This document shows, in pieces, positions 1-64,000 of a stretch of 64,000 nucleotides of DNA (position 1 is its first letter; every line of letters starts with the position of its first letter). The notes under the pieces were generated by a model. It did no database searches. It was not told the DNA's origin and saw only the letters and a list, made by a program, of their open reading frames with translations. Source of the stretch: Lunularia cruciata. Taxonomy: Eukaryota; Streptophyta; Marchantiopsida; Lunulariales; Lunulariaceae. Both the position numbers and the translations under genes were made by a program. Where the stretch lies: the NCBI GenBank assembly GCA_948567375.1, contig OX419762.1, positions 2,361,001 to 2,425,000 of the forward strand, in the 5' to 3' direction.

Positions 1-3000
1 GCGATCTTAGAAGCAGTGCTTCTCCGTTCTCTGAATGCAGGTACGGAACTTGGAAATTTTTACAACTTAGAAGATTCGCGACTAGCTGAACCTTGGCACA
101 TCCGTGCCACCTTCATGTGAGGTGGACCATCAGCTTGTCAAGCTTCCATGAGGGGTAGTTGTTCCGTGACAGAATGATGCAAAGTGAATGTCGAACTACG
201 AATTCTGGGGTTATCTTGCATAAGAGAACTGGATGGATGGATGCCCACGGACCTCAGCAGGTAGACTACGCATGGGATACCCGCCTGATGCCGGGGGTAC
301 TGGTCGTGTTCCTCACGCATCTTAGTCAAAGTTGGTAAAACGTTGATTGAATATGCGTGTTCGATGACTCTGCTCACAAGTAGGAGAAAGACCTTCGCGG
401 AAGCTCCGAAACCTTTGTCAGATAAACATAGTGGAAGAATGTTCTTTCTTACTCCTTCGTACATACATACACCATATGAAACGCAGCCAAAATTCCGCAG
501 AAACGGAGTGAGGACCGAGTGGGATATTTCTTTAGAATCTTCGGCGCTTAAGTCAAACAAAATCCTTCATGCATAATTCTAAGTGATAATGGCATTCATG
601 ATTGGAGTGGAATGGTCTGTAGTTTCCTACTTCGAGTTCATCAAGTTCTTACTCCTTGCCAGTATCTACAATGAAGTAGATTCTGTGCTGACCAGGGAAC
701 TGAATCAAAGCTCGTGGCATCGACTAGGCCTCAATTCTTTCCAGCCTTTCCAGTTGGTTGACTAGTAACGAAGGATCACTTCTCCACGCATTCTGTATAA
801 CCTTCGTTGACAAGACTACAGCGCATTAACTTTACCGAACTGAATCAACTTTCTAACTAAGAAATTGTGAACGCTATAAGGATCGGTGTAGGATTTGTTG
901 GGTTTTGGTTACCTTTTTCTTGTTCCTTCGTCAAACTTTCTTCTCCATTGCTAATGATCGACTATTTTTTAATGCCATTAATGTCCGTGCTGGCAAATAG
1001 GCCGAAAACCTTAGCGCACTTCTCCAGCACCTGGGTTCGGCCAGATTTAAACAGAAGTCGTCATTAAGGATGCGCTTTGCCAAAATTGAGCCGTCTTTTT
1101 AGAAGAGTGCTCTCCACACAATGGGCTCGATTGGCCGTGTCCAGGAAAGTAAATAGTTATCGATACGTAGCTGGTGTTTGCAAGACAGCTGTTCCTTGCA
1201 TAACGAATATACATTCACCTCTAAAGTTTCTGAGGGCATTTCTAGTTGCTGTCGGTTGCTTTGGTTGAGCTTCTTTTAAGGCTAACGTGCGGGAGGAGTT
1301 CAAAGCACATCCAAAGCATTTTCCCCAACTTCTGAAGGGATTGGGTCCTGCGAGTGGGAAATTTCCAACTTCATGACGAGCTCAGACAGTACTTTTCAAG
1401 AAAGAATAGTTAGTTATATTGAATAAGTTTTGGCCACACTTTCAGGTTGATTCACAATCACACAATCTCAAATTCAGCCAACCTCCCAGCTGATTGGACA
1501 TGGACACTTTGTGTTTCAAATGGACTTTGTGGACTCAAGACTCCGCTGCCCAAATTCCCTAGGGAGTGGCAGGAGTCTTCATTGAATAGACTCAAGATCT
1601 GAAAACTAATTTTAGACATCCAAACTTCTTTATCACTAAGTTTGGATAAAGCAGATCCATCAGACCTAGTGCACGAGGCATTATTACTTCTTCTCCATCT
1701 CAAGAGGATCGATTCTTCCAGCCTTCCATTGGATATTCTCTAGGATGTGTTGGAACCAAACTCGACCAAGATGCGAGAGAATGCTTTTGTTCGTGGGCGA
1801 TAGTCATGCCATGTCTCTTCATACTTCATAACTTGTCAAACTTCTTCCACTTCATGTTGTCCAGAGTGGTTGAAAAGTATTGCGAATTTTAACTACCATC
1901 GAGAGGATATGGATTTCCACACAACTCTATTGATCAATATGCCCTCTTAAAGGAGGTCACCATCCCCAAGCTGTGTCCGGGGATTTTGCGTGAAGGAGAG
2001 TTCCTCCGCAATACACAAATCGCCTAAACATCAGTCTCGGGATTCAGATCCAGCCCACCAGATTCAGGTATCAAAGTGGTTCCGGGAACGGACTTCCCCA
2101 AGGTGGATCATTAGATCAGAGCTTAGGTCATTTCTTATGGGTTTTTGATTGAAGAAGTCTTTCAAGAAATTCTTTTGAATGATCTCTGGTCTTTCTATAT
2201 CGGGATTCAGCACACCAACGAAATGCAAAAGCAGTTTTTCCGTCGACCATTTCTATGCAAAATCTCGTCAGATCTCCCAGTCCCTGACTTCCCAACGCCC
2301 ACATACATTGCCGGATTGCGGCCGTTTTCAACACTTGACCCAGGCATCTTCACCACATGTGGGAACCTGGGACCTTAAAGCTGTTCGTTGAGTCCGATTG
2401 GCCATATAGGAGCTACAACTACTTGTCTGCGTGAATCAAACGATTAAGGTAACCGGTTCTGTTCGCACATGATGCGCAGCTCGAACCCTCACCCTCTGGC
2501 GATCCGCCACTCTATTGAGAGTGGCAATATGTCTGGAGGTTTCAGTCCCTTTATCGTGGAAATGAGAAGGTTGAAAGTAGGCTGATTTCTGATTGCATGA
2601 TGTGAAGTTGAGGTAGAATAGATTCCACTCACCTTCTCACGATGAGTTTGTTCCCCAGGTATCAACTTTTACTTAGATATGAAGATATAAACTTCACCAG
2701 ATTTCCTACTAAACTGATCCCAGCATTGTCGGAACTCAATCAGAGTGCTTCTACACTTCGCTGCCCTGCCCGGCCATGAAGAGTTCACTTTCTCTGATCC
2801 AAACCATTACTGCTTTTCTGCCCTGGTGACACTTGTGTTTCCCGCAGTTCACCACTCCAGGTTGTCTAGGATTGGAAGAGCTTTGAAAGAACCTCGAATA
2901 GCCAGCAGCATGATTTGAGCGGCCCTAGAAGATGCTAAGTTTCACTCCCCATACTTTTTCAGACCATATTCTGAAAGTTTGAGCCCTTTGACCGCCATGC

Positions 3001-3735
3001 AAATGCGAGAGCATTGAAGACACACTGCTGTCTTCACAGCCGTCTCGCAGTCCGACTCAAATCTGACGAACGCTAAAGTCCGAAACCGTCCTTTCCAACG
3101 GCTTCTGTCCTGCCCTTGAATAAGGCCTTTCGTTCGTCCGGTTTTGGCCACCGAAGGGATTTTCAACCCAAACTCTGATGTGCTGGTTTTCTCCAGTACC
3201 CCAATCAGCACAAGAAAGACATATCTGCCACCTTATCCTTCCTCCTGTTGCACTCAAAACCTGATCTGTTGCTGTAAACGTCCAATACAGTGGTCGATCG
3301 GAGCATCTCTCTACGTACTGCAAACTCCATTCGCTCAAATCCATCTCCCCCTTCTCACTAGTGAGCTGTACGAGAACTTATTGCGGCGGCTCACAACACA
3401 AGGTGAAGACAATTCCCTGAAAAGTGTAGATCATACAGAGCTCCACAAGAGCCCAAGGATTTGGTACCTCCACCGATAGCCCGAGACCTTGACGTCAGCG
3501 CATTGTTGACATCAGCTGCTTATGCTGACGTCAACGCCCACAATGGGAAGGATGTATGCTAAATTGGGACTGACATCACCGGCTGATCGATCTTGTGACA
3601 TGGCACTGAAGCAACATCCATTCAACGGTGCATAAACTGAAAGAAAGTTGGATAAACTTACCACCGCTGGTTTGTCGGGTCGTGTGATATTGCCGTGCAA
3701 GATCAGTCACAATTGTACCGGACCCTTTCCTGATG
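1..3735. other. Region without a recognisable gene
   Basis: This stretch is less AT-rich than its right flank and may be low-copy, but I recognise no protein in any frame. Open frames such as 138-560, 2128-2334 and 2942-3344 (minus) and 3144-3479 (plus) overlap one another on opposite strands. They show no family motif, no convincing exon series and no transposon signature. Exons of an unknown gene cannot be excluded. Confidence 0.4.
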
Positions 3736-4057
3736 GCTTGATGGGGTCTTCCCATCCTTCATTTTCCCTACGTGGTCGTCCCCTTTTTTCTATCGAATCG
3801 ACATCATAATGAATTCATCAGTTCATCGCATCGGGAAGTGAATCTTCAGTATTGGCATTCCCAAATCTCAATCTTATATTGTCCGATTCAAGACAAGTGT
3901 CTGCCTAAAACATCGCAAATCCTGGAGAGAACCCCAATAGTCGCCTGTCTCGGATGGTTCCTTGATCCAAGATTCCCTTACGACATTGTTAAGTGTCTTG
4001 ACAATGGCAACAGGCAGAGATCGAAACGTTAAGGGAGGGATGGGAAGATCCCGTCAA
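3736..4057. mobile_element. Small inverted-repeat unit, MITE-like
   Basis: The left end (3736-3756) reads TTGATGGGGTCTTCCCATCC. The right end (about 4037-4057) is close to its reverse complement, GGATGGGAAGATCCCGTCAA, giving a unit of about 320 bp. The interior has an open frame (3772-4032, plus) of no recognised family. The terminal motif recurs near 23030, 28400 and 28530, so it belongs to a dispersed repeat. Calling it a non-autonomous DNA transposon is inference, because no target-site duplication was identified. Confidence 0.3.
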
Positions 4058-6770
<2,713 letters not shown>

Positions 6771-6801
6771 AATGTATCCCACCTCATTGATAACGGTTAC
6801 A

Positions 6802-7941
6802 TTATTTCTTGTTTACGTTAGAAATGACATGTCTAAGTATTCTGTTCATCTTCTGTTGAATCAATGCTCTGTATGCATAAGTCTGCAGACCATGCAGGCT
6901 GAGCACTTTTGGGACTACCGTCATTTGAACGACATTTTGGAGAACGATGATTGGTTGATACTGTACATGAAAATGTGTAATTTGAAGGAAAATGTGTAAT
7001 TTGAAGGCAAATGGTCTTGTTAAGGAAGAACAGATCATCCATGCCCGTGAAATTACCAAATTACAAAGATAGTGGGAGCTCTTCTCACCGTCCAAGAGCT
7101 TCACCAGTCCTTCAACACCGGAATGGTGTTCCAGAATCTGCTTTCGATTCGACTCATTCACTTTTGTCAAATTGCACAACGCTCTCATCAATGCCTCTTG
7201 TAAAGCAATTTCCCTGATATCCTTCTGGATCAATGACAGCAGCTTCGGGATGGCCCCACGGACTCCTCCGATTTTCTTTGATCCTGCTAATTCGAATGCC
7301 ACATACCCGAGTGTATTTGCCAAACTACAAAGGGCGTCGGAGCTCCTCTCACCGTCCAAGAGCTTCACCTGTCCTTCAACACCGGAATGGTGTTCCAGAA
7401 TCTGCTTTCGATTCGACTCACTCATGCTTGTCAAATTGGACAACGCCAACATCAATGCCTCTTGTAAAACAATGTCTCCGCCATCCTTCTGGATCAATGA
7501 CAGCAGGTTCGGGATGACCCCACGGACTCCTCCTATGTTCTTCTCAATTACATCTTGGAAAGCCAAAGCAAACAAAGTACTTATTTTGTATGCCGAGAGC
7601 ACAAAACAATCCCCATGATCAAGCCAGTAGGAATTCACCAGTGCCTCAATGGCACCAGGTACTGCTTGAATGCTTTGTGCAGCACCGGTGTACATCGGTA
7701 GCCAAGAAAGACAACACAAGTGAACTGCTCTCATATGCGGTGGTTGGTTTATATCTCCGTGCCAAGAATCGATCAACCTCTGGATCGTCCGGGGTATGTG
7801 AGCCTTCAGAGTTGAGAGCAATGTCCTGTACCTTAGGTTCATCAGTACGGTGGCAATGGCTAGCCCAAACTTCAAAGAGGACAGCAAAGTTACAAGACTA
7901 TGGTCGTGGAGTTCACCGTTGCAAACGATGTTGATCATTAC
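6802..7941 (-). CDS. Exon 5: armadillo-repeat C-terminal domain
   Basis: About 380 codons are open. The acceptor is GCGCAG and the exon joins in phase 0. The core consists of armadillo repeats with motifs such as GVIPNLLSLIQKDGG, LQEALMLALSNLT and NRKQILEHHSGVEG. A two-repeat block of 88 residues occurs twice with high nucleotide identity. After GEKSSHYLCNLV the sequence loses the armadillo pattern and becomes rich in F, H and Q, so the last hundred residues may be read through a frameshift or unspliced intron. Armadillo repeats mediate protein binding and would replace LRRs as the sensor or partner-binding part. The exon could instead be a separate armadillo gene, but the phase and the absence of an intervening promoter or start favour fusion. 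Confidence 0.68.
   Translation of the reverse strand, partial: VMINIVCNGELHDHSLVTLLSSLKFGLAIATVLMNLRYRTLLSTLKAHIPRTIQRLIDSWHGDINQPPHMRAVHLCCLSWLPMYTGAAQSIQAVPGAIEALVNSYWLDHGDCFVLSAYKISTLFALAFQDVIEKNIGGVRGVIPNLLSLIQKDGGDIVLQEALMLALSNLTSMSESNRKQILEHHSGVEGQVKLLDGERSSDALCSLANTLGYVAFELAGSKKIGGVRGAIPKLLSLIQKDIREIALQEALMRALCNLTKVNESNRKQILEHHSGVEGLVKLLDGEKSSHYLCNLVISRAWMICSSLTRPFAFKLHIFLQITHFHVQYQPIIVLQNVVQMTVVPKVLSLHGLQTYAYRALIQQKMNRILRHVISNVNKK
7070..7535 (-). repeat. Internal 264-bp tandem duplication in the armadillo exon
   Basis: The CCCCACGGACTCCTCC stretch recurs at 7254 and 7518 (plus strand), a period of exactly 264 bp or 88 codons, equal to two armadillo repeats. Long stretches around the HSGVEG segment are nearly identical between copies. 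This indicates a recent in-frame expansion of the putative recognition domain. Confidence 0.85.
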
Positions 7942-8517
7942 CTGCGCAAGGGGGCAATGCGTTCACTTCTCCTCATTAGAAGCAAAACTAGAGGGGATTG
8001 ATTTATGGTGATTATAGTAACTCAATTCTAGTCAAAGTCAAAAACACAAATCGAGATTTACGAAATTCCCTCGTAAAAGCCTCAATCTTTAAAACCTATG
8101 CACATGCTAGATGTCCACTCTTCACTAAAACAAGATCTCTGATAAAAAGAAATTAACCCTCATGAAGTCAAATATTCACCCGTCAGAGGTTGTTCATTCG
8201 CAAAATTATGTAGCTTTGGTTAATAGCAACGTTGTTCATTGCAAGGAGATCATGAGGAATTTCCCCCAGAGCAAGTAAGAGCTATATAGGCTTAGTATCT
8301 CCCAATGGACGTGGACAAAAAGCTATTTAACTTAAATAACAGTAATCTTGATTAAATTAGCCACATAAGAAATAGCTAACATTTTCATGCACAGAATAGT
8401 TCCGGAGTTTAGGCTAGGTACCTTTAATGTCTATCACTAAGGTTTGAATGTTGGGTTCATGCATTTACTAGGTGAAAAACACACAGCTATATCCTTGAGG
8501 AAGTATCCATCCCGTAC
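7942..8517 (-). other. Intron 4 of the NLR gene
   Basis: A 576-bp interval between a GTACGG donor and a GCGCAG acceptor. No repeat or coding frame is evident, and it is more AT-rich than the flanking exons. Confidence 0.55.
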
Positions 8518-9496
8518 CTGCTTCGCACAACAAATCATTTTGTCCAAGTCCACTTCGCCCTCATTCTCTTCCTTGACGGTTGGTTGCTCTCCTCCTCACT
8601 CTCTGAGCTTTCGTACTGGCAGCCTTTGCCCTCTGAGAGTTGCTCACACAACAGGGTAACAAGAGGTCCTAGCGCAACCCGTAGTTCCTTGAAAAGATTG
8701 AAGTCCGGATCACGTATTCCCAGGTATTTGGCGGCTCTCTGTGCATACTGCTTCCTTAAATAAAGGATGCAAAGTGCAAGGACTTCTTCGCTGGCGCTGC
8801 GGTGTTCATCTGTTGTGTTTGTACAGAGGATGTTCCATCGCGACAGGTATCCAGTAAGGAATCCATCAACTCCCTGACTCTATCTTTCGTTTCATCATGG
8901 TTGTTGATGAACTTCCGTTGTAAATCGTGAAACCCCACAGTTTCAAACTTCAACAAACTGCACTCGAATGGCTTCGACGAACTGATAGCAAGTTTCGGAT
9001 CAAATACTGCAATCGAGTTGTCGTTCACTTGCAGCATCGTTCCATCGTCTCTCAGTTGCTTGAGGTGATCGCCGAATGTCGTTGAATATTCTCCTTCCTG
9101 TACTGTAGTGTACAACCTGCGCACGACTTGAACGGGGATGGTTTTCCCTTCACAGTTTGCGATCAAGATAAGCAAACGTCGAGAATTCTTTGATAGGTCT
9201 TGGTATGTCATCAGCAATGATTCCCCAATGATTTTTTCGTACGGAGAACCAAAAACCGGTGTGAAACGGGAACTTGTGCCTGTGCCTTTCACTTCCCCTG
9301 TTATGGTGGCCGAGTAGCCTTTCGCCACCTCGTCCCACTCCTTGTCGGTAGTGTTCTTGCTCTTGGTTATTCTCGACCCCGCCATTGCCAGAGCCAAGGG
9401 ATTGCACTCTGTTTGTTTTATCAAACGGCCAGCAATATCCTGGAGTTTTTGTAGGACGAAATTAGTTTTTCCTCTTGTGTCATGCAAAATGACGAG
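8518..9496 (-). pseudogene. Exon 4: ARC/winged-helix part of the NLR, frameshifted
   Basis: The exon opens with the end of the ARC domain, including CNPLALAMAGSRI, the counterpart of the GLPLA motif. A winged-helix-like region follows (ESLLMTYQDLSKNSRRLL, then the YTTVQEGEYS region). The frame is good down to MDSLLD (near 8850). Beyond that a different frame continues with credible protein (WNILCTNTTDEHRSASEEV, then LCILYLRKQYAQRAAKYLG) to about 8595. A third frame gives EENEGEVDLDKMICCAKQ up to a GTACGG donor. Each shift is about one base. They are either real lesions or sequencing indels; read literally, translation stops at 8758-8756. Confidence 0.65.
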
Positions 9497-9805
9497 CTGG
9501 ATATTCCTTCACTCAATGCAAGATATTATTGCTTATAACATGGTCGGGCACGCGTTTCTGTTAAGTTCTATTAAGTTAAGTTACAGAGAACTTCATCGAG
9601 ATCATAAAAACTGTGGAGCAGTCAATAACGTTCAGCCTTGAACTAGCCTAGCTGAAAAGAATAGACGATGTATAATAGTGACTTTGTATGACATGGCTTC
9701 AATATCCAACAGTATACAGGAGTTAGAGTGAGAAATTGGACAACCATTTCTTCATTCATCTTTTGCGATTGATCACGAGATTTGCATAGAGATGGTAGGT
9801 CAAAC

Positions 9806-10471
9806 CTTCAAGTTGGACGGTAGCTCTTGGGCTGCAAGTCCTGCATGCGATGCCAGGATACGCTCTGCATTCTTCAAACTGACTGGTGGAATTTCTATGG
9901 AAATTGAAGACTTCCATATGGTGCTACTTCTTGAGGTGATTAGAAATTTCACTTTACCGTGTAAATCATACGCAAGGTCATCAACGAACTCTTTGATGAA
10001 ACGCTGTTCCCAGACGTCATCCAAGATTATCAAAGTCTCTTGCATTTTGAGTACAGATCGTATTTCTTGTTTGATCAGAACTCTTTGATCTGACCTGTAG
10101 TTTTGCCTGGAACTTGCTTGTGAACTAAGGGTTTGGAGAAGTTCCAACAGCTTGGATGCCACCTCCGCCCCGCGCCCACATTCTAGGAAAACAACGATGG
10201 ATTTTCTGGGCTCAGAAACCGTATCATCCCGGCTAGATCCAGTAGCAACTTTATTCATGTCTTCCAGTCCATGAGGACCACGTGAGTAGTGATGTCTTAT
10301 GTATCTGGATAGAGTGGATTTTCCACTTCCAGGATTGCCATACAACAAAACTACACCTTCCTCTTCCAACGCTTTCCAAATGCTTGCCTCTATGTCTGGA
10401 AGTGGGACATACGTGCTGAGGCTTGTGTTAGAACGAGGCCTCTTTCGGGGTTCTTCCACTATTTCAGTAAC
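9806..10471 (-). CDS. Exon 3: NB-ARC ATPase core
   Basis: This exon encodes the nucleotide-binding half of the NLR switch. The P-loop is GNPGSGKST, kinase-2 is TLIILDDVWE, and the RNBS-B-like motif is VKFLITSRS. It is followed by IPPVSLKNAERIL, the usual lead into the ARC1 helices. The P-loop lysine and the paired Asp of kinase-2 are intact, so ATP binding would be expected. The exon starts after TTTCAG and ends before GTTTGA, and joins in phase 0 to DNSV...VKQ upstream and LVILHDTRG downstream. N-terminal to the P-loop is a short basic stretch (PRKRPRS) that might be a nuclear-localisation signal; that is inference. Confidence 0.82.
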
Positions 10472-10645
10472 CTGAAACATTGCACATAGACGTAGGTTGA
10501 GTAAGTAGTTGTGATACGTGATGAAAGTAATATGTGAGAGGGCAACTTAGAGATATTCTAGTATATCAAGCCAACTTGAGGAGAAACATAATCTGACAGA
10601 CAAGATATAGGTTAAAACATGTGCAGCAACGAGCTTTAACCGGAC

Positions 10646-11888
10646 CTGCTTCACAAAGGCAACCAAACGTAAGTAACTGTTGGATGTGCGGGTTTCAGGT
10701 TGGCACAATGTGAAGTGATCCGCATCCACCACTGTGAATCCACCACTGTGAGTACCAAATCTTGCGGATTCTTCCGGCACAACCATACCATAGAAACCAT
10801 CCTGTACATACACATCGACGAATGTCAAGGCTATGACTTTTAACATGTCGCTGTCAATGGAAGTACTGACCTGCTCTTGATCATTCAATAATATTTGAAT
10901 GCGTGGAGTTCAGCCAAAGTTAAGAAGAAATCGGAGAAAGTTTATCAAGATCTGTTGTTGATACACTTCGTTCCAACTACAGATGGAGCTCTCGGTTGAC
11001 ACAACCAGCTTGCAAATAATGTAAGTTAGATTTGAGTTTTTGGCATGAAAAATGGGGTTATGAGCCATCCGAGGATTCTGATCAGTGCAAGAGGATACTT
11101 ACGGAGTTATCAAGGCTCATTACCTGGGAACCTCCTGAAGAATCTGAAGCGAACCTGAAGAACCAGCTCCCTGAAGAACCTCCTGTCAGAATGAACTCTA
11201 ACCACGACAGGATGAACTCTAACCACGACGGTGTTTGTTTTCCCCATGCCAAGCGTGTTGCCTTGGCCTCTCCAACTCCACCAACAACCCATTCGTAGTG
11301 CAGTCGCAAGTTGTCGAGGTTGTCGTGTAGTCTTCTTACAGCGCGTGGGCCCAGTAATTTTACGAACTCCATTAAAGGACTAGGATTTTGCATGGTTATT
11401 CCATCAAGTTCTGCCATTCCTATATGTGGAGTTCCAAAGAAGAATAAACCTTCGACGCTCCTTAACAAACACTCCATCTTCACTTTTTCTTCTGGCCGAC
11501 TAAACCAACTGCTGCTCTGATTGCAATGCAAACACAACTGCTTGATCAAAAGTCCACCGACCCCGTGGCCAACAAATATCGCTGGGCAAGCAGTTGACTT
11601 TCCCACCCCTGCGTGATCTAGAAGATCATGGGCCAGATTTTCCGCTGCATTATGAAGATTAAATCTTTTAGAAGAATCATATCTTATAGTTAAAATTCTA
11701 GCCCATGGAAATTGCTCACGAAGCCAGGTCTTCGGCCAAATTTCCTGTGATGTCAAATCTCCCGTCTTCCAAGTAGATAGGTGGATCTCAGGTTCTAGAC
11801 TCTCAAATTGAAGCCCATGAACAAATAAAATTTCCAATTTTATATTCTCCTTATCAGGACTGTATAGTTCGTATACCATGTCGGTCAC
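10646..11888 (-). CDS. Exons 1-2: alpha/beta-hydrolase-like domain
   Basis: The exons at 11888-11103 and 10801-10646 encode an alpha/beta-hydrolase (lipase/SERAC1-like) fold. Visible features are EILFVHGLQ (oxyanion strand), the W-rich stretch WPKTWLREQFPWARIL, GHGVGG at the nucleophile elbow, FFGTPHIGM, and DADHFTLCQP carrying the expected catalytic His region in exon 2. The elbow is normally GHSxGG. Here the Ser codon is Gly (GGG), so hydrolysis is unlikely and the domain may act as a scaffold. Exon 1 contains a local 21-bp-scale duplication that repeats SWLEFIL. Alternative donors occur after 11103 (GTAAGT) and after 11124 (GTAATG), both phase 0. The intron between the exons is about 300 bp. 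Confidence 0.75.
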
Positions 11889-13005
11889 CTGAACATCGTA
11901 CAAAACGGTTAGATGATCCCAAAATCCGATCAAATTAATATATGCGATTCATTAATCTATTTGAATAGAAGCAACGTCGACGGTAACACATTCAATCTGA
12001 CGACCTGGAGCTAAACCATAACCAGATGGGCTTATCGAATGAAAGATCATTCCACTACAGTTAACTGATGAAATCGTGACATGGACACTGTAAAGGGTGT
12101 AGAATCAAATCGTCACTTGATTGCAGCAGCTTATCCTGATTAATTGCGACCAAGACCCCTAATTTCTGTAACAGACAAATGCAGAAGAGCGAATTACCCG
12201 CTTAGTAGCTCCTGTGGTCGTCATGTTTCCGGATATCAGGGTCAGTTCTGTGGTCAATCACGCAGTAAGCTCACACTGAAAACCTTGGAGAAACTTGGTT
12301 TTCTCACGTTTTCCAACTGATACAACCGGATGACGTCCACAAATGTCCGCCCTATCACTAATCGGACGGAGTGACTATCCAAAAGCTAGCTTGAGGACTC
12401 CTGAAGGTCCTCTACATAAGTCAAATTTTCGAAATCCGAACTATATAAACCCGAAATGATAGTTCAAGATACCCAGGCAGAGCAACTGGTGGGACGAGAA
12501 CACCATTAAGAACTCTTACGTGGTCCGATTGCCTCGGACGAGCAGTTGCATACACTACGCTACTTGTGATCGAGACGAATCTGCTCCTCCTCGCTTCCCA
12601 CATGAGGCCAGATTTTCTTCCGCTCTCACTATTGCGATAACACCCCGCGAGTCTACAGCTACACCCGCAACAACGTGTGAATTTGTTTTTGTCGTCTATC
12701 GAACTGATCGAGGCACTGTAGTGCCACACCATCTTGTCAGGTTTTCCGGATGAGCCTCGTGAAGGGTTTTTCTTTGCCTTTTGGATTTTCATTTTATATG
12801 TGCAGTGAAATACAATACCGGTGCTTTCATAGTGAATTAATCGAGTCATGTCAATAAGCCTTGTTATACTAGAATAAAAGCAATACTGACATTACTTATG
12901 TTGAGTTAAAGGTACAACATGGCTTCATTCTGTTGAAATGAATCGTTGTTTGATATTATAAGCATATACTTTACTCATGTTCAGTTATTATTACAGTTGA
13001 ATGCT
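11889..13005. other. Upstream region of the NLR gene
   Basis: This presumably holds the promoter and 5' untranslated exon of the minus-strand NLR. A run open on both strands at 12421-12849 (minus) and 12520-12753 (plus) is richer in CpG than its surroundings, but encodes nothing I recognise. It could be an upstream exon or an unrelated relic. Confidence 0.35.
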
Positions 13006-13312
13006 TATCACTCATTTTCTTTTGGTGGGTAGTCAGTCAGGCGAGTGGGAAACTCTTCAAAGCCTAGAATTGAAAATCGATTTTGCACAATAGTGTGAAC
13101 AGAATGACAACGACCAAAAATGCTACTCATTTATGTCGAACATTTTGATGGGTAGATAATAATAATTTTTATCATATATAAGTTTTATTTTCAGAATATG
13201 AAAATAATCATACTCGTAGACACTTATGTAGTAACGGTAATATAACGAAGATTTTTCTATTAAAATAAATCTTTCCGCACCTCATATGTCATATTCCATT
13301 TTGAGAAGATCT
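13006..13312 (+). repeat. Left inverted-repeat arm, part 1
   Basis: This segment is the reverse complement (diverged) of 63740-64000. Examples are TTTTCTTTTGGTGGGTAGTC against the window's right end, and the shared CTTTCCGCACCT. The homology continues on the other side of the Penelope-like insertion at 20116, so 13006-13327 and 20116-20950 were once contiguous. Confidence 0.8.
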
Positions 13313-13327
13313 CTATTCTTTATGTAT
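13313..13327 (+). repeat. Target-site duplication, left copy
   Basis: CTATTCTTTATGTAT here matches CTATTCTTTATATAT at 20101-20115 in 14 of 15 positions. The homologous arm at the right end of the window has a single copy of the site with no insert, which defines this as a target duplication. Confidence 0.82.
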
Positions 13328-13439
13328 TGGTAAATGAGAGCAGAAGCCGTTCGGGGAACTGGTTATCCAGAACTCATGAAGTGCACAAGTGCACATATTC
13401 GATAAACAACATGTACTTGAACTACAATGCTAGTGTAGT

Positions 13440-13800
13440 ATGAAAGCTTTCATGTAAAATGCTCAAAAATAAACTGCAGCAAAAGCATAAGTGCAAAAAA
13501 GTAACCTGCAGCAAAGGCATAAGTGCAAGAAATTGAGAATACCGTACTGCCAATGGACAATAAAGAACGTGAAAATCGAGAGCAGCAAGGCCAACGTGAG
13601 CATGGGTTAGAAAACTTGATGTAAGAGTTCACCAATGAAAAATAATGAAGTAGAGAACAGCAATGCAACCTACAGCGAGAGGCATAGGAGACGTGCTATG
13701 TGTTGTAAGAGCCCGCCAGGGTGCAGTGCGTGGATGCAGCGAGAGGAATAGGAAACTTGCTGTAAGAGCCCACCAGGATACGGTGCGTAGATGAAGATGA
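13440..13800 (-). repeat. Short tandem repeats in the 3' part of the Penelope-like element
   Basis: An approximately 43-bp unit containing CTGCAGCAAARGCATAAGTG recurs at about 13473 and 13507. An unit of about 75 bp containing GCAGCGAGAGGMATAGGA and GTAAGAGCCCRCCAGG recurs between 13672 and 13795. Penelope-like elements often carry partial tandem end repeats (pseudo-LTRs), which these may represent. Confidence 0.5.
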
Positions 13801-15449
13801 AGAACATGGAATGGAGTGGGGGAGGAACATAGGAAACAGTAGAGGTCGAGGCAAGAAGCAGGCAGAGAGCAAAGGGAAAAGACTAGGGAGTGAAAAAGTA
13901 CAGAAATGTGTGGATGTAGCAGGCATTTTGCAAGGGATGTGTTGTAGAAACGGGTAGAAATGTAAGAGTGTAACAAGAGCAAAGCGTAAGAGGACAAGAT
14001 AAAGTATATTACTCCAGCGCTATGGACACTGGAGTCTGACTATGCTAAACAACTGAAGGAAGCAGAAGGCGGCCATAGTAAACCTCCACGATAACACCAA
14101 CAACTTCATCAGTGCCTCACGTAGTGCCGAAGTAGCTGAAAAATTGTCAGTACTCCTTGTCTTGAGTTTTTACTCGAAAACTCATGAGTGCCAAGGCAAA
14201 CTCGGTTGCTTCCAACAGCGCCGCTTGAAGTAATAAACAGCCATCTTTCAGCAGTGCTACATGAAATAATGAACCGCCAGGGGAAGGTTACAGAAATGGA
14301 AGGCTACAAAAATGAACAACTGGAGCTTAAAGTCCTAAAAGAGCAGAAATCAAACTAATGCAGAATGTAGGCATGAACAAAATTGTGAACAAGGGACAGA
14401 AGAAAATAAGATCAAAAGCAAGAGAATGTGAGTGATGTGAGACATTCCTAGAAAATGCCTACAAGGACAAAGTCTATCAGGGTGAGCAGTAAAACCAAAG
14501 AGCAAAGCACAAAGAAACCAAGAGGAGTTAGTAAGAAAACAAAGGAATGAGCCAAGTTAGAAGAGTGCAAAGCTGAGAGCTAGAGAGCAAAGAATAAGGC
14601 AGAACGGACAAGCATGAAAAGGTGGAACTAATGAGGGAACGCACTATGAGCTAAGCAAGAACTATAACCCAAATGAGCAGAAAGCAAAGGAGAAGGAGAG
14701 GGTTTCCGAGGGAAGGATAGCCTCGGGTGCTGAGAGAGGCCTCGGGAACTATGAAGGAAGGGAGAGCCACCAGGCGAGATGGTCACACGTGTGAGATGAT
14801 GCCACATGTCAGCCAAACAACAGCAGGGGTATTCAGTTTGTGTGAGCAGTTGAAAGGCTCAGAACACAGATATTGTGGAGACTAACTCCAGGAGGAATGC
14901 ACTATAACTCACTAGACAGGATAAAGTATACCAAGATTAACTCCAGGAGGGAAAGATGCACTATAACCCAGCAGGTTAGATAGAGTATACCGCTACATAT
15001 CATAGTAGCTATATTACTTATTACTCTACTTGTAATATCAATGTATTCTGATGTATCCTTATCAACGGGAGAAAACAGATATACTGAAACACAAAGTCAT
15101 GTAAGGAGTGTAAGTAACAAGCTGTAATTGAAGACCTACAACTCAAAAATACACCGTTCCGTTCAGGGTAAACTGAAAATGATAGACTGTTCAAAACACA
15201 TACAAGGGAACTACGAAGTAAAACAACAGATGTGAGTTGGGGCAAAAGGGAAGAAAGTGGATAGTCACAAAGCTAAGAATGAGCGATGCATCAAACATGA
15301 GACATGTATATATGTATATGAGAACAGAAACTGTTCTGACCAGTGCCTAAATAAACAGTCAAGAATAAGTCCTAATCAAGCCTATAGTGAAAGCTATAGT
15401 ATGGTAAACAAGCCTATAGTGAAAGCTAATGGTGGGCTTGAACTAAAGC
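13800..15449. other. Non-coding 3' portion of the Penelope-like element
   Basis: A purine-rich plus strand with no recognisable protein. The motif CTCCAGGAGG followed by CACTATAACYCA and AAAGTATACC recurs around 14886-14990. Length and position suggest a long 3' untranslated region, or an older insertion inside the element. Confidence 0.4.
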
Positions 15450-15720
15450 TCACCGCTTGGAAGAAAGAACGAATGTTCTTAAATCTCTATAAATACTAAG
15501 CCCAAGAAAACCATGGTTATCTTTTTCCATTCGTAAGACATAGCAAAAATTTTTCTGGATAGTATGAAGAGGGTAATGTTTAGAGATAAAGCTATTTATA
15601 AGTTTCCTACAAGCTGAAAGGAATGACTTTTTGGAATTACACATCCTTCTGAAAGGAATGACTTTTTGGAATTACACATCCTTTTGAAAGGAATGACTTT
15701 TTGGAATTACACATCCTTCG
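15450..15720 (-). pseudogene. RT thumb remnant of the Penelope-like element, with a triplicated 35-bp block
   Basis: The minus-strand reading RMCNSKKSFLSACRKLINSF, then ISKHYPLHTIQ, resembles the thumb-side region following the catalytic domain of Penelope-like RTs. A 35-bp block (TGAAAGGAATGACTTTTTGG and onward) is present three times, starting at 15614, 15649 and 15684. Because 35 is not divisible by three, this expansion alone breaks the frame. Confidence 0.6.
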
Positions 15721-15915
15721 ATATCTAACACACTCCGATTTTATAATACCTAATTTACATTTAGAGGAAATGTCAGAAAGAACGTGAGGGAGCAAGATTG
15801 TCTTGATTTGAGCAAAGTGAGATAGCTCTTTCTTATCATAGATAGAGACAAAGATATTGAAGTGGTCTTGAGTAATGCAACAGTCAAGATCATCACAATG
15901 AGTGCCAAAATGAGT

Positions 15916-16630
15916 TCAAACTAGCTCACAAGAAAGTCTATGATAGATCTCTCCTCCTCTAGCAACATCCTCCATATGCATAAAATCCTTGAAATGATCA
16001 AGATCCAAGCCAACCACCAGAAGATCATCAACATATCGGCAAACTTGGGATAGGTCGTGCAACAGTGCAACATCATTGGCATCTAATAATCTGCGGATGA
16101 AATCAAGTTCATAGATGAAGAGGTATAGGTTATCCACAAAGACAACACAAGGTATCCCCATAGGAATCCTATCTCTTGATGGAGGAGCTTATTCCCAAAA
16201 GTGATGTAGAGGTTATAAAAAAGAAATAGCATCCAATAGATGAGAGTTTCCTCATCAACAACCATGAATTTGAGCTGTTTTGCCGATTGAGAGATATTCT
16301 TTCTGTTTTAAGCCATCTATATATAAAGTCAAGTTTAGAGGTCTCTACCAGTAACATAGTTTCTCTATTCAACCTGAACCTATAATGGAAGATAGATTTG
16401 ATGAGAGTGGACAGCCTTGTTTTGAGATCGTGAAGGTGGATCTTTGTATAAAGGGTGGTGAAATCAAAACTTTGAAAATTAACTTTTTCCAAGGTGGCAG
16501 GAGTTTGTTGCAAACCAGAGTCTGTGGGAGAAGAGAATCTAATCTTGCGCAGTCTTTGCACCAGCTCCAGTAAAACAAGAACACCAAAAGAGTCGTCCAA
16601 GATCCAGCTAGAATCGACCATCAGCCCCAC
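15916..16630 (-). pseudogene. Reverse transcriptase core, Penelope-like
   Basis: The palm domain that would copy RNA into DNA. Block A is FDFTTLYTKIHLHDL (near 16468), with the FxTLYTxI signature of Penelope-type RTs. The next block, MGIPCVVFVDNLYLFIYEL (16161 onward), corresponds to the MG(T/I)xxAP...LFLxxYE segment. The catalytic motif CRYVDDLLVV has both Asp residues (YVDD at 16035-16024). Two frames are needed, separated near 16165, and a stop follows at about 15916. PQG-type and LINE-type motifs are absent, so this is neither a group II intron nor a LINE. Confidence 0.82.
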
Positions 16631-16692
16631 ACGGAAGAATTCATTCCTCCAGAGGTCGTTTGTAGAAGGTAGCAGTGCTTTGAAGAATGAGC

Positions 16693-18009
16693 TTAACCAG
16701 TGTGAAAGATCAGATAAAGAAGTAGAGTAGCCTGCAGCAATGAACCTAGGAACAACGAGAGACTTATGGAATTTCCAAGCACAGCAGAAGTAAGGGAGTT
16801 TCTCGGAATCCTTGGAAGTGTGAAAGCTTGAGAGGTATTGAAACTGTGGTGAGAGAGTAAGAGATGGGTTTGAGGAATCAATAAGAGTTTATAGGTTGCT
16901 GAAGGAGAATGAAGCTTGTTAAGTAAAGTTTGAATGTAGAAGTGTTTATAGACAAATACAAATTTTTTGGGACACTTGTCCATATAAGTAATAATGAAAT
17001 GGAACTTAAAATGATGAAGAAGTTTTCTATCGTGAGATGAAAGGAAAAGAGGGTCTACAAAATTGAAAGCATCTGCAATGGGAGGGAGGTTGAGTAAAAG
17101 TTGAACTTTTTGTAGAAGGGTGACTTTCCATTGGTCAAAAATGCCTTTGGTGCCCAATATGGCTTCATAGTAAAGAACAAAGTTGCAAATACAAGTTTGA
17201 ATTGCAATGAAAGTAGAGAGGGAGAGGTGGGTGAAATACAAAACTTGGTTCCTCTAGAGAAGAGAAGTGATAGGTTGTAGGAAGGTAAAATCTGAAGCAA
17301 AGTTGTAATGACATGCCCGTGTGAAGGGTTAATGAAACCTGGATGTTGAAGGCAACTGCAAGGAGAAGGAGGAGAGGAAAAGTTGGATAACTTCCGTGAT
17401 AGTGACGCAAAGTTAAAATGTAAACGGCCTAGAGTTTTTCCGTACTTGAAAGCAATGATAGGGATAGTAAATAGAGTACTTGGAGGTAGAGCTTGTAAAA
17501 CTTACAGGTCCCTCAACAAAGATTGCAGGTGAACTTTGTCTATCTCCTTAGAGGTAAAAGGGGAAATGATTAAGGTGGGATGAATGTCTGGAGTTGCTCT
17601 ACGATGCATGAGGTATGGAGACAAGAAGAGAAAAAGGCAATTGAGGAGTGTAGTGATGTCCAACGCAGACCTGAGTAAAACTGCAGAAGGAGTAGTTTTA
17701 AGGAATGATCCTCAGCAAGTTCCACACTCTTAAACGTGCGAGAAAAGAATCAGAGAGGGTATCAAAGTCAAGCATTAAGAAGAGATGAGAAATTTGTTGG
17801 AGGTAATCTCTATAGGCATATCGTCTAGAAAGGGGAAAGTTGGCCGTAGGGGATGTAGAAAGGGGAGAAAGATCCACAATAGAAGAAACATAAGATGTGA
17901 TAGAAGAGAGAAGAAATGAATTTTCTCTTTGATGATGCCTAAGGTCGATGCAAGATGCTCTTCCACTAATATTGTACCCCCTAGGAGCCCAACAGTTGAG
18001 GAGACGGAT
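16693..18009 (-). pseudogene. Linker and RT N-terminal region of the Penelope-like element
   Basis: Between nuclease and palm lie several broken minus-strand frames rich in S, L, F and P. The recognisable block is YMDKCPKKFVFVYKHFYIQT (about 17000-16930), followed by LLNKLHSPSATYKLL. This resembles the conserved DK...FVxVCxxxY segment just upstream of the palm in algal-type Penelope-like RTs. The remainder (17800-17250) is too decayed to align by eye. Confidence 0.6.
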
Positions 18010-18735
18010 TCAAAAAAGCTCCTCCTTGTCTGCAAAATCTTTAAATCGAGTACCTGGTGGTACTTGGACCATAGGGAACAGTCGAAAGCCATGGAATCCA
18101 AATTTGGCCATCACGGCCATCAAGGGAGTAAAGTCAAAAGAAGAAGAACGAAGAACAGAGAGAGACTTTCCAAGGCAACAATGTTGTTGGAATCTTTGAA
18201 ATGCAGAACCCGCTGTTTGGCCCGCATAGCATTTGCCATTATGTAGAGAATAAATGACATATATCACTCCAAAGTCAATTAAGGGATGAAGAGCCAAAAC
18301 ATGCCCTGTATGGCAAAATTTCAAAGCCCTTAACTGCTGTAGAATAGGATCAGGGTCTTTAGAGAAATGACTGGTGAGCAAACGTGTCTTAATTGTGAGC
18401 GAATCAATTCTCCCCGGAGGGAAAGTGAAAGTGTGAGTAAGATTTAGAGTAGAGATGGATCTAAAAGAGATATTGCCATGCAGAGAGGTGCCCATGTGTG
18501 GTGTAAAGAAGAGGTGAGGTACAAGCGAAAGAGTGACGCGTAAGACTATAAATAAATGTTGGGTAGAAAAGTGAGTCATTGAGAAATAGTAAGGCTGACA
18601 TGGAATAGAACACGGAGCTGACGTGTAACCAAATGTGATGCTGATCTGTAACCAAACGTGATGCTGACCTATAACCAAACGTGATGCTGACATGTAACCA
18701 AACCGAAAGATAGGAGTGAATGAAGGCCAAGACAC
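18010..18735 (-). CDS. GIY-YIG endonuclease domain, N-terminal to RT
   Basis: An open frame of about 240 codons. Residues 156-225 form a GIY-YIG nuclease: GVIYVIYSLHNGKCYAGQT supplies the two catalytic strands (GVIYVIY and CYAGQT for GIY...YIG), then QRFQQHCCLGK provides the R/H region, and MAKFGFHGF follows. This domain nicks target DNA during element insertion. A stop separates it from the downstream linker near 18010. Residues 12-40 are made of a 23-bp DNA repeat. The position upstream of RT on the same strand identifies a permuted Penelope-like element. Confidence 0.8.
   Translation of the reverse strand: MSWPSFTPIFRFGYMSASRLVIGQHHVWLQISITFGYTSAPCSIPCQPYYFSMTHFSTQHLFIVLRVTLSLVPHLFFTPHMGTSLHGNISFRSISTLNLTHTFTFPPGRIDSLTIKTRLLTSHFSKDPDPILQQLRALKFCHTGHVLALHPLIDFGVIYVIYSLHNGKCYAGQTAGSAFQRFQQHCCLGKSLSVLRSSSFDFTPLMAVMAKFGFHGFRLFPMVQVPPGTRFKDFADKEELF
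18625..18705 (-). repeat. 23-bp tandem repeat
   Basis: Three and a half copies of a 23-bp unit (RTAACCAAACGTGATGCTGA plus 3 bases), starting at 18625, 18648, 18671 and 18694. It lies inside the N-terminal coding part of the Penelope-like frame. Confidence 0.92.
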
Positions 18736-18876
18736 TTACAAGGTTTGAGGAGGATAGAAGCATGGAGGTGATCAAGGTCCTGAAGTGAAAAATTAATGGG
18801 AGGATCGCATCCTAACGGCATGCATGGTTCAAGAAGGATATACATGCTGAATAGGAATAGTAAAGAGCAGAGGTGG

Positions 18877-18970
18877 CCATAATAGTGGTGCAGGGCTCAA
18901 GGATCTTCAAGTGCGGGAGGTTGCCATAATAGTGGTTCAGGGCTCGAGGGTCTTCAAATGCGGAAGGGCT
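18877..18970 (-). repeat. 47-bp tandem duplication
   Basis: CCATAATAGTGGTKCAGGGC recurs at 18877 and 18924 with the following CTTCAARTGCGG segment. It forms part of the repeat-rich 5' leader of the Penelope-like element. Confidence 0.85.
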
Positions 18971-19059
18971 GATGCAAAAGTGCCAATGGACATTGAATAT
19001 GGAACAAGGTTTGATGGCTAGATGTCTGTGTGCCAACATAAGAGGGCGAGTCACCTCAA

Positions 19060-19900
19060 ACACTTGGACGGTATGATTGACACATAGTGCTCTTGACACC
19101 CAATGCTCGAGGCTAGAGGGTGGGTGTCATAGTGCAGGGTGACAAAGAGATGGATGTCAAAAATCTTGTAGAAAGAGGTCACGGTAGAGAAGAAGTAATG
19201 AACGGCAGGTGAGAAGCAAGGATTCCACAATGCCTTTGGGACTGGAAACAAACCAGCAAGTGAGCAAGTCACCTCAAACACTTGGACAGTATGACTGACA
19301 CACAGTGCTACTGACACCATGTGCTCGGGGCTAGAGAACGGGTGCCACAGTGCAGGTGACAAAGAGATGGATGTCAAAAAAATTTAAGAAAGAGGTCGCG
19401 GTAGAGAAGAAGTTACGAACGGCAGGTGAAGAGCAAGGATTCCACAATTCCTTTGGGACTGTCAACGAACCAACAAGTGAGCGAGCCACCGCAAACACTT
19501 GGACGGTATGACTGACACACAGTGCTACTAACACCCAGTGCTCGGGGCTAGAGGGCTAATGCCACAATGCAGGGTGACAAAGAGATGGATGTCGAAAAAA
19601 TTGGAGAAAGAGGTCGCGGTAGAGAAGGAGTAACGAACGGCAGGTGAGAAGCAAGGATTCCACAATTCCTGTGTGCTACTAACACCCAGTGCTCGAGGCT
19701 AGAGGGCTAATGCTACAATGCAGGGTGACAAAGAGATGGATGTCGAAAAAATTGGAGAAAGAGGTCGCGGTAGAGAAGGAGTAACGAACGGCAGGTGAGA
19801 AGCAAGGATTCCACAATTCCTGTGGAACTGTCAACGAACCAACAAGTGAAGGAGAGAACAGGAGAGTCAAGAAAGGAACAACAAAGTGGTCCACAACCTA
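19060..19900 (-). repeat. About 218-bp tandem repeats in the 5' leader of the Penelope-like element
   Basis: The anchor GATGTCRAAAAA recurs at 19153, 19370, 19588 and 19739, giving periods of 217, 218 and a shortened 151 bp. Units share GTAGAGAAGRAGTWAYGAACG, the GATTCCACAAT block and CACTTGGACRGTATGA. On the minus strand each unit is largely open (for example LWNPCFSPAVRYFFSTATSF). Because the periods are not multiples of three, coding is doubtful. Leader repeats of this type may carry promoter function. Confidence 0.9.
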
Positions 19901-20100
19901 AACCTGAAATCAGCGAAAATAGGAATCATCCTAACGCATTGCAAGGAAATTGAAATGAACTCCATACAAGGAAGTCACATCTGGGAAGGAAAGTGCCAGC
20001 AAGCAAGTGCATAAATCGATTATGACTGAACGAACACTTACCTGTCCTAATCCTAACCTCATTACAATGAAATCCAAATGAACTCCATACAATGAAAACC

Positions 20101-20115
20101 CTATTCTTTATATAT
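20101..20115 (+). repeat. Target-site duplication, right copy
   Basis: CTATTCTTTATATAT, the partner of 13313-13327. Beyond it the repeat-arm homology resumes immediately (TTCATATAAAATTCATCCA, matching the reverse complement of 63668-63690). Confidence 0.82.
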
Positions 20116-20950
20116 GTTCATGGTCGAACTACAGATTCATATAAAATTCATCCACTCCATTCTCGGGTGCCAAATGCAAGTCTCGAAAAAAACATCTATC
20201 AAGGATCCACCAATAATACTATATTAATGCTTACAAATTTGATTGCTCCACATTAAAAGATAATGTTAGGAAAAAGAAGATATTTTTGGCGTAACGGGCG
20301 TGTATTAAATTTTCAATCTTTATATGTTCATTCAAGTACGAGAGAGTCCAAGACGGGCATGGTACGCCTTATAAAGTTGCTTAAAAACGCAAAAACGAAA
20401 AGAAAGAAAAAAAACAAACGTGAAAATCACCCATTATAAAGAGCACTATGGTACGATTAGCATGCACATAATGAAGCAACCCGCCTCCTCTCACATTTCT
20501 CATGATATGTTCTACGCTTAAAAAAGCTAAATCCACATGAGGAACAGGGGTTTTCAGTTTCGGAATTTATAGGAGGTAGTCTGATCCATAAATTTGATGA
20601 CAGGTCTCGTAAAACAAATCAGGAGTATTTAGGAACGTGCCCTTCGGATTTTTTCGGTTTTTATTTGAGTATTTGAGTTTCATTGAACGCTAATGCAATG
20701 GACAGGACACCCTCTCTTGAAGTGATAGTTCTTTCTAGGAGTCCGGACTGCACTATTCTCGGATGTAGGTTCTACCCTTGTTTCTCTTGTCGCTTTACGA
20801 CTCCTTGTCGCTTTAGATTCTATCACCTTTGTTTCTCTTTTATCGGTTTAAATTTGGGAAAATTCAAAGATCTATCTAACATGGGGTCGTTATAGGGGCC
20901 ATTTGGACGTTTTCCTGGGTAATGGTAATTTTCACTCATGCACCATACAG
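20116..20950 (+). repeat. Left inverted-repeat arm, part 2
   Basis: A diverged reverse complement of 62790-63690. Shared landmarks include GTCCAAGACGGGCATGGT, CAACCCGCCTCCTCTCACA, GATGACAGGTCTCG and CCTTTGTTTCTCTT. No long open frame survives in both arms, so this is probably a non-autonomous or fragmentary repeat of unknown class. Confidence 0.8.
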
Positions 20951-21296
20951 AATTTATCAAGATACGATTCCATCCAACGATTAGCAAGAGAACATATTAG
21001 GGGGTCTCAGAAATAGTTTTACTAAGCTCTAAATTGACTAAATTGGTACGGGATGCCATGAAGAAAAAGGACGAAAGAGTCTCCCTCTGGAGTTCTAGCC
21101 AAGTTCCTTATTATTAGCAAACTCAGTAAGAGGTGGTTTGTATAAAATAAAGGATATGGAGTTTTCCGTTGCATTAATTATATAATAGGGTTAATAAAGT
21201 CTTTGGTTTAGGGTGAAGGTGGTCTGAATCGATTGCCGCCCAGTGTAATACTTGATTTTTTAATATGTTAATTTAGGATTAAATGGGATTTTGCCA

Positions 21297-21537
21297 ATTG
21301 TTGCTCATCATTGCTCATTGTTGCTTGTCGTGGCTTGTTGTTGCTGGTCGCTACTCGTCATTGCTTGTCGTTGCTCAAAGCCGCCCGTTGGTGCCCAAAG
21401 CCGCTTGTTGCCGCTGTTAGTCTGCTCATCATTGCTCATAGTCGCTTGATGGTGCCCATAGCCGCTTGTTGGTGCTTGTAGCCACTCGTGCCATTGTTAG
21501 TCTGCTCGTTGCCATTGGTAGCCGCTTGATAGCACTC
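21297..21537 (+). repeat. Degenerate minisatellite of TTGCTYGT-type units
   Basis: About 240 bp built from 9-10-bp units (TTGCTCATCA, TTGCTTGTCG, GCCGCTTGTTG, TGGTGCCCAWA) in irregular higher-order order. It is CpG-rich compared with its surroundings. Confidence 0.8.
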
Positions 21538-22284
21538 GTTAATTTTACATCCAAATGTGAGCCTGCATTGCAATTAGGTTATTGTTTTCCTTTCGCTAAA
21601 TTTTTTTGCTCTTTTGTGGTAAAATTCCTCGAACTTCAATTAATTTCTTGGTTGCTACAAGATGGTGCAAATCATTTATCACACTATCTCACTTGCCACA
21701 CTAATCTAGGGATGAACCACCACACCAATGCAAAACTACAAAACCCACCGGTTTAGTTTACTGCCTTGAGCATTTAAACACAACATTCGCATTTGCAGAT
21801 GATGAATTTGAATTCAAATTGTTGAGTGCAACATTTTGGATCATAAATCACACTCTAAGAGTCACCCACCAAAAATATGCGCAATATCATCTCTTTTGAC
21901 AATCATTTATTTCATTGCGGTAATTTTAAACATCTGGAATATAGTGCCTGATTTTTATAAATGAACGCAAATTGCATGTGACGGACCGAACAAAAATTTA
22001 CAAGGCTTTCATTTATTAACACCTCATCTCCTTACAGAGTTCACTAAAAATAGTTATGAAGTTTGTTCTTTATCCCGTAGACATCCATCAAAACTATTTG
22101 TGAAACCCACTTTTGTCTTCAGTTGTGAATCTACCCTCTCGCAAAGTTTGTAACGTCTTAATCATCTCAATTACTAGAATCCTCGCTCAACCAAAATTAT
22201 CCGGTTGAAGTTGATTTGACTTCCTCCATTGCGTCACAATAAACACAAGATATATTTCCCCGTCAAATGAAATTCAATACTTAC

Positions 22285-22478
22285 CTCGTAACATCCCATC
22301 TTATAATTGTATCAAGATTTACGTGAATATTGTAAACGCAATCCAGAGTTTGCCCCACGTCTACAAATGTTTTTTCCCCATCTCGTAACATCCCATCTTA
22401 TAATTGTATCAAGATTTACGTGAATATTGTAAACAAAATCGAGAGTTTGCCCCACGTCTACAAATGTTTTTCCCTATG
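22285..22478 (+). repeat. 97-bp tandem duplication
   Basis: CTCGTAACATCCCATCTTAT occurs at 22285 and 22382, and the copies remain nearly identical through GTTTGCCCCACGTCTACAAA. The duplication is recent. Confidence 0.95.
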
Positions 22479-22849
22479 AGTTAGTAAACAAGGCTATTGA
22501 CTAGAGTGAGAGGTATTGTAATTACAGTACCTTTTACTGTAATAATAACAGTAACAATATCAATACCAATATCTTTATTTTTCTGTAATTACAGGAAAAA
22601 AATATATTGCAATTAGAGTTCTCTTAGTTATTTTGATAGTAATAGCATAGCAGTAACAATGACACATAGTTTAATGATTAGTAAAGCTCTGGACCACAAT
22701 TATTCCCATATGTAATGCCAACACTTTTTTATATGTGTATAAAAGTAAATGACTTTCTTATGAGTCAGTTCTTCTATTGGAAAATTTACAGATTAATTCC
22801 ATCAAGATTAATTGTTCGATTTATCTTATGTTACATTGGGCCTTGTTGA

Positions 22850-24745
22850 GGTTTCTTTAGACATTAATAAATCTTTTCCCTCGAATGTGGAACTCTCTTA
22901 AGTCTTTTCTCGAATGTTAGACTCCTCCCTTTTGAAAATACGAAGTCTTCTTTCTCCCATAATCTTAAACTTTCAAAAAAATTTGAGGATCTTACAGATC
23001 GGAGAAGGAAAGAGAAAAAAAAAGAAGACCGCGTAGGACGGGAAGACCCATCAAGCCATACAAGGGAGAGACGAAAGAGGTCAAATGGGGCTAAAAGGTT
23101 AAGAAAAGAGTCTGATTCGAAGGATGACTTTTCACTGTTCGTACAGCCACCAACCTTTGATATAGCGCTGACACCCCCTTACTCCCTACAACAACCAGCT
23201 TTCACTATAGTGCTAACACCTCTCTTTACAATGACATCTCACATATACACTTCCATTCCTAAACTATCTTTAAAAGGTGACCACAATATACTTATTTCAC
23301 GCAGTATGGTTATTTTCATGAACAAGATTAATACTGCCATGTCAAATCCCATTCTCGTTTCATATATTTCTAGAACTAACTTCCAGGTTCCAATTCTAAT
23401 GTTTTTAGTTGATAAGATCTAACTTCTGTTACATTCTCATTTCAAATACTTTTAGCTAATAAAATCTAACTTTGATGTGTTACATTCTCGTTTGAAACAC
23501 TTTTCGGTGATAAGATCTAACTTTGATGAATGCTAATATGAATACATATATAGTTCACATTAATAATTTCAATTCTCACTTCAAAATTTCAATTTAGCTT
23601 GATTTTAAATATTTGCTTAGCCTATCAGAGCAAAACCTGTACAACACACAATACCACTGACATTTCAACTTAGCTTGACTTTAAATCTTCAAATATAAAC
23701 TTAGCTTGTCACACAATGGAACCTGAGTTACCAACCATACCCACTAACATGATTTTAAATCTTGAAATAATAGACTTAGCCTATCACATGTCACAGCAAA
23801 ACCTAAGTGACACACTGTACCCACTAACATGACTTTAAATCTTGAAAACTTAGATTTAGACTGTCACAACAAAACTTGAAAGACCATGCACACTAACATG
23901 ACTTTAAATCTTGAAATATCAGACTTAGTCTGTCACAACAAAACTTGAGAGACACACCATGCCCACTAACATGACTTTAAATCTTGAAATATTAGACTTA
24001 CTCTAAAAAATAGAAAAATTGAATGACACACCATGCCCACTAACATGTAAAATTTAGAAATTCAAAACAATAATGCCACAAAATGCCCACACATACAAAT
24101 AAAACAAACGATATATCCCGGTATTCCTTTTCCAAACAAAAATTTCATTAAAGATAACCCGAGTCAAACTCTTTTCAAATGAATCATTCCCAAATGAATA
24201 ACCTTATGAACATTTATTATGAGGAGTTCTAAACCCCAACCAGTCTTTTAGTAACACCTAAACCCTCCAACCACAAAGCCTTCTCAGTCTCTCTTTGGCT
24301 TCTCTATAATATCACTCTCTAAACTTAACTTGAGTCTTTGTAGTGAACTCTATATTATTCTTTGTGTAGTTTCTTCCCTTCTTCCCTTCAAAAACTCAAA
24401 CACGAAGCACTCTTGAAGTCTCCTCTGCATCTCTACAAGTTTTCTCTAAATTGAACTAGGGTCTCTAAAAGCAATTTAAATTATAGGGGATTCTTTCTAT
24501 TCTCTCTTAGTTTCCTCCACAGACCCAACCCATGCATTTTATCATGAGACCCAATTCTTCCAAACACATACCTTTTTGGTTCTTTTTGTTGTCTTCTCTA
24601 CAATTCAGAAACTAATTTTTTTTGCAACCCTTTAACACTTTGGTTCTCTCGGGCTTCTCAACAATTTCATAAACTGAAATTTCATAAATTTTTTTCTCTC
24701 TTGTCAGCTTCTCTCTCTAGTGTAGTTTTAGAATAAAAAGTAATA
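22850..24745 (+). repeat. Copy 1 of a roughly 1.9-kb repeat family (R1)
   Basis: R1 is homologous to 25530-27350 (same strand) and 60620-62055 (inverted). Landmarks in order are TCTCGAATGTTAGACTCCTC, the CAGCCACCAACCTTTGA block, a run of about 65-75-bp repeats containing CACTAACATGACTTTAAATC (23630-24060), GGAGTTCTAAACCCCAACCA, and a CTTCTCTACAATTTCA-rich 3' part. R1 alone carries roughly 100 bp (23009-23106) with the GGGAAGACCCATCAAG motif. R1 and R2 might be long LTRs around 24746-25529, but no PBS or polypurine tract is clear. Confidence 0.75.
23630..24060 (+). repeat. Tandem 65-75-bp repeats within R1
   Basis: At least five units share CACTAACATGACTTTAAATC followed by TTGAAATATTAGACTTAGYC and TGTCACAACAAAACTTGA. 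A degenerate version occurs in R2 (26140-26460) and the reverse complement in R3 (61440-61640). Confidence 0.85.
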
Positions 24746-25529
24746 TAAACATGTTCACACGCTGTATTAAAAAATGGGAGGTATACCCAAGGAAAAAATT
24801 TCCAATATTATATCAGAGATTTGAAATCAATAAATCTAAACATTTGATTCTAAATCCTAGCACATCAATTAAAAACATCGGGAGGGAGTTCAACTTTCTT
24901 GATCGGGATAAAGATACTCTAGAACGAAATGAGGTAAAAGCATCTTTCCGGAATCTGGATTCTGGACATGTTATACATGGGAGATGTTGTATATACTTGG
25001 GAGCTTGTAGAGCTTGTAGAGCTTGTCATCAAGTATATACTCAACCAACATAGTTCCTAAACTCTTCACCTACATCATGCCATGTTTTTTGCAAGAGATT
25101 AATAATGAAATTTACTCTATTATAATTTTTCATTAACTTAAGGCAATTTAACTAAACTCTCTCATAGTTAACTATTATCACAATACTTTTCAAACATCTT
25201 TTCTTTCTATGTGAGTTGTTACTTGAGCTTACGTTTATATCAAGTCTCCGATAAAAAAAAATTCATATTAAAGTGTTAATAATGTGTCATAATTCTTTAT
25301 ATACCATCAAATGTTTTCTAAAAGTTACAGTATATCTTGAAATTTTTATTTATGATTTAATTAACTTTACATTATATTCATAAAAGGAAAATTTTAAGTC
25401 CGTAAAATAGTATTTCTTCTTAGAACCTATTGATGTAAAAATATCTTTATTATTGAATCTACACACAATATATTATGTACTAACCAACATAGATAATACA
25501 TTGGGGTTTTGCATTGGGGTTTCGAGGTT
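24746..25529. other. Interval between R1 and R2, one small open frame
   Basis: A 100-codon plus-strand frame at 24751-25053 has no recognised family. It is basic and ends in a GACRACRAC-type stretch created by a 9-bp repeat (GAGCTTGTA, three copies near 25002-25026). If R1 and R2 are LTRs, this would be the internal part of a non-coding derivative. The remainder is AT-rich. Confidence 0.3.
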
Positions 25530-27350
25530 TCGCACTGTTTCCGCTAGACATTGACATTCCCTCAAATGTGAGGTCCTTTCTCGAATGTTAGACTCCTCCC
25601 TTTCAAACATATGAAGTCTTCCCTTTCAAACATATGAAGATCTTATAGATGGGAGAAGGAAAGAGAAGAGTCGATTTCGAAGGGTGACTTTTCAACCTTC
25701 GTTCAGCCACCAACCTTTGACATAGCGCTGGGCCACCCCTTTACTCCCTACAACGACATTTCACATATACACTTTCATACTTGAACTTATCTTTAAATGG
25801 TGATTGCAATATAGTTATTTCCCGTGAACAAGGTGAATAGTTTCACGATAATATGGCTATTTTCCATAAGCAAGATTAATACTTCCATTTGGAATCCAAT
25901 TCTCATTTCAAATATCTCTAGAACTAACTTCCAGGTTTCAATTCTAATATTTCTAGGTGAAAAAATCTAACTTTGTTATATTCTCATCTTAAATACTTTT
26001 AGATAATAAAATCTAACGTCAATGTGTTACATTCTCATTTCAAATACTTCTAGGTGATAAAATATAACTTGGATGAATGTTAATATGTATATATTTAGTG
26101 CTAATATTAAAGGTTTCAACTCTCACTTCAAACATGTTCACAATGCACACTAACAATGATTTTAAATCTTGAAGTATTGAGCTTAGCCTGTCATAATGTA
26201 ACCTGAACAATAGCTTCTAACCTGTCTTTAAATCTTAAAATATTAATTTAGTTTGTCACACAATGAACCTAAAGTACAAACCATACTCACTAACATGACT
26301 TAAATTTCTTGAAAGATTAGACTTACTCTACCACAGCAAACCCAAGTGATACAAATGAACATTAACATGACTTTAAACTATGAAAATTTATATTTAGCCT
26401 ATCACAACAAAACTCGAGTGACAAACTTTTGCGCACTAACATAAAAAATTTCTAAAATTTATAACACTAGCGATGCACAATGCCCACATATATAAATAGA
26501 GCAAGAGATCTATCCCAATATTCTTTCTCCAAACAAAAATTATTAAAGATAACTCGAGGAGACCTTTTTCTCAAATGAATTTGTTTTCAAATGAATAATC
26601 ACATGAACATTTATTGTGAGGAGTTAAAAAACCCCAACCAGTCTTCTTTTCAAGATCCAATCCTTTCAACCACAAAGTCTTCTCAATCTGTCTTTGGTTT
26701 CTCGAAAATTTCACTCTCTAAACTTAATTAGAGTCTCTAAAGTGAATCCTACATGATTATTGTGTAGTTTCTTCTCGAGACCCAATCTTGTCAAACACTC
26801 AAACACAAAGCACTCTGTAAGTCTCCTTGGCTTCTCTACAATTTCATACTCTAAACTGAACTAGAGTCTCTAAAAGCAACTTAAACTATAGGAGATTCCT
26901 TCTATTTTTTCTTACTTTTTTCCACGGGACCCAATCCACACAATTTTTTCATAGGACCTAATCCTTCCAAACATGTACCCTTTTGATTCTCTCGGTCTGT
27001 TTCTCTACAACTTCACTAACTAATTGTTTCACAACCCCTTACCTCTTTGGTTCTCCCGGCTTCTCGACAATTTAACAAACTAGAATTTCATGATCCCCTA
27101 TAATTTCTCTCTCATCGCTTCTCTCTTTGGTATAGTTTTGTCTATCTCGTCAACTCTCTAATCCCAATCACAAACTAATTCTTTCATGACCTTCAAAGTT
27201 TCTTTCATCACTCCACTCAATTCTTGAATCTCAATTCCTTCATGGGTTCTTTCTTTCACTACTCTCTCGTTCTTTAGTTTTCATTGGGACTCGATTCTCG
27301 AATCCCAATTTGTTTGTGCCGACTACACTCTCTTCCTCACATCAGGTAGA
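25530..27350 (+). repeat. Copy 2 of the roughly 1.9-kb repeat family (R2)
   Basis: R2 is collinear with R1 and extends further at the 3' side, where it matches the inverted copy R3 through AATCCCAATTTGTTTGTGCC. It contains a doubled CTTTCAAACATATGAAG and lacks the 100-bp segment present in R1. No protein is encoded. Confidence 0.75.
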
Positions 27351-27630
27351 TAGGACTAAATGCCACGTCAAATGATTAATCAATCTTAATATACAAGAAT
27401 TAAATGTTTACAGTAGCACAATTCACCCGTAAAAAACTACGGGTCATGATTTGCAGTGCACATAAAGATTTTATATCTATGGGTAAAGACCCATCAAATT
27501 CTCGAGTACCCTATCGCTCATTACCCGCGAAAAAATCCATAGGTACCTGTAAATGTTTTTACTAAATATTTACAGGATGGGAATGAGGCATTGTTTAAAC
27601 GCATCATTTAATCCATAGGATATCTCTTAG

Positions 27631-27671
27631 TTTCAGCATCGGGATATCTCGTAGATCTCCCGATGCTGAAA
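27631..27671. repeat. Perfect 14-bp inverted repeat (hairpin)
   Basis: TTTCAGCATCGGGA at 27631-27644 pairs perfectly with TCCCGATGCTGAAA at 27658-27671 across a 13-nt loop that itself contains GATCTC/GATATC. It could be the end of a small palindromic element or an RNA hairpin. No neighbouring gene suggests which. Confidence 0.9.
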
Positions 27672-27732
27672 TTGCTAAAGTGAAACCCACTATTGTCTAT
27701 ACAGAGTTCAGTTTTAGTTAGATTTTCAAGGT

Positions 27733-27915
27733 GAACAAAGAATTCAACCCGAAGTTGCAGCCTCCTGGAGTTAAACATGAAAAGACGATATTTTCTAAGT
27801 GAAATAAAGAATTCGATTGCCGCCGGGCTGGAATTCAATACGGAAGGATTAGATTTTCATGTGAAACAAAGAATTTGACTCGAAGTTGCGGCCGGGCTGG
27901 AGTTAAACCAGCAAG
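27733..27915 (+). repeat. Three degenerate units around GGGCTGGAGTTAAACC
   Basis: Units starting near 27736, 27805 and 27862 share AMAAAGAATTYGAYYCGAAG, GCCGGGCTGGARTT and AAACMWG. Spacing is about 57-70 bp. Confidence 0.65.
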
Positions 27916-28391
27916 AGTAAAATGAATAAAAAAGTACAAATTAAACAAAAGCACAATGTAGCAGCCTTTATGCGAACCGGGGTTCGAATGTACCTATATT
28001 CACTTCGGAATATGTTCATAAATTCAAACTCACTTTGAAAAAGGTTTATACAGAAACTCTGGACTGATCAGCTCAATTATTCACATACAATGTCACATGA
28101 AGTTGATTGAAGAATGCCAATCTGGATAGTCAAAACCCATACTTGTGCGTAGAATGTTAGAAGTTTTATTTAATCGTATATCCAAATGCCACAACCGAGT
28201 TCATATCATCCACTTTTCTTCCATGTCGTTCAATGTGCCAATTTATAGAACTGCACGTAAGGAGAATCTGCGCCAGTCTCTCTGAACATGCTTCATACCC
28301 GATGCAGCAATACCCAAACCCTGAACTCTTCGGAAAGAACTTGCCATCCTTTCACAGAAGTGTGGCTTAGCCCCATTTTGCCCTTTGTGTT

Positions 28392-28760
28392 TTATCCTTG
28401 CACGACTTGATGGGTGCCTTCCCATCCTTCTTGTTATTCTACGCAATTGCCCTTTCAGAGATTAGTAATATATATATGTGAAAAGCAGCATCCCCAAGGT
28501 GTGACTTTTCGACTTGTACGGCATGATGGGGCTTTCCATCCCTCTTGTTATCCTACGGGATCGTCTCTTCAGAGACAAGAAATTTCCATTTGAGATGCAG
28601 AGTACCGAAGGTGTGACCTATTCGACATGACGGATCCTCCTTGTTATCCTACGCGTTTTGTTACCCAACGCGATCGCGTTTCGCCCTTTCAGAGAATTTA
28701 GTAATATCCATCTGAGAAGCAGCGTACCCCAGGTGTGCCTCCTTGACATTACGGAATGAT
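28392..28760 (-). repeat. Three tandem units of about 120 bp with the GGGAAG-CCCATCAAG motif
   Basis: Each unit contains, on the plus strand, (C/T)GATGGGG or GACGGATC, CCTYTTGTTATYCTACG, CCCTTTCAGAGA, and AGCAGCRTMCCCMAGGTGTG followed by TTCGACTTGTAC or TTGACATTACGG. Unit starts are about 28400, 28527 and 28625. The first two carry the dispersed motif seen at 3736 and 23030. Confidence 0.7.
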
Positions 28761-30974
28761 CTATCTGCAAACCTCATACACCACGACTTTCCAAACAAGC
28801 GAACGTTCAGTGTATGAGCCGAATGGAATCCTTGCCAAAAGCAGCTAAATTACAATTGTGACTTCCTACCATATTCCATGTCTATGAAGAGGAAGTCATT
28901 CGCCATGAGACAATCTCACATCTTTGAAACCAAGTTCCACTGAATTCCTGCAGGGTCGTGACAACAAAACAAGATCTTGAATTCAATTATAATACATTAT
29001 ATTCAAAAGAGTAAAGCGGGATTCATGAATCAACCTTTCCGTTATTACTTTGTGTATATCTCTACAAAAGAGAAGCCACTTGACACACAATGCATTTTCA
29101 ATGTACAATGAATAAATAATACACTTAACCAACTTTAAAAGCTACATCCATCATCTAGATTATCTTATGTAATGGTTGATGCAATAGTCCAAAAGTATAC
29201 AAAATATTTAACTATTATAATCTAAAACTTAAATCAGATCTAATTATGAAATGCACATACACTATTATACAAATACCATGTTGTAAGAATCCATTTAAGG
29301 CAATGACATACACTATTATACAAATACCATGTTGTAAGTATCCATTTAAGGTAATGCGCAATGCTATGTGAAAAAAATTACCTCCTTAAGTTAACAAGAG
29401 TACAAACTCACAAATGCCACTAGATCTGGTTGAAGCCGTAGAATCTTGGTCTTGCAAAATACAAAACAAAGATTTGGTTAAACAAGGAGAAATTGCAATA
29501 GGACATTGAATGAAATTTAATAATCTATGAAGAAAAAGTCAAAACTTGAAATGAATAAATAAATGTAACAAAGCAGTATGAAATAAATAATTCAAAAGCA
29601 TGATTCTAGAACTGAGTTCTATGGATGGTTAAGCTTTCGACTATCATTCTACTCTATCCAAGAAAACGTTTTTGATGGCAAATAAGAGAATAAATAGAAC
29701 ATGCTATTCAAGGCCAAAATTTAGAACAAACCATTCATAGAAAAGTAATTGGTATTGTTATGGATGATCATGACCTTGCATTCCACCCAGGTCCATTCTA
29801 ATTTTTTCTATGTTTTTCCATTTGCTCAATATCTAATAATCAAATCAACAACTCTTGTTTGGCCAAGGTATTGGATTCTATATATTTCTCTTATCCAAAC
29901 TTGGACTATTTCTGTAGTTTTCATTCTTTGTAACATATTCAAAATGTTCTACAGTTCAATGATCTTGGTTTACACAAAGGTGTAATAAATTCACAAAACT
30001 TAAAGATTTTAAATTAAATCAAGGGATGCTAAGAAAGATTAAAAAATGAGTAATTAGAGAGGAATTTAACATGTCACCCATGAAAGACAAAGAATGTATG
30101 GATATGGAAAGAAGATTCATAACTCATTTTTGTGTCATGTAATCTATTCCTTCATTAGTATTAAGACATTAAAAGAAAGAAACCTATTCCAAACTTGTTG
30201 AATGTTTTTGATGAATTTTTTTTCAACCTAGAATAATTTTTTCATAGTCTATAGTCTTAAGTAGTTGGAACTATACAATCACTTTTATCCCAAATAAATT
30301 TAAGATCTAGATATTCAGCAAACATTAAGAAAGATAATAGTATACTTTGAGTTCAACTTTCATCTTTATTGACCAAGTAGGAAAGTGAAAGTTCCAGAAA
30401 GAAAATCTTGGAACATGTTTACAGTTTGACATCTTGTGGAAAATAATTACCAAAGATCTCTTGAGAAGGAAATAACTTGAACATAATAGCAGAGGTGTTA
30501 GATCTTGAAGTAATCAACATAATAGCAAAGGTGTTAGATCTTGAAGTAATCAAAAGCACTTTTGTGTAAAGAAGTTATTTACATGGGGCCAAATGAAGCA
30601 TAGATATATAATCTTGTATTTTTTCTTTTGTTTACTTCAAATGAAAAGCATGGAGTGGTTGTATTGTGCAAGAGATTTACAAAATTTGTAACAAAGAAGA
30701 ATGAGATGAAGTCTCATTGTATGAAAATCATCAAAATATAAAATTTACTTCTTATAAATTATTTTGATATTCTTTAGTACATGGTACATCTATATAAGCA
30801 ATTTCACTATCATATTTTGGATCATCCTAGGTACTTAGAATACCAGTTTTTGGGTTGATGACTATACTAGCAAGCTCTTTTATTGTATCACTATACCTTT
30901 ATATGAATAACTTAGTTGAATAAATTGCTTAGTGAAATTTTCAGTTGTCAATAGGCCATGATAGAAGTTCATCT
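28761..30974. other. AT-rich DNA without genes
   Basis: No protein family is recognised; the frame at 29749-29985 is hydrophobic and probably chance. It holds a 51-bp duplication (29255-29356, anchored on ACATACACTATTATACAAAT) and a 36-bp duplication (30481-30552, ACATAATAGCARAGGTGTTA). Confidence 0.5.
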
Positions 30975-31450
30975 ATACCACAACATTTGTAATGCCAAAA
31001 CTAGTTTGCTTGGATGTTGGCAGGGTAGTCTTGATAGTCATAATTATATCGTAGTTGCTCAAAGACTACTTAATGGTGCCAAGATTTTGTGTTATGGCTA
31101 TTGATCACACTATTAGAACTACTATTTGCACCATTAATTGGACCATCAAATGTGCCATTAGTGCTAGATTCCTAACCATCCCGAGGGAATGTGCTTTTGA
31201 AGTGCAGCTTTAATGAAGCTTACTTCTTTGATGTTGAGCCTTCAAGCTCTTGGTTATGGTGGATAGAAGCCAGCAACATGGAGTCTCTTAGCTAGAGTAG
31301 GTGTGCCTTGATTGTATAATTAAAGCCTATTTTTTGCAGTTTATTGAATTGAGAGTTGAGTTTTTGATCTGAGTTGAGTTTGTGATAATTTGATTAAATC
31401 AAAGAACTGAGTCAAAGGGGAAATTGGGTGTAGGAATTATGGGCATTGGT
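30975..31450 (+). mobile_element. 5' end (A1 block and leader) of a fourth A/B-family retroelement
   Basis: The segment aligns end to end with 37637-38139, the A1 block and leader of element A. Shared stretches include GATGTTGAGCCYTCAAG, CATGGAGTCTCTTAGCTAGA and GGGAAATTGGRTGTAGGAA. It then continues into GGTAGTATCTCCATGC, matching the sequence beyond element C's insertion site in A (GGTGGTATCTCCAAGC). It therefore records the uninterrupted leader and shows that the B block is absent from the family's 5' end. Confidence 0.75.
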
Positions 31451-32642
31451 AGTATCTCCATGCTTAGTGGGATTTTTAGTACCTTTGATTGCTTTTACTC
31501 AGTTTTTATTTTAGTTGAATGGGTTGTGTGCAGAAGCATTGTGGAAATTGACGTAAATTCTAATAGTTGGGCTGACAATATGTAGAAGCATTACCCAAAT
31601 TTCTTGGGATTGAGGCCAATTGGAGATAGTGGGTGTTCAATTTTGTTGATTGGAGAGGTCATTTGAGAATGAGGAGTCAAATTGGTGGTCCTTGAGAAGG
31701 CACACCTCCAATAGATCAAAGGATTGAAGTAGGAACTAGAGGAGTTGATGATCAACTCATTGCAAGAGAGCAAGAAGGTTGAGGATGCAATAAAAAAATT
31801 GCAGTTACAATTGACATAATCCACTACAAAATTTTATTGATTGATGGATAAAAATTTGATGGACATCCAGTGCTAGAACTGTGCAGAAGTTTATGTAGCC
31901 TAGTAAAGGGAAACCACCGTTTGACTGCAAGAGTATCAAGAGGAAGTAGTGACCTTGTAGAAGAAGTTAGGGAAGTTGTAGTAGGAGTTGCACATTTCCA
32001 TAATGTTGATAAGTTATGAGAAGAAGCAAAAGTAGAAGCTAATGCTACCTAAAACCAAGCCTTCATCAAACAACCTATGTATTGAGGGTGAAGTGCTAGC
32101 ATAGTTGGTTTTGAAGGGGTTCAATGAGGAGAGGTTATAAAAGACAATCAAGAAACTGCATGTTATGTTGTTTCAAATCATCAAAGAGTACATTGAAGCC
32201 ACCACCACCACAGGAGAAGTACATGAGTTGCAATTAGCCCATCAAAAGTTGATGTAGCCAATAGAAGATCAATGAAGTGAGCACATTGCATCAAGAATTA
32301 GAATTAGGATAGAGCATAAGTTCATGGAAGTTAGAGAGAACTTGTAGTTAGCATTATTAGAAGTACAAGAATCTTTAGAGTTGGAACTGAAGGAACGGAA
32401 CAAGTAGTAAGAATTGCTCGACGCTCTCTTTGTTTTATCCTTAGCATTACCACGGTCATCTAGATGCAATGCCTCAATGAGATTTTAGTATGATTTAGTG
32501 TTGCTAATAGTTGATGTATGTAATTGAAGTGAAAAATTTCCACAAACATATCAAGCTCTCTTGAAGGAAGTGCCTTGAGAAGGTAGAACACTTTACTTTG
32601 TGTCACAAATGCCAAAAAGATCTTTGGAAGGAGTAGAGTTCT
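31451..32642 (+). pseudogene. Degenerate coding remnant downstream of the A1-like end
   Basis: One plus-strand frame across 32100-32470 would encode a Glu/Leu-rich, coiled-coil-like protein (LHVMLFQIIKEYIEA, HKFMEVRENL, LALLEVQESLELELKERNK). It is punctuated by TAG codons where Gln would fit. No family is recognised. It could be a retroelement gag-like segment or a captured host exon. Confidence 0.35.
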
Positions 32643-33173
32643 TTAGAAGTCATTTGCATTGAGAAAAAAAACTATGTTTCCTTTGAGAAGGGTAGTACAT
32701 ATGTCTTTGGACTGCACTTCAAGATTCCTTTGGAAGGAAATCACATTTTCAGATTGAATCATAACTTTCCCGGTCTCCCTTGGAAGTCTTCTCAGCTTTG
32801 AACAATTTCCCAAAGATGTAGGAATGTTGCTTGTTAATGCATTCCTATAGAAGAAAATGTATTCCAACTCCCTTATTCTCCCAACTAAACTAGCATGTAG
32901 ACTAGTAAATTTTTTTGTGGAGAGACCAAGGCTTTGCAACTTTGAACAATTTCCCAACAATGCAAGAATGTTGCTTGTTAATGGACTTTTATGTAGGTTA
33001 TGGGTTTGGAATTGCTCCAATTCTCCCTGTTTAACTAGTATATGGCCTGCCAATTTGTTCATGGAGAGGTCAAAGATTTGCAACTTTGCATAAGTTTTGA
33101 AAGATGTAGGAATGTTGCATGTCAATGCAATAGGATTCAAGTAAAGATCTTGCATTTGCCATAGTTCTCCCAA
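32643..33173 (-). pseudogene. Leucine-rich-repeat receptor-like fragment
   Basis: The minus strand encodes about five plant-type extracellular LRRs of 24-25 residues. Visible repeats include LTCNIPTSFKTYAKLQIFDL, SMNKLAG, LTSNILALLGNCSKLQSLGL and LTSNIPTSLGNCSKLRRLP, matching LTGxIPxxLGNCxxLxxLxL of LRR receptor kinases or receptor-like proteins. There is no signal peptide, transmembrane segment or kinase. The C-terminal part loses the pattern after LRRLPRETGK. The 5' side ends at the copia LTR (33185), suggesting that the insertion cut an LRR gene. Confidence 0.75.
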
Positions 33174-33184
33174 CTTAACTCATA

Positions 33185-33612
33185 TGTTATAACAATATGG
33201 ACTTTAGCGACATAGTTAGTAAGGTTAACAAAATAGAGAATAAGCCAAATTAGCCTAGAATATTCTTGAAGCATCTAGGAAACTTCTTGGAAAGCTTCCT
33301 GACTAGCTAACTTGCACCCCAAGCAGGTAGCTACTAGAAGGAAGCTTCTAGAAGCTTCTAACTGGCTTACCTTGCATGCCAAGTAAGCAGCTTCTAGAAG
33401 GAAGCTTCTTGAGAAGCTCCTTGGTTAACTAGGCTTGCACTCTAAGAAAGCGGCTCAAGGAAGCTCCTTGAGAAGTTTCTCAAGGGCCTTGTATGCTACC
33501 TATAAATACCAAAGCTGAAGCTCATGCTAGGCATTTGGAATTTTCCCTCATTCAAGTGTCCCAATGTGAACTTCCATTCTCCTATTTCTCTCCTTGGTCT
33601 TGATCTTTTACA
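33185..33612 (+). repeat. Copia 5' LTR
   Basis: Runs from TGTTATAACAATATGG to GATCTTTTACA (TG...CA), about 428 bp, and is followed directly by a primer-binding site. It holds a cluster of GAA/TTC heat-shock-like blocks and a TATAAATA box. The start is inferred from the TG and the end of LRR homology. Confidence 0.7.
33255..33504 (+). promoter_or_regulatory. Heat-shock-element-like cluster and TATA box in the LTR
   Basis: GAAGCTTCTAGAAGCTTC at 33341-33358 is a perfect four-block nGAAnnTTCnnGAAnnTTC array, the binding pattern of heat-shock factors. Further GAA/TTC arrays occur at about 33266-33296, 33391-33415 and 33446-33475, and CCTATAAATACC follows at 33493-33504. The arrangement resembles heat-responsive copia LTRs such as Arabidopsis ONSEN. 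Heat inducibility is inference. Confidence 0.65.
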
Positions 33613-33613
33613 T

Positions 33614-33628
33614 TGGTATTAGAGTAGG
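33614..33628 (+). other. Copia primer-binding site
   Basis: TGGTATTAGAGTAGG begins two bases after the LTR. It is a decayed form of TGGTATCAGAGC, which pairs with the 3' end of initiator Met tRNA in plant retroelements. Confidence 0.75.
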
Positions 33629-34039
33629 AATGAGATGGATGGAATTTATAGACCACCAAATCTACTTCCCCTAAACCATTGGGATTTTCATGTCCATATA
33701 TTACCAAGTATCATTTCACACAATTCATTACCTTGTGCTTTGGGCAGGATTTTTTGCATATGCTCACCGTGTCTAAGGAACCCTTGATACTTCCGATTGT
33801 AACTTATGGAGAATGGTGGATGTGTTGCATCTATGTGTTAATCAATTAGACAAATTGAGAGTAGTGGGATAGAGTAGTAGCTATGGTGGCAATACTCGAC
33901 GTTATCCTTGCAATGTAGCAACAAATCTAGCACCTTACTTGATTGTTGGATGAACGAGACAACAATGACAAGAACACATAGAGAGAGCGCCAATTCAAGA
34001 TTCTAGATGTTACCCAAGACAAAGACCAATTTGAGGAGT

Positions 34040-35067
34040 CATGATTACTGGACTCAGGTTGCTCTTACCATATGTGTCCAAATAAGGAGTGGTTTCATGA
34101 GTACAAACCAGTCAATGGAGGATCTATAATAATGGAGAACAACATGGCTTATAAAGCTATTGGCATTGGTACAATACGCATAAAGATGTTTGATGGTACT
34201 GTGAGGACCCTTGCCAATGTGAGGCATGTTCTTGAATTAAGGAAAAATTTGATATCACTAGGCACTTTGGACTCAAATGGTTGAAGGTGGAGAGTAGAAA
34301 ATGAAACACTCAAGGTATCAAAAGGAGCATTGGTTGTAATGAAGAGCAAGAAGATAGGAAATCTTTATGGGCTTGTTGGAGAGATCATTACTAGAGGAGT
34401 GGAAAGTACTATTTATGAAAATGATGATCCCAAAGACCTTACTCAATTATAGCACTTAAGATTAGGTCATTTGAGTGAAAGGGATATAAGTGAATTGTCC
34501 AAGCAACAACTTCTAAAGGGCCTTAAAAATTGTAAGTTAAAATTCTATGAGCATTATTTTTGTGCAATAAGAAAGCAATGGAGGGTAAGCTTTTCCATAG
34601 GAGTTCATTTCACAAAGGGAATTTTAGACTATGTGCATTTGATGCTGGGGCCTTGCACCTATAGCTTCAAAATCTAGAGCATTATATTTTGTATCTGTGG
34701 TTGATGATTATTCTAGAAGAGTATGGGTCTACACCACAAAGAAAAATTAGAGGTCTTCTCTATCTTTAAATAGTGGAAGTGATGATGGAGAAACAAACTA
34801 TAAGGAAAGTGAATTATTTGAGATCTGATAATGGTGGAGAACACAAATTTGGAAAGTTCGATAGGTGTTGCAAGAGTGAAGGGATAATTCATCACTTTAC
34901 CATACCGGGTACTCCTCAACAAAATAGTTTGGCAGAGCGGATAAATCAAACACTCTTGGAGAAAGTAAGAATTATGCTAAGCAATATAGGATTGGAGAAG
35001 AGTTTTTGGGCATAAGCTATAAAAATAGCCAATCATTTGGTAAACATTTCTCTCTCTATTGCCATTG
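34040..35067 (+). pseudogene. Copia protease, GAG-pre-integrase and integrase (5' half)
   Basis: LDSGCSYHMCPNKEWFHEY carries the aspartic-protease DSG and the following Cys/His motif. VRHVLELRKNLISLGTLDSNG and HLRLGHLSERDISELSKQ are the GAG-pre-integrase. YLRSDNGGEHKFGKF supplies the second catalytic Asp, and FTIPGTPQQNSLAERINQTL the catalytic Glu (PQQN...AER). The frame then reads NHLVNISLSIAIE and is cut by element B. Interior stops occur at 34282, 34450, 34675 and elsewhere. Confidence 0.85.
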
Positions 35068-35071
35068 AGTG
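35068..35071 (+). repeat. Target duplication of element B (left)
   Basis: AGTG, repeated at 55282-55285. Removing B and one copy restores the copia frame across the site (Ala-Ile-Glu-Cys-Lys-Thr). Confidence 0.8.
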
Positions 35072-35300
35072 TGTCATGCTATTTGTAGCATTGCACCTAG
35101 ATTTCTCAATCTTTGGAGTAATAGTGTTGGTAGTTAGGAGTATTTTGGTAGTTACTCACAGACTACTTGTCAATGCTTAGATTTCAATTGCATGGTACTG
35201 ACCACATGGTCAAGAAGGCGGAAGTATGAGCAAGAAAGGAATCTGGAAGAGGCAGATCTTGGCCAAAATTGAGAAAGAAAGGAGAAAATCCGGTGCTTAC

Positions 35301-35708
35301 CTATTTGGAGTTATTGTAGGCAAATTCTGCAATTGCAAGACATTCATCCCAATTGGTATGGTAGACATTAACAAAGGCACATAGCATATCTTCCAAGGTG
35401 CAATTTGTATATTCAGTTTGTCCATCAGTTTGAGGACGATAGGCCATGGACAAAGCAAGCTTGGTGCCGAGTATCCAAAAGAATGCTTGCCAACACTTTC
35501 TAGTGAATGGAGGATCATGATTGGAGATGATTTCATGTGGCATCTCATGATACTTAGAAACATTGTCAAAGTAGATCTGCACTAAGGTCGGAACATCCAC
35601 GATATCAAAGGTTCGTGCCAAATGGATTTGCTTACTAAGCTTATCCACAAACACAATAATTGCTATATGTCCTTGCTTTTTCTTGGGCAAGGATTTGATG
35701 AGATCCAA
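35301..35708 (-). pseudogene. Integrase core of fragment D
   Basis: About 135 open codons of a DDE integrase catalytic core, with IIVFVDKLSKQIH (first Asp), SNHDPPFTRKCWQAFF (second Asp, in HDPPF for the usual DRGxxF) and YRPQTDGQTEYTNCTLEDML (catalytic Glu). It ends at AIAEFAYNNSK, where the C-terminal domain would begin, followed by a stop. Confidence 0.85.
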
Positions 35709-36384
35709 GCTTATGGGTTCTCATTGAGTGGATGGAATGGGGAGTAGTTGAAGGAGGTCCCTTGATTTTTGGTTGCTGGTCTTGTTATGTTGGCAGCTTT
35801 CACATGATTAGACAAACTCTTGAACATCTTGTGTCATGTTGGGCCACCACCATTGGTGTTGGAGGGTACCCAAGGTCTTGTCTACCCCCATGTGACCAAC
35901 AATTGGTAAGTCATGGGCTTCCTAGAGGCGCAGAAGTCAGAGATCACCCTTTGGCTAGAACATAAATCCGGTTCTCATAGAATAGAAGGCCTTCCTTATT
36001 GGAGAAGGTATTGTACTCCTTGTTGCATGCTACAAGATGACCTTGTACCATCTGAAAGAATAGATCTTGTTGTAGAGTTGCACTAAACTTGGTTTGGACT
36101 TTGGGGTCAATTGACACCGTCGTAATTGCCGCTGTGATGAGAGGAAGAGACTTCAAATAAGATCACCATAATAGAGCATCAGAGATGACATTGAACTGAC
36201 CAAGTTTGTACTCAAGTTTGATGTCAAATAGCTATAGTTGTTCCTCCTATCGATGATGTTGACTCTTCATGTGTTCCAAATGTAGTGTCTACAACAAGGA
36301 CTTGTGATCAATTCACATGACCACTTGTGTTCTCAAGAGATAATACCTCCATACCTTGATGGCATATACCATCACTAGTTGTTC

Positions 36385-37330
36385 CTAATCCCAAGCTGAG
36401 TAATTCCTTTCCGCTCTATTTAGTCTACAAGACACAAAAGCAATGGGATGCAACCTTTCTATGAGTTCTTTTTGTAACACATCTCCAATTGCAAAGTTAT
36501 AAGCATCAAAATCAACCACACATGTTACTTGAGAATCATATGGTTGGATTACTTGAAGAATTGGTCTTGAAGACACCATATGTTTTAGCTTTTGGAATAC
36601 TTCTTTGTGCTTGTTGGTCCATTGAAAGCTCAAGTTCTTCCCCAAGAGATCGGTCAATGGTGCGGTCACATGATCATAGTAGTGGATAAATCATCAATAA
36701 AAACTAGCCAATCCATTAAATGCCCATACTTCAATAGCATCCTTTGGAATAAGCCAATCAGTGATGGTCTTGATTTTCTCCTCTTCCATCTTGATCCCCT
36801 CTGATAGATCTTATGACCCAAGAAGGTAACTTCCTTCTACCAAAAGGTACACTTTGACTTCTTGCAATAAAACTACTATTTTTGTAGTCATCTTAGGACT
36901 TCTCGCACATGATTCACATGTTCTATCTCTATCTTGCTATAGTTAAGATATCATCCAAGAACACCACCATATATCAATCCAATAGTCCATCCAACACCTA
37001 GTGCATCTGATCCATGAAGATGGCTGGAGCATTAGTGAGCCCAAAAGACAAAACCCTCCACTCAAAATGTCTATATCCCTATTGATAGGGATGATGTGCA
37101 AAAGACTACCTTGTGCGGAAGGTAGTCTTTTGCACATCATCTCTATCAATAGGAATTTGCCAATAGCCGCTATGAAGATCCAACTTGGAGAAGTATCATG
37201 CTCCACTCAATTGATCAAAAAATTCATCAATTCAAGGCAAGGGTATGAATTCTTCATTGTCTGTTTATTGAGCCCATGGTGATCAATACCAAAATGAAGC
37301 CCTCCATCCTTCTTTGGAACAAATAGTGTG
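36385..37330 (-). pseudogene. RT and RNase H of fragment D
   Basis: From 37330: RT start, LDLHSGYWQIPID-type palm segment, the FGLTNAPA motif, then in other frames the connection and RNase H (PLTDLLGKNLSFQWTNK, ILQVIQPYDSQ, SCRLNRAERNYSAWD). A local inverted duplication at 37081-37150 lies inside the palm. Multiple frames are required. Confidence 0.75.
37081..37150. repeat. 30-bp inverted repeat inside the RT of fragment D
   Basis: The left arm 37081-37110 and right arm 37121-37150 are reverse complements with one mismatch, around a 10-nt spacer. In the minus-strand frame the right arm encodes IDRDDVQKTT, and the left arm is an extra, inverted 30-bp copy inserted between FRTR and GYRHFEW. 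The insert keeps the frame but adds stop codons. Confidence 0.9.
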
Positions 37331-37632
37331 TTACCATTGGAGTTTGGACTTTGTTAGACCTTTACCATTAACTATGAGACATCATTGATATGTTTTGGTG
37401 ATGGTGCAGCACTTCTCCAAGTGGATTGAGTGGCACTTCTTGACAAGTCTAGTGAAAGAAAGGCTTACTCGTTCTTGGATTGGGTTCTTAGTCGTTTTGG
37501 TGCACTAGTTGAGGTTTTGACTAATCACAATAAAGAGTTCTTGGCAGAGTTTGAAGTCTTATGTGACAAAGGCTTTGATTGATCATCATACTACCTCTTG
37601 AGATCATCCTCAAACATATGGCTTAGCAAAAA
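37331..37632 (+). pseudogene. Element B integrase, 5' fragment
   Basis: Collinear with A's integrase at 51848-52150: the WSLDF block is altered to SLDFVRPL-like sequence, then HFSKWIE, a LTNHNKEF counterpart of the second Asp motif (Asp changed to Asn), and QTYGLAKRVV. The frame is broken by small deletions and stops. Element A interrupts it at 37637 and it continues at 53722. Confidence 0.75.
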
Positions 37633-37636
37633 GAGT
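37633..37636 (+). repeat. Target duplication of element A (left)
   Basis: GAGT here and at 53722-53725. The same 4-bp size as for element B supports a common integrase property. Confidence 0.75.
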
Positions 37637-38081
37637 TGTCACGCCATTTGTAGTATTGCATCTAGATGCTCAGACATTGGAGTTCCAATGATACTAGTTA
37701 ATGGTATTTTGGCAATTACTCATAGACTATGTTTTGATAGCCATATTTCAGGTTTGAAATACTAACTTCATGGCGGAGCCCATTGTCACTTGCACCGTCC
37801 GCACTGTTGGATGTGCCGTCAGTGGGACCATTGGGATGAGATCTAGGTCAAAATCAGGAGTATACCTTAGGAGTGTAGCTCCAGAGAGCTTACTTCTCTG
37901 ATGTTGAGCCCTTGAGTTCCTAGCTAGAGTGGACAGAAAGCTTGCAAGCGTCACATGGAGTCTCTTAGCTAGAGTGGGTGTGGCTTGACTGTAATCAATA
38001 CCTTGTTGGTGGTAAATTGTTGAGGATCAGATCAAGTATTGATCTGAGTTTGATTGATTTGAGTGGTAAACAATCTGATTA
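37637..38081 (+). repeat. A1 block of element A (445 bp)
   Basis: Starts TGTCACGCCATTTGTAG and ends CAATCTGATTA. It matches A2 at 53171-53615, also 445 bp, along its whole length. Unlike A2 it is not followed by the B block; the leader CATCAAAGAAGTGAGTCAGG begins at once. Confidence 0.85.
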
Positions 38082-38134
38082 CATCAAAGAAGTGAGTCAG
38101 GGGGAAATTGGATGTAGGAACTACGAGTGTTGGT

Positions 38135-38139
38135 GGTAT
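38135..38139 (+). repeat. Target duplication of chromovirus C (left)
   Basis: GGTAT here and at 44708-44712. The uninterrupted leader in the 30975 copy reads GGTAGTATCTCC at the same place. Confidence 0.82.
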
Positions 38140-38832
38140 TGTAATACTCCAAGGACAAGGGAAGAGACAAAAGACAGATTGCACACTTAAACATTCGATG
38201 CCCCAAAGGAGCACCTTCTCTTTATTATATAGACAAAGAGGATCTCCTCCAAGGGAGCTCCACCCCTGGATTAATTACTTGGATGGGTGACATGTCTGGT
38301 CTAGGTCTTATCTGGTTGGTCAAACAAGCTTTGAATGGAAGGAATCTTTTAGGGAATCTTCATGTAGGAATCATAGAATCGTGTGAGTAAGGTACCGTTG
38401 GAAAGCTCTCGACAAGACAAAGCAAGGGGGAGGGAAGGCCAGCCTTTCCTTTCTTGGGGGAAGATTTGCACAGTTTCAAGGCCTAATTCATCCATTTAGG
38501 CTTCCAAAATTGCATTCAAAGATTTCAAGCATATTTCGATTACTACTCTATTAGTAGAAGTGCCCTTTTGGTGATACCTCTTTCTGATCTATTTATTCCA
38601 TCATGTGTAACATCCTTCTAGATGTTACCAAACCAATTCTCACCTTTAAATCATATGTCTAGCTATTGGTTCTAAGGTTCTGAAGTCTATTTTGGTTTCT
38701 ACCCTATTAGTAGAAGTATTCTTTTGGTGATACTTCTATCTTATCTATTTTGACCATCATGTATAACAACACTCTAGATGTTACCAAACTGAATTTCACA
38801 TCTAGATCATATGGCTAGCTCTTGGTATTACA
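38140..38832 (-). repeat. 3' LTR of chromovirus C
   Basis: On the plus strand it runs from TGTAATACTCC to GGTATTACA (terminal inverted TGTAATACY). The sequence next to it, GACCTCCCTCCTTTTAAG, is on the minus strand the polypurine tract. It contains an internal imperfect duplication around GTAGAAGTRYYCTTTTGGTG (near 38551 and 38715). Confidence 0.9.
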
Positions 38833-38879
38833 GACCTCCCTCCTTTTAAGATGTAAAGTCCTCGTTATGCAATTGTTGC

Positions 38880-39045
38880 TCAAATGCTTGCACCAACACC
38901 GGTGCATGTGCCAAATTGGCAGCCGGCTCCAAGTTGCTCCATAGAGGGGGTAACCTTTCCTTTTTACTAGATAGTCCACCCACGGATGACGAGTACCACA
39001 CATGTGTTTTTGGAGAATCCGCTCCACTTCATATTCCTCTATGCC
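38880..39045 (-). pseudogene. Chromodomain of element C
   Basis: The minus-strand reading ERILQKHMCGTRHPWVDYLV, then KRKGYPLYGATW, is a chromodomain (xxYLVKWKGxxxxxATWE). In chromoviral integrases it directs insertion toward methylated-histone chromatin. A frameshift follows ATW; the other frame continues with NLAHAPVLV-like sequence. Confidence 0.8.
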
Positions 39046-39500
39046 ATCAATGAGTGGCGGACAAGGTCAAATGTCTGTGTGGAATGATCTTGGCCTGATC
39101 GGGAAGCATATCTGTGTAGTATGGAGACATGGAACACTGGATGGATCTTCATGTGTGGCGGTAGCTCAAGGTGACAGGCCACAGCACCGATGCAAAAAAG
39201 AATCGAGAAAGGCCCAATAAAACGAGGTCTGAGCTTACGAGGTCCAACTAATGTGAGGTTGGTTGTCGATAGCCACACTTGATCCCCAACATTGAAATCC
39301 ATGTGCCTATGGTGTGCATCAACATACTGCTTCTATTGATTTTGTGCAATCTATAATCGGTGCTTGGCGCTCTCCACACCTTGTTGTATTCTAAAAACAA
39401 ATGTGTTGACTGCATCGACCTTGGTAGTCACTGGACTGATCTTCATCAAGCTAGAAGGTGTGAAGGGATGCTCACCATACATGAGGAAGAACGGAGTGAC

Positions 39501-40232
39501 CTAGGTGGATGCATTGACTGAATTGTTGTAAGCAAATTCCACGAACGGGAGTAGGGTGTCCCACCTCTCTTGCTCTTCTAAGGTGAAGCCGCGTAACATG
39601 TCTTTGATTGTGCAATTAGCCCGCTCTATTTGGCCATCTGTTTGTGGGTGGTAAGCTATGGACATGGCCGACTTGGTTTTGAAGAAACCAAAGAGTGTTT
39701 GCCAAAACAAACTGGTGAATTGGGTGCCTCTATCGGTGATGAGTACTCTAGACAAGCCATGGTGAGCAAAGACTGCATCTAAGTATAATTGAGCTAGTTG
39801 TGGAGTGGTCACCTCCTTGGTGGTAGGGTGTACATGAATCATTTTGCTGAGCCGGTCCACAAAGACCACGATGGAGTCACTTGAGGTGGTCTTGGGTAAT
39901 TCACAAACAAGATCCATACTCACTTGTTCCCAACGTTGGGTAGGAGTGGGGAGAGGTTGAAGGAGCCCTGCAAGAGCTTGGTTAGAAGCTTTGTTCTGTT
40001 GACAAAGTAGGCAGCTATGCATGTAGTCCATCACGTCGTTGCTCATCTTGGGCCAATAGTAATGGCGCTTGATTGTATCCAAGGTCTTGTCCACTCCGAC
40101 ATGAGTTGCAATGGCCGAATCATGACATTTTGCTAGAATGGTGGTGCGTAATTTTGGGACATTTGGGATCCATAATCTGCCATACCAAAAGGTGAGTCCT
40201 TGGGTGGTGGTGACACCTTTGGATGATTGCAC
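39501..40232 (-). CDS. Integrase of element C
   Basis: About 243 open codons. The zinc-binding region ends with HYYWPKMSNDVMDYMHSC and CQQNKAS (HHCC). The catalytic core has VSMDLVCELPKT (Asp 1), LITDRGTQFTSLFWQTLF (Asp 2) and YHPQTDGQIERANCTIKDML (Glu). It ends at LPFVEFAYNNSVNAST, where a stop precedes the C-terminal region, continued in other frames (39302-39039: FNVGDQVWLSTTNL and HPVFHVSILHRY). It integrates cDNA in the nucleus. Confidence 0.9.
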   Translation of the reverse strand: MQSSKGVTTTQGLTFWYGRLWIPNVPKLRTTILAKCHDSAIATHVGVDKTLDTIKRHYYWPKMSNDVMDYMHSCLLCQQNKASNQALAGLLQPLPTPTQRWEQVSMDLVCELPKTTSSDSIVVFVDRLSKMIHVHPTTKEVTTPQLAQLYLDAVFAHHGLSRVLITDRGTQFTSLFWQTLFGFFKTKSAMSIAYHPQTDGQIERANCTIKDMLRGFTLEEQERWDTLLPFVEFAYNNSVNAST

Positions 40233-40457
40233 TTCTATAATTTGTGGATCAGTTTTTGTAGCAGTCAGAATCTCTAGCCAGAATTCAAGGTTAATCTTTA
40301 ACCTCTATCACCAAGTTGTTTACCATTGGCATGCAGGTGAATGCATCTGCAAGTTGCTTCTTACCTTCAACATAGGTGATTGTCATGTTGAATCGTTGTC
40401 GCCACTCTGCCCACCAAATTTGGCAACGAGATAGATCCTTTTGCGTCTCAAGGTAGA

Positions 40458-41570
40458 CTAGAGGTAGACTAGAGGTAGACTAGAGGTTTGTGGTCTGTCT
40501 CTACTACAAATGCCTTCTCGCCCAGATAGTGCTTCCAATACTTGGTTGCTAGAACGATGGCCAACTCTTCTCGTTCTGTGGTGTGGGTAGTTGCGCTCTA
40601 CCGGTAACAACTTTTGAGAGAAATATGCAATTGGATGCCATCCGCCATGCCACTCTTGTTGTAGGAATGCTCCTATTGCTACGCTTGATGCATATGTAGC
40701 CAACTTGATTGGATGTTTTGGGTCATATCACTTCAAGATTGGTGCATGTAGCAAGGCGGCCTTCAATTTTTGAAAGGCCAATTCTTGTGCAGTTTCCCAT
40801 GTCCACTTCTTCCCCTTGCCAAGTAGTGCCGTTAAAGGCTGTGCAACCTTGGAGAAGTCCTTGAAAAATCTATGATAGAATCCCATCAACCCCAAGAAGC
40901 TCTTAAGTTGAGTCTGATCTTTTGGGGCACTCCATTTTTGAATGACCTCTATTTTATTTGTCAATACTTGAATACCTTTTGCACTTACTCTATGCTCCAA
41001 GTAGTCTACTTCAGACTTGCCAAACTCACACTTTGAGATTTTGGCGTACAATTGATTTTGTCTTAGAATCTAGAGGACCTCTTGTAGATGTTGTTTGTGT
41101 TCTGTCATCGTGCTATTATATACTAAGATATCATCCAAGAAGACAATAACCAACTTATCCAAGTATGGATGAAATATGTCATTCATTAGACTCATGAAAG
41201 TGGCAGGTGCATTGGTGAGGCCAAAAGGCATCACAAGATACTCAAAGTGGCCATACTTGGTTCGAAAGGCAGTTTTGTACACATCCTCGTCTGCAATTCG
41301 GATTTGATTGTAACCGCTCCGCAAGTCCAGTTTGGTGAAGTATCTAGCTCCATGGAGTTGATCAAATAGGTCATCTATGCAAGGTAAGGGGTATTTGTTC
41401 TTCATTGTTTGTTGATTGAGACCCCGATAGTCAATGCACATGCGCATTGTACCATCCTTCGTCTTCACAAACAAGATAGGGGCCCTATATGGTGATACGT
41501 TAGGTTGGATGGACCCTTTTTGTAGCATCTCCTCAATTTCAGTCTTACACTCCTCCAACTCATGAGGTGA
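40458..41570 (-). CDS. Reverse transcriptase and RNase H of element C
   Basis: RT (41558-41070) is open and typical: [72 protein letters not shown] and the catalytic [11 protein letters not shown]. The connection (41051-40728) has [13 protein letters not shown] and [17 protein letters not shown]. RNase H (40703-40458) has [20 protein letters not shown] and [14 protein letters not shown]. Frames change at about 41060 and 40710. Confidence 0.88.
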
Positions 41571-42273
41571 TAGGCAATATGGGGCCTTACAAGGAGGTGT
41601 CTTCCCCGGTAGTGTCTCAATTTTGTGATCTACTCACCTTTGTGGTGGTAATCTTGAGGGTAGATCATCGAGAAACATATCTTGAAACTCATCCAACACA
41701 TCCTTTAATTTCTTAGGAATTTATCCATTGAGTTGTGAACTCTAGAATTCTCTTATTAGACCCATAAAACAAACAATTGCCGTCCATTTGACATATAGAG
41801 GCAATTTCTGCCTGTGTGATTTTTCTTTAACCCCAATGATTGACCATTGGTGGGTTCTCACTACTTTCTTCCTCCAATCCACCATAGGGTTGTACTACTC
41901 CATCCATGGCATGCCTAAAATTGCATCATAACGAGTTTATTATATCACTCGCCACTCAATTGCTTCCTGATATTCTCCTATAGAGAGGGTTACCCGTCTA
42001 GGTAATGATTCAAGCCTCTCTATTTGCCCATTAGGTAACTCTACTTCTTCACTCCCATCTCTCTCTAGATCCATTCCCAATCTTATTGTAGCAGAGCGAG
42101 ACAACAAATTCTTTGTTGCTCTCGGATCTATAATACTCTCACTTGATTACCTTCTAGGATTCCATTCACGACAATCAATTGTGAGGTTGCTTTTCTGGAT
42201 CTTTGCGCGTTATTCTTCTTCCTTCCCTCGCTTCTTTGCTTCCTTATTGAGCCAATAAGGCCACAAGGTACAT
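41571..42273 (-). pseudogene. Protease region of element C
   Basis: A decayed aspartic-protease segment. The active site survives as DSRATKNLLSRSATIRLG near 42120 (DSGA changed to DSRA), followed by LPNGQ and AILGMPWM-like sequence near 41910. Several frames are required. Confidence 0.6.
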
Positions 42274-43292
42274 TTACTGGCAATCTTTGTTTTCCAAAGT
42301 GATTTCCACCTCCTCCTCTTCAATGTGCCTCTCCATGTTGTTCAAAGATTGCCTATACGAAGGCCGAGTGCCTCTAGGGAAACAAGTGCGACAGTTGGTA
42401 GATATGTGCACAATACGGCCACAATTGTAACAATGACTTTGTTTCCTCGAGTCCTTCCTCCTCATGGGACTCCATCTCTTTGTTCTTCTACCCGTCCCCA
42501 CTTCCCTTGAAGCGGGCGTGCTCCTCGATCCTAGAATCAAAGGTTGCCCAATTCCATCGGTATTGGTCCACCCATATGTGGCATTTCTACCCAATAATGT
42601 TGAGGTGGAACTACTCCTTCACCTCCACCTAATGCTTCTGCTATTCTCTACGCACAAGCAATGGCTTCAAATACCGTGCGAGGATTTTGCACCATGACTT
42701 CTTGGCAAATCCGCTCTTTCAACCCTCATTTGAAATTATCGAGAGCTTCTCTTGGACTCATGTTGGTAATTGCAACTTGTAGATCCAAAAATGCCTCCAC
42801 ATACTCTTGTACGTTATTCTTCTGTCTCAATCTCCATAGTCGGGTTTGAGCCATTTGCACAAAATCCACCAATTGGAAATTCTTCAATAGTCCTTCTTGC
42901 ATTGCTATCCATGTGACCTTCCTTCTCTTTGCCAACATGGATCGTTCACAAGCATCATACCATGTGAGGGCTTTATCGATCAAATACCCACATGCAAACA
43001 TGCATGTAGCATGCTTTGTGATCTTTGTTGAGAACAATTGGAAATATTGATTCATTCTCAAGATCCAATTTTCCACTACTCCCATCGTACACTGCCCCTT
43101 GTAAGGCTCAATGTTGCAGGTCTTCTTCATCCGGAATAGCAATGTAGCTTCATCGTTGATAGGGTTCGTAGGCACGGGTGCCTCTCCAAGTACTTCAGTC
43201 GTAAGTATTGGGTTTTGAGACGGCTCTTCTTCTTGCATGGCTTGATCATTCTTGAGGATTTGCACTTGACTTTGTAATGTCTCCATGGTCAT
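42274..43292 (-). CDS. Gag of element C
   Basis: The capsid-type domain (43292-42726) includes NWILRMNQYFQLFSTKITKH, ALTWYDACER and RLWRLRQKNNVQEYVEAFLD, the Retrotrans_gag pattern. A stop or frame change follows DNFK. The nucleocapsid part (42594-42274) has the zinc knuckle CYNCGRIVHISTNC (CX2CX4HX4C) flanked by basic residues. It assembles virus-like particles in the cytoplasm. Confidence 0.85.
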
Positions 43293-43950
43293 CTTAATCT
43301 CTCAAAATTCATTCAACATCCCTTGCATTCCTTGCACCAGCTCTTGCAATTGTGGATCCATGGTTCCTGCAACACTCAATTGCTAATATGTACTTCAATA
43401 CAAGGTCAATATAATCACCCTGGAAGGTGCATGAACTATCGGAACTACCATTGGGACCTTAGAAGCTATCACTTGTTGATAATACTCATCACCAAAATTC
43501 CTGACCATAAAATCTCTAAATATCACTTTCGATCTCACTACATAATGGATTTCTACCTAAGTGTTGAAAAGGAGAGGATTTGGGACATTCATATCCATTT
43601 TATCATAATAGAATGTAGATTGTCAAATCCAACTCTCTATCATATATCACCACAGGTAGAATCACCGGGTTTGGTGAGTTCATCACTCTGTTCATGAATT
43701 TTGCACCAAAGTAATAAACTAGCGATACCCTCATTTGCTCACGCTAGATGTACATAACCTTGATGTGGAATGGGTTTGAGAATGGAAAGCTAGGTGCGGG
43801 AAATTGTCCTCCCGGTGCATCCATCCTTCCACTCTCTAAAGTCCTTCCTAAGTCTAGTAATTACTCTATGTTCTCCACATCAAATTACTCAATTTCAGTA
43901 GTTCGTGCTATTCCAAGAAGGATGATCCATTCTCTTGGACTAAAACACTC
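43293..43950 (-). other. 5' leader of element C
   Basis: About 650 bp of untranslated sequence between the primer-binding site and gag; no reliable coding. Confidence 0.6.
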
Positions 43951-43962
43951 GCTCTGATACCA
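43951..43962 (-). other. Primer-binding site of element C
   Basis: The minus strand reads TGGTATCAGAGC one base after the LTR end. This is the standard plant initiator-Met tRNA complement, fully conserved. Confidence 0.95.
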
Positions 43963-43963
43963 T

Positions 43964-44707
43964 TGTAATACTGCAAGGACAAGAGAAGAGAGAAAAGACA
44001 GATTGCACACTCAAACATTTGATGCCCCAAAGGAGCACTTTCTCTTTATTATATAGACAAAGAGGATCTCCTCCAAGGAAGCTCCACCATAGGATTAGGG
44101 ACACAAATAGGTGACATGTCAGCAAGCTCCACCCTTGAATTACTTACTTGGATGGGTGACATGTCTGGTCTAGGTCTTATCTGGTTGGTCAAATAAGCTT
44201 TGACCGGAAGGAATCTTTTAGGGAATCTTCTTATAGGAATCTCAAAATCATGTGAGTAAGGTACCATTGGAAAGCTTTTGATAAGACAAAGCAAGGGGGA
44301 GGGAAGGCTAGCCTTTCCTTTGTTGGGAGGGGGGGGGGATTTACACAGTTTCAAGGCCTAATTCATCCGTTTAGGCTTCCAAAATTGCATTCAAAGATTT
44401 CAAGCATATTTCGATTCCTACTCTATTTGTAGAAGTACCCTTTTGGTGATACCCCTTTCTGATCTGTTTAGTCCATCATGTGTAACATCCTTCTAGATGT
44501 TACCAAACCAATTCTCACCTTTAAATCATATGTCTAGCTATTGGTTCTAAGGTTCTCAAGTCTATTTTGGTTTCTACTCTATTAGTAGAAGTACTCTTTT
44601 GGTGCTACTTCTATCTTATCTATTTTGACCATCATGTATAACATCACTCTAGATGTTACTGAACTGAATTTCACATCTAGATCATATGGCTAGCTCTTGG
44701 TATTATG
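43964..44707 (-). repeat. 5' LTR of chromovirus C
   Basis: Matches 38140-38832 with few changes. It contains an extra block near 44078-44122 that duplicates the AAGCTCCACC and GGGTGACATGTC segments. The terminal bases are altered (GGTATTATG instead of GGTATTACA). Confidence 0.9.
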
Positions 44708-45700
44708 GGTATCTCCAAGCTCGATGGATCGTGATGTCTCGATTGAGTAGTTTAGACTTCCTTAAGAGAGAGTGTGTGAGGAAGCACTGGTAGGATTTGG
44801 AGCAAAGGAAGAAGGAATTTGAAGCGGTAGTTGTGATTTTGAGCTCAAGACCAATTTGTTACGAGTTGAGCTCAGAAACTAAAATTGAAGGTGGAATTGA
44901 GAGCAAATCCTCATGAATTAAAGATTGGACAAAACCTATTTTTCCAATTTGGCTCAAGTGAAGAGTTAGCAAAGGATTTAGTGGTCAACCATTTTTAGGG
45001 ATTTACATCAGATTTACGTCACATTTTGTGAAGGAGTTACATCAAATTTTGGTGAAAAGAACTTGAAACCGATCCTCGGTGATCCTCGTAGCTAAGGAAG
45101 TAGATAGGTACTCAAATTATGTCAAATGCCAAATGGTGGCAGAGTCAGTCCTGTGTTGATTTATGAGATAGAGGGTTGTTGATTAACATTCTTGTGATTG
45201 GACCCCCTCCATTATTTGCTTCCTGTTTATGCATCACGTTTGTGTGAGGTGCCCTAAATTTTGAGCGTTGGTGCTTTGGTGTGCTCTCGATAGTGATGCT
45301 AGAGTGATGACTAGTCAGACTATCTTTGTTTCTCTCCGGTGAGGTAGGAAGTGATGACCTACAGAATGAGTGTTGTGATGGTAGGTTATAGGTCACCCTT
45401 GCCCCTAGTGTAGTTGTCTCAGTTAGAGTTACATTAGTGGACAATGTTGAGTTAGTTTTGGCACTTGGTGGTGCTTGGTTAGTATTGGCACTTGGTGGTG
45501 CTCGATTGGTGTTGGCACTTGGTGGGGTACTTGTTGTTGCAGTTTGCGGTTACAGTTGTAGTTGTAGTTACTTTATCACGATGGAGTTCGTGGGGGATTT
45601 CGGAGGAATTAGCTCTACATTACACAGTGGGTTTACTCGGAGTGGTGCTTGATATCAACCTGTATCTCAGGTCCCGGTGAGGGAAGAGATGGACTTTGAG
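44708..45700 (+). other. Leader of element A
   Basis: Continuation of the leader past the C insertion. No confident protein. It includes three 27-bp repeats (45458, 45485, 45512; TTGGCACTTGGTGGTGCTY) that would read VLALGGARL if translated. A gag start may lie near 45680. Confidence 0.45.
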
Positions 45701-46930
45701 TTGGAGTTTGACATAGGAGCTGATCCAGTTGAGAGCGCACTTGTTGTGTCCGCATCGTTATTTTGGGATATGGATGAGATTTATGGGGCCTTCAAAGGCC
45801 CTAGGCATTACTCTTGTACAATGAGTACCAATGAGTTGGATGACTTCATCTAGGAGTTTGGTAGTTGGTGTGATTTGCAATAGATGCGGAACCCGACTTT
45901 GTTCACACTCTTCATGGCATGGAAGAGGTTGTTTCAACACTTGGAGGGTCCGCCAATGGACGACTACCATGAGTTCAAGAGAGTTCATTTGGAGGAGATT
46001 GAGTTTGGAGACAATATTGGTCTCCAAACTATATCTCTATCACTTCAGGCTCGGTAGCCAGGAGTAGATCGGCTGTACCTACAAGTTCTAGCTTGAGTAG
46101 TGTTGGTGGAGCTAGTGGATGTGCACTAGCTGGAGTGAGTGTTACCACAAGTGGAGGTACCGCTGCAAGAGGTGGTGTGGAACCGGGGTTTAACCCCATA
46201 GTGGAGTTCTTCTTATGTTTGAGGTAGAACTACCAAGGACTGCGGATTGACAAGTTGAGGAGCTTGCAAGAGTTCCAACAGAAGGCTAGAGAGAGCCTAC
46301 ATGAGGCATACACTTGCATGAGGTGACTGATCAGTTTTACTTAAGGAGTTATTGAGGCCCAAGCAGTCTAGTTTTGGTATAATACAGGGAGTTGCGACAT
46401 AAAGTTGGACAAGGAGTTATGACATAGAGATTGGATAGAGAGTTGCAACATAGAGTTTGTGATGCTACATTGTTACAAGCTACTTTGCCTACTTTGGCAG
46501 TGGTCTTTGGTTTGGCTGAGCGTATTGAGCTCAACATGGTGGAAGAGAGAGTGGTGACATCTGGATTTGGTAGGGAGACCTCATCCACAACTATTACTCC
46601 TTCTAGAGTGCAGTAGAATGCACCACACCCAATTGATTTTTGAGGACAAGGTGGACAACCCAAATCCTATGGAGCGAGTGGATGGCCTAGTGGAGTTAAA
46701 CCCTCACCTTCATTTTTGGGTCAGCAACAGCCAATGAGTAGTGGTGTTGCTTGTTGGACTTGTGGTGGACCTCACAATCGGAGAGAGTGTAATCAAGGCA
46801 GTGAACCTGATACCTCGAGTGCATCATAGCCAGCACAGAGGCAGTGTGAGCATTGCCACAGATCTGGTCATACTAGTGACCGGTGCTTTGACCTACACCG
46901 GAAGTTACGGAGTGGTAGGGCTTCTATGGC
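45700..46930 (+). pseudogene. Gag of element A with two zinc knuckles
   Basis: The capsid-like part includes MRNPTLFTLFMAWKRLFQHL, GPPMDDYHEFKRVHLEE, and later NYQGLRIDKLRSLQEFQQKA and RESLHEAYTCMR. Two nucleocapsid knuckles follow: CWTCGGPHNRREC (46752-46790, CX2CX3HX4C) and CEHCHRSGHTSDRC (46845-46886, CX2CX4HX4C). Stops at 45851, 45882, 46227 and 46828 are TAG in positions where Gln is likely. Confidence 0.75.
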
Positions 46931-48480
46931 AGGTAGTAGAGGAGCTCCAATTCATGGAGGACAAGGTGGTAGAGGATCTACACCTAGTAGGGGTGCAGTA
47001 CCTGCCCTTACTTCCAATACAGCTATGGCTACTCGGATTGAGCAATTGGAGAAGAGATTAGCTAATATGGCTATTGCTCAAAGGAGATCAAATTCGGGTG
47101 TTGTGGCTTCCACCTTATATATTGGTGATAGAGATGCTTTGGATTTTATGTGCGGAGCAGCACAAGAAGATGCATTTGCAATAGTGACTAGGAGTGCACA
47201 TTGCCTAGAGAAGCATCAGTGGAATTGGACCCACAAAGAGGAGAGGTTGGGAGACAAGTCAGACTTCCCTAGTCTTTCATGCTATCTGAGGCATTGCAGA
47301 CAACATCCATGGTTCTTACACATCCTAGTGCAGGTGTGGTAGGTGGTGATGGAGTGCATGATGGACTTCATGCTAGTCAACCACCTGCTACTACACAGAC
47401 TGAGTCTAACATGATGTTGGGAGCGGCTCAACTGATTATGCGGCATCCTTTGTTTTTGGCTAGTGACATGTTTACATTGGGAGTTGACCTAGCCCCAATG
47501 TTCTAGTTGGCTGCCACACTTTGTGAGAGTAGGGATGATGCGGTTCCTACTACTAGGGCAGAGGTGGTTGGTAGTGGAGTTGACTTGGTTGAGGAGCATG
47601 AGATCTGTTCAGCGACAAGTGGTTTATGGCAGGCAGCAATGACTAGATTGGAGGAGTTGCCAGCTAGACCGGCCTTTGAGAGAGCACGGTTCACACTTGG
47701 TGTTGTCCTATTGAATAACCAAAGGAGGATTTTCCATTTGGTGGAACCTTAAGGGAAGGTCTATACACCATAAAGAGTCTTGTTAGACTCTGGTGCGCAT
47801 CCCCTTATGTTGGAGAAGGCGGCAGTGGTCGGTTTGGAGTTACGAAAGACCGATGTAGAGAGGTGTCCATTTCAGATCCAAATATCTCTAGGTGGTGGTT
47901 TGACATAGTACATCACACATGGAGAGCTTGTGGTCCAAGTTCAGCCTGGTCATCCGACTGATAGCTCGGTGGTGAGAGCTCATACTATTGCGACAATAGC
48001 TGAGTCATATGATGTGCTAGTTCGGAGAGCAATGTTATACCCCATAGGTTTCAGCATTGACTATTGGGAGGAGATAACCTCCTATAGACCTGGTTGGCAG
48101 TCTGGTGAGGGACGGGTATGTCGCCTACTAGTACGCTTTAGTAGTGGTAGTCTTGGCTCACTATAGTTTGGGACCATAGAAGCATCAGTTTTAGCTTTCA
48201 GTGGTGCAGTTACTTGGCCTAGTGATTTGTTGGGGGGGAACGTCCATACACATTATACTCTAGTACCAGAGGAGATCACTCAGATTTGGAGTACAAGTGA
48301 AAATTGTTCCATCTACCTTGGATGTTCCATTGTGGAGTTTAGAGGAGGCATTGCAACAACATGTAGATCGGTTGGTGCAACAGGCTTGGAGTAGAGCCTT
48401 TGTACCATCAGGAGATGAGTGTGAGGATGAGCCTCTAGAGGAAATTGCTTTGACACCTCTAGATACCACACTCATTGCTT
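46931..48480 (+). pseudogene. Linker and aspartic protease of element A
   Basis: Downstream of gag a Gly/Arg-rich stretch (RGAPIHGGQGGRGSTPS) leads to a coiled segment (TRIEQLEKRLANMAIAQRR). Near 47783-47797 the sequence encodes LDSGAHPLMLEKAAVVGLEL, a retropepsin active site (DSGA). The following segment, PFQIQISLGGG then VVQVQPGHPTDSS, fits the protease body. A linker (48297-48482: LWSLEEALQQHVDRLVQQAW) connects to the methyltransferase. Confidence 0.7.
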
Positions 48481-48505
48481 GGTAGTATCCAATAGAGGGG
48501 ATATG

Positions 48506-49461
48506 TCTATTGGAGTTGTTTGGTGGGATTAGCACCAGACTAGTTGCAGTATTACAAGCGGGTATACAAGTAAAGAGGTACTTATATGTAGAGAGAGATG
48601 AGACTGCTAGGCAAGTCTCTCTACATCATGTGGCACACTTGGCCCATTGGTATCCGGAGTTATTACCGATGGTAGCAATCAGAGGTTACCAGGAGGCCCT
48701 ACCAACAAATATTTCCTTAGTGGGGGCGCATGACCTAGAGAGACATAGGCCTATTCACTTGGTGATTTCTGGATGGCCATGTCAAGGACATACACGTGCG
48801 GGCCAAGGTTTGGGTCTTCAAGATCCTTGGTCTAGTGTGTTTTGGGAGATTTTATGGATACTATGATATCTCCAGGTTCATCAGTCCATTTCTCCAACTT
48901 ACCTTTTGAAGAACATGCCTTTGATGGGTGATTCTTGCACTAGAGTGGTGGTGAGTACACATCAGGTCCATTCTTGGATGGAACCTACTATATTGTTAGA
49001 TGCAGCTAGAGTGAGATCACGGGCTCATTATCTTCGTCTTTGGTGGACAAACCTCTCACCCAAAGAGGTTTTACAGCGTGCTTATGATGGGATTCAATGA
49101 CTTGAGCACATCCTTGTTGATGACATCTTGGATGTTGGATGTCAGTCTCAAACAGTGCTAGTGACTGATAGGTCACCTATGGCAGTGGTGAACCTAGTTG
49201 GACAACTTAGAGCCGCATTTCCCACACTCATGAGTTTCCCATGCTCTCATGCGTTTGGAGAGACAGGACCTAGACTTGTTTGGGACTCACAGTTACAACA
49301 GTTGGTGGAGCCCAATGTTGATGAGAGAGAGCAGGCAATGGGTTTTTGCACCAGTATTATCGCTATTCTAGCAGTGTCAGAGGCATCCAGGCATCAAGTG
49401 TTAGGTCAGGCTATGGACCTAAACTCTTTGACCTGGATTGTGAGCCTTGGCTTGGTAGAGT
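48506..49461 (+). pseudogene. C5-cytosine DNA methyltransferase domain of element A
   Basis: About 318 codons with the ordered motifs of DNA (cytosine-5) methyltransferases. Motif I is LLELFGGISTRL (SAM binding), motif II YLYVERDETARQ, motif IV LVISGWPCQGHTRAGQGLGL (catalytic Cys at about 48780), motif VI YLLKNMP (ENV expected; Glu is Lys here), motif VIII RAHYLRLWWTN, motif IX-X EPNVDEREQAMGF and RHQVLGQAMD. It lies in the polyprotein between protease and RT and would methylate DNA cytosine, possibly the element's own cDNA or target chromatin. In-frame TGA codons at 48864-48866 and 49098-49100 replace probable CGA (Arg). Together with the motif VI change, these make this copy inactive. Confidence 0.88.
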
Positions 49462-50020
49462 AACGTAGGATGCGCTTGATAGTCATCACCACTCGGACAC
49501 TTGGGAGCCTTGTGCCGATTGAGACAATTCAAGCACATGTTGGGAGTAATGGACCAAGTAGAGTTGGTATTCTTGGGACACAACTAGTAGCTACTAGCCA
49601 AAGTGGTCTACTTGGAGTCCATTCAAGTGAGCGTGGGTTACTTGGATTACACCCTTGGTCCACTTGGGATGCAACTAGAGGACGTGTGGAGCTTGCAGCC
49701 AGAGTGGAAGGAGTTTTTCAAACAGAGGTTGGAACCTCTAGTAGTCGGGGGCATGACACTATTGCTCCCAAGGGCCCTGTGTAGCAACCAGTCAACACGT
49801 CTTACAACACTCCTACGACAGTTACAGAGGATACTTGGGAGCCAAATCTTGGACCCAAGCTTACTGGAGAGGAAAGACGGAGGGTTTGGAGGTTCTTGAG
49901 GAGTCACACGAGTTGTTTGCCTTCAATATGAAGGATTTGGGTGCTCTGAAGGGACCTAATATACGGATTGAGCTGACTAGCAATACACTAGTTTTCTGAT
50001 GTCCTTATTGCTATAGTGAC
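49462..50020 (+). other. Linker between methyltransferase and RT in element A
   Basis: Open in parts (49470-49784) but of low complexity and without a known domain. The RT N-terminal segment begins near 49890 (EVLEESHELFAFNMKDLGAL), which is typical of the start of gypsy RT. Confidence 0.45.
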
Positions 50021-51290
50021 ATGGAGAGGACATTGATTCAAAGCAGGAGTAGTGATCTTTTTGAGGCTTGTTTGGTGGAGATTTCACATGGAGAGTATGC
50101 ATCAGCAACAGTGATACCAGCCAAGAAGGATATGCATGGCAACTATATAGATAGGCGGATGTGTGGAGATTACCATCCTATCAACCAACAGACCAAGGCT
50201 GATTGGTATGCCATGCCTACACCGGAGGAGATTTTTTATGCAATTAGGTATGCAAAGGTGTTTAGTACTTTGGATCTTCAAGCGGGATATCATTAGTTGC
50301 CAATTAGGGAGGATGATAAGTCCAAGAAAAAATTTTGTGCTATTGATCCTCATGGCAAGGATGTGTTATATCAATGGAGGTTCTCATTGTTTGGGTTGAA
50401 GAACGCTCTTGCTGAGTTCTAGAGGGTCATGGATAGGATCCTAGCTAGATTGGATTTGCTCAATGCTATATTGATGACATTTTTGTCTATAGCACTACTA
50501 TGGAGGAGAATGAGAGATAGTTGTTGGAGGTGTTTGAGAGATTGAGATCTCATGGACTCAAATTACATCTTAGGAAGTGTAGGTTCTTCCATGAGCAAGT
50601 TGAGTATTTGGGTCACACTATCTACCCCGGAGAACTTGGTGTTCAACAGACCAAGGTGGAGACTACTGCACATATTCCTTGGCCTACGGATGTGACCAGA
50701 ATGCGAGTGTTCCTTGGGTTGGTGAACTTCTATCGCTGTTATGTTAGAGGATTTAATGCCATTGCCAAGGCCTTGATGAAGCTGACCAAGCTTACACAAG
50801 AGTGGTGTTGGGGAGATGAGTAGGAAAGAGCTTTTGTGGAGCTCAAGGAGAGGTTGACATCTACTCCCATTTTGAGGAGACCAATTAGAGGACGACCATT
50901 TCAGGTTCATACTGATTGGAGTATGTTGGGGCTCAAAGCGGTGCTCACCCAACATGATGATGAGGAGAAGGAGTTTGTGGTGGCCTATGCTAGTCACTCC
51001 AACAATTCAGCGGAGGGAAGTATAGTTCATATGAGGGAGAGTGCTTGGTAGCAGTTTGGACAATAACACATTTCCAATGTTACCTATTTGGTAACCCCTT
51101 CACTCTCATCACTGATCATCAACCGCTGAAGTGGTTGATGGAGTCCGACAAGCTTTTAGGGAAGCTTGCACGATGGGCTTTGATTTTATAGGAGTATGAT
51201 TTCACGGTTGTTCATAGACCTAGAGTGGTGAATTGTGATGCAGATGAGTTGAGTAGAAACCCATGTCCCAACCAATAGGATCAGACTGGA
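50021..51290 (+). pseudogene. Reverse transcriptase and RNase H of element A
   Basis: RT has ASATVIPAKKDMHGNYIDRR, CGDYHPINQQTKADWYAMP, FSTLDLQAGYH (then TAG for Gln), FSLFGLKNA and the catalytic CYIDDIFVYS near 50466. RNase H has FQVHTDWSMLGLKAVLTQHD, VVAYASHSNN, PFTLITDHQPLKWLM and EYDFTVVHRPRVVNCDADEL. TAG stops at 50294, 50420, 50518, 50821 and 51189 all sit where the family has Gln. This is the RT most closely matched by the 62085-62760 fragment. Confidence 0.85.
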
Positions 51291-52396
51291 GCACATTGGC
51301 ACGGTGAGACAAATGAGGAGATGGTGCCAGGTTGGCATGCATCTGCCTTTTTGTGTATATTTTTTGAGGCTTTGGTGGTATCTCTCTTAGCACATACAAG
51401 AGGAGTTATGGAGGTCATAGATCCAGAAAGTGAAGATATTGGTATAGTTCAGCGAGACGTTCATGATGATGTCTTAGTGATGGACTATCTTTGCACTAGT
51501 GTTGTGGGTGGCACAGTTGGGGCTAAGGAGACAGTCCGTGTTCTTCAACGAGCCAGACGGTTCAGATTGGAGGGCACACACCATTTGCGTGTATGGGAGA
51601 TAGTAGAGTGCTAGTAGTACCACTTCCATCTTAGAGACCACAGTTGGTCCGTCATGCTCATGAGGAGCTAGGATATTTTGGAGTAAAGCATACATATAGC
51701 TTACTCCAAAGTCATTATTGGTGGCGCGGTATGTAGACCGGGGTACAACAGTTTGTTGCTAGATGTGGTTTGTGACCGAGTTAGAGCATCATTCAATACT
51801 CCTACGCCACCATTACATCCATTACCTATCATGGGATTGGGTTACAATTGGAGTTTGGACTTTGCTGGACCTCTATCGTTGTCTGGGAGACATCATCGGT
51901 ATGTTTTGGTGATGGTGGAGCACTTCTCCAAGTGGATTGAGTTGGTGGCACTTCTTGACAAGTCTAGTGAAAGGACAACTTACTTGTTCTTGGAGCAAGT
52001 TCTTAGTCATTTTGGTGCACCAGTTGAGGTTTTGACTGATCATGGTAAAGAGTTCTTGGGAGAGTTTCAAGTCTTGTGTGACAAGGATTTGATTGATCAC
52101 TATACTACCTCTCAAGATCACCCTGAGGTAGTTGGCTTAGCAGAGAGAGTGGTTTAGATAGTGAAGAGATGATTGCAAAAGTATGGTTTGCAAAGAGGCC
52201 ACTTGGGAGATTGGGATCTCCAATTACCTTGGTTGGCCATGGGCTATCGGTTCAACCGGCAAGCCTCATTAACATCCTTCTCTCCTTACTCCCTACTCTA
52301 TGGACGAGATCCAGATTTACCTGCAACCATTTGTCAAGATGCTACTGAAGTTTTGGACTTGGATGACCCAGATGTATGGATGATTGCATGTTCTTA
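51291..52396 (+). pseudogene. Integrase of element A
   Basis: The N-terminal zinc-binding region appears around 51620-51780 (frames RHAHEELG, then LLQSHYWWRG, then VTRCLVC-like). The DDE core is YNWSLDFAGPLSLSGRHHR (Asp 1, codon near 51858), VEVLTDHGKEFLGEF (Asp 2 near 52038) and GLAERVV (Glu near 52143, D to E spacing of about 35). The downstream part has LPWLAMGYRFNRQASL and the FSPYSLLYGRDP signature. A TAG at 52155 replaces Gln of RVVQIVK. This DDE enzyme, not a tyrosine recombinase, is what the element encodes. Confidence 0.85.
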
Positions 52397-52418
52397 GCGA
52401 GCAGAGATCTTTTGGAGA

Positions 52419-53033
52419 GTGATACTGATGGTCTTTGAGAACTTGGCGATTGCTCAGCATAGAGATACTTTACGCAATGCTACAATTCAAGGAGGAGGTT
52501 ATAGACCCTTGATCCGTCAATTTCATCCAAGAGATTATGTATACCTACATCAGACAACACCGATGATACTTGATATTTTTACAAACCGCACTATCTTGAG
52601 AGTGCGTGAGGTTTTTCCATCTAGAGTCCTTGTGTTGGAAGGATATGATGGTGTTGTTTGGAAGGATCATGTGCGCAATTGTGTGCCATGCCACCTCCCA
52701 AACATTGATGGTATTATTGACCCGAGCTTGACACTTGTACATGTAGGTTTGAGGTGTATGTTATATGGCTCTTCTAGTGGAGCTGCTACTATGTTAGTGT
52801 GTGATAGTTGTTTGAGAGTATGGCATATGTCATGTATGACTCCTCCCCTCATGGTGGTTCCTCAAGGACAGTGGTTATGTCTTAGATGTACTTGCCCTAT
52901 AACTAGTTCATTCTTTATATGGTATAGATTGCAGACAGGCAACTCACAATGGGGCTCCATAGCACCCAGCCTCTTGATCTTTGCCCATCATAGAGTATAC
53001 CATATACTGAGAGTAGACGGCTATATGGATTAG
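52419..53033 (+). pseudogene. Integrase C-terminal part and PHD-finger-like module of element A
   Basis: About 204 open codons. The first 80 residues have FHPRDYVYL and FPSRVLVLEGYDG, the usual integrase C-terminal fold. Residues 113-157 follow the PHD consensus: CMLYG (second Cys is Tyr), then MLVCDSC, H136, C139, PPLMVVPQGQWLCLRC, giving C-x2-(Y)-x11-C-x2-C-x4-H-x2-C-x14-C-x2-C. PHD fingers read histone H3 tails, so it may act as a targeting module. The copy in B shows the same order. Confidence 0.75.
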
Positions 53034-53066
53034 AGAGACCTAATTGCCAACTAGGCGGGCAATTGT

Positions 53067-53170
53067 GGCACTTTAGAGTCTATGTATAACTTATGTGTGA
53101 GTTGTGCTTCTATTGTGTATGATGTTGACAACAATCTATGTTGTGTATCAATATATATACGCACGACAAC
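53067..53170 (+). repeat. B1 block of element A
   Basis: About 104 bp, from GGCACTTTAGAGTCTATGTA to ACGCACGACAAC. It is repeated as B2 at 53620-53721, and lies directly before A2. Confidence 0.85.
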
Positions 53171-53615
53171 TATTATGCCATTTGTAGTGTCATATCTAGA
53201 TGCTCGGACATTAGAGTTCCAATGATAGTAGTTAGAGGCATTTTGGCAGTTACTCATAGACTACTTTCCGATGGTCAGATTTTAGGTTTAGGGTACTGAC
53301 TCCATGGCGAGGCTCACCATCACTTGCACTGTCTGCACCGTTGGGTGTACCATCAGCGGGACCATTGGGATGAGACCTAGGTCAAAATCAAGAGTATACC
53401 TTGGGAGTGCAGCTCCAAAGAGCTCACTTCTTTGATGTTGAGCCTTTGAGTTCCTGGCTAGAGTGGATAGAAAGCCGGCGAGCATCACCTAGAGTCTCTT
53501 AGCTAGAGTGGGTGGGGTTGGACTGTAATTAGTGCCCTATTGTAGGCAAATTGTTGAGAATCAGATCAAGTATTGATCTGAGTTTGATTGATTTGAGTGG
53601 TAAACGATCTGATTA
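53171..53615 (+). repeat. A2 block of element A (445 bp)
   Basis: Matches A1 (37637-38081) over its full length. It begins TATTATGCCATTTGTAG where A1 has TGTCACGCCATTTGTAG, and ends CGATCTGATTA. Confidence 0.88.
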
Positions 53616-53721
53616 TTATGGCATTTTAAAGTCTATGTATGACTTATGTGTGAGTTGTGCTTCTATTGTGTATGATGTTGACAACAATGTATGTTGTGTA
53701 GCAATGTATATACACATGATA
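53616..53721 (+). repeat. B2 block of element A
   Basis: Matches B1 (GGCATTTTAAAGTCTATGTA onward) and ends ACACATGATA immediately before the target duplication GAGT. Confidence 0.85.
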
Positions 53722-54545
53722 GAGTGGTTTAAACAGTGAATAGAGGATTGCAAAAGGATGGTTTGTAGAAAGGCCACTTGGGAGATTGAGTTCTCCAATT
53801 ACTGTAGTTGGCCATGGGCTATTGATTCAACCGGCAAGCCTCCTTGGTGTCCTTTTCTCCTTACTTTATACTCTATGGATGAGATCAAGATTACCTATAG
53901 CCGTTTGTTGAAATATTACTGTAGTGTTGAACTTGGATGATCTGGATGTATGGATGAGCGCATATTCTCAACTGATAGAGATCTTTCAAAGAGTGATACC
54001 AATGGCCTTTGAGAGCTTGATGATTACTCTCAACATAGGGATACCTTACGCTATGCTACCATTTGAGGAGGAGGTTATAGACCTTCAACCTGATTTCATC
54101 CAAGTGACTATGTATATCTACAACATATGCAACAATGACACTTGATGTTTCTATAGGCCACATTATCTTGAGAGTGCATGAGGTTTTGCTATCTTGAGTC
54201 CTTGTGTTAGAAGGACATGATGGTGGCATTTGGAAGGATCATGTTTGCACTTGTGCACCATGCCACCTCCCACACATTGATGGTATTATGGACCCAAGCT
54301 TGGCACTTGTACAAATAGGCTTGAGGTGTATGTTATACGGTTCTTTTGGTGGAACTGCTATTATGTTAGTGTGTGATAGTTGTTTGAGAGGATGGCATAT
54401 GGCATATATGACTCCTTCCCTCATAGTGGTTCCTCAAGGATAGTGGTTATGTCTTAGATGAACTTGACCTGTAGCTAGTTCATCCTTTCTATGATATAGA
54501 TTGTAGACAGGTGACTAGTGATGAGGCTTGATAGCACCCAGCCTC
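53722..54545 (+). pseudogene. Element B integrase 3' part and PHD-like module
   Basis: Continuation of B after element A. AGAGTGGTTTAAACAGTGAA aligns with A's RVVQIVK segment, then the gene runs parallel to 52160-52960. The PHD-like module (54327-54460) has CMLYGSFGG, MLVCDSCLRGWHM (last Cys replaced by Tyr), PSLIVVPQG, then TAG for Gln and WLCLR followed by TGA. It is heavily decayed. Confidence 0.75.
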
Positions 54546-55281
54546 CTGATCTTTTGCCCACCATAGAGTATACCATATACTTGGAGTAATTGGCTATTTG
54601 GAGTTAAAGGGACCTAATCGCTAGCTAGGGAGCAGATTGGTGCACTTTAGAGTTCATGTATGACTTATGTATGAGTTGTGCTTCTAAAGTGTGTCATGTT
54701 GATAGTAATGTATATATGCACTACAACTATCATGTCATTTGTAGTATCACACCTAGATTGCTCAGACTCTAGAATAGAAGTGCTAGTAGTCAAGAGTATT
54801 TTGGTAGTTACTCATAGATTATTTGTTGATGGTCAAATTTCATGTGTAAGATATTGACTACATGGTGTGGCCTATCATCACTTGCATCATTCAGACCATT
54901 GTGTGTGGCGTCAATGGGACTGTTAGGGTTTGAGACCTAACTTGAGTCCAAAGGGTATACTTTCAAAGTGAAGCTCCAGAGAGCTCACTTCTCAGATGTT
55001 GACCTTCAAGTTCTTGGTTATGATGGACAGAGGCCGGAAAGTGTCACTTGGATTCTCTTAGCTAGAGTGTGTGTGGTTTGATTGTAATCATTGTCCAATT
55101 GTTGGTAAATTATTGAGTGATAGATCAAGTACTGAGTATTGAGTTTGATTCAAGTTTTGTAAAAAAATTGATTTATTGAGACACTTTAGAGTCCATGTAT
55201 GACTTATGTATGTGTTGTGTTTTTATAGTGTGTAATGTTGAAAATGATGTTTATTATTTAACAATATATATATACATGACA
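54546..55281 (+). repeat. 3' end of element B: B1-A2-B2
   Basis: B1 at 54639-54727 (GTGCACTTTAGAGTTCATGT), A2 at 54728-55175 (TATCATGTCATTTGTAG to TTGATTTA), B2 at 55177-55281 (GACACTTTAGAGTCCATGTA to TATATACATGACA). This is the same order as in A, at an independent insertion, so the layout is a family property. Confidence 0.82.
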
Positions 55282-55285
55282 AGTG

Positions 55286-57200
55286 TAAAACACTTATGGA
55301 AAAATGGACATGTTGACATGTTGATTACTCTTCAGTAAGAGTATTGGATGCATAGCTTATGTTCATATTCAACATGAAAAAAGGACAAAGTTAGATCCCA
55401 AATTTAGAAAACATATATTCTTGGGATATGAGAAGGATACAAAGGGATATAGATTATGGGATCCAAAAACGTGTTGTGTTGTAGTGAGTAGGGATGTAGT
55501 TTTTTATGAGATTAGGACAATGGAGACTATTATTATAGCAAAAGAAAAGAAAAAACAAATTCAATCAGATTTGTGAAGATAGGTATTGATATTGGAAATG
55601 AAGACATCTCACCTCTTGTAGATCTACCCCATGAACCATTAGAAGAGCAAAGTCCAAAGGTGATTCATAAACCAAGGTATCCAAATAGGGATAGAAGGCT
55701 TCCAAAGAGATTTGATGATGCATTTGTAGCTTATGCTCTTCTTAAGGAGAATGGTGAGCCTTTTTCATATGAAGAGGCAATGCAAGATCAAGAGTGTCAA
55801 AAGTGGCATTATGCAATGGAAGAGGAGATGAAATCTTTGTCAAAAAGCCAAACTTGGACACTTGAAAATTTTCCTTTGGGAAAGAAGGCAATTGGTTGTA
55901 GATGGATATTCTGGAGGAAGGAAGGACTTCCAAAATCGGGTGGAGATTGATACAAAGCAAGGCTTGTAGCAAAGGGTTATATCCAAAAAGAAGGTATTGA
56001 CTTCAATGAGATTTTTCACAAGTGGTAAAAATCTCTTCAATTCATGCCCTATTGGCAATATTTGCATTGCAAAACTTGGAGTTAGAGCATTAAGATGTTA
56101 CAACTAAAAATCACTTCAATTCATGCATTATTGGCAATAATTGCATTGCGTAACTTGGAGTTGGAGCAATTAGATGTTACAACTGCTTTTTTACATGTAG
56201 AATTGGACAAGGAGGTTTACATGCATCAACTTGAAGGTTTTATGGTACCAAGGAACCAAAACCTGGTTTGCAGGTTATAAAAGTCTTTATTTGGACTAAA
56301 GTAAAGTTCAAGACTTTGGTACATGAAATTTGATGCTTTCATGTTGAAGCAGGGATACAACAGAAGTGAGTCAGATTGTTGTGTATATTTAAAGGAGCTT
56401 AGTGGACATAGAGTATTTGATTTGATCATCTTGGTACTATATGTGGAAACTATGTTGATTGTTGCAGAGAATATGGTTGAGGTGGAGAAATTGAAAGCAC
56501 AACTTTGTAAGTAGTTTGAAATGAATGAATTGGGTTCTTCAAAGAGGGTGCTTGGGGTTGAAATCCACCAGGATAGGAGCAAGGGAAAGTTATGGATATC
56601 TCAAAGGAGATATTTGGAAAAGTTACTTACTCGGTTTGGCATGGAGTATGCAAAACCAGTGAGCACTCCAATGGCAAATCATTTCAGGATATTATTAGAG
56701 TAATGTTCATCTAATGAGGAGGAGAGAAATTTAAAGTCAAATATTCCTTATGCTAGTGCTGTTGGGAGTTTAATGTATGCTATGGTCTGTTGCTACTGTT
56801 GCTCTTTCTACTGTTGCTCTTTCTACTCCAGAGGTGGAATACATGGCAACAACTGAGGTTACCAAAGAGGCAATATGGCTACAGAGATTAGCCAAGGATG
56901 TAGTACTCCTAACATGAAGTCCACACTATTTTGTGATAGCCAAAGTGCTATTTACTTGGCCAAAAATCAATTATATCACTCAAGGACAAAGCATATTGAT
57001 GTGAGATATCATTTTATGAGTGAAGCTTTGATAAATGGTGAAATCAATTTGCAGGAGATTGGCATAGAGGTAAACTCAACTGATATGTTAACTAAACCTG
57101 GTCCTATTGAGAAGTTCAAGTTATGCATGAATTTGCTGAACTGTCAATGTTGCTCTTTGGGATGGTATGGTGGATACAAGCAAACAGTGTAGATTGTTAT
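55286..57200 (+). pseudogene. Copia integrase C-terminus, RT and RNase H (3' half)
   Basis: The frame resumes with the rest of the integrase (RKHIFLGYEKDTKGYRLWDP). RT begins at FSYEEAMQDQECQKWHYAME and includes EEEMKSLSKSQTWTLENFPLG, CRWIFWRKEG, LEQLDVTTAFLHVELDKEVY and ILVLYVETMLIVAE, where the catalytic YVDD is changed to YVET. RNase H ends with LFCDSQSAIYLAKNQLYHSR, TKHIDVRYHF and DMLTKPGP. A 79-bp duplication (56035 and 56114) and several stops break it. Confidence 0.87.
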
Positions 57201-57334
57201 GTTTTGCTTGTTATCAATGACAACTGATCAAGAGCAGAGGCAAATGTAACTAATGAAACATCTTGTTGTTTTATGGGATGAGGGACTGTCAGTTGTCTAG
57301 AAGTTCAATTCGTATGGTAATGATGTACCTGTTT

Positions 57335-57336
<2 letters not shown>

Positions 57337-57403
<67 letters not shown>
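57337..57403. repeat. (TA)n microsatellite
   Basis: About 33 TA units immediately after the copia remnant, and a likely breakpoint of the lost 3' LTR. Confidence 0.95.
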
Positions 57404-57407
<4 letters not shown>

Positions 57408-60400
57408 AGGTTGGTGTGAACCTTCGCCAGCTGTGGAGGTAGCTATTAGCTTCCGGGATGAGAAGTGAACCCGTTATTTCCTATTGTCCTCCGATTTCTA
57501 TTTATTGAGGTTTATTATGTGCTCTCGTGAGAAGTCCTCGGAACGGTGTTTTCTACCATAGGGAGGAGCTAATAGACAGGAAATCCTATTTTCGAATACT
57601 CAAAGAAAAAGAAATGCAATTGGTGGGAAGGGAGCCAGAAGAAAATGCGAAGGCGCAGGTTGAAATTCTGCTCGAACTAGATATCTTTCGTACTAGCTCG
57701 TGAAGAGAATGCTTCTTATTGATGGATAACTTATGGGTACATTGGAACACTTGTAAACGAGAAAAAATCGATAGATTCTATGTATTGTTGTAAGTTTATT
57801 TGAACTGAACAAAGATTAGGAAGGTTTGTACCTGGCTGGCTGTGGATGTCGGATTAAACACGAAGCTCAAAGTTGGATAATCAACTCGGCATGAATTGAT
57901 GTCTGCTTCAAGCTGTAGGAATATCTGTGGGTGCACCGGAATGATCAAAGTATCTAAACCAGCTCCCCAAATGAGATATCAAGAGATGCAAATCTGTCTT
58001 AATGGCCTGTACGTGACGTCAAAGAGTCCTATTCCAGTAGAAGACATGCAATGATTCAGTCACGAGGCTTGGTTTATTCCTAATGAAGAAATGTCTCAAA
58101 GACGAGCAGGTACCGGGAAGGCAACAGGAGTTTCAATCTAAAATAGCACTGAGCTCGAGGAGTCCCAGGAGTGCATATTACCTCCAACAGGATCTGATAT
58201 GCATTTGCTTCCGCTATCTCCTTGATGTCCCCTAGTTTTGATCTTCTTTTCCATAGATTCAGCTACTATCTTTGAACTCGGATCAGTGCCACGTACTTCG
58301 ACTGAATCATATCAACCAACATACTTGTAAACATACGCATGATTACGTTATTTCATAGCCTTCCAGAGTTTACTGTCAAGCAGAATAATGACATGAAAAC
58401 ACTGTCGAATTAATATACAGGTAATAGCTGGAATAGTATTGCATGCCTGAGATGTTACGTACCAGATCTATCATGGTCTTGGATTCCTCGGGCGATTTCC
58501 TATGCTCGCTTCATTTGATCTCTCGTCAAAAGTCTATTTGAAAAATCTGCTATAATAGAATCTGTCAAAGATTTGTTACTCTAGATTTACATTCACCCAT
58601 ATGGTCAAGTAGGCTGTCTCACGGGATCCGAACAAAGCACCAAATAAGAACACGGATAGCAAAAATATTAATGCAACCCTGTGGTAGAAGCATCGCCCGC
58701 TTAGTTCTTTCTTCTGACTACAAGAAATGAATAGAACTGGAAATCACAAGCAAGTGCCTGGAGGACATGCACCTGTCATTAGTATGTTCAATTGTCCAGG
58801 GTTTTTGATCCCTCTAAACGGGACAATTTCCTTGGTGTGGCCCGCAGACAGATATGCTCAAGAATCCTCAATCTCCAGCAGCTCCAGCGTTAACGTACAT
58901 CATCGGTCCCAAGTGTTCATGAGAGTATGCGTTGAACTCTCCCCATGCGACCAAGGATTGTGAACATCCTTCTCGGCTGATGTGCCTTAACAGAACAATG
59001 AGATAGAGTAGAGCTGTGAATTCTGGAAGCCCCGGTACTTCGCGAACCTCCGGGATAGTTCCACCGGTAGAATCTTGAGACATGCGTAGAGTCGGGTCGC
59101 ACCGATTTTGGATACACTATACACACATAGAGTATAGGACACGTCCACAACTAGAGAGACTGTACCATGTACATGACACAGTAGTGTACACTGTAGTGGA
59201 GAGTATAATAGCATCCCCATCGTGAGATGGAAGTCAAGCCAGTACAAGGTTTTCGTGGGCGATAGACATGCGATAGTCAGCAATAGTCATGGGTCTAGTA
59301 AGCTTGGACGACGGGAGAAAATATTCGAGCGTAAACGGAAAGGGATTGAAGTATAGGACAAGAATGAAACTTGGGAATATAGAGACACTTCTTGAGACTG
59401 TTACGTCTTATTATATTTAATTGGTATGCTAAAATATCATATGTGGTTGCGTCGCACGTTAATAGGCTTCTTGAGGAAATTGAAGAAATATCAAATCATA
59501 TCCATGGTTCGAAAATGAAACGTTATATTCTGATCACTGTGTTCAAAGGACTGAAGAGAATATGAATTGCGATTGTATCTAGTATGTAAAAGGTGATTGT
59601 AAAATAGTTGTACATCCTGAGAGAAATGAATTTCAACTCCATCATGTAAATTTGTAATAAATGAGGTTCTCAAGGAACTAATGCAGAAGTCTTCCTTTAA
59701 GTTAGAGCTAAAATATTGCCCCTCAGTCTATGTCAAATTAGATCATTGAGGGACATTGTGTTCTACTCTGGATATATCTTTTCCATCTCGGGTCATGTCA
59801 TTAAGTTACATAAGTTCATTAGTAGACTTCGTGGCAAGAAGACTGTACAACATATCCACCAAGATACAGCGATAAACACCTGGTCCAGAAGTCCTTCTTT
59901 TATCAACGTCTCGAGACTGAATAATGTATGACTTTTATCCTCTGATATTACAGTTATGTAAGAACATACGTTTCCCAGACCAGTACTACTATTATCTTTT
60001 GAATACTGATACTACGGTACCTTGACCTTTGCTACAATACATGTATAACCGTACAATACGGTCAAGAGATGTGGGAATACCAGATAATAAAACAAAATTA
60101 TAATCATCGTCGTCGTGATGGAGTGGATTGAGAGAATCAGTAACGATGGCGAATCATATACGGGTCAAAGTGCTGCTTGTCTGACCTGGACACATCCTGT
60201 TTATTAACTTCTTGGCTTGAGAGGCAGTACTTAGGGAGGACAGTGCCACACTCTGGACCAACTGTCCAGTACTAACTAAATAAGACTCATCTTTGTCAGC
60301 TTCGAGGGTTGGGCATGCTGTCAGCAATTTCCTCATCCAAGTAGAACTAGGATATAATATGTACCTTTTAATGCAGGTGGCGCATGTAACGGTTCCAAGT

Positions 60401-60619
60401 ATAGATTTTAGAAAAAGGGATCAAAGTCATTATCGACAAAATTATAGATTTTTGAGAATTTTATGGGACTTCATCCATAATTGCAAAATATTTATGGGCC
60501 TTGTAAATCATAACCCATAGTTTTATTGGATTAGAGGTGCTCTTACAAATATTAATTCTCGTGCATTAGGATTAATTAGTGATACAACATAGCATTTAGT
60601 CCTATCTACCAGATTTTAA
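57404..60619. other. Low-copy region without a recognisable gene
   Basis: Base composition resembles 1-4060 and it may be genic. Open frames overlap on both strands (for example 58868-59083 minus: TIPEVREVPGLPEFTALLYL and HEHLGPMMYVN; 58727-58963 plus). None has a family motif I can name and no exon chain is evident. The phrase TTCGTGGGCGATAGWCATGC occurs here (about 59252) and near 1789. Confidence 0.35.
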
Positions 60620-62055
60620 AAGGAGAATATAGATTGGCGCAAACATATTGGGATTCCAGAGTTGAACCCCCATGAAACAACCAATAAAAGAGTCATGCAA
60701 GAAACAACCTGCAAAGGAATTGGGATTTAAGAGTTGAGTGGAATAGTGAAAGAAACTACAAGGGTTATGAAAGAATTATTTTTTGAAATTGAGATTAGAG
60801 AGTTGAGTTGGGAAAGAAACTACATAGAGTCATGAAAAAATTAGTTCATGAAATTTTCAAGAAGCTAAAGAGAAACAAAAACTACACTAGAGAGAGAAGC
60901 CAACAAGAGAGAAATAACATGAAAAAAATTAGTTTATGGAATTGTTGAGAAGCCAAGAGAACCAAAGTGTTCAAGGGTTGTGAAAGAATTAGTTTGTGAA
61001 ATTGTAGAGAAGACAACCAAGAGAAAAAAAAAAGGTATGTGTCTGAAAGGATTGGGTCCCATCAAAAAATGCATGGATTGGATCTGTGGAAGAAACTAAG
61101 AGAGAATAGAAAGAATCTCCTCTAGTTTAAGTTGCTTATAGAGACTCGATTTCAGGCTAGAGAAAAATTGAGCAGAACTAGAGGGAACGTCAAGAGTGCT
61201 TTGTGTTTGAGTTTTTGAAGGGATTGGTTCTTGAGAAAAGACTGGTTGGGGTTTTTAACTCCTCATAATAAAGTTTCATAAGATTATTCATTTGAAGAAA
61301 GTTTGACTTGTGTTATCTTTAATGAATTTTTTGTTTCGAAAAAGAATATTGGAATAGATCATTTGTTGTAGTTTTATGTGTGGGCATTTTGTGGCACTAC
61401 TGTTTTGAATTTCTAAATTTTGCATGTTAGTTTGCATGGTTTGTCACTCAATTTTTCATTGTGTGACAAGCTAAGTTTAATATTTCAAGATTTAAAGTCA
61501 TGTTAGCAAGTATGGTGTATCACTCAGGTTACTTTGTGACAAGCAAAGTCTAATATTTCAGGATTTAAAGTCAAGCTAAGTTGAAATGTTAGTGGGTGTT
61601 GTGTTTTGTTCAAGTTTTGCTCTGATAGGCTAAGTCAATTATTTAAAATCAGGCTTATTTGAAATGCTGAAGTGAGAATTGAAATTAATAATATCAACTC
61701 TAAATGTATGCATATTAGCATTCATTGAAGTTAGATTTTATCACCTAAAAGTATTTCAAAAGAATATGTAACACATCAAATTCATTTTATTAGCTAAAGG
61801 TATTCGAAATGAGAAGGTAAAATGAGAACGTATTAGAAGTTAGATTTTATCACCTAAAATATTAGAATTGAAACCTAGAAGCATTTCTAGAAATATTTGA
61901 AATCAGAATGGGATTTGAAATGAAAATAAGATTCTTGTTCATGAAAATAACCAGGTTGGGTGAAACTATTCACCTTGTTCATGGGAAATAAATAGTTTTT
62001 AGTCACCTTTTAAGATAAGTTCAGGTATGAAAGTGTTTATTTGAGATATAGTTAT
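60620..62055 (-). repeat. Copy 3 of the roughly 1.9-kb repeat family (R3), inverted
   Basis: Reverse complement of R1/R2. From the right: the AGGTGTCAGC end, the GTGACAAGC/TTTAAAGTCATGTTAG tandem block, CTCCTCATAATAAAGTTTCA, the GAGAGAGAAGCC-rich part, and at the left end AACATATTGGGATTCCAGAG, matching R2's terminus. It lacks the first 350 bp of R1. Confidence 0.72.
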
Positions 62056-62084
62056 AAAGTGAGGTGTCAGCCGGTTAGTTGCTA

Positions 62085-62760
62085 TGCCTACACTAGAGTA
62101 GATCTTTGATACGATTGGGTATGCAAAGGTCTTTAGTACTTTGGATCTTTGAGCATGATATCATCAATTGCCAAATTAAGAACAACGACATGTCCAAGAT
62201 AACAATTTGTGCTATTGATCCTCACAATAAGGATGCATTGTATCAATGGAGGCTTGTACCATTTGGGCTATAGAACACTACTATCAAGTTCTAGAGGGTC
62301 ATGGACAAGATACTAATAAGATTAGATTTTCCTTGGTATTATATTGATGACATTTTGGTCTATAGCACTATTGAGGAGGAGCATGAGCAATATTTGTTGA
62401 AGGTGTTTGAGAGATTGAGATCTCATAGACTCAAATTACATTTTGGGAAATGCAAATTCTTCCATGAGCATGTTGAATATTTGTGTCACATTATCTACCC
62501 TGATGGACTTGATGTTTAGCAAACCAAGGTGGAAATTATTGCATGAATTCCTGAACATACAGATGTGAGTAAAGTGCAAACATTTCTTAGGTTTGCAAAC
62601 TTCTATTGCTTATATGCTAAAGGATTTAGTGTCATTGCCAAAGCCTTGACAAAATTAACAAAACTTATACAAGAGTGGTGTTTGGAAGATGAGCAATAGA
62701 GAACTTTTATAAAGATCAAGGAGAAGTTGACAATTGCATCTCTTCTTAGGAGACCAAGCA
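62085..62760 (+). pseudogene. RT fragment of the A/B retroelement family
   Basis: Collinear with 50210-50885 of element A: PTLE then VDL, GYAKVFSTLDL, AIDPHNKDALYQWRLVPFGL, the catalytic YYIDDILVYST, LKLHFGKCKFFHEHVEYL, then TAG for Gln before QTKVEI, and KALTKLTKLIQEWCLEDEQ. It has no gag, methyltransferase or ends. It is joined abruptly to R3 on the left and to the inverted-repeat arm on the right. Confidence 0.85.
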
Positions 62761-62779
62761 AAGCACAACAATCCTGGGT

Positions 62780-64000
62780 GCATATTTATTGGCGTATGGC
62801 CCCAACAACGACCCTATGTTTGATAGCTTTGATGATAATACTATGTTTTGGAGATCTTGCAATTTTACCAGATCTAAAACGAGAAGAGAAACAAAGGTCA
62901 TAGAATCTATAATAGGAGGTGAAAATCGACGAGGGAAACTAAGGTAGTAGAATCTACAATAGAAGAAGGATAGTGACCGTCCGGGACTCATAGAAACAAA
63001 GGTCGTGGAATCTATAATAGGAGGTGAAAATCGACGAGAGAAACAAAGGTGGTAGAATCTACAATGGAAGAAGGATAGTGACAGCCCGGGACTCGTAGAA
63101 AGAATTCTCGCTTCAAGAGAAGGTGTACAGTCCATCATCATCGCATTAGTCTTCAATGAAACTCTAACTACTGAAATCAAACCTTTAAAATCTTAAGGGC
63201 ACTTTCCTAATTACTCCAGATTCGTTTTCCGAGACCTGTCATCAAATCTATGGATCAGTCTAAATTCCAAAAGTGAAACCCTTATACCTCATGTGGATTT
63301 AGCTCTCGTAAGCGTAGAACATATCATGAGAACTGTGAGAGGAGGCGGGTTGTTTCGTGATGTGCATGCTAATGGTGCCAGAGTGCTCCTTATGTTGTTG
63401 ATTTTCACTGTTTTTTTTGTTTTTTTCATTCTTGCATTTTTAAGCAAATTTTTAAGGCGGACCATGCCCGTCTTGGACTCTCTCGAACTTGAACGAACAT
63501 ATAAAGATTGAAAAACTAATACAAATCCGTCACGCCAAAAATATATACTTTTTCGTAGCAATACTCTTAATGTCGAGCAATGAAATTTGTAAGCATTAAT
63601 ATAGTATTATTGGTGATTTATAAACTATTTTTGTTCGAGACTTGCTTTTGACACACAAGAATGGATGAATTTTATATGAATATGTAGTTTAAACATGAGC
63701 ATATATAAAGAAAAGAGATTTTTTCAAAATAAATATAATGTATAAGGTGCGGAAAGATTTATATTGATATAAAAATCTTTGCTTGTATTAATCTTATTAT
63801 ATAAGTGTTACGAGTATGAGTTATTTTCATATTCTGAAAATAAACATATATATGATAAAAATATTATTATCTATCCATCAAAATGTTCGAAAAATATGAA
63901 TATCATTTTTGGTCATTGTCACTCTGTTCACACTATTGTGCAAGATTATAGGTTTTGGAGAATTTACCACTCGCGTGACTACCCACCAAAAGAAAATGAG
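62780..64000 (-). repeat. Right inverted-repeat arm
   Basis: Diverged reverse complement of 13006-13327 joined to 20116-20950, without the Penelope-like insertion. Homology reaches the window edge and may continue. The small open frames here (62746-63180, 63289-63561, 63293-63511) lie on both strands and are not conserved in the other arm. Confidence 0.8.
62888..63100 (-). repeat. 105-bp tandem duplication in the right arm
   Basis: GAAACAAAGGTCRTRGAATC recurs at 62888 and 62993 with the following GGAGGTGAAAATCGACGAG and GAAGAAGGATAGTGAC. The left arm has a single, degenerate copy (20730-20860), so the duplication arose after the arms separated. Confidence 0.9.

Follow-up and report, generated by a model that had tools for sequence, protein, structure and literature searches.

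Background

The published element closest in kind to the one described here is KnitGypsy-Dnmt3 of the charophyte alga Klebsormidium nitens, a Ty3/gypsy element reported in 2018 whose polyprotein contains a DNMT3-type domain (de Mendoza, PMC5890265). According to the legend of Fig. 4 of that paper, it unites gypsy enzymes and DIRS-type repeats. When its enzyme was expressed in yeast, no methylation was seen, a result that the authors regard as inconclusive. The same paper describes SymbioDIRS-Dnmt3 of the dinoflagellate Symbiodinium, which also carries a DNMT3-type domain and has repeats in the order A-coding-B-A-B, and for this element de novo CG methylation was shown in yeast. A 2025 survey places such elements in "streptophytes and dinoflagellates" (PMC12344493), and a 2019 paper says that they are missing in land plants such as tracheophytes (PMC6338049).

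In this work, we analyse a region of the liverwort Lunularia cruciata (called the window below, meaning the whole stretch of 64,000 nucleotides), for which an earlier note had proposed a cytosine methyltransferase inside a gypsy-type retroelement. The note held that such captures were reported only from algae and dinoflagellates; the 2018 cases agree with this, but the present family belongs to a liverwort and extends the published cases that we found to land plants. Since DNA methylation is the chief way in which plants silence retrotransposons, an element with its own methyltransferase is a paradox, and land-plant elements could help explain how a genome parasite copes with DNA methylation.

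Ty3/Gypsy bursts account for most of the larger genome of Lunularia (Linde 2023, PMC9985172). The families of that study may include the methyltransferase-bearing one, which may therefore belong to the bursts that enlarged the genome; the main text contains no word starting with "methyl", and the domain appears to be undescribed there. The accessible parts of reviews on Marchantia, on bryophyte epigenetics and on land-plant transposable elements make no mention of DNMT elements, and we found no published description of one from a liverwort or moss in a search that lay mostly outside subscription papers. DNMT3-bearing gypsy elements have been known since 2018; the liverwort family, with its UAG CAR YYA junction, its split repeats and its PHD finger, appears to have been previously unnoticed.

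Organisation of the window copy

The features of the window copy are listed in Table 1. An additional piece of the element at 44846-45015 was aligned by blastn with the genomic copies L010 and L021; the 5' repeat A1 was not found in the same comparisons. No Pfam family matches the gag end at 46830-47342 at E<=1.

Table 1. Features of the methyltransferase-bearing element and its neighbour in the window
Feature	Position	Strand	Basis or remark
Decayed methyltransferase-bearing Ty3/gypsy copy, aligned part to repeat B2	45069..53713	+	blastn with L010 and L021 as queries, 85-90% identity
gag end with two CCHC zinc knuckles (CWTCGGPHNRREC, CEHCHRSGHTSDRC)	46644..47342	+	ORF list, by eye
Retropepsin active-site motif D-S-G-A-H	47786..47800	+	by eye; counterpart in L010/L014 LLD(S/F)GAQPLMLG
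DNMT3-like C5-cytosine methyltransferase domain, free of indels but with four in-frame stops	48444..49457	+	profile and L010 alignment; open counterparts in L010 and L014
In-frame UAG separating methyltransferase from RT, followed by CAA CCA (CAR YYA context)	49782..49784	+	conserved family-wide
Reverse transcriptase end and RNase H remnants	50521..51051	+	PF00078 (24.6 bits, below its cut-off), PF17919, PF17917
DDE integrase core (rve)	51687..52157	+	PF00665, 46.6 bits
PHD finger, 3' of integrase	52779..52889	+	PF00628, 33.1 bits; 40.9 bits in L014
Repeat B1	53062..53168	+	90.7% identical to the B repeat of L010
Repeat A2	53177..53615	+	79.1% identical to the A repeat of L010
Repeat B2, 3' end of the element	53615..53713	+	90.9% identical to the B repeat of L010
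Second copy of the same family, 3' end fragment with its own B-A-B block	53718..55272	+	blastn with family copies

Further fragments of the family, consisting of pieces of repeat A, a 3' end and part of pol, lie at 31195-31380, 37327-38139 and 62080-62755. Close to element fragments, at 38532-38826 and 44400-44701, there are about two copies each of nearly the same 156-bp tandem unit.

The methyltransferase domain

The domain was located with a profile made from 11 related retroelement rows, none of which is from a liverwort. In a search of frame +2 with stops written as X, the window copy scored 344.7 bits over model positions 3-345, while the top domain score in 50 codon shuffles of the same frame was -3.6. 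With protease and RT on its two sides, this confirms that a cytosine methyltransferase lies within a gypsy-type element. The interval originally proposed, 48506-49461, does fall on the domain, but the true start is 62 bases earlier. The earlier note had placed the domain on the strand and in the frame of the polyprotein apart from stops; the strand is right and the domain is free of indels, but the frame of the retropepsin is disturbed in this copy. It had also suggested the Pfam family DNA_methylase (PF00145) as a check. Our own profile supplied the match, but PF00145 itself matched one of three stop-delimited pieces, with 18.2 bits against a cut-off of 22 bits, which reflects the damage to this copy and the divergence of the family.

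The window methyltransferase is 90.2% identical to that of L010 over 1,095 aligned bp with 0 indels, and its frame is interrupted at 48483 (TAG), 48864 (TGA), 49098 (TGA) and 49461 (TAA). The window copy is dead and unable to make the methyltransferase.

In alignments of 14 and 69 rows, the blocks that we take to be motifs I, II, IV, VI, VIII and X, all of them claimed at the outset for the window domain, are conserved in its relatives, and motifs I, IV (with the catalytic Cys), VI (Glu-Asn), VIII (RxR) and X keep their unrearranged order. The catalytic Cys, Glu-Asn and RxR residues are retained in nearly all aligned rows, while 5 of 14 diverse rows have another residue in place of the Pro that precedes the catalytic Cys in motif IV. 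Among solved structures compared by sequence and fold, DNMT3A or DNMT3B ranked first in all four comparisons, and DNMT2-type enzymes were poorer matches (about 2e-5). The element enzyme is DNMT3-like in sequence and in predicted fold.

The family in the Lunularia genome

A PF00145 profile search of the Lunularia assembly itself (565.8 Mb, 74 contigs) gave 2,161 loose candidates, of which 123 were scored, all above the cut-off. By an eye count, 114 of the 123 start at profile positions 44-50, as in the element, and many lie in long open frames. Lunularia therefore holds at least 114 element-type matches among those scored, whereas K. nitens is described as having fewer copies than Symbiodinium (PMC5890265). 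From the 114 matches we took 20 loci as 10-kb stretches, mostly picked for long frames, and 241-base junction stretches from 20 more. All 40 belong to the methyltransferase-bearing family, and in all 40 the methyltransferase match leads into RT through one and the same junction; the domain in the window is therefore no chance insertion. The earlier note had allowed for a missing profile match or an insertion confined to one copy; instead, the match is present and the domain is fixed in every further copy sampled. The methyltransferase is a fixed part of a high-copy Ty3/gypsy family.

Open methyltransferase frames, which the note had proposed to look for, occur in further copies such as L010 and L014, with PF00145 scores of 30.5 and 31.6 bits, respectively. 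L009 and L010 have open reading frames of 1,428 codons that run from gag to the junction, with pol broken. Conversely, L013 and L014 have frames of 1,209 and 1,142 codons followed by 1,037 in-frame codons encoding RT, RNase H, integrase and PHD finger, with gag broken; L014 has Pfam matches to RVT_1, RNase H, H2C2, rve and PHD. No copy is open from gag through PHD among the 20 fetched 10-kb loci, which counts against the explanation that we prefer below. The same assembly also contains methyltransferase genes of the host type, namely a DNMT3-like gene, a rearranged DRM and, by eye, a chromomethylase-like exon (L001, L002 and L003), a set in keeping with a non-flowering land plant.

Repeats, ends and element class

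A plain LTR structure was rejected by self-comparison, which showed repeat A alone (about 449 bp) at the 5' end and the order B (107 bp)-A-B at the 3' end. This 3' end was found in 19 of 20 copies, L017 not being covered. The full 5' repeat A is present in 17 of the 20 copies; L010 has 76 bp of it, and L016 and L017 have none. Within one copy, A1 and A2 are 95.5-99.7% alike (eight copies with parts of both in one locus), and the insertions are therefore of different ages.

The Ty3/gypsy order of protease, RT, RNase H and DDE integrase is found by Pfam in L014 and the window, the protease being recognised by its motif only. The element ends in TG...CA, and 16 of the 18 copies with both ends have exact 4-bp target duplications (the exceptions are L021 and L013), within the 4-6 bp usual for Ty3/gypsy. 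The two identical full-length LTRs of such elements are, however, absent, as the repeats described above imply. Behind A1, no clear match to a tRNA primer binding site was seen by eye.

The split direct repeats (A-coding-B-A-B) are common to the DIRS order and the Lunularia family. DIRS elements, however, use a tyrosine recombinase and make no target duplication, whereas the Lunularia family has a DDE integrase and 4-bp duplications. SymbioDIRS-Dnmt3 likewise differs from it in being a tyrosine recombinase element (PMC5890265). The Lunularia family thus resembles KnitGypsy-Dnmt3 in joining DIRS-kind repeats to gypsy enzymes. It differs in host, a land plant instead of a charophyte, and in having the UAG CAR YYA junction and the PHD finger, neither of which is mentioned for KnitGypsy-Dnmt3 in the accessible text of PMC5890265 ("PHD" has 0 occurrences); this is a comparison by description. 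A PHD finger is present in REM1 of Chlamydomonas, and a search for literature on PHD-finger gypsy elements and REM1 returned nothing.

The UAG junction

TAG ends the methyltransferase frame in 41 of 41 copies (the window, 20 of 20 long loci and 20 of 20 fragments), and the six bases after it fit CAR YYA in 39 of the 41, with L023 and L051 as exceptions; note that the 40 genomic copies are close relatives taken from one match list and are not independent. In the window copy this further in-frame TAG is a feature of the whole family and no sign of decay. Past the TAG, 8 of the 20 long loci keep RT open in the unchanged reading frame for 150 codons or more, and the remainder are decayed there.

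An independent element, L115, on the 9.3-kb contig CADCWO010000201.1 has the same arrangement. Its methyltransferase is 52% identical, its gag-protease-methyltransferase frame ends in TAG CAA TCA, and 908 codons of RT, RNase H and integrase, 64% identical, follow in the same frame. The UAG CAR YYA junction is conserved in two independent lineages, the Lunularia family and L115. In tobacco mosaic virus, the CAR YYA context is needed for UAG readthrough, which reached 32% in one assay (PMC2754532).

We infer that the junction serves programmed readthrough, with Gag-Pro-MTase as the main product and RT-RH-IN-PHD in a minor one. Among named bryophyte proteins, P0001, P0002, P0003, P0007, P0009 and P0012 end 52-56 residues past the aligned domain. 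In the gene models P0006, P0008, P0011, P0013, P0014 and P0030 (Sphagnum), the methyltransferase continues into RT; these models could either lack the stop or splice past it, and may speak against readthrough. RNA structure as a stimulator was set aside because the 140 bases folded 3' of the UAG in one copy, L014, showed nothing unusual (z 0.77).

Relatives, architectures and trees

A search with the L014 methyltransferase found 79 proteins, including those of Calypogeia fissa (70% identity), Marchantia polymorpha (57-70%) and Sphagnum fallax (48%). The remainder are mostly metagenome proteins, with Monoraphidium and Cymbomonas last. Identities to liverwort elements reach 72%. With a divergent row as query, 175 proteins were found, and the best 120 listed contain Scenedesmus and Haematococcus. 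An alignment search aimed at short proteins yielded 159, and its best 120 include Riccia sorocarpa, Marchantia paleacea, Sphagnum troendelagicum, S. tenellum and Closterium; it also matched a Chrzof1 gene model, whose code we read as Chromochloris. Among the matches listed (79 of 79, 120 of 175 and 120 of 159), most of which carry no organism label, there is no named hornwort, fern or seed plant and no named Klebsormidium protein. The close relatives in M. polymorpha, a genetically tractable model, make the paradox testable.

The methyltransferase domain is present in all 307 collected proteins. Their architectures include RT-RH-MT-IN-PHD (90 proteins), PR-MT (32), PR-MT running into RT, RNase H or integrase (6) and the domain alone (112). 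As judged from these proteins, there are two main architectures: in type I, found in bryophytes and others, protease and methyltransferase precede RT, and in type II, found in green algae and many others, the methyltransferase lies between RNase H and integrase. Type II elements such as P0112 of Scenedesmus and P0181 of Haematococcus share with the Lunularia family the methyltransferase clade and a gypsy organisation with RNase H, integrase and PHD finger, but they encode the enzyme in one open frame between RNase H and integrase, whereas in Lunularia it stands between protease and RT, before the stop. The type II gypsy polyproteins (for example, P0058, P0112 and P0181) form a large, partly green-algal group with a PHD finger, 90 of them with the full order.

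The methyltransferase tree splits nearly as the architectures do, with support of 98/90 for the type I side with Closterium and 99/84 for type II (88/68 in a second tree). Clean agreement was rejected because of P0041, in which the methyltransferase precedes RT yet which groups with type II. The methyltransferases of the retroelements group in a single clade, set apart from host DNMT3 by a long branch, in a tree with two host rows and eight bacterial outgroup rows for which the tool warned of long branches meeting. The trees point to no particular donor of the element enzyme. A recently acquired bacterial or viral gene was rejected as a candidate: 46 loci on viral contigs are 24-45% identical, mostly over a partial domain, and among 36 loci on genome contigs the near-full-length matches are 22-25% identical, L115 (52%) being evidently a eukaryotic retroelement. 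The contig of L115 is assigned to a Synechococcales cyanobacterium bin, which consequently holds a eukaryotic gypsy-methyltransferase element as foreign DNA.

Selection and methylation

Among variants shared between copies (21 rows), the methyltransferase has 35 synonymous and 44 nonsynonymous ones; synonymous changes are more frequent than expected, with omega about 0.48, although recurrent deamination blurs the classes. In the same rows, and with values likewise disturbed by deamination, omega is 0.47 for gag, 0.36 for the protease part, 0.32 for the linker and 0.59 for pol. Single-copy variants are nearer neutral (omega 0.69-0.85, 21 rows). Purifying selection on the element is indicated, as it is reported for KnitGypsy-Dnmt3 (PMC5890265).

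Transitions in 20 copies number 467 at 8,496 CG sites (0.055 per site), 604 at 15,858 CHG sites (0.038), 300 at 48,787 CHH sites (0.006) and 218 at 68,206 A/T sites (0.003). This excess indicates that the copies are, or formerly were, methylated at CG and CHG, which would be expected from host silencing and is no proof of self-methylation. The CpG observed/expected ratio is 0.43-0.53 in the element, similar to the 0.44 of a neighbouring gypsy element of the window in which no methyltransferase was seen.

Proposed function and alternatives

Our preferred explanation, to which we assign a probability of roughly 60%, is that the dead copy in the window belongs to a high-copy liverwort gypsy family that encodes a Gag-protease-DNMT3-like polyprotein, with UAG readthrough to RT, RNase H, integrase and PHD finger, and whose enzyme methylates cDNA of the element itself or its fresh insertions. 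If the junction works as we read it, most ribosomes would stop at the UAG, and the methyltransferase would be made in Gag amounts and packaged. The packaged enzyme would then add 5-methylcytosine, probably at CG, to the cDNA or the new insertion. Such methylation could shield the cDNA or mark it as self, so that the element would be tolerated in a heavily methylated genome, and the PHD finger might assist the choice of chromatin at integration. The enzyme probably serves the element because it is kept across liverworts and Sphagnum and, elsewhere in the polyprotein, in algae. Methylation of cDNA or fresh insertions would be the simplest function because the particle is the site of cDNA synthesis and the enzyme would lie in the Gag-level product. 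Against this explanation, in the type II algal elements the enzyme belongs to the Pol part and no stop intervenes, which means that supply at the Gag level is not universal. Also counting against it are the negative yeast result for KnitGypsy-Dnmt3, the replaced Pro in motif IV, the ordinary RNA folding after the UAG in L014, the CG and CHG decay that host silencing would produce, and a CpG ratio like that of another gypsy element in the window.

A wider scenario, which we offer tentatively, is that a single ancient DNMT3 capture gave rise, in the green lineage, to a clade of gypsy elements with a PHD tail and DIRS-like repeats. Its methyltransferase domain would later have moved, to the protease side in bryophytes and their kin and to the integrase side in green algae. 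The first branch would have kept a leaky UAG and with it an enzyme at the Gag level which, as a particle component, methylates each new cDNA before PHD-guided integration.

It is also conceivable, though unlikely, that the methyltransferase limits the element or its relatives by helping to silence integrated copies, which would keep the copy number bearable for the host. The discussion in PMC5890265 names this possibility, and the decay at CG and CHG, far above that at CHH and A/T, is the mark of methylated cytosine. The CHG part of the decay, however, indicates host enzymes of the chromomethylase kind, a similar CpG deficit occurs in a gypsy element without the domain, and the copy number is not low.

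Somewhat less probable again is a role away from DNA cytosine, in which the domain would methylate RNA (the tRNA primer or genomic RNA) or merely bind nucleic acid in the particle. The long branch from host DNMT3, the variation in motif IV and the lack of activity seen for the Klebsormidium enzyme (PMC5890265) are compatible with such a role, but the near-universal retention of the catalytic residues and the poorer match to DNMT2-type enzymes argue against it.

Morozov and others (PMC6338049) have published the hypothesis that the methyltransferase is kept because it protects the host cell from DNA viruses. This appears very improbable here, since they link the loss in land plants to a lack of large DNA viruses, yet liverworts and Sphagnum do have such elements. 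Finally, the idea that a methyltransferase gene of host or bacterial origin landed by chance in a single gypsy copy can practically be dismissed, given the common junction in the sampled copies, the identical protease-methyltransferase order in other liverworts and the distance of host DNMT3 and DRM in the tree.

Other features of the window

On the minus strand, the window contains a host-like gene block at 6802-11948, with an NB-ARC domain at 9800-10546, a repeat-like ORF at 6802-7962 and an ORF at 11082-11948 that has hydrolase-like motifs by eye and no Pfam match. The block presumably resembles the liverwort hydrolase-NBS class. Also on the minus strand, the region 16169-18735 gives a weak GIY-YIG match (21.0 bits, below the cut-off) and looks RT-like by eye, possibly a Penelope-like element. 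The neighbouring gypsy element mentioned above occupies 39501-43301 on the same strand and has RT, an integrase with H2C2 and, by eye, a gag-like ORF.
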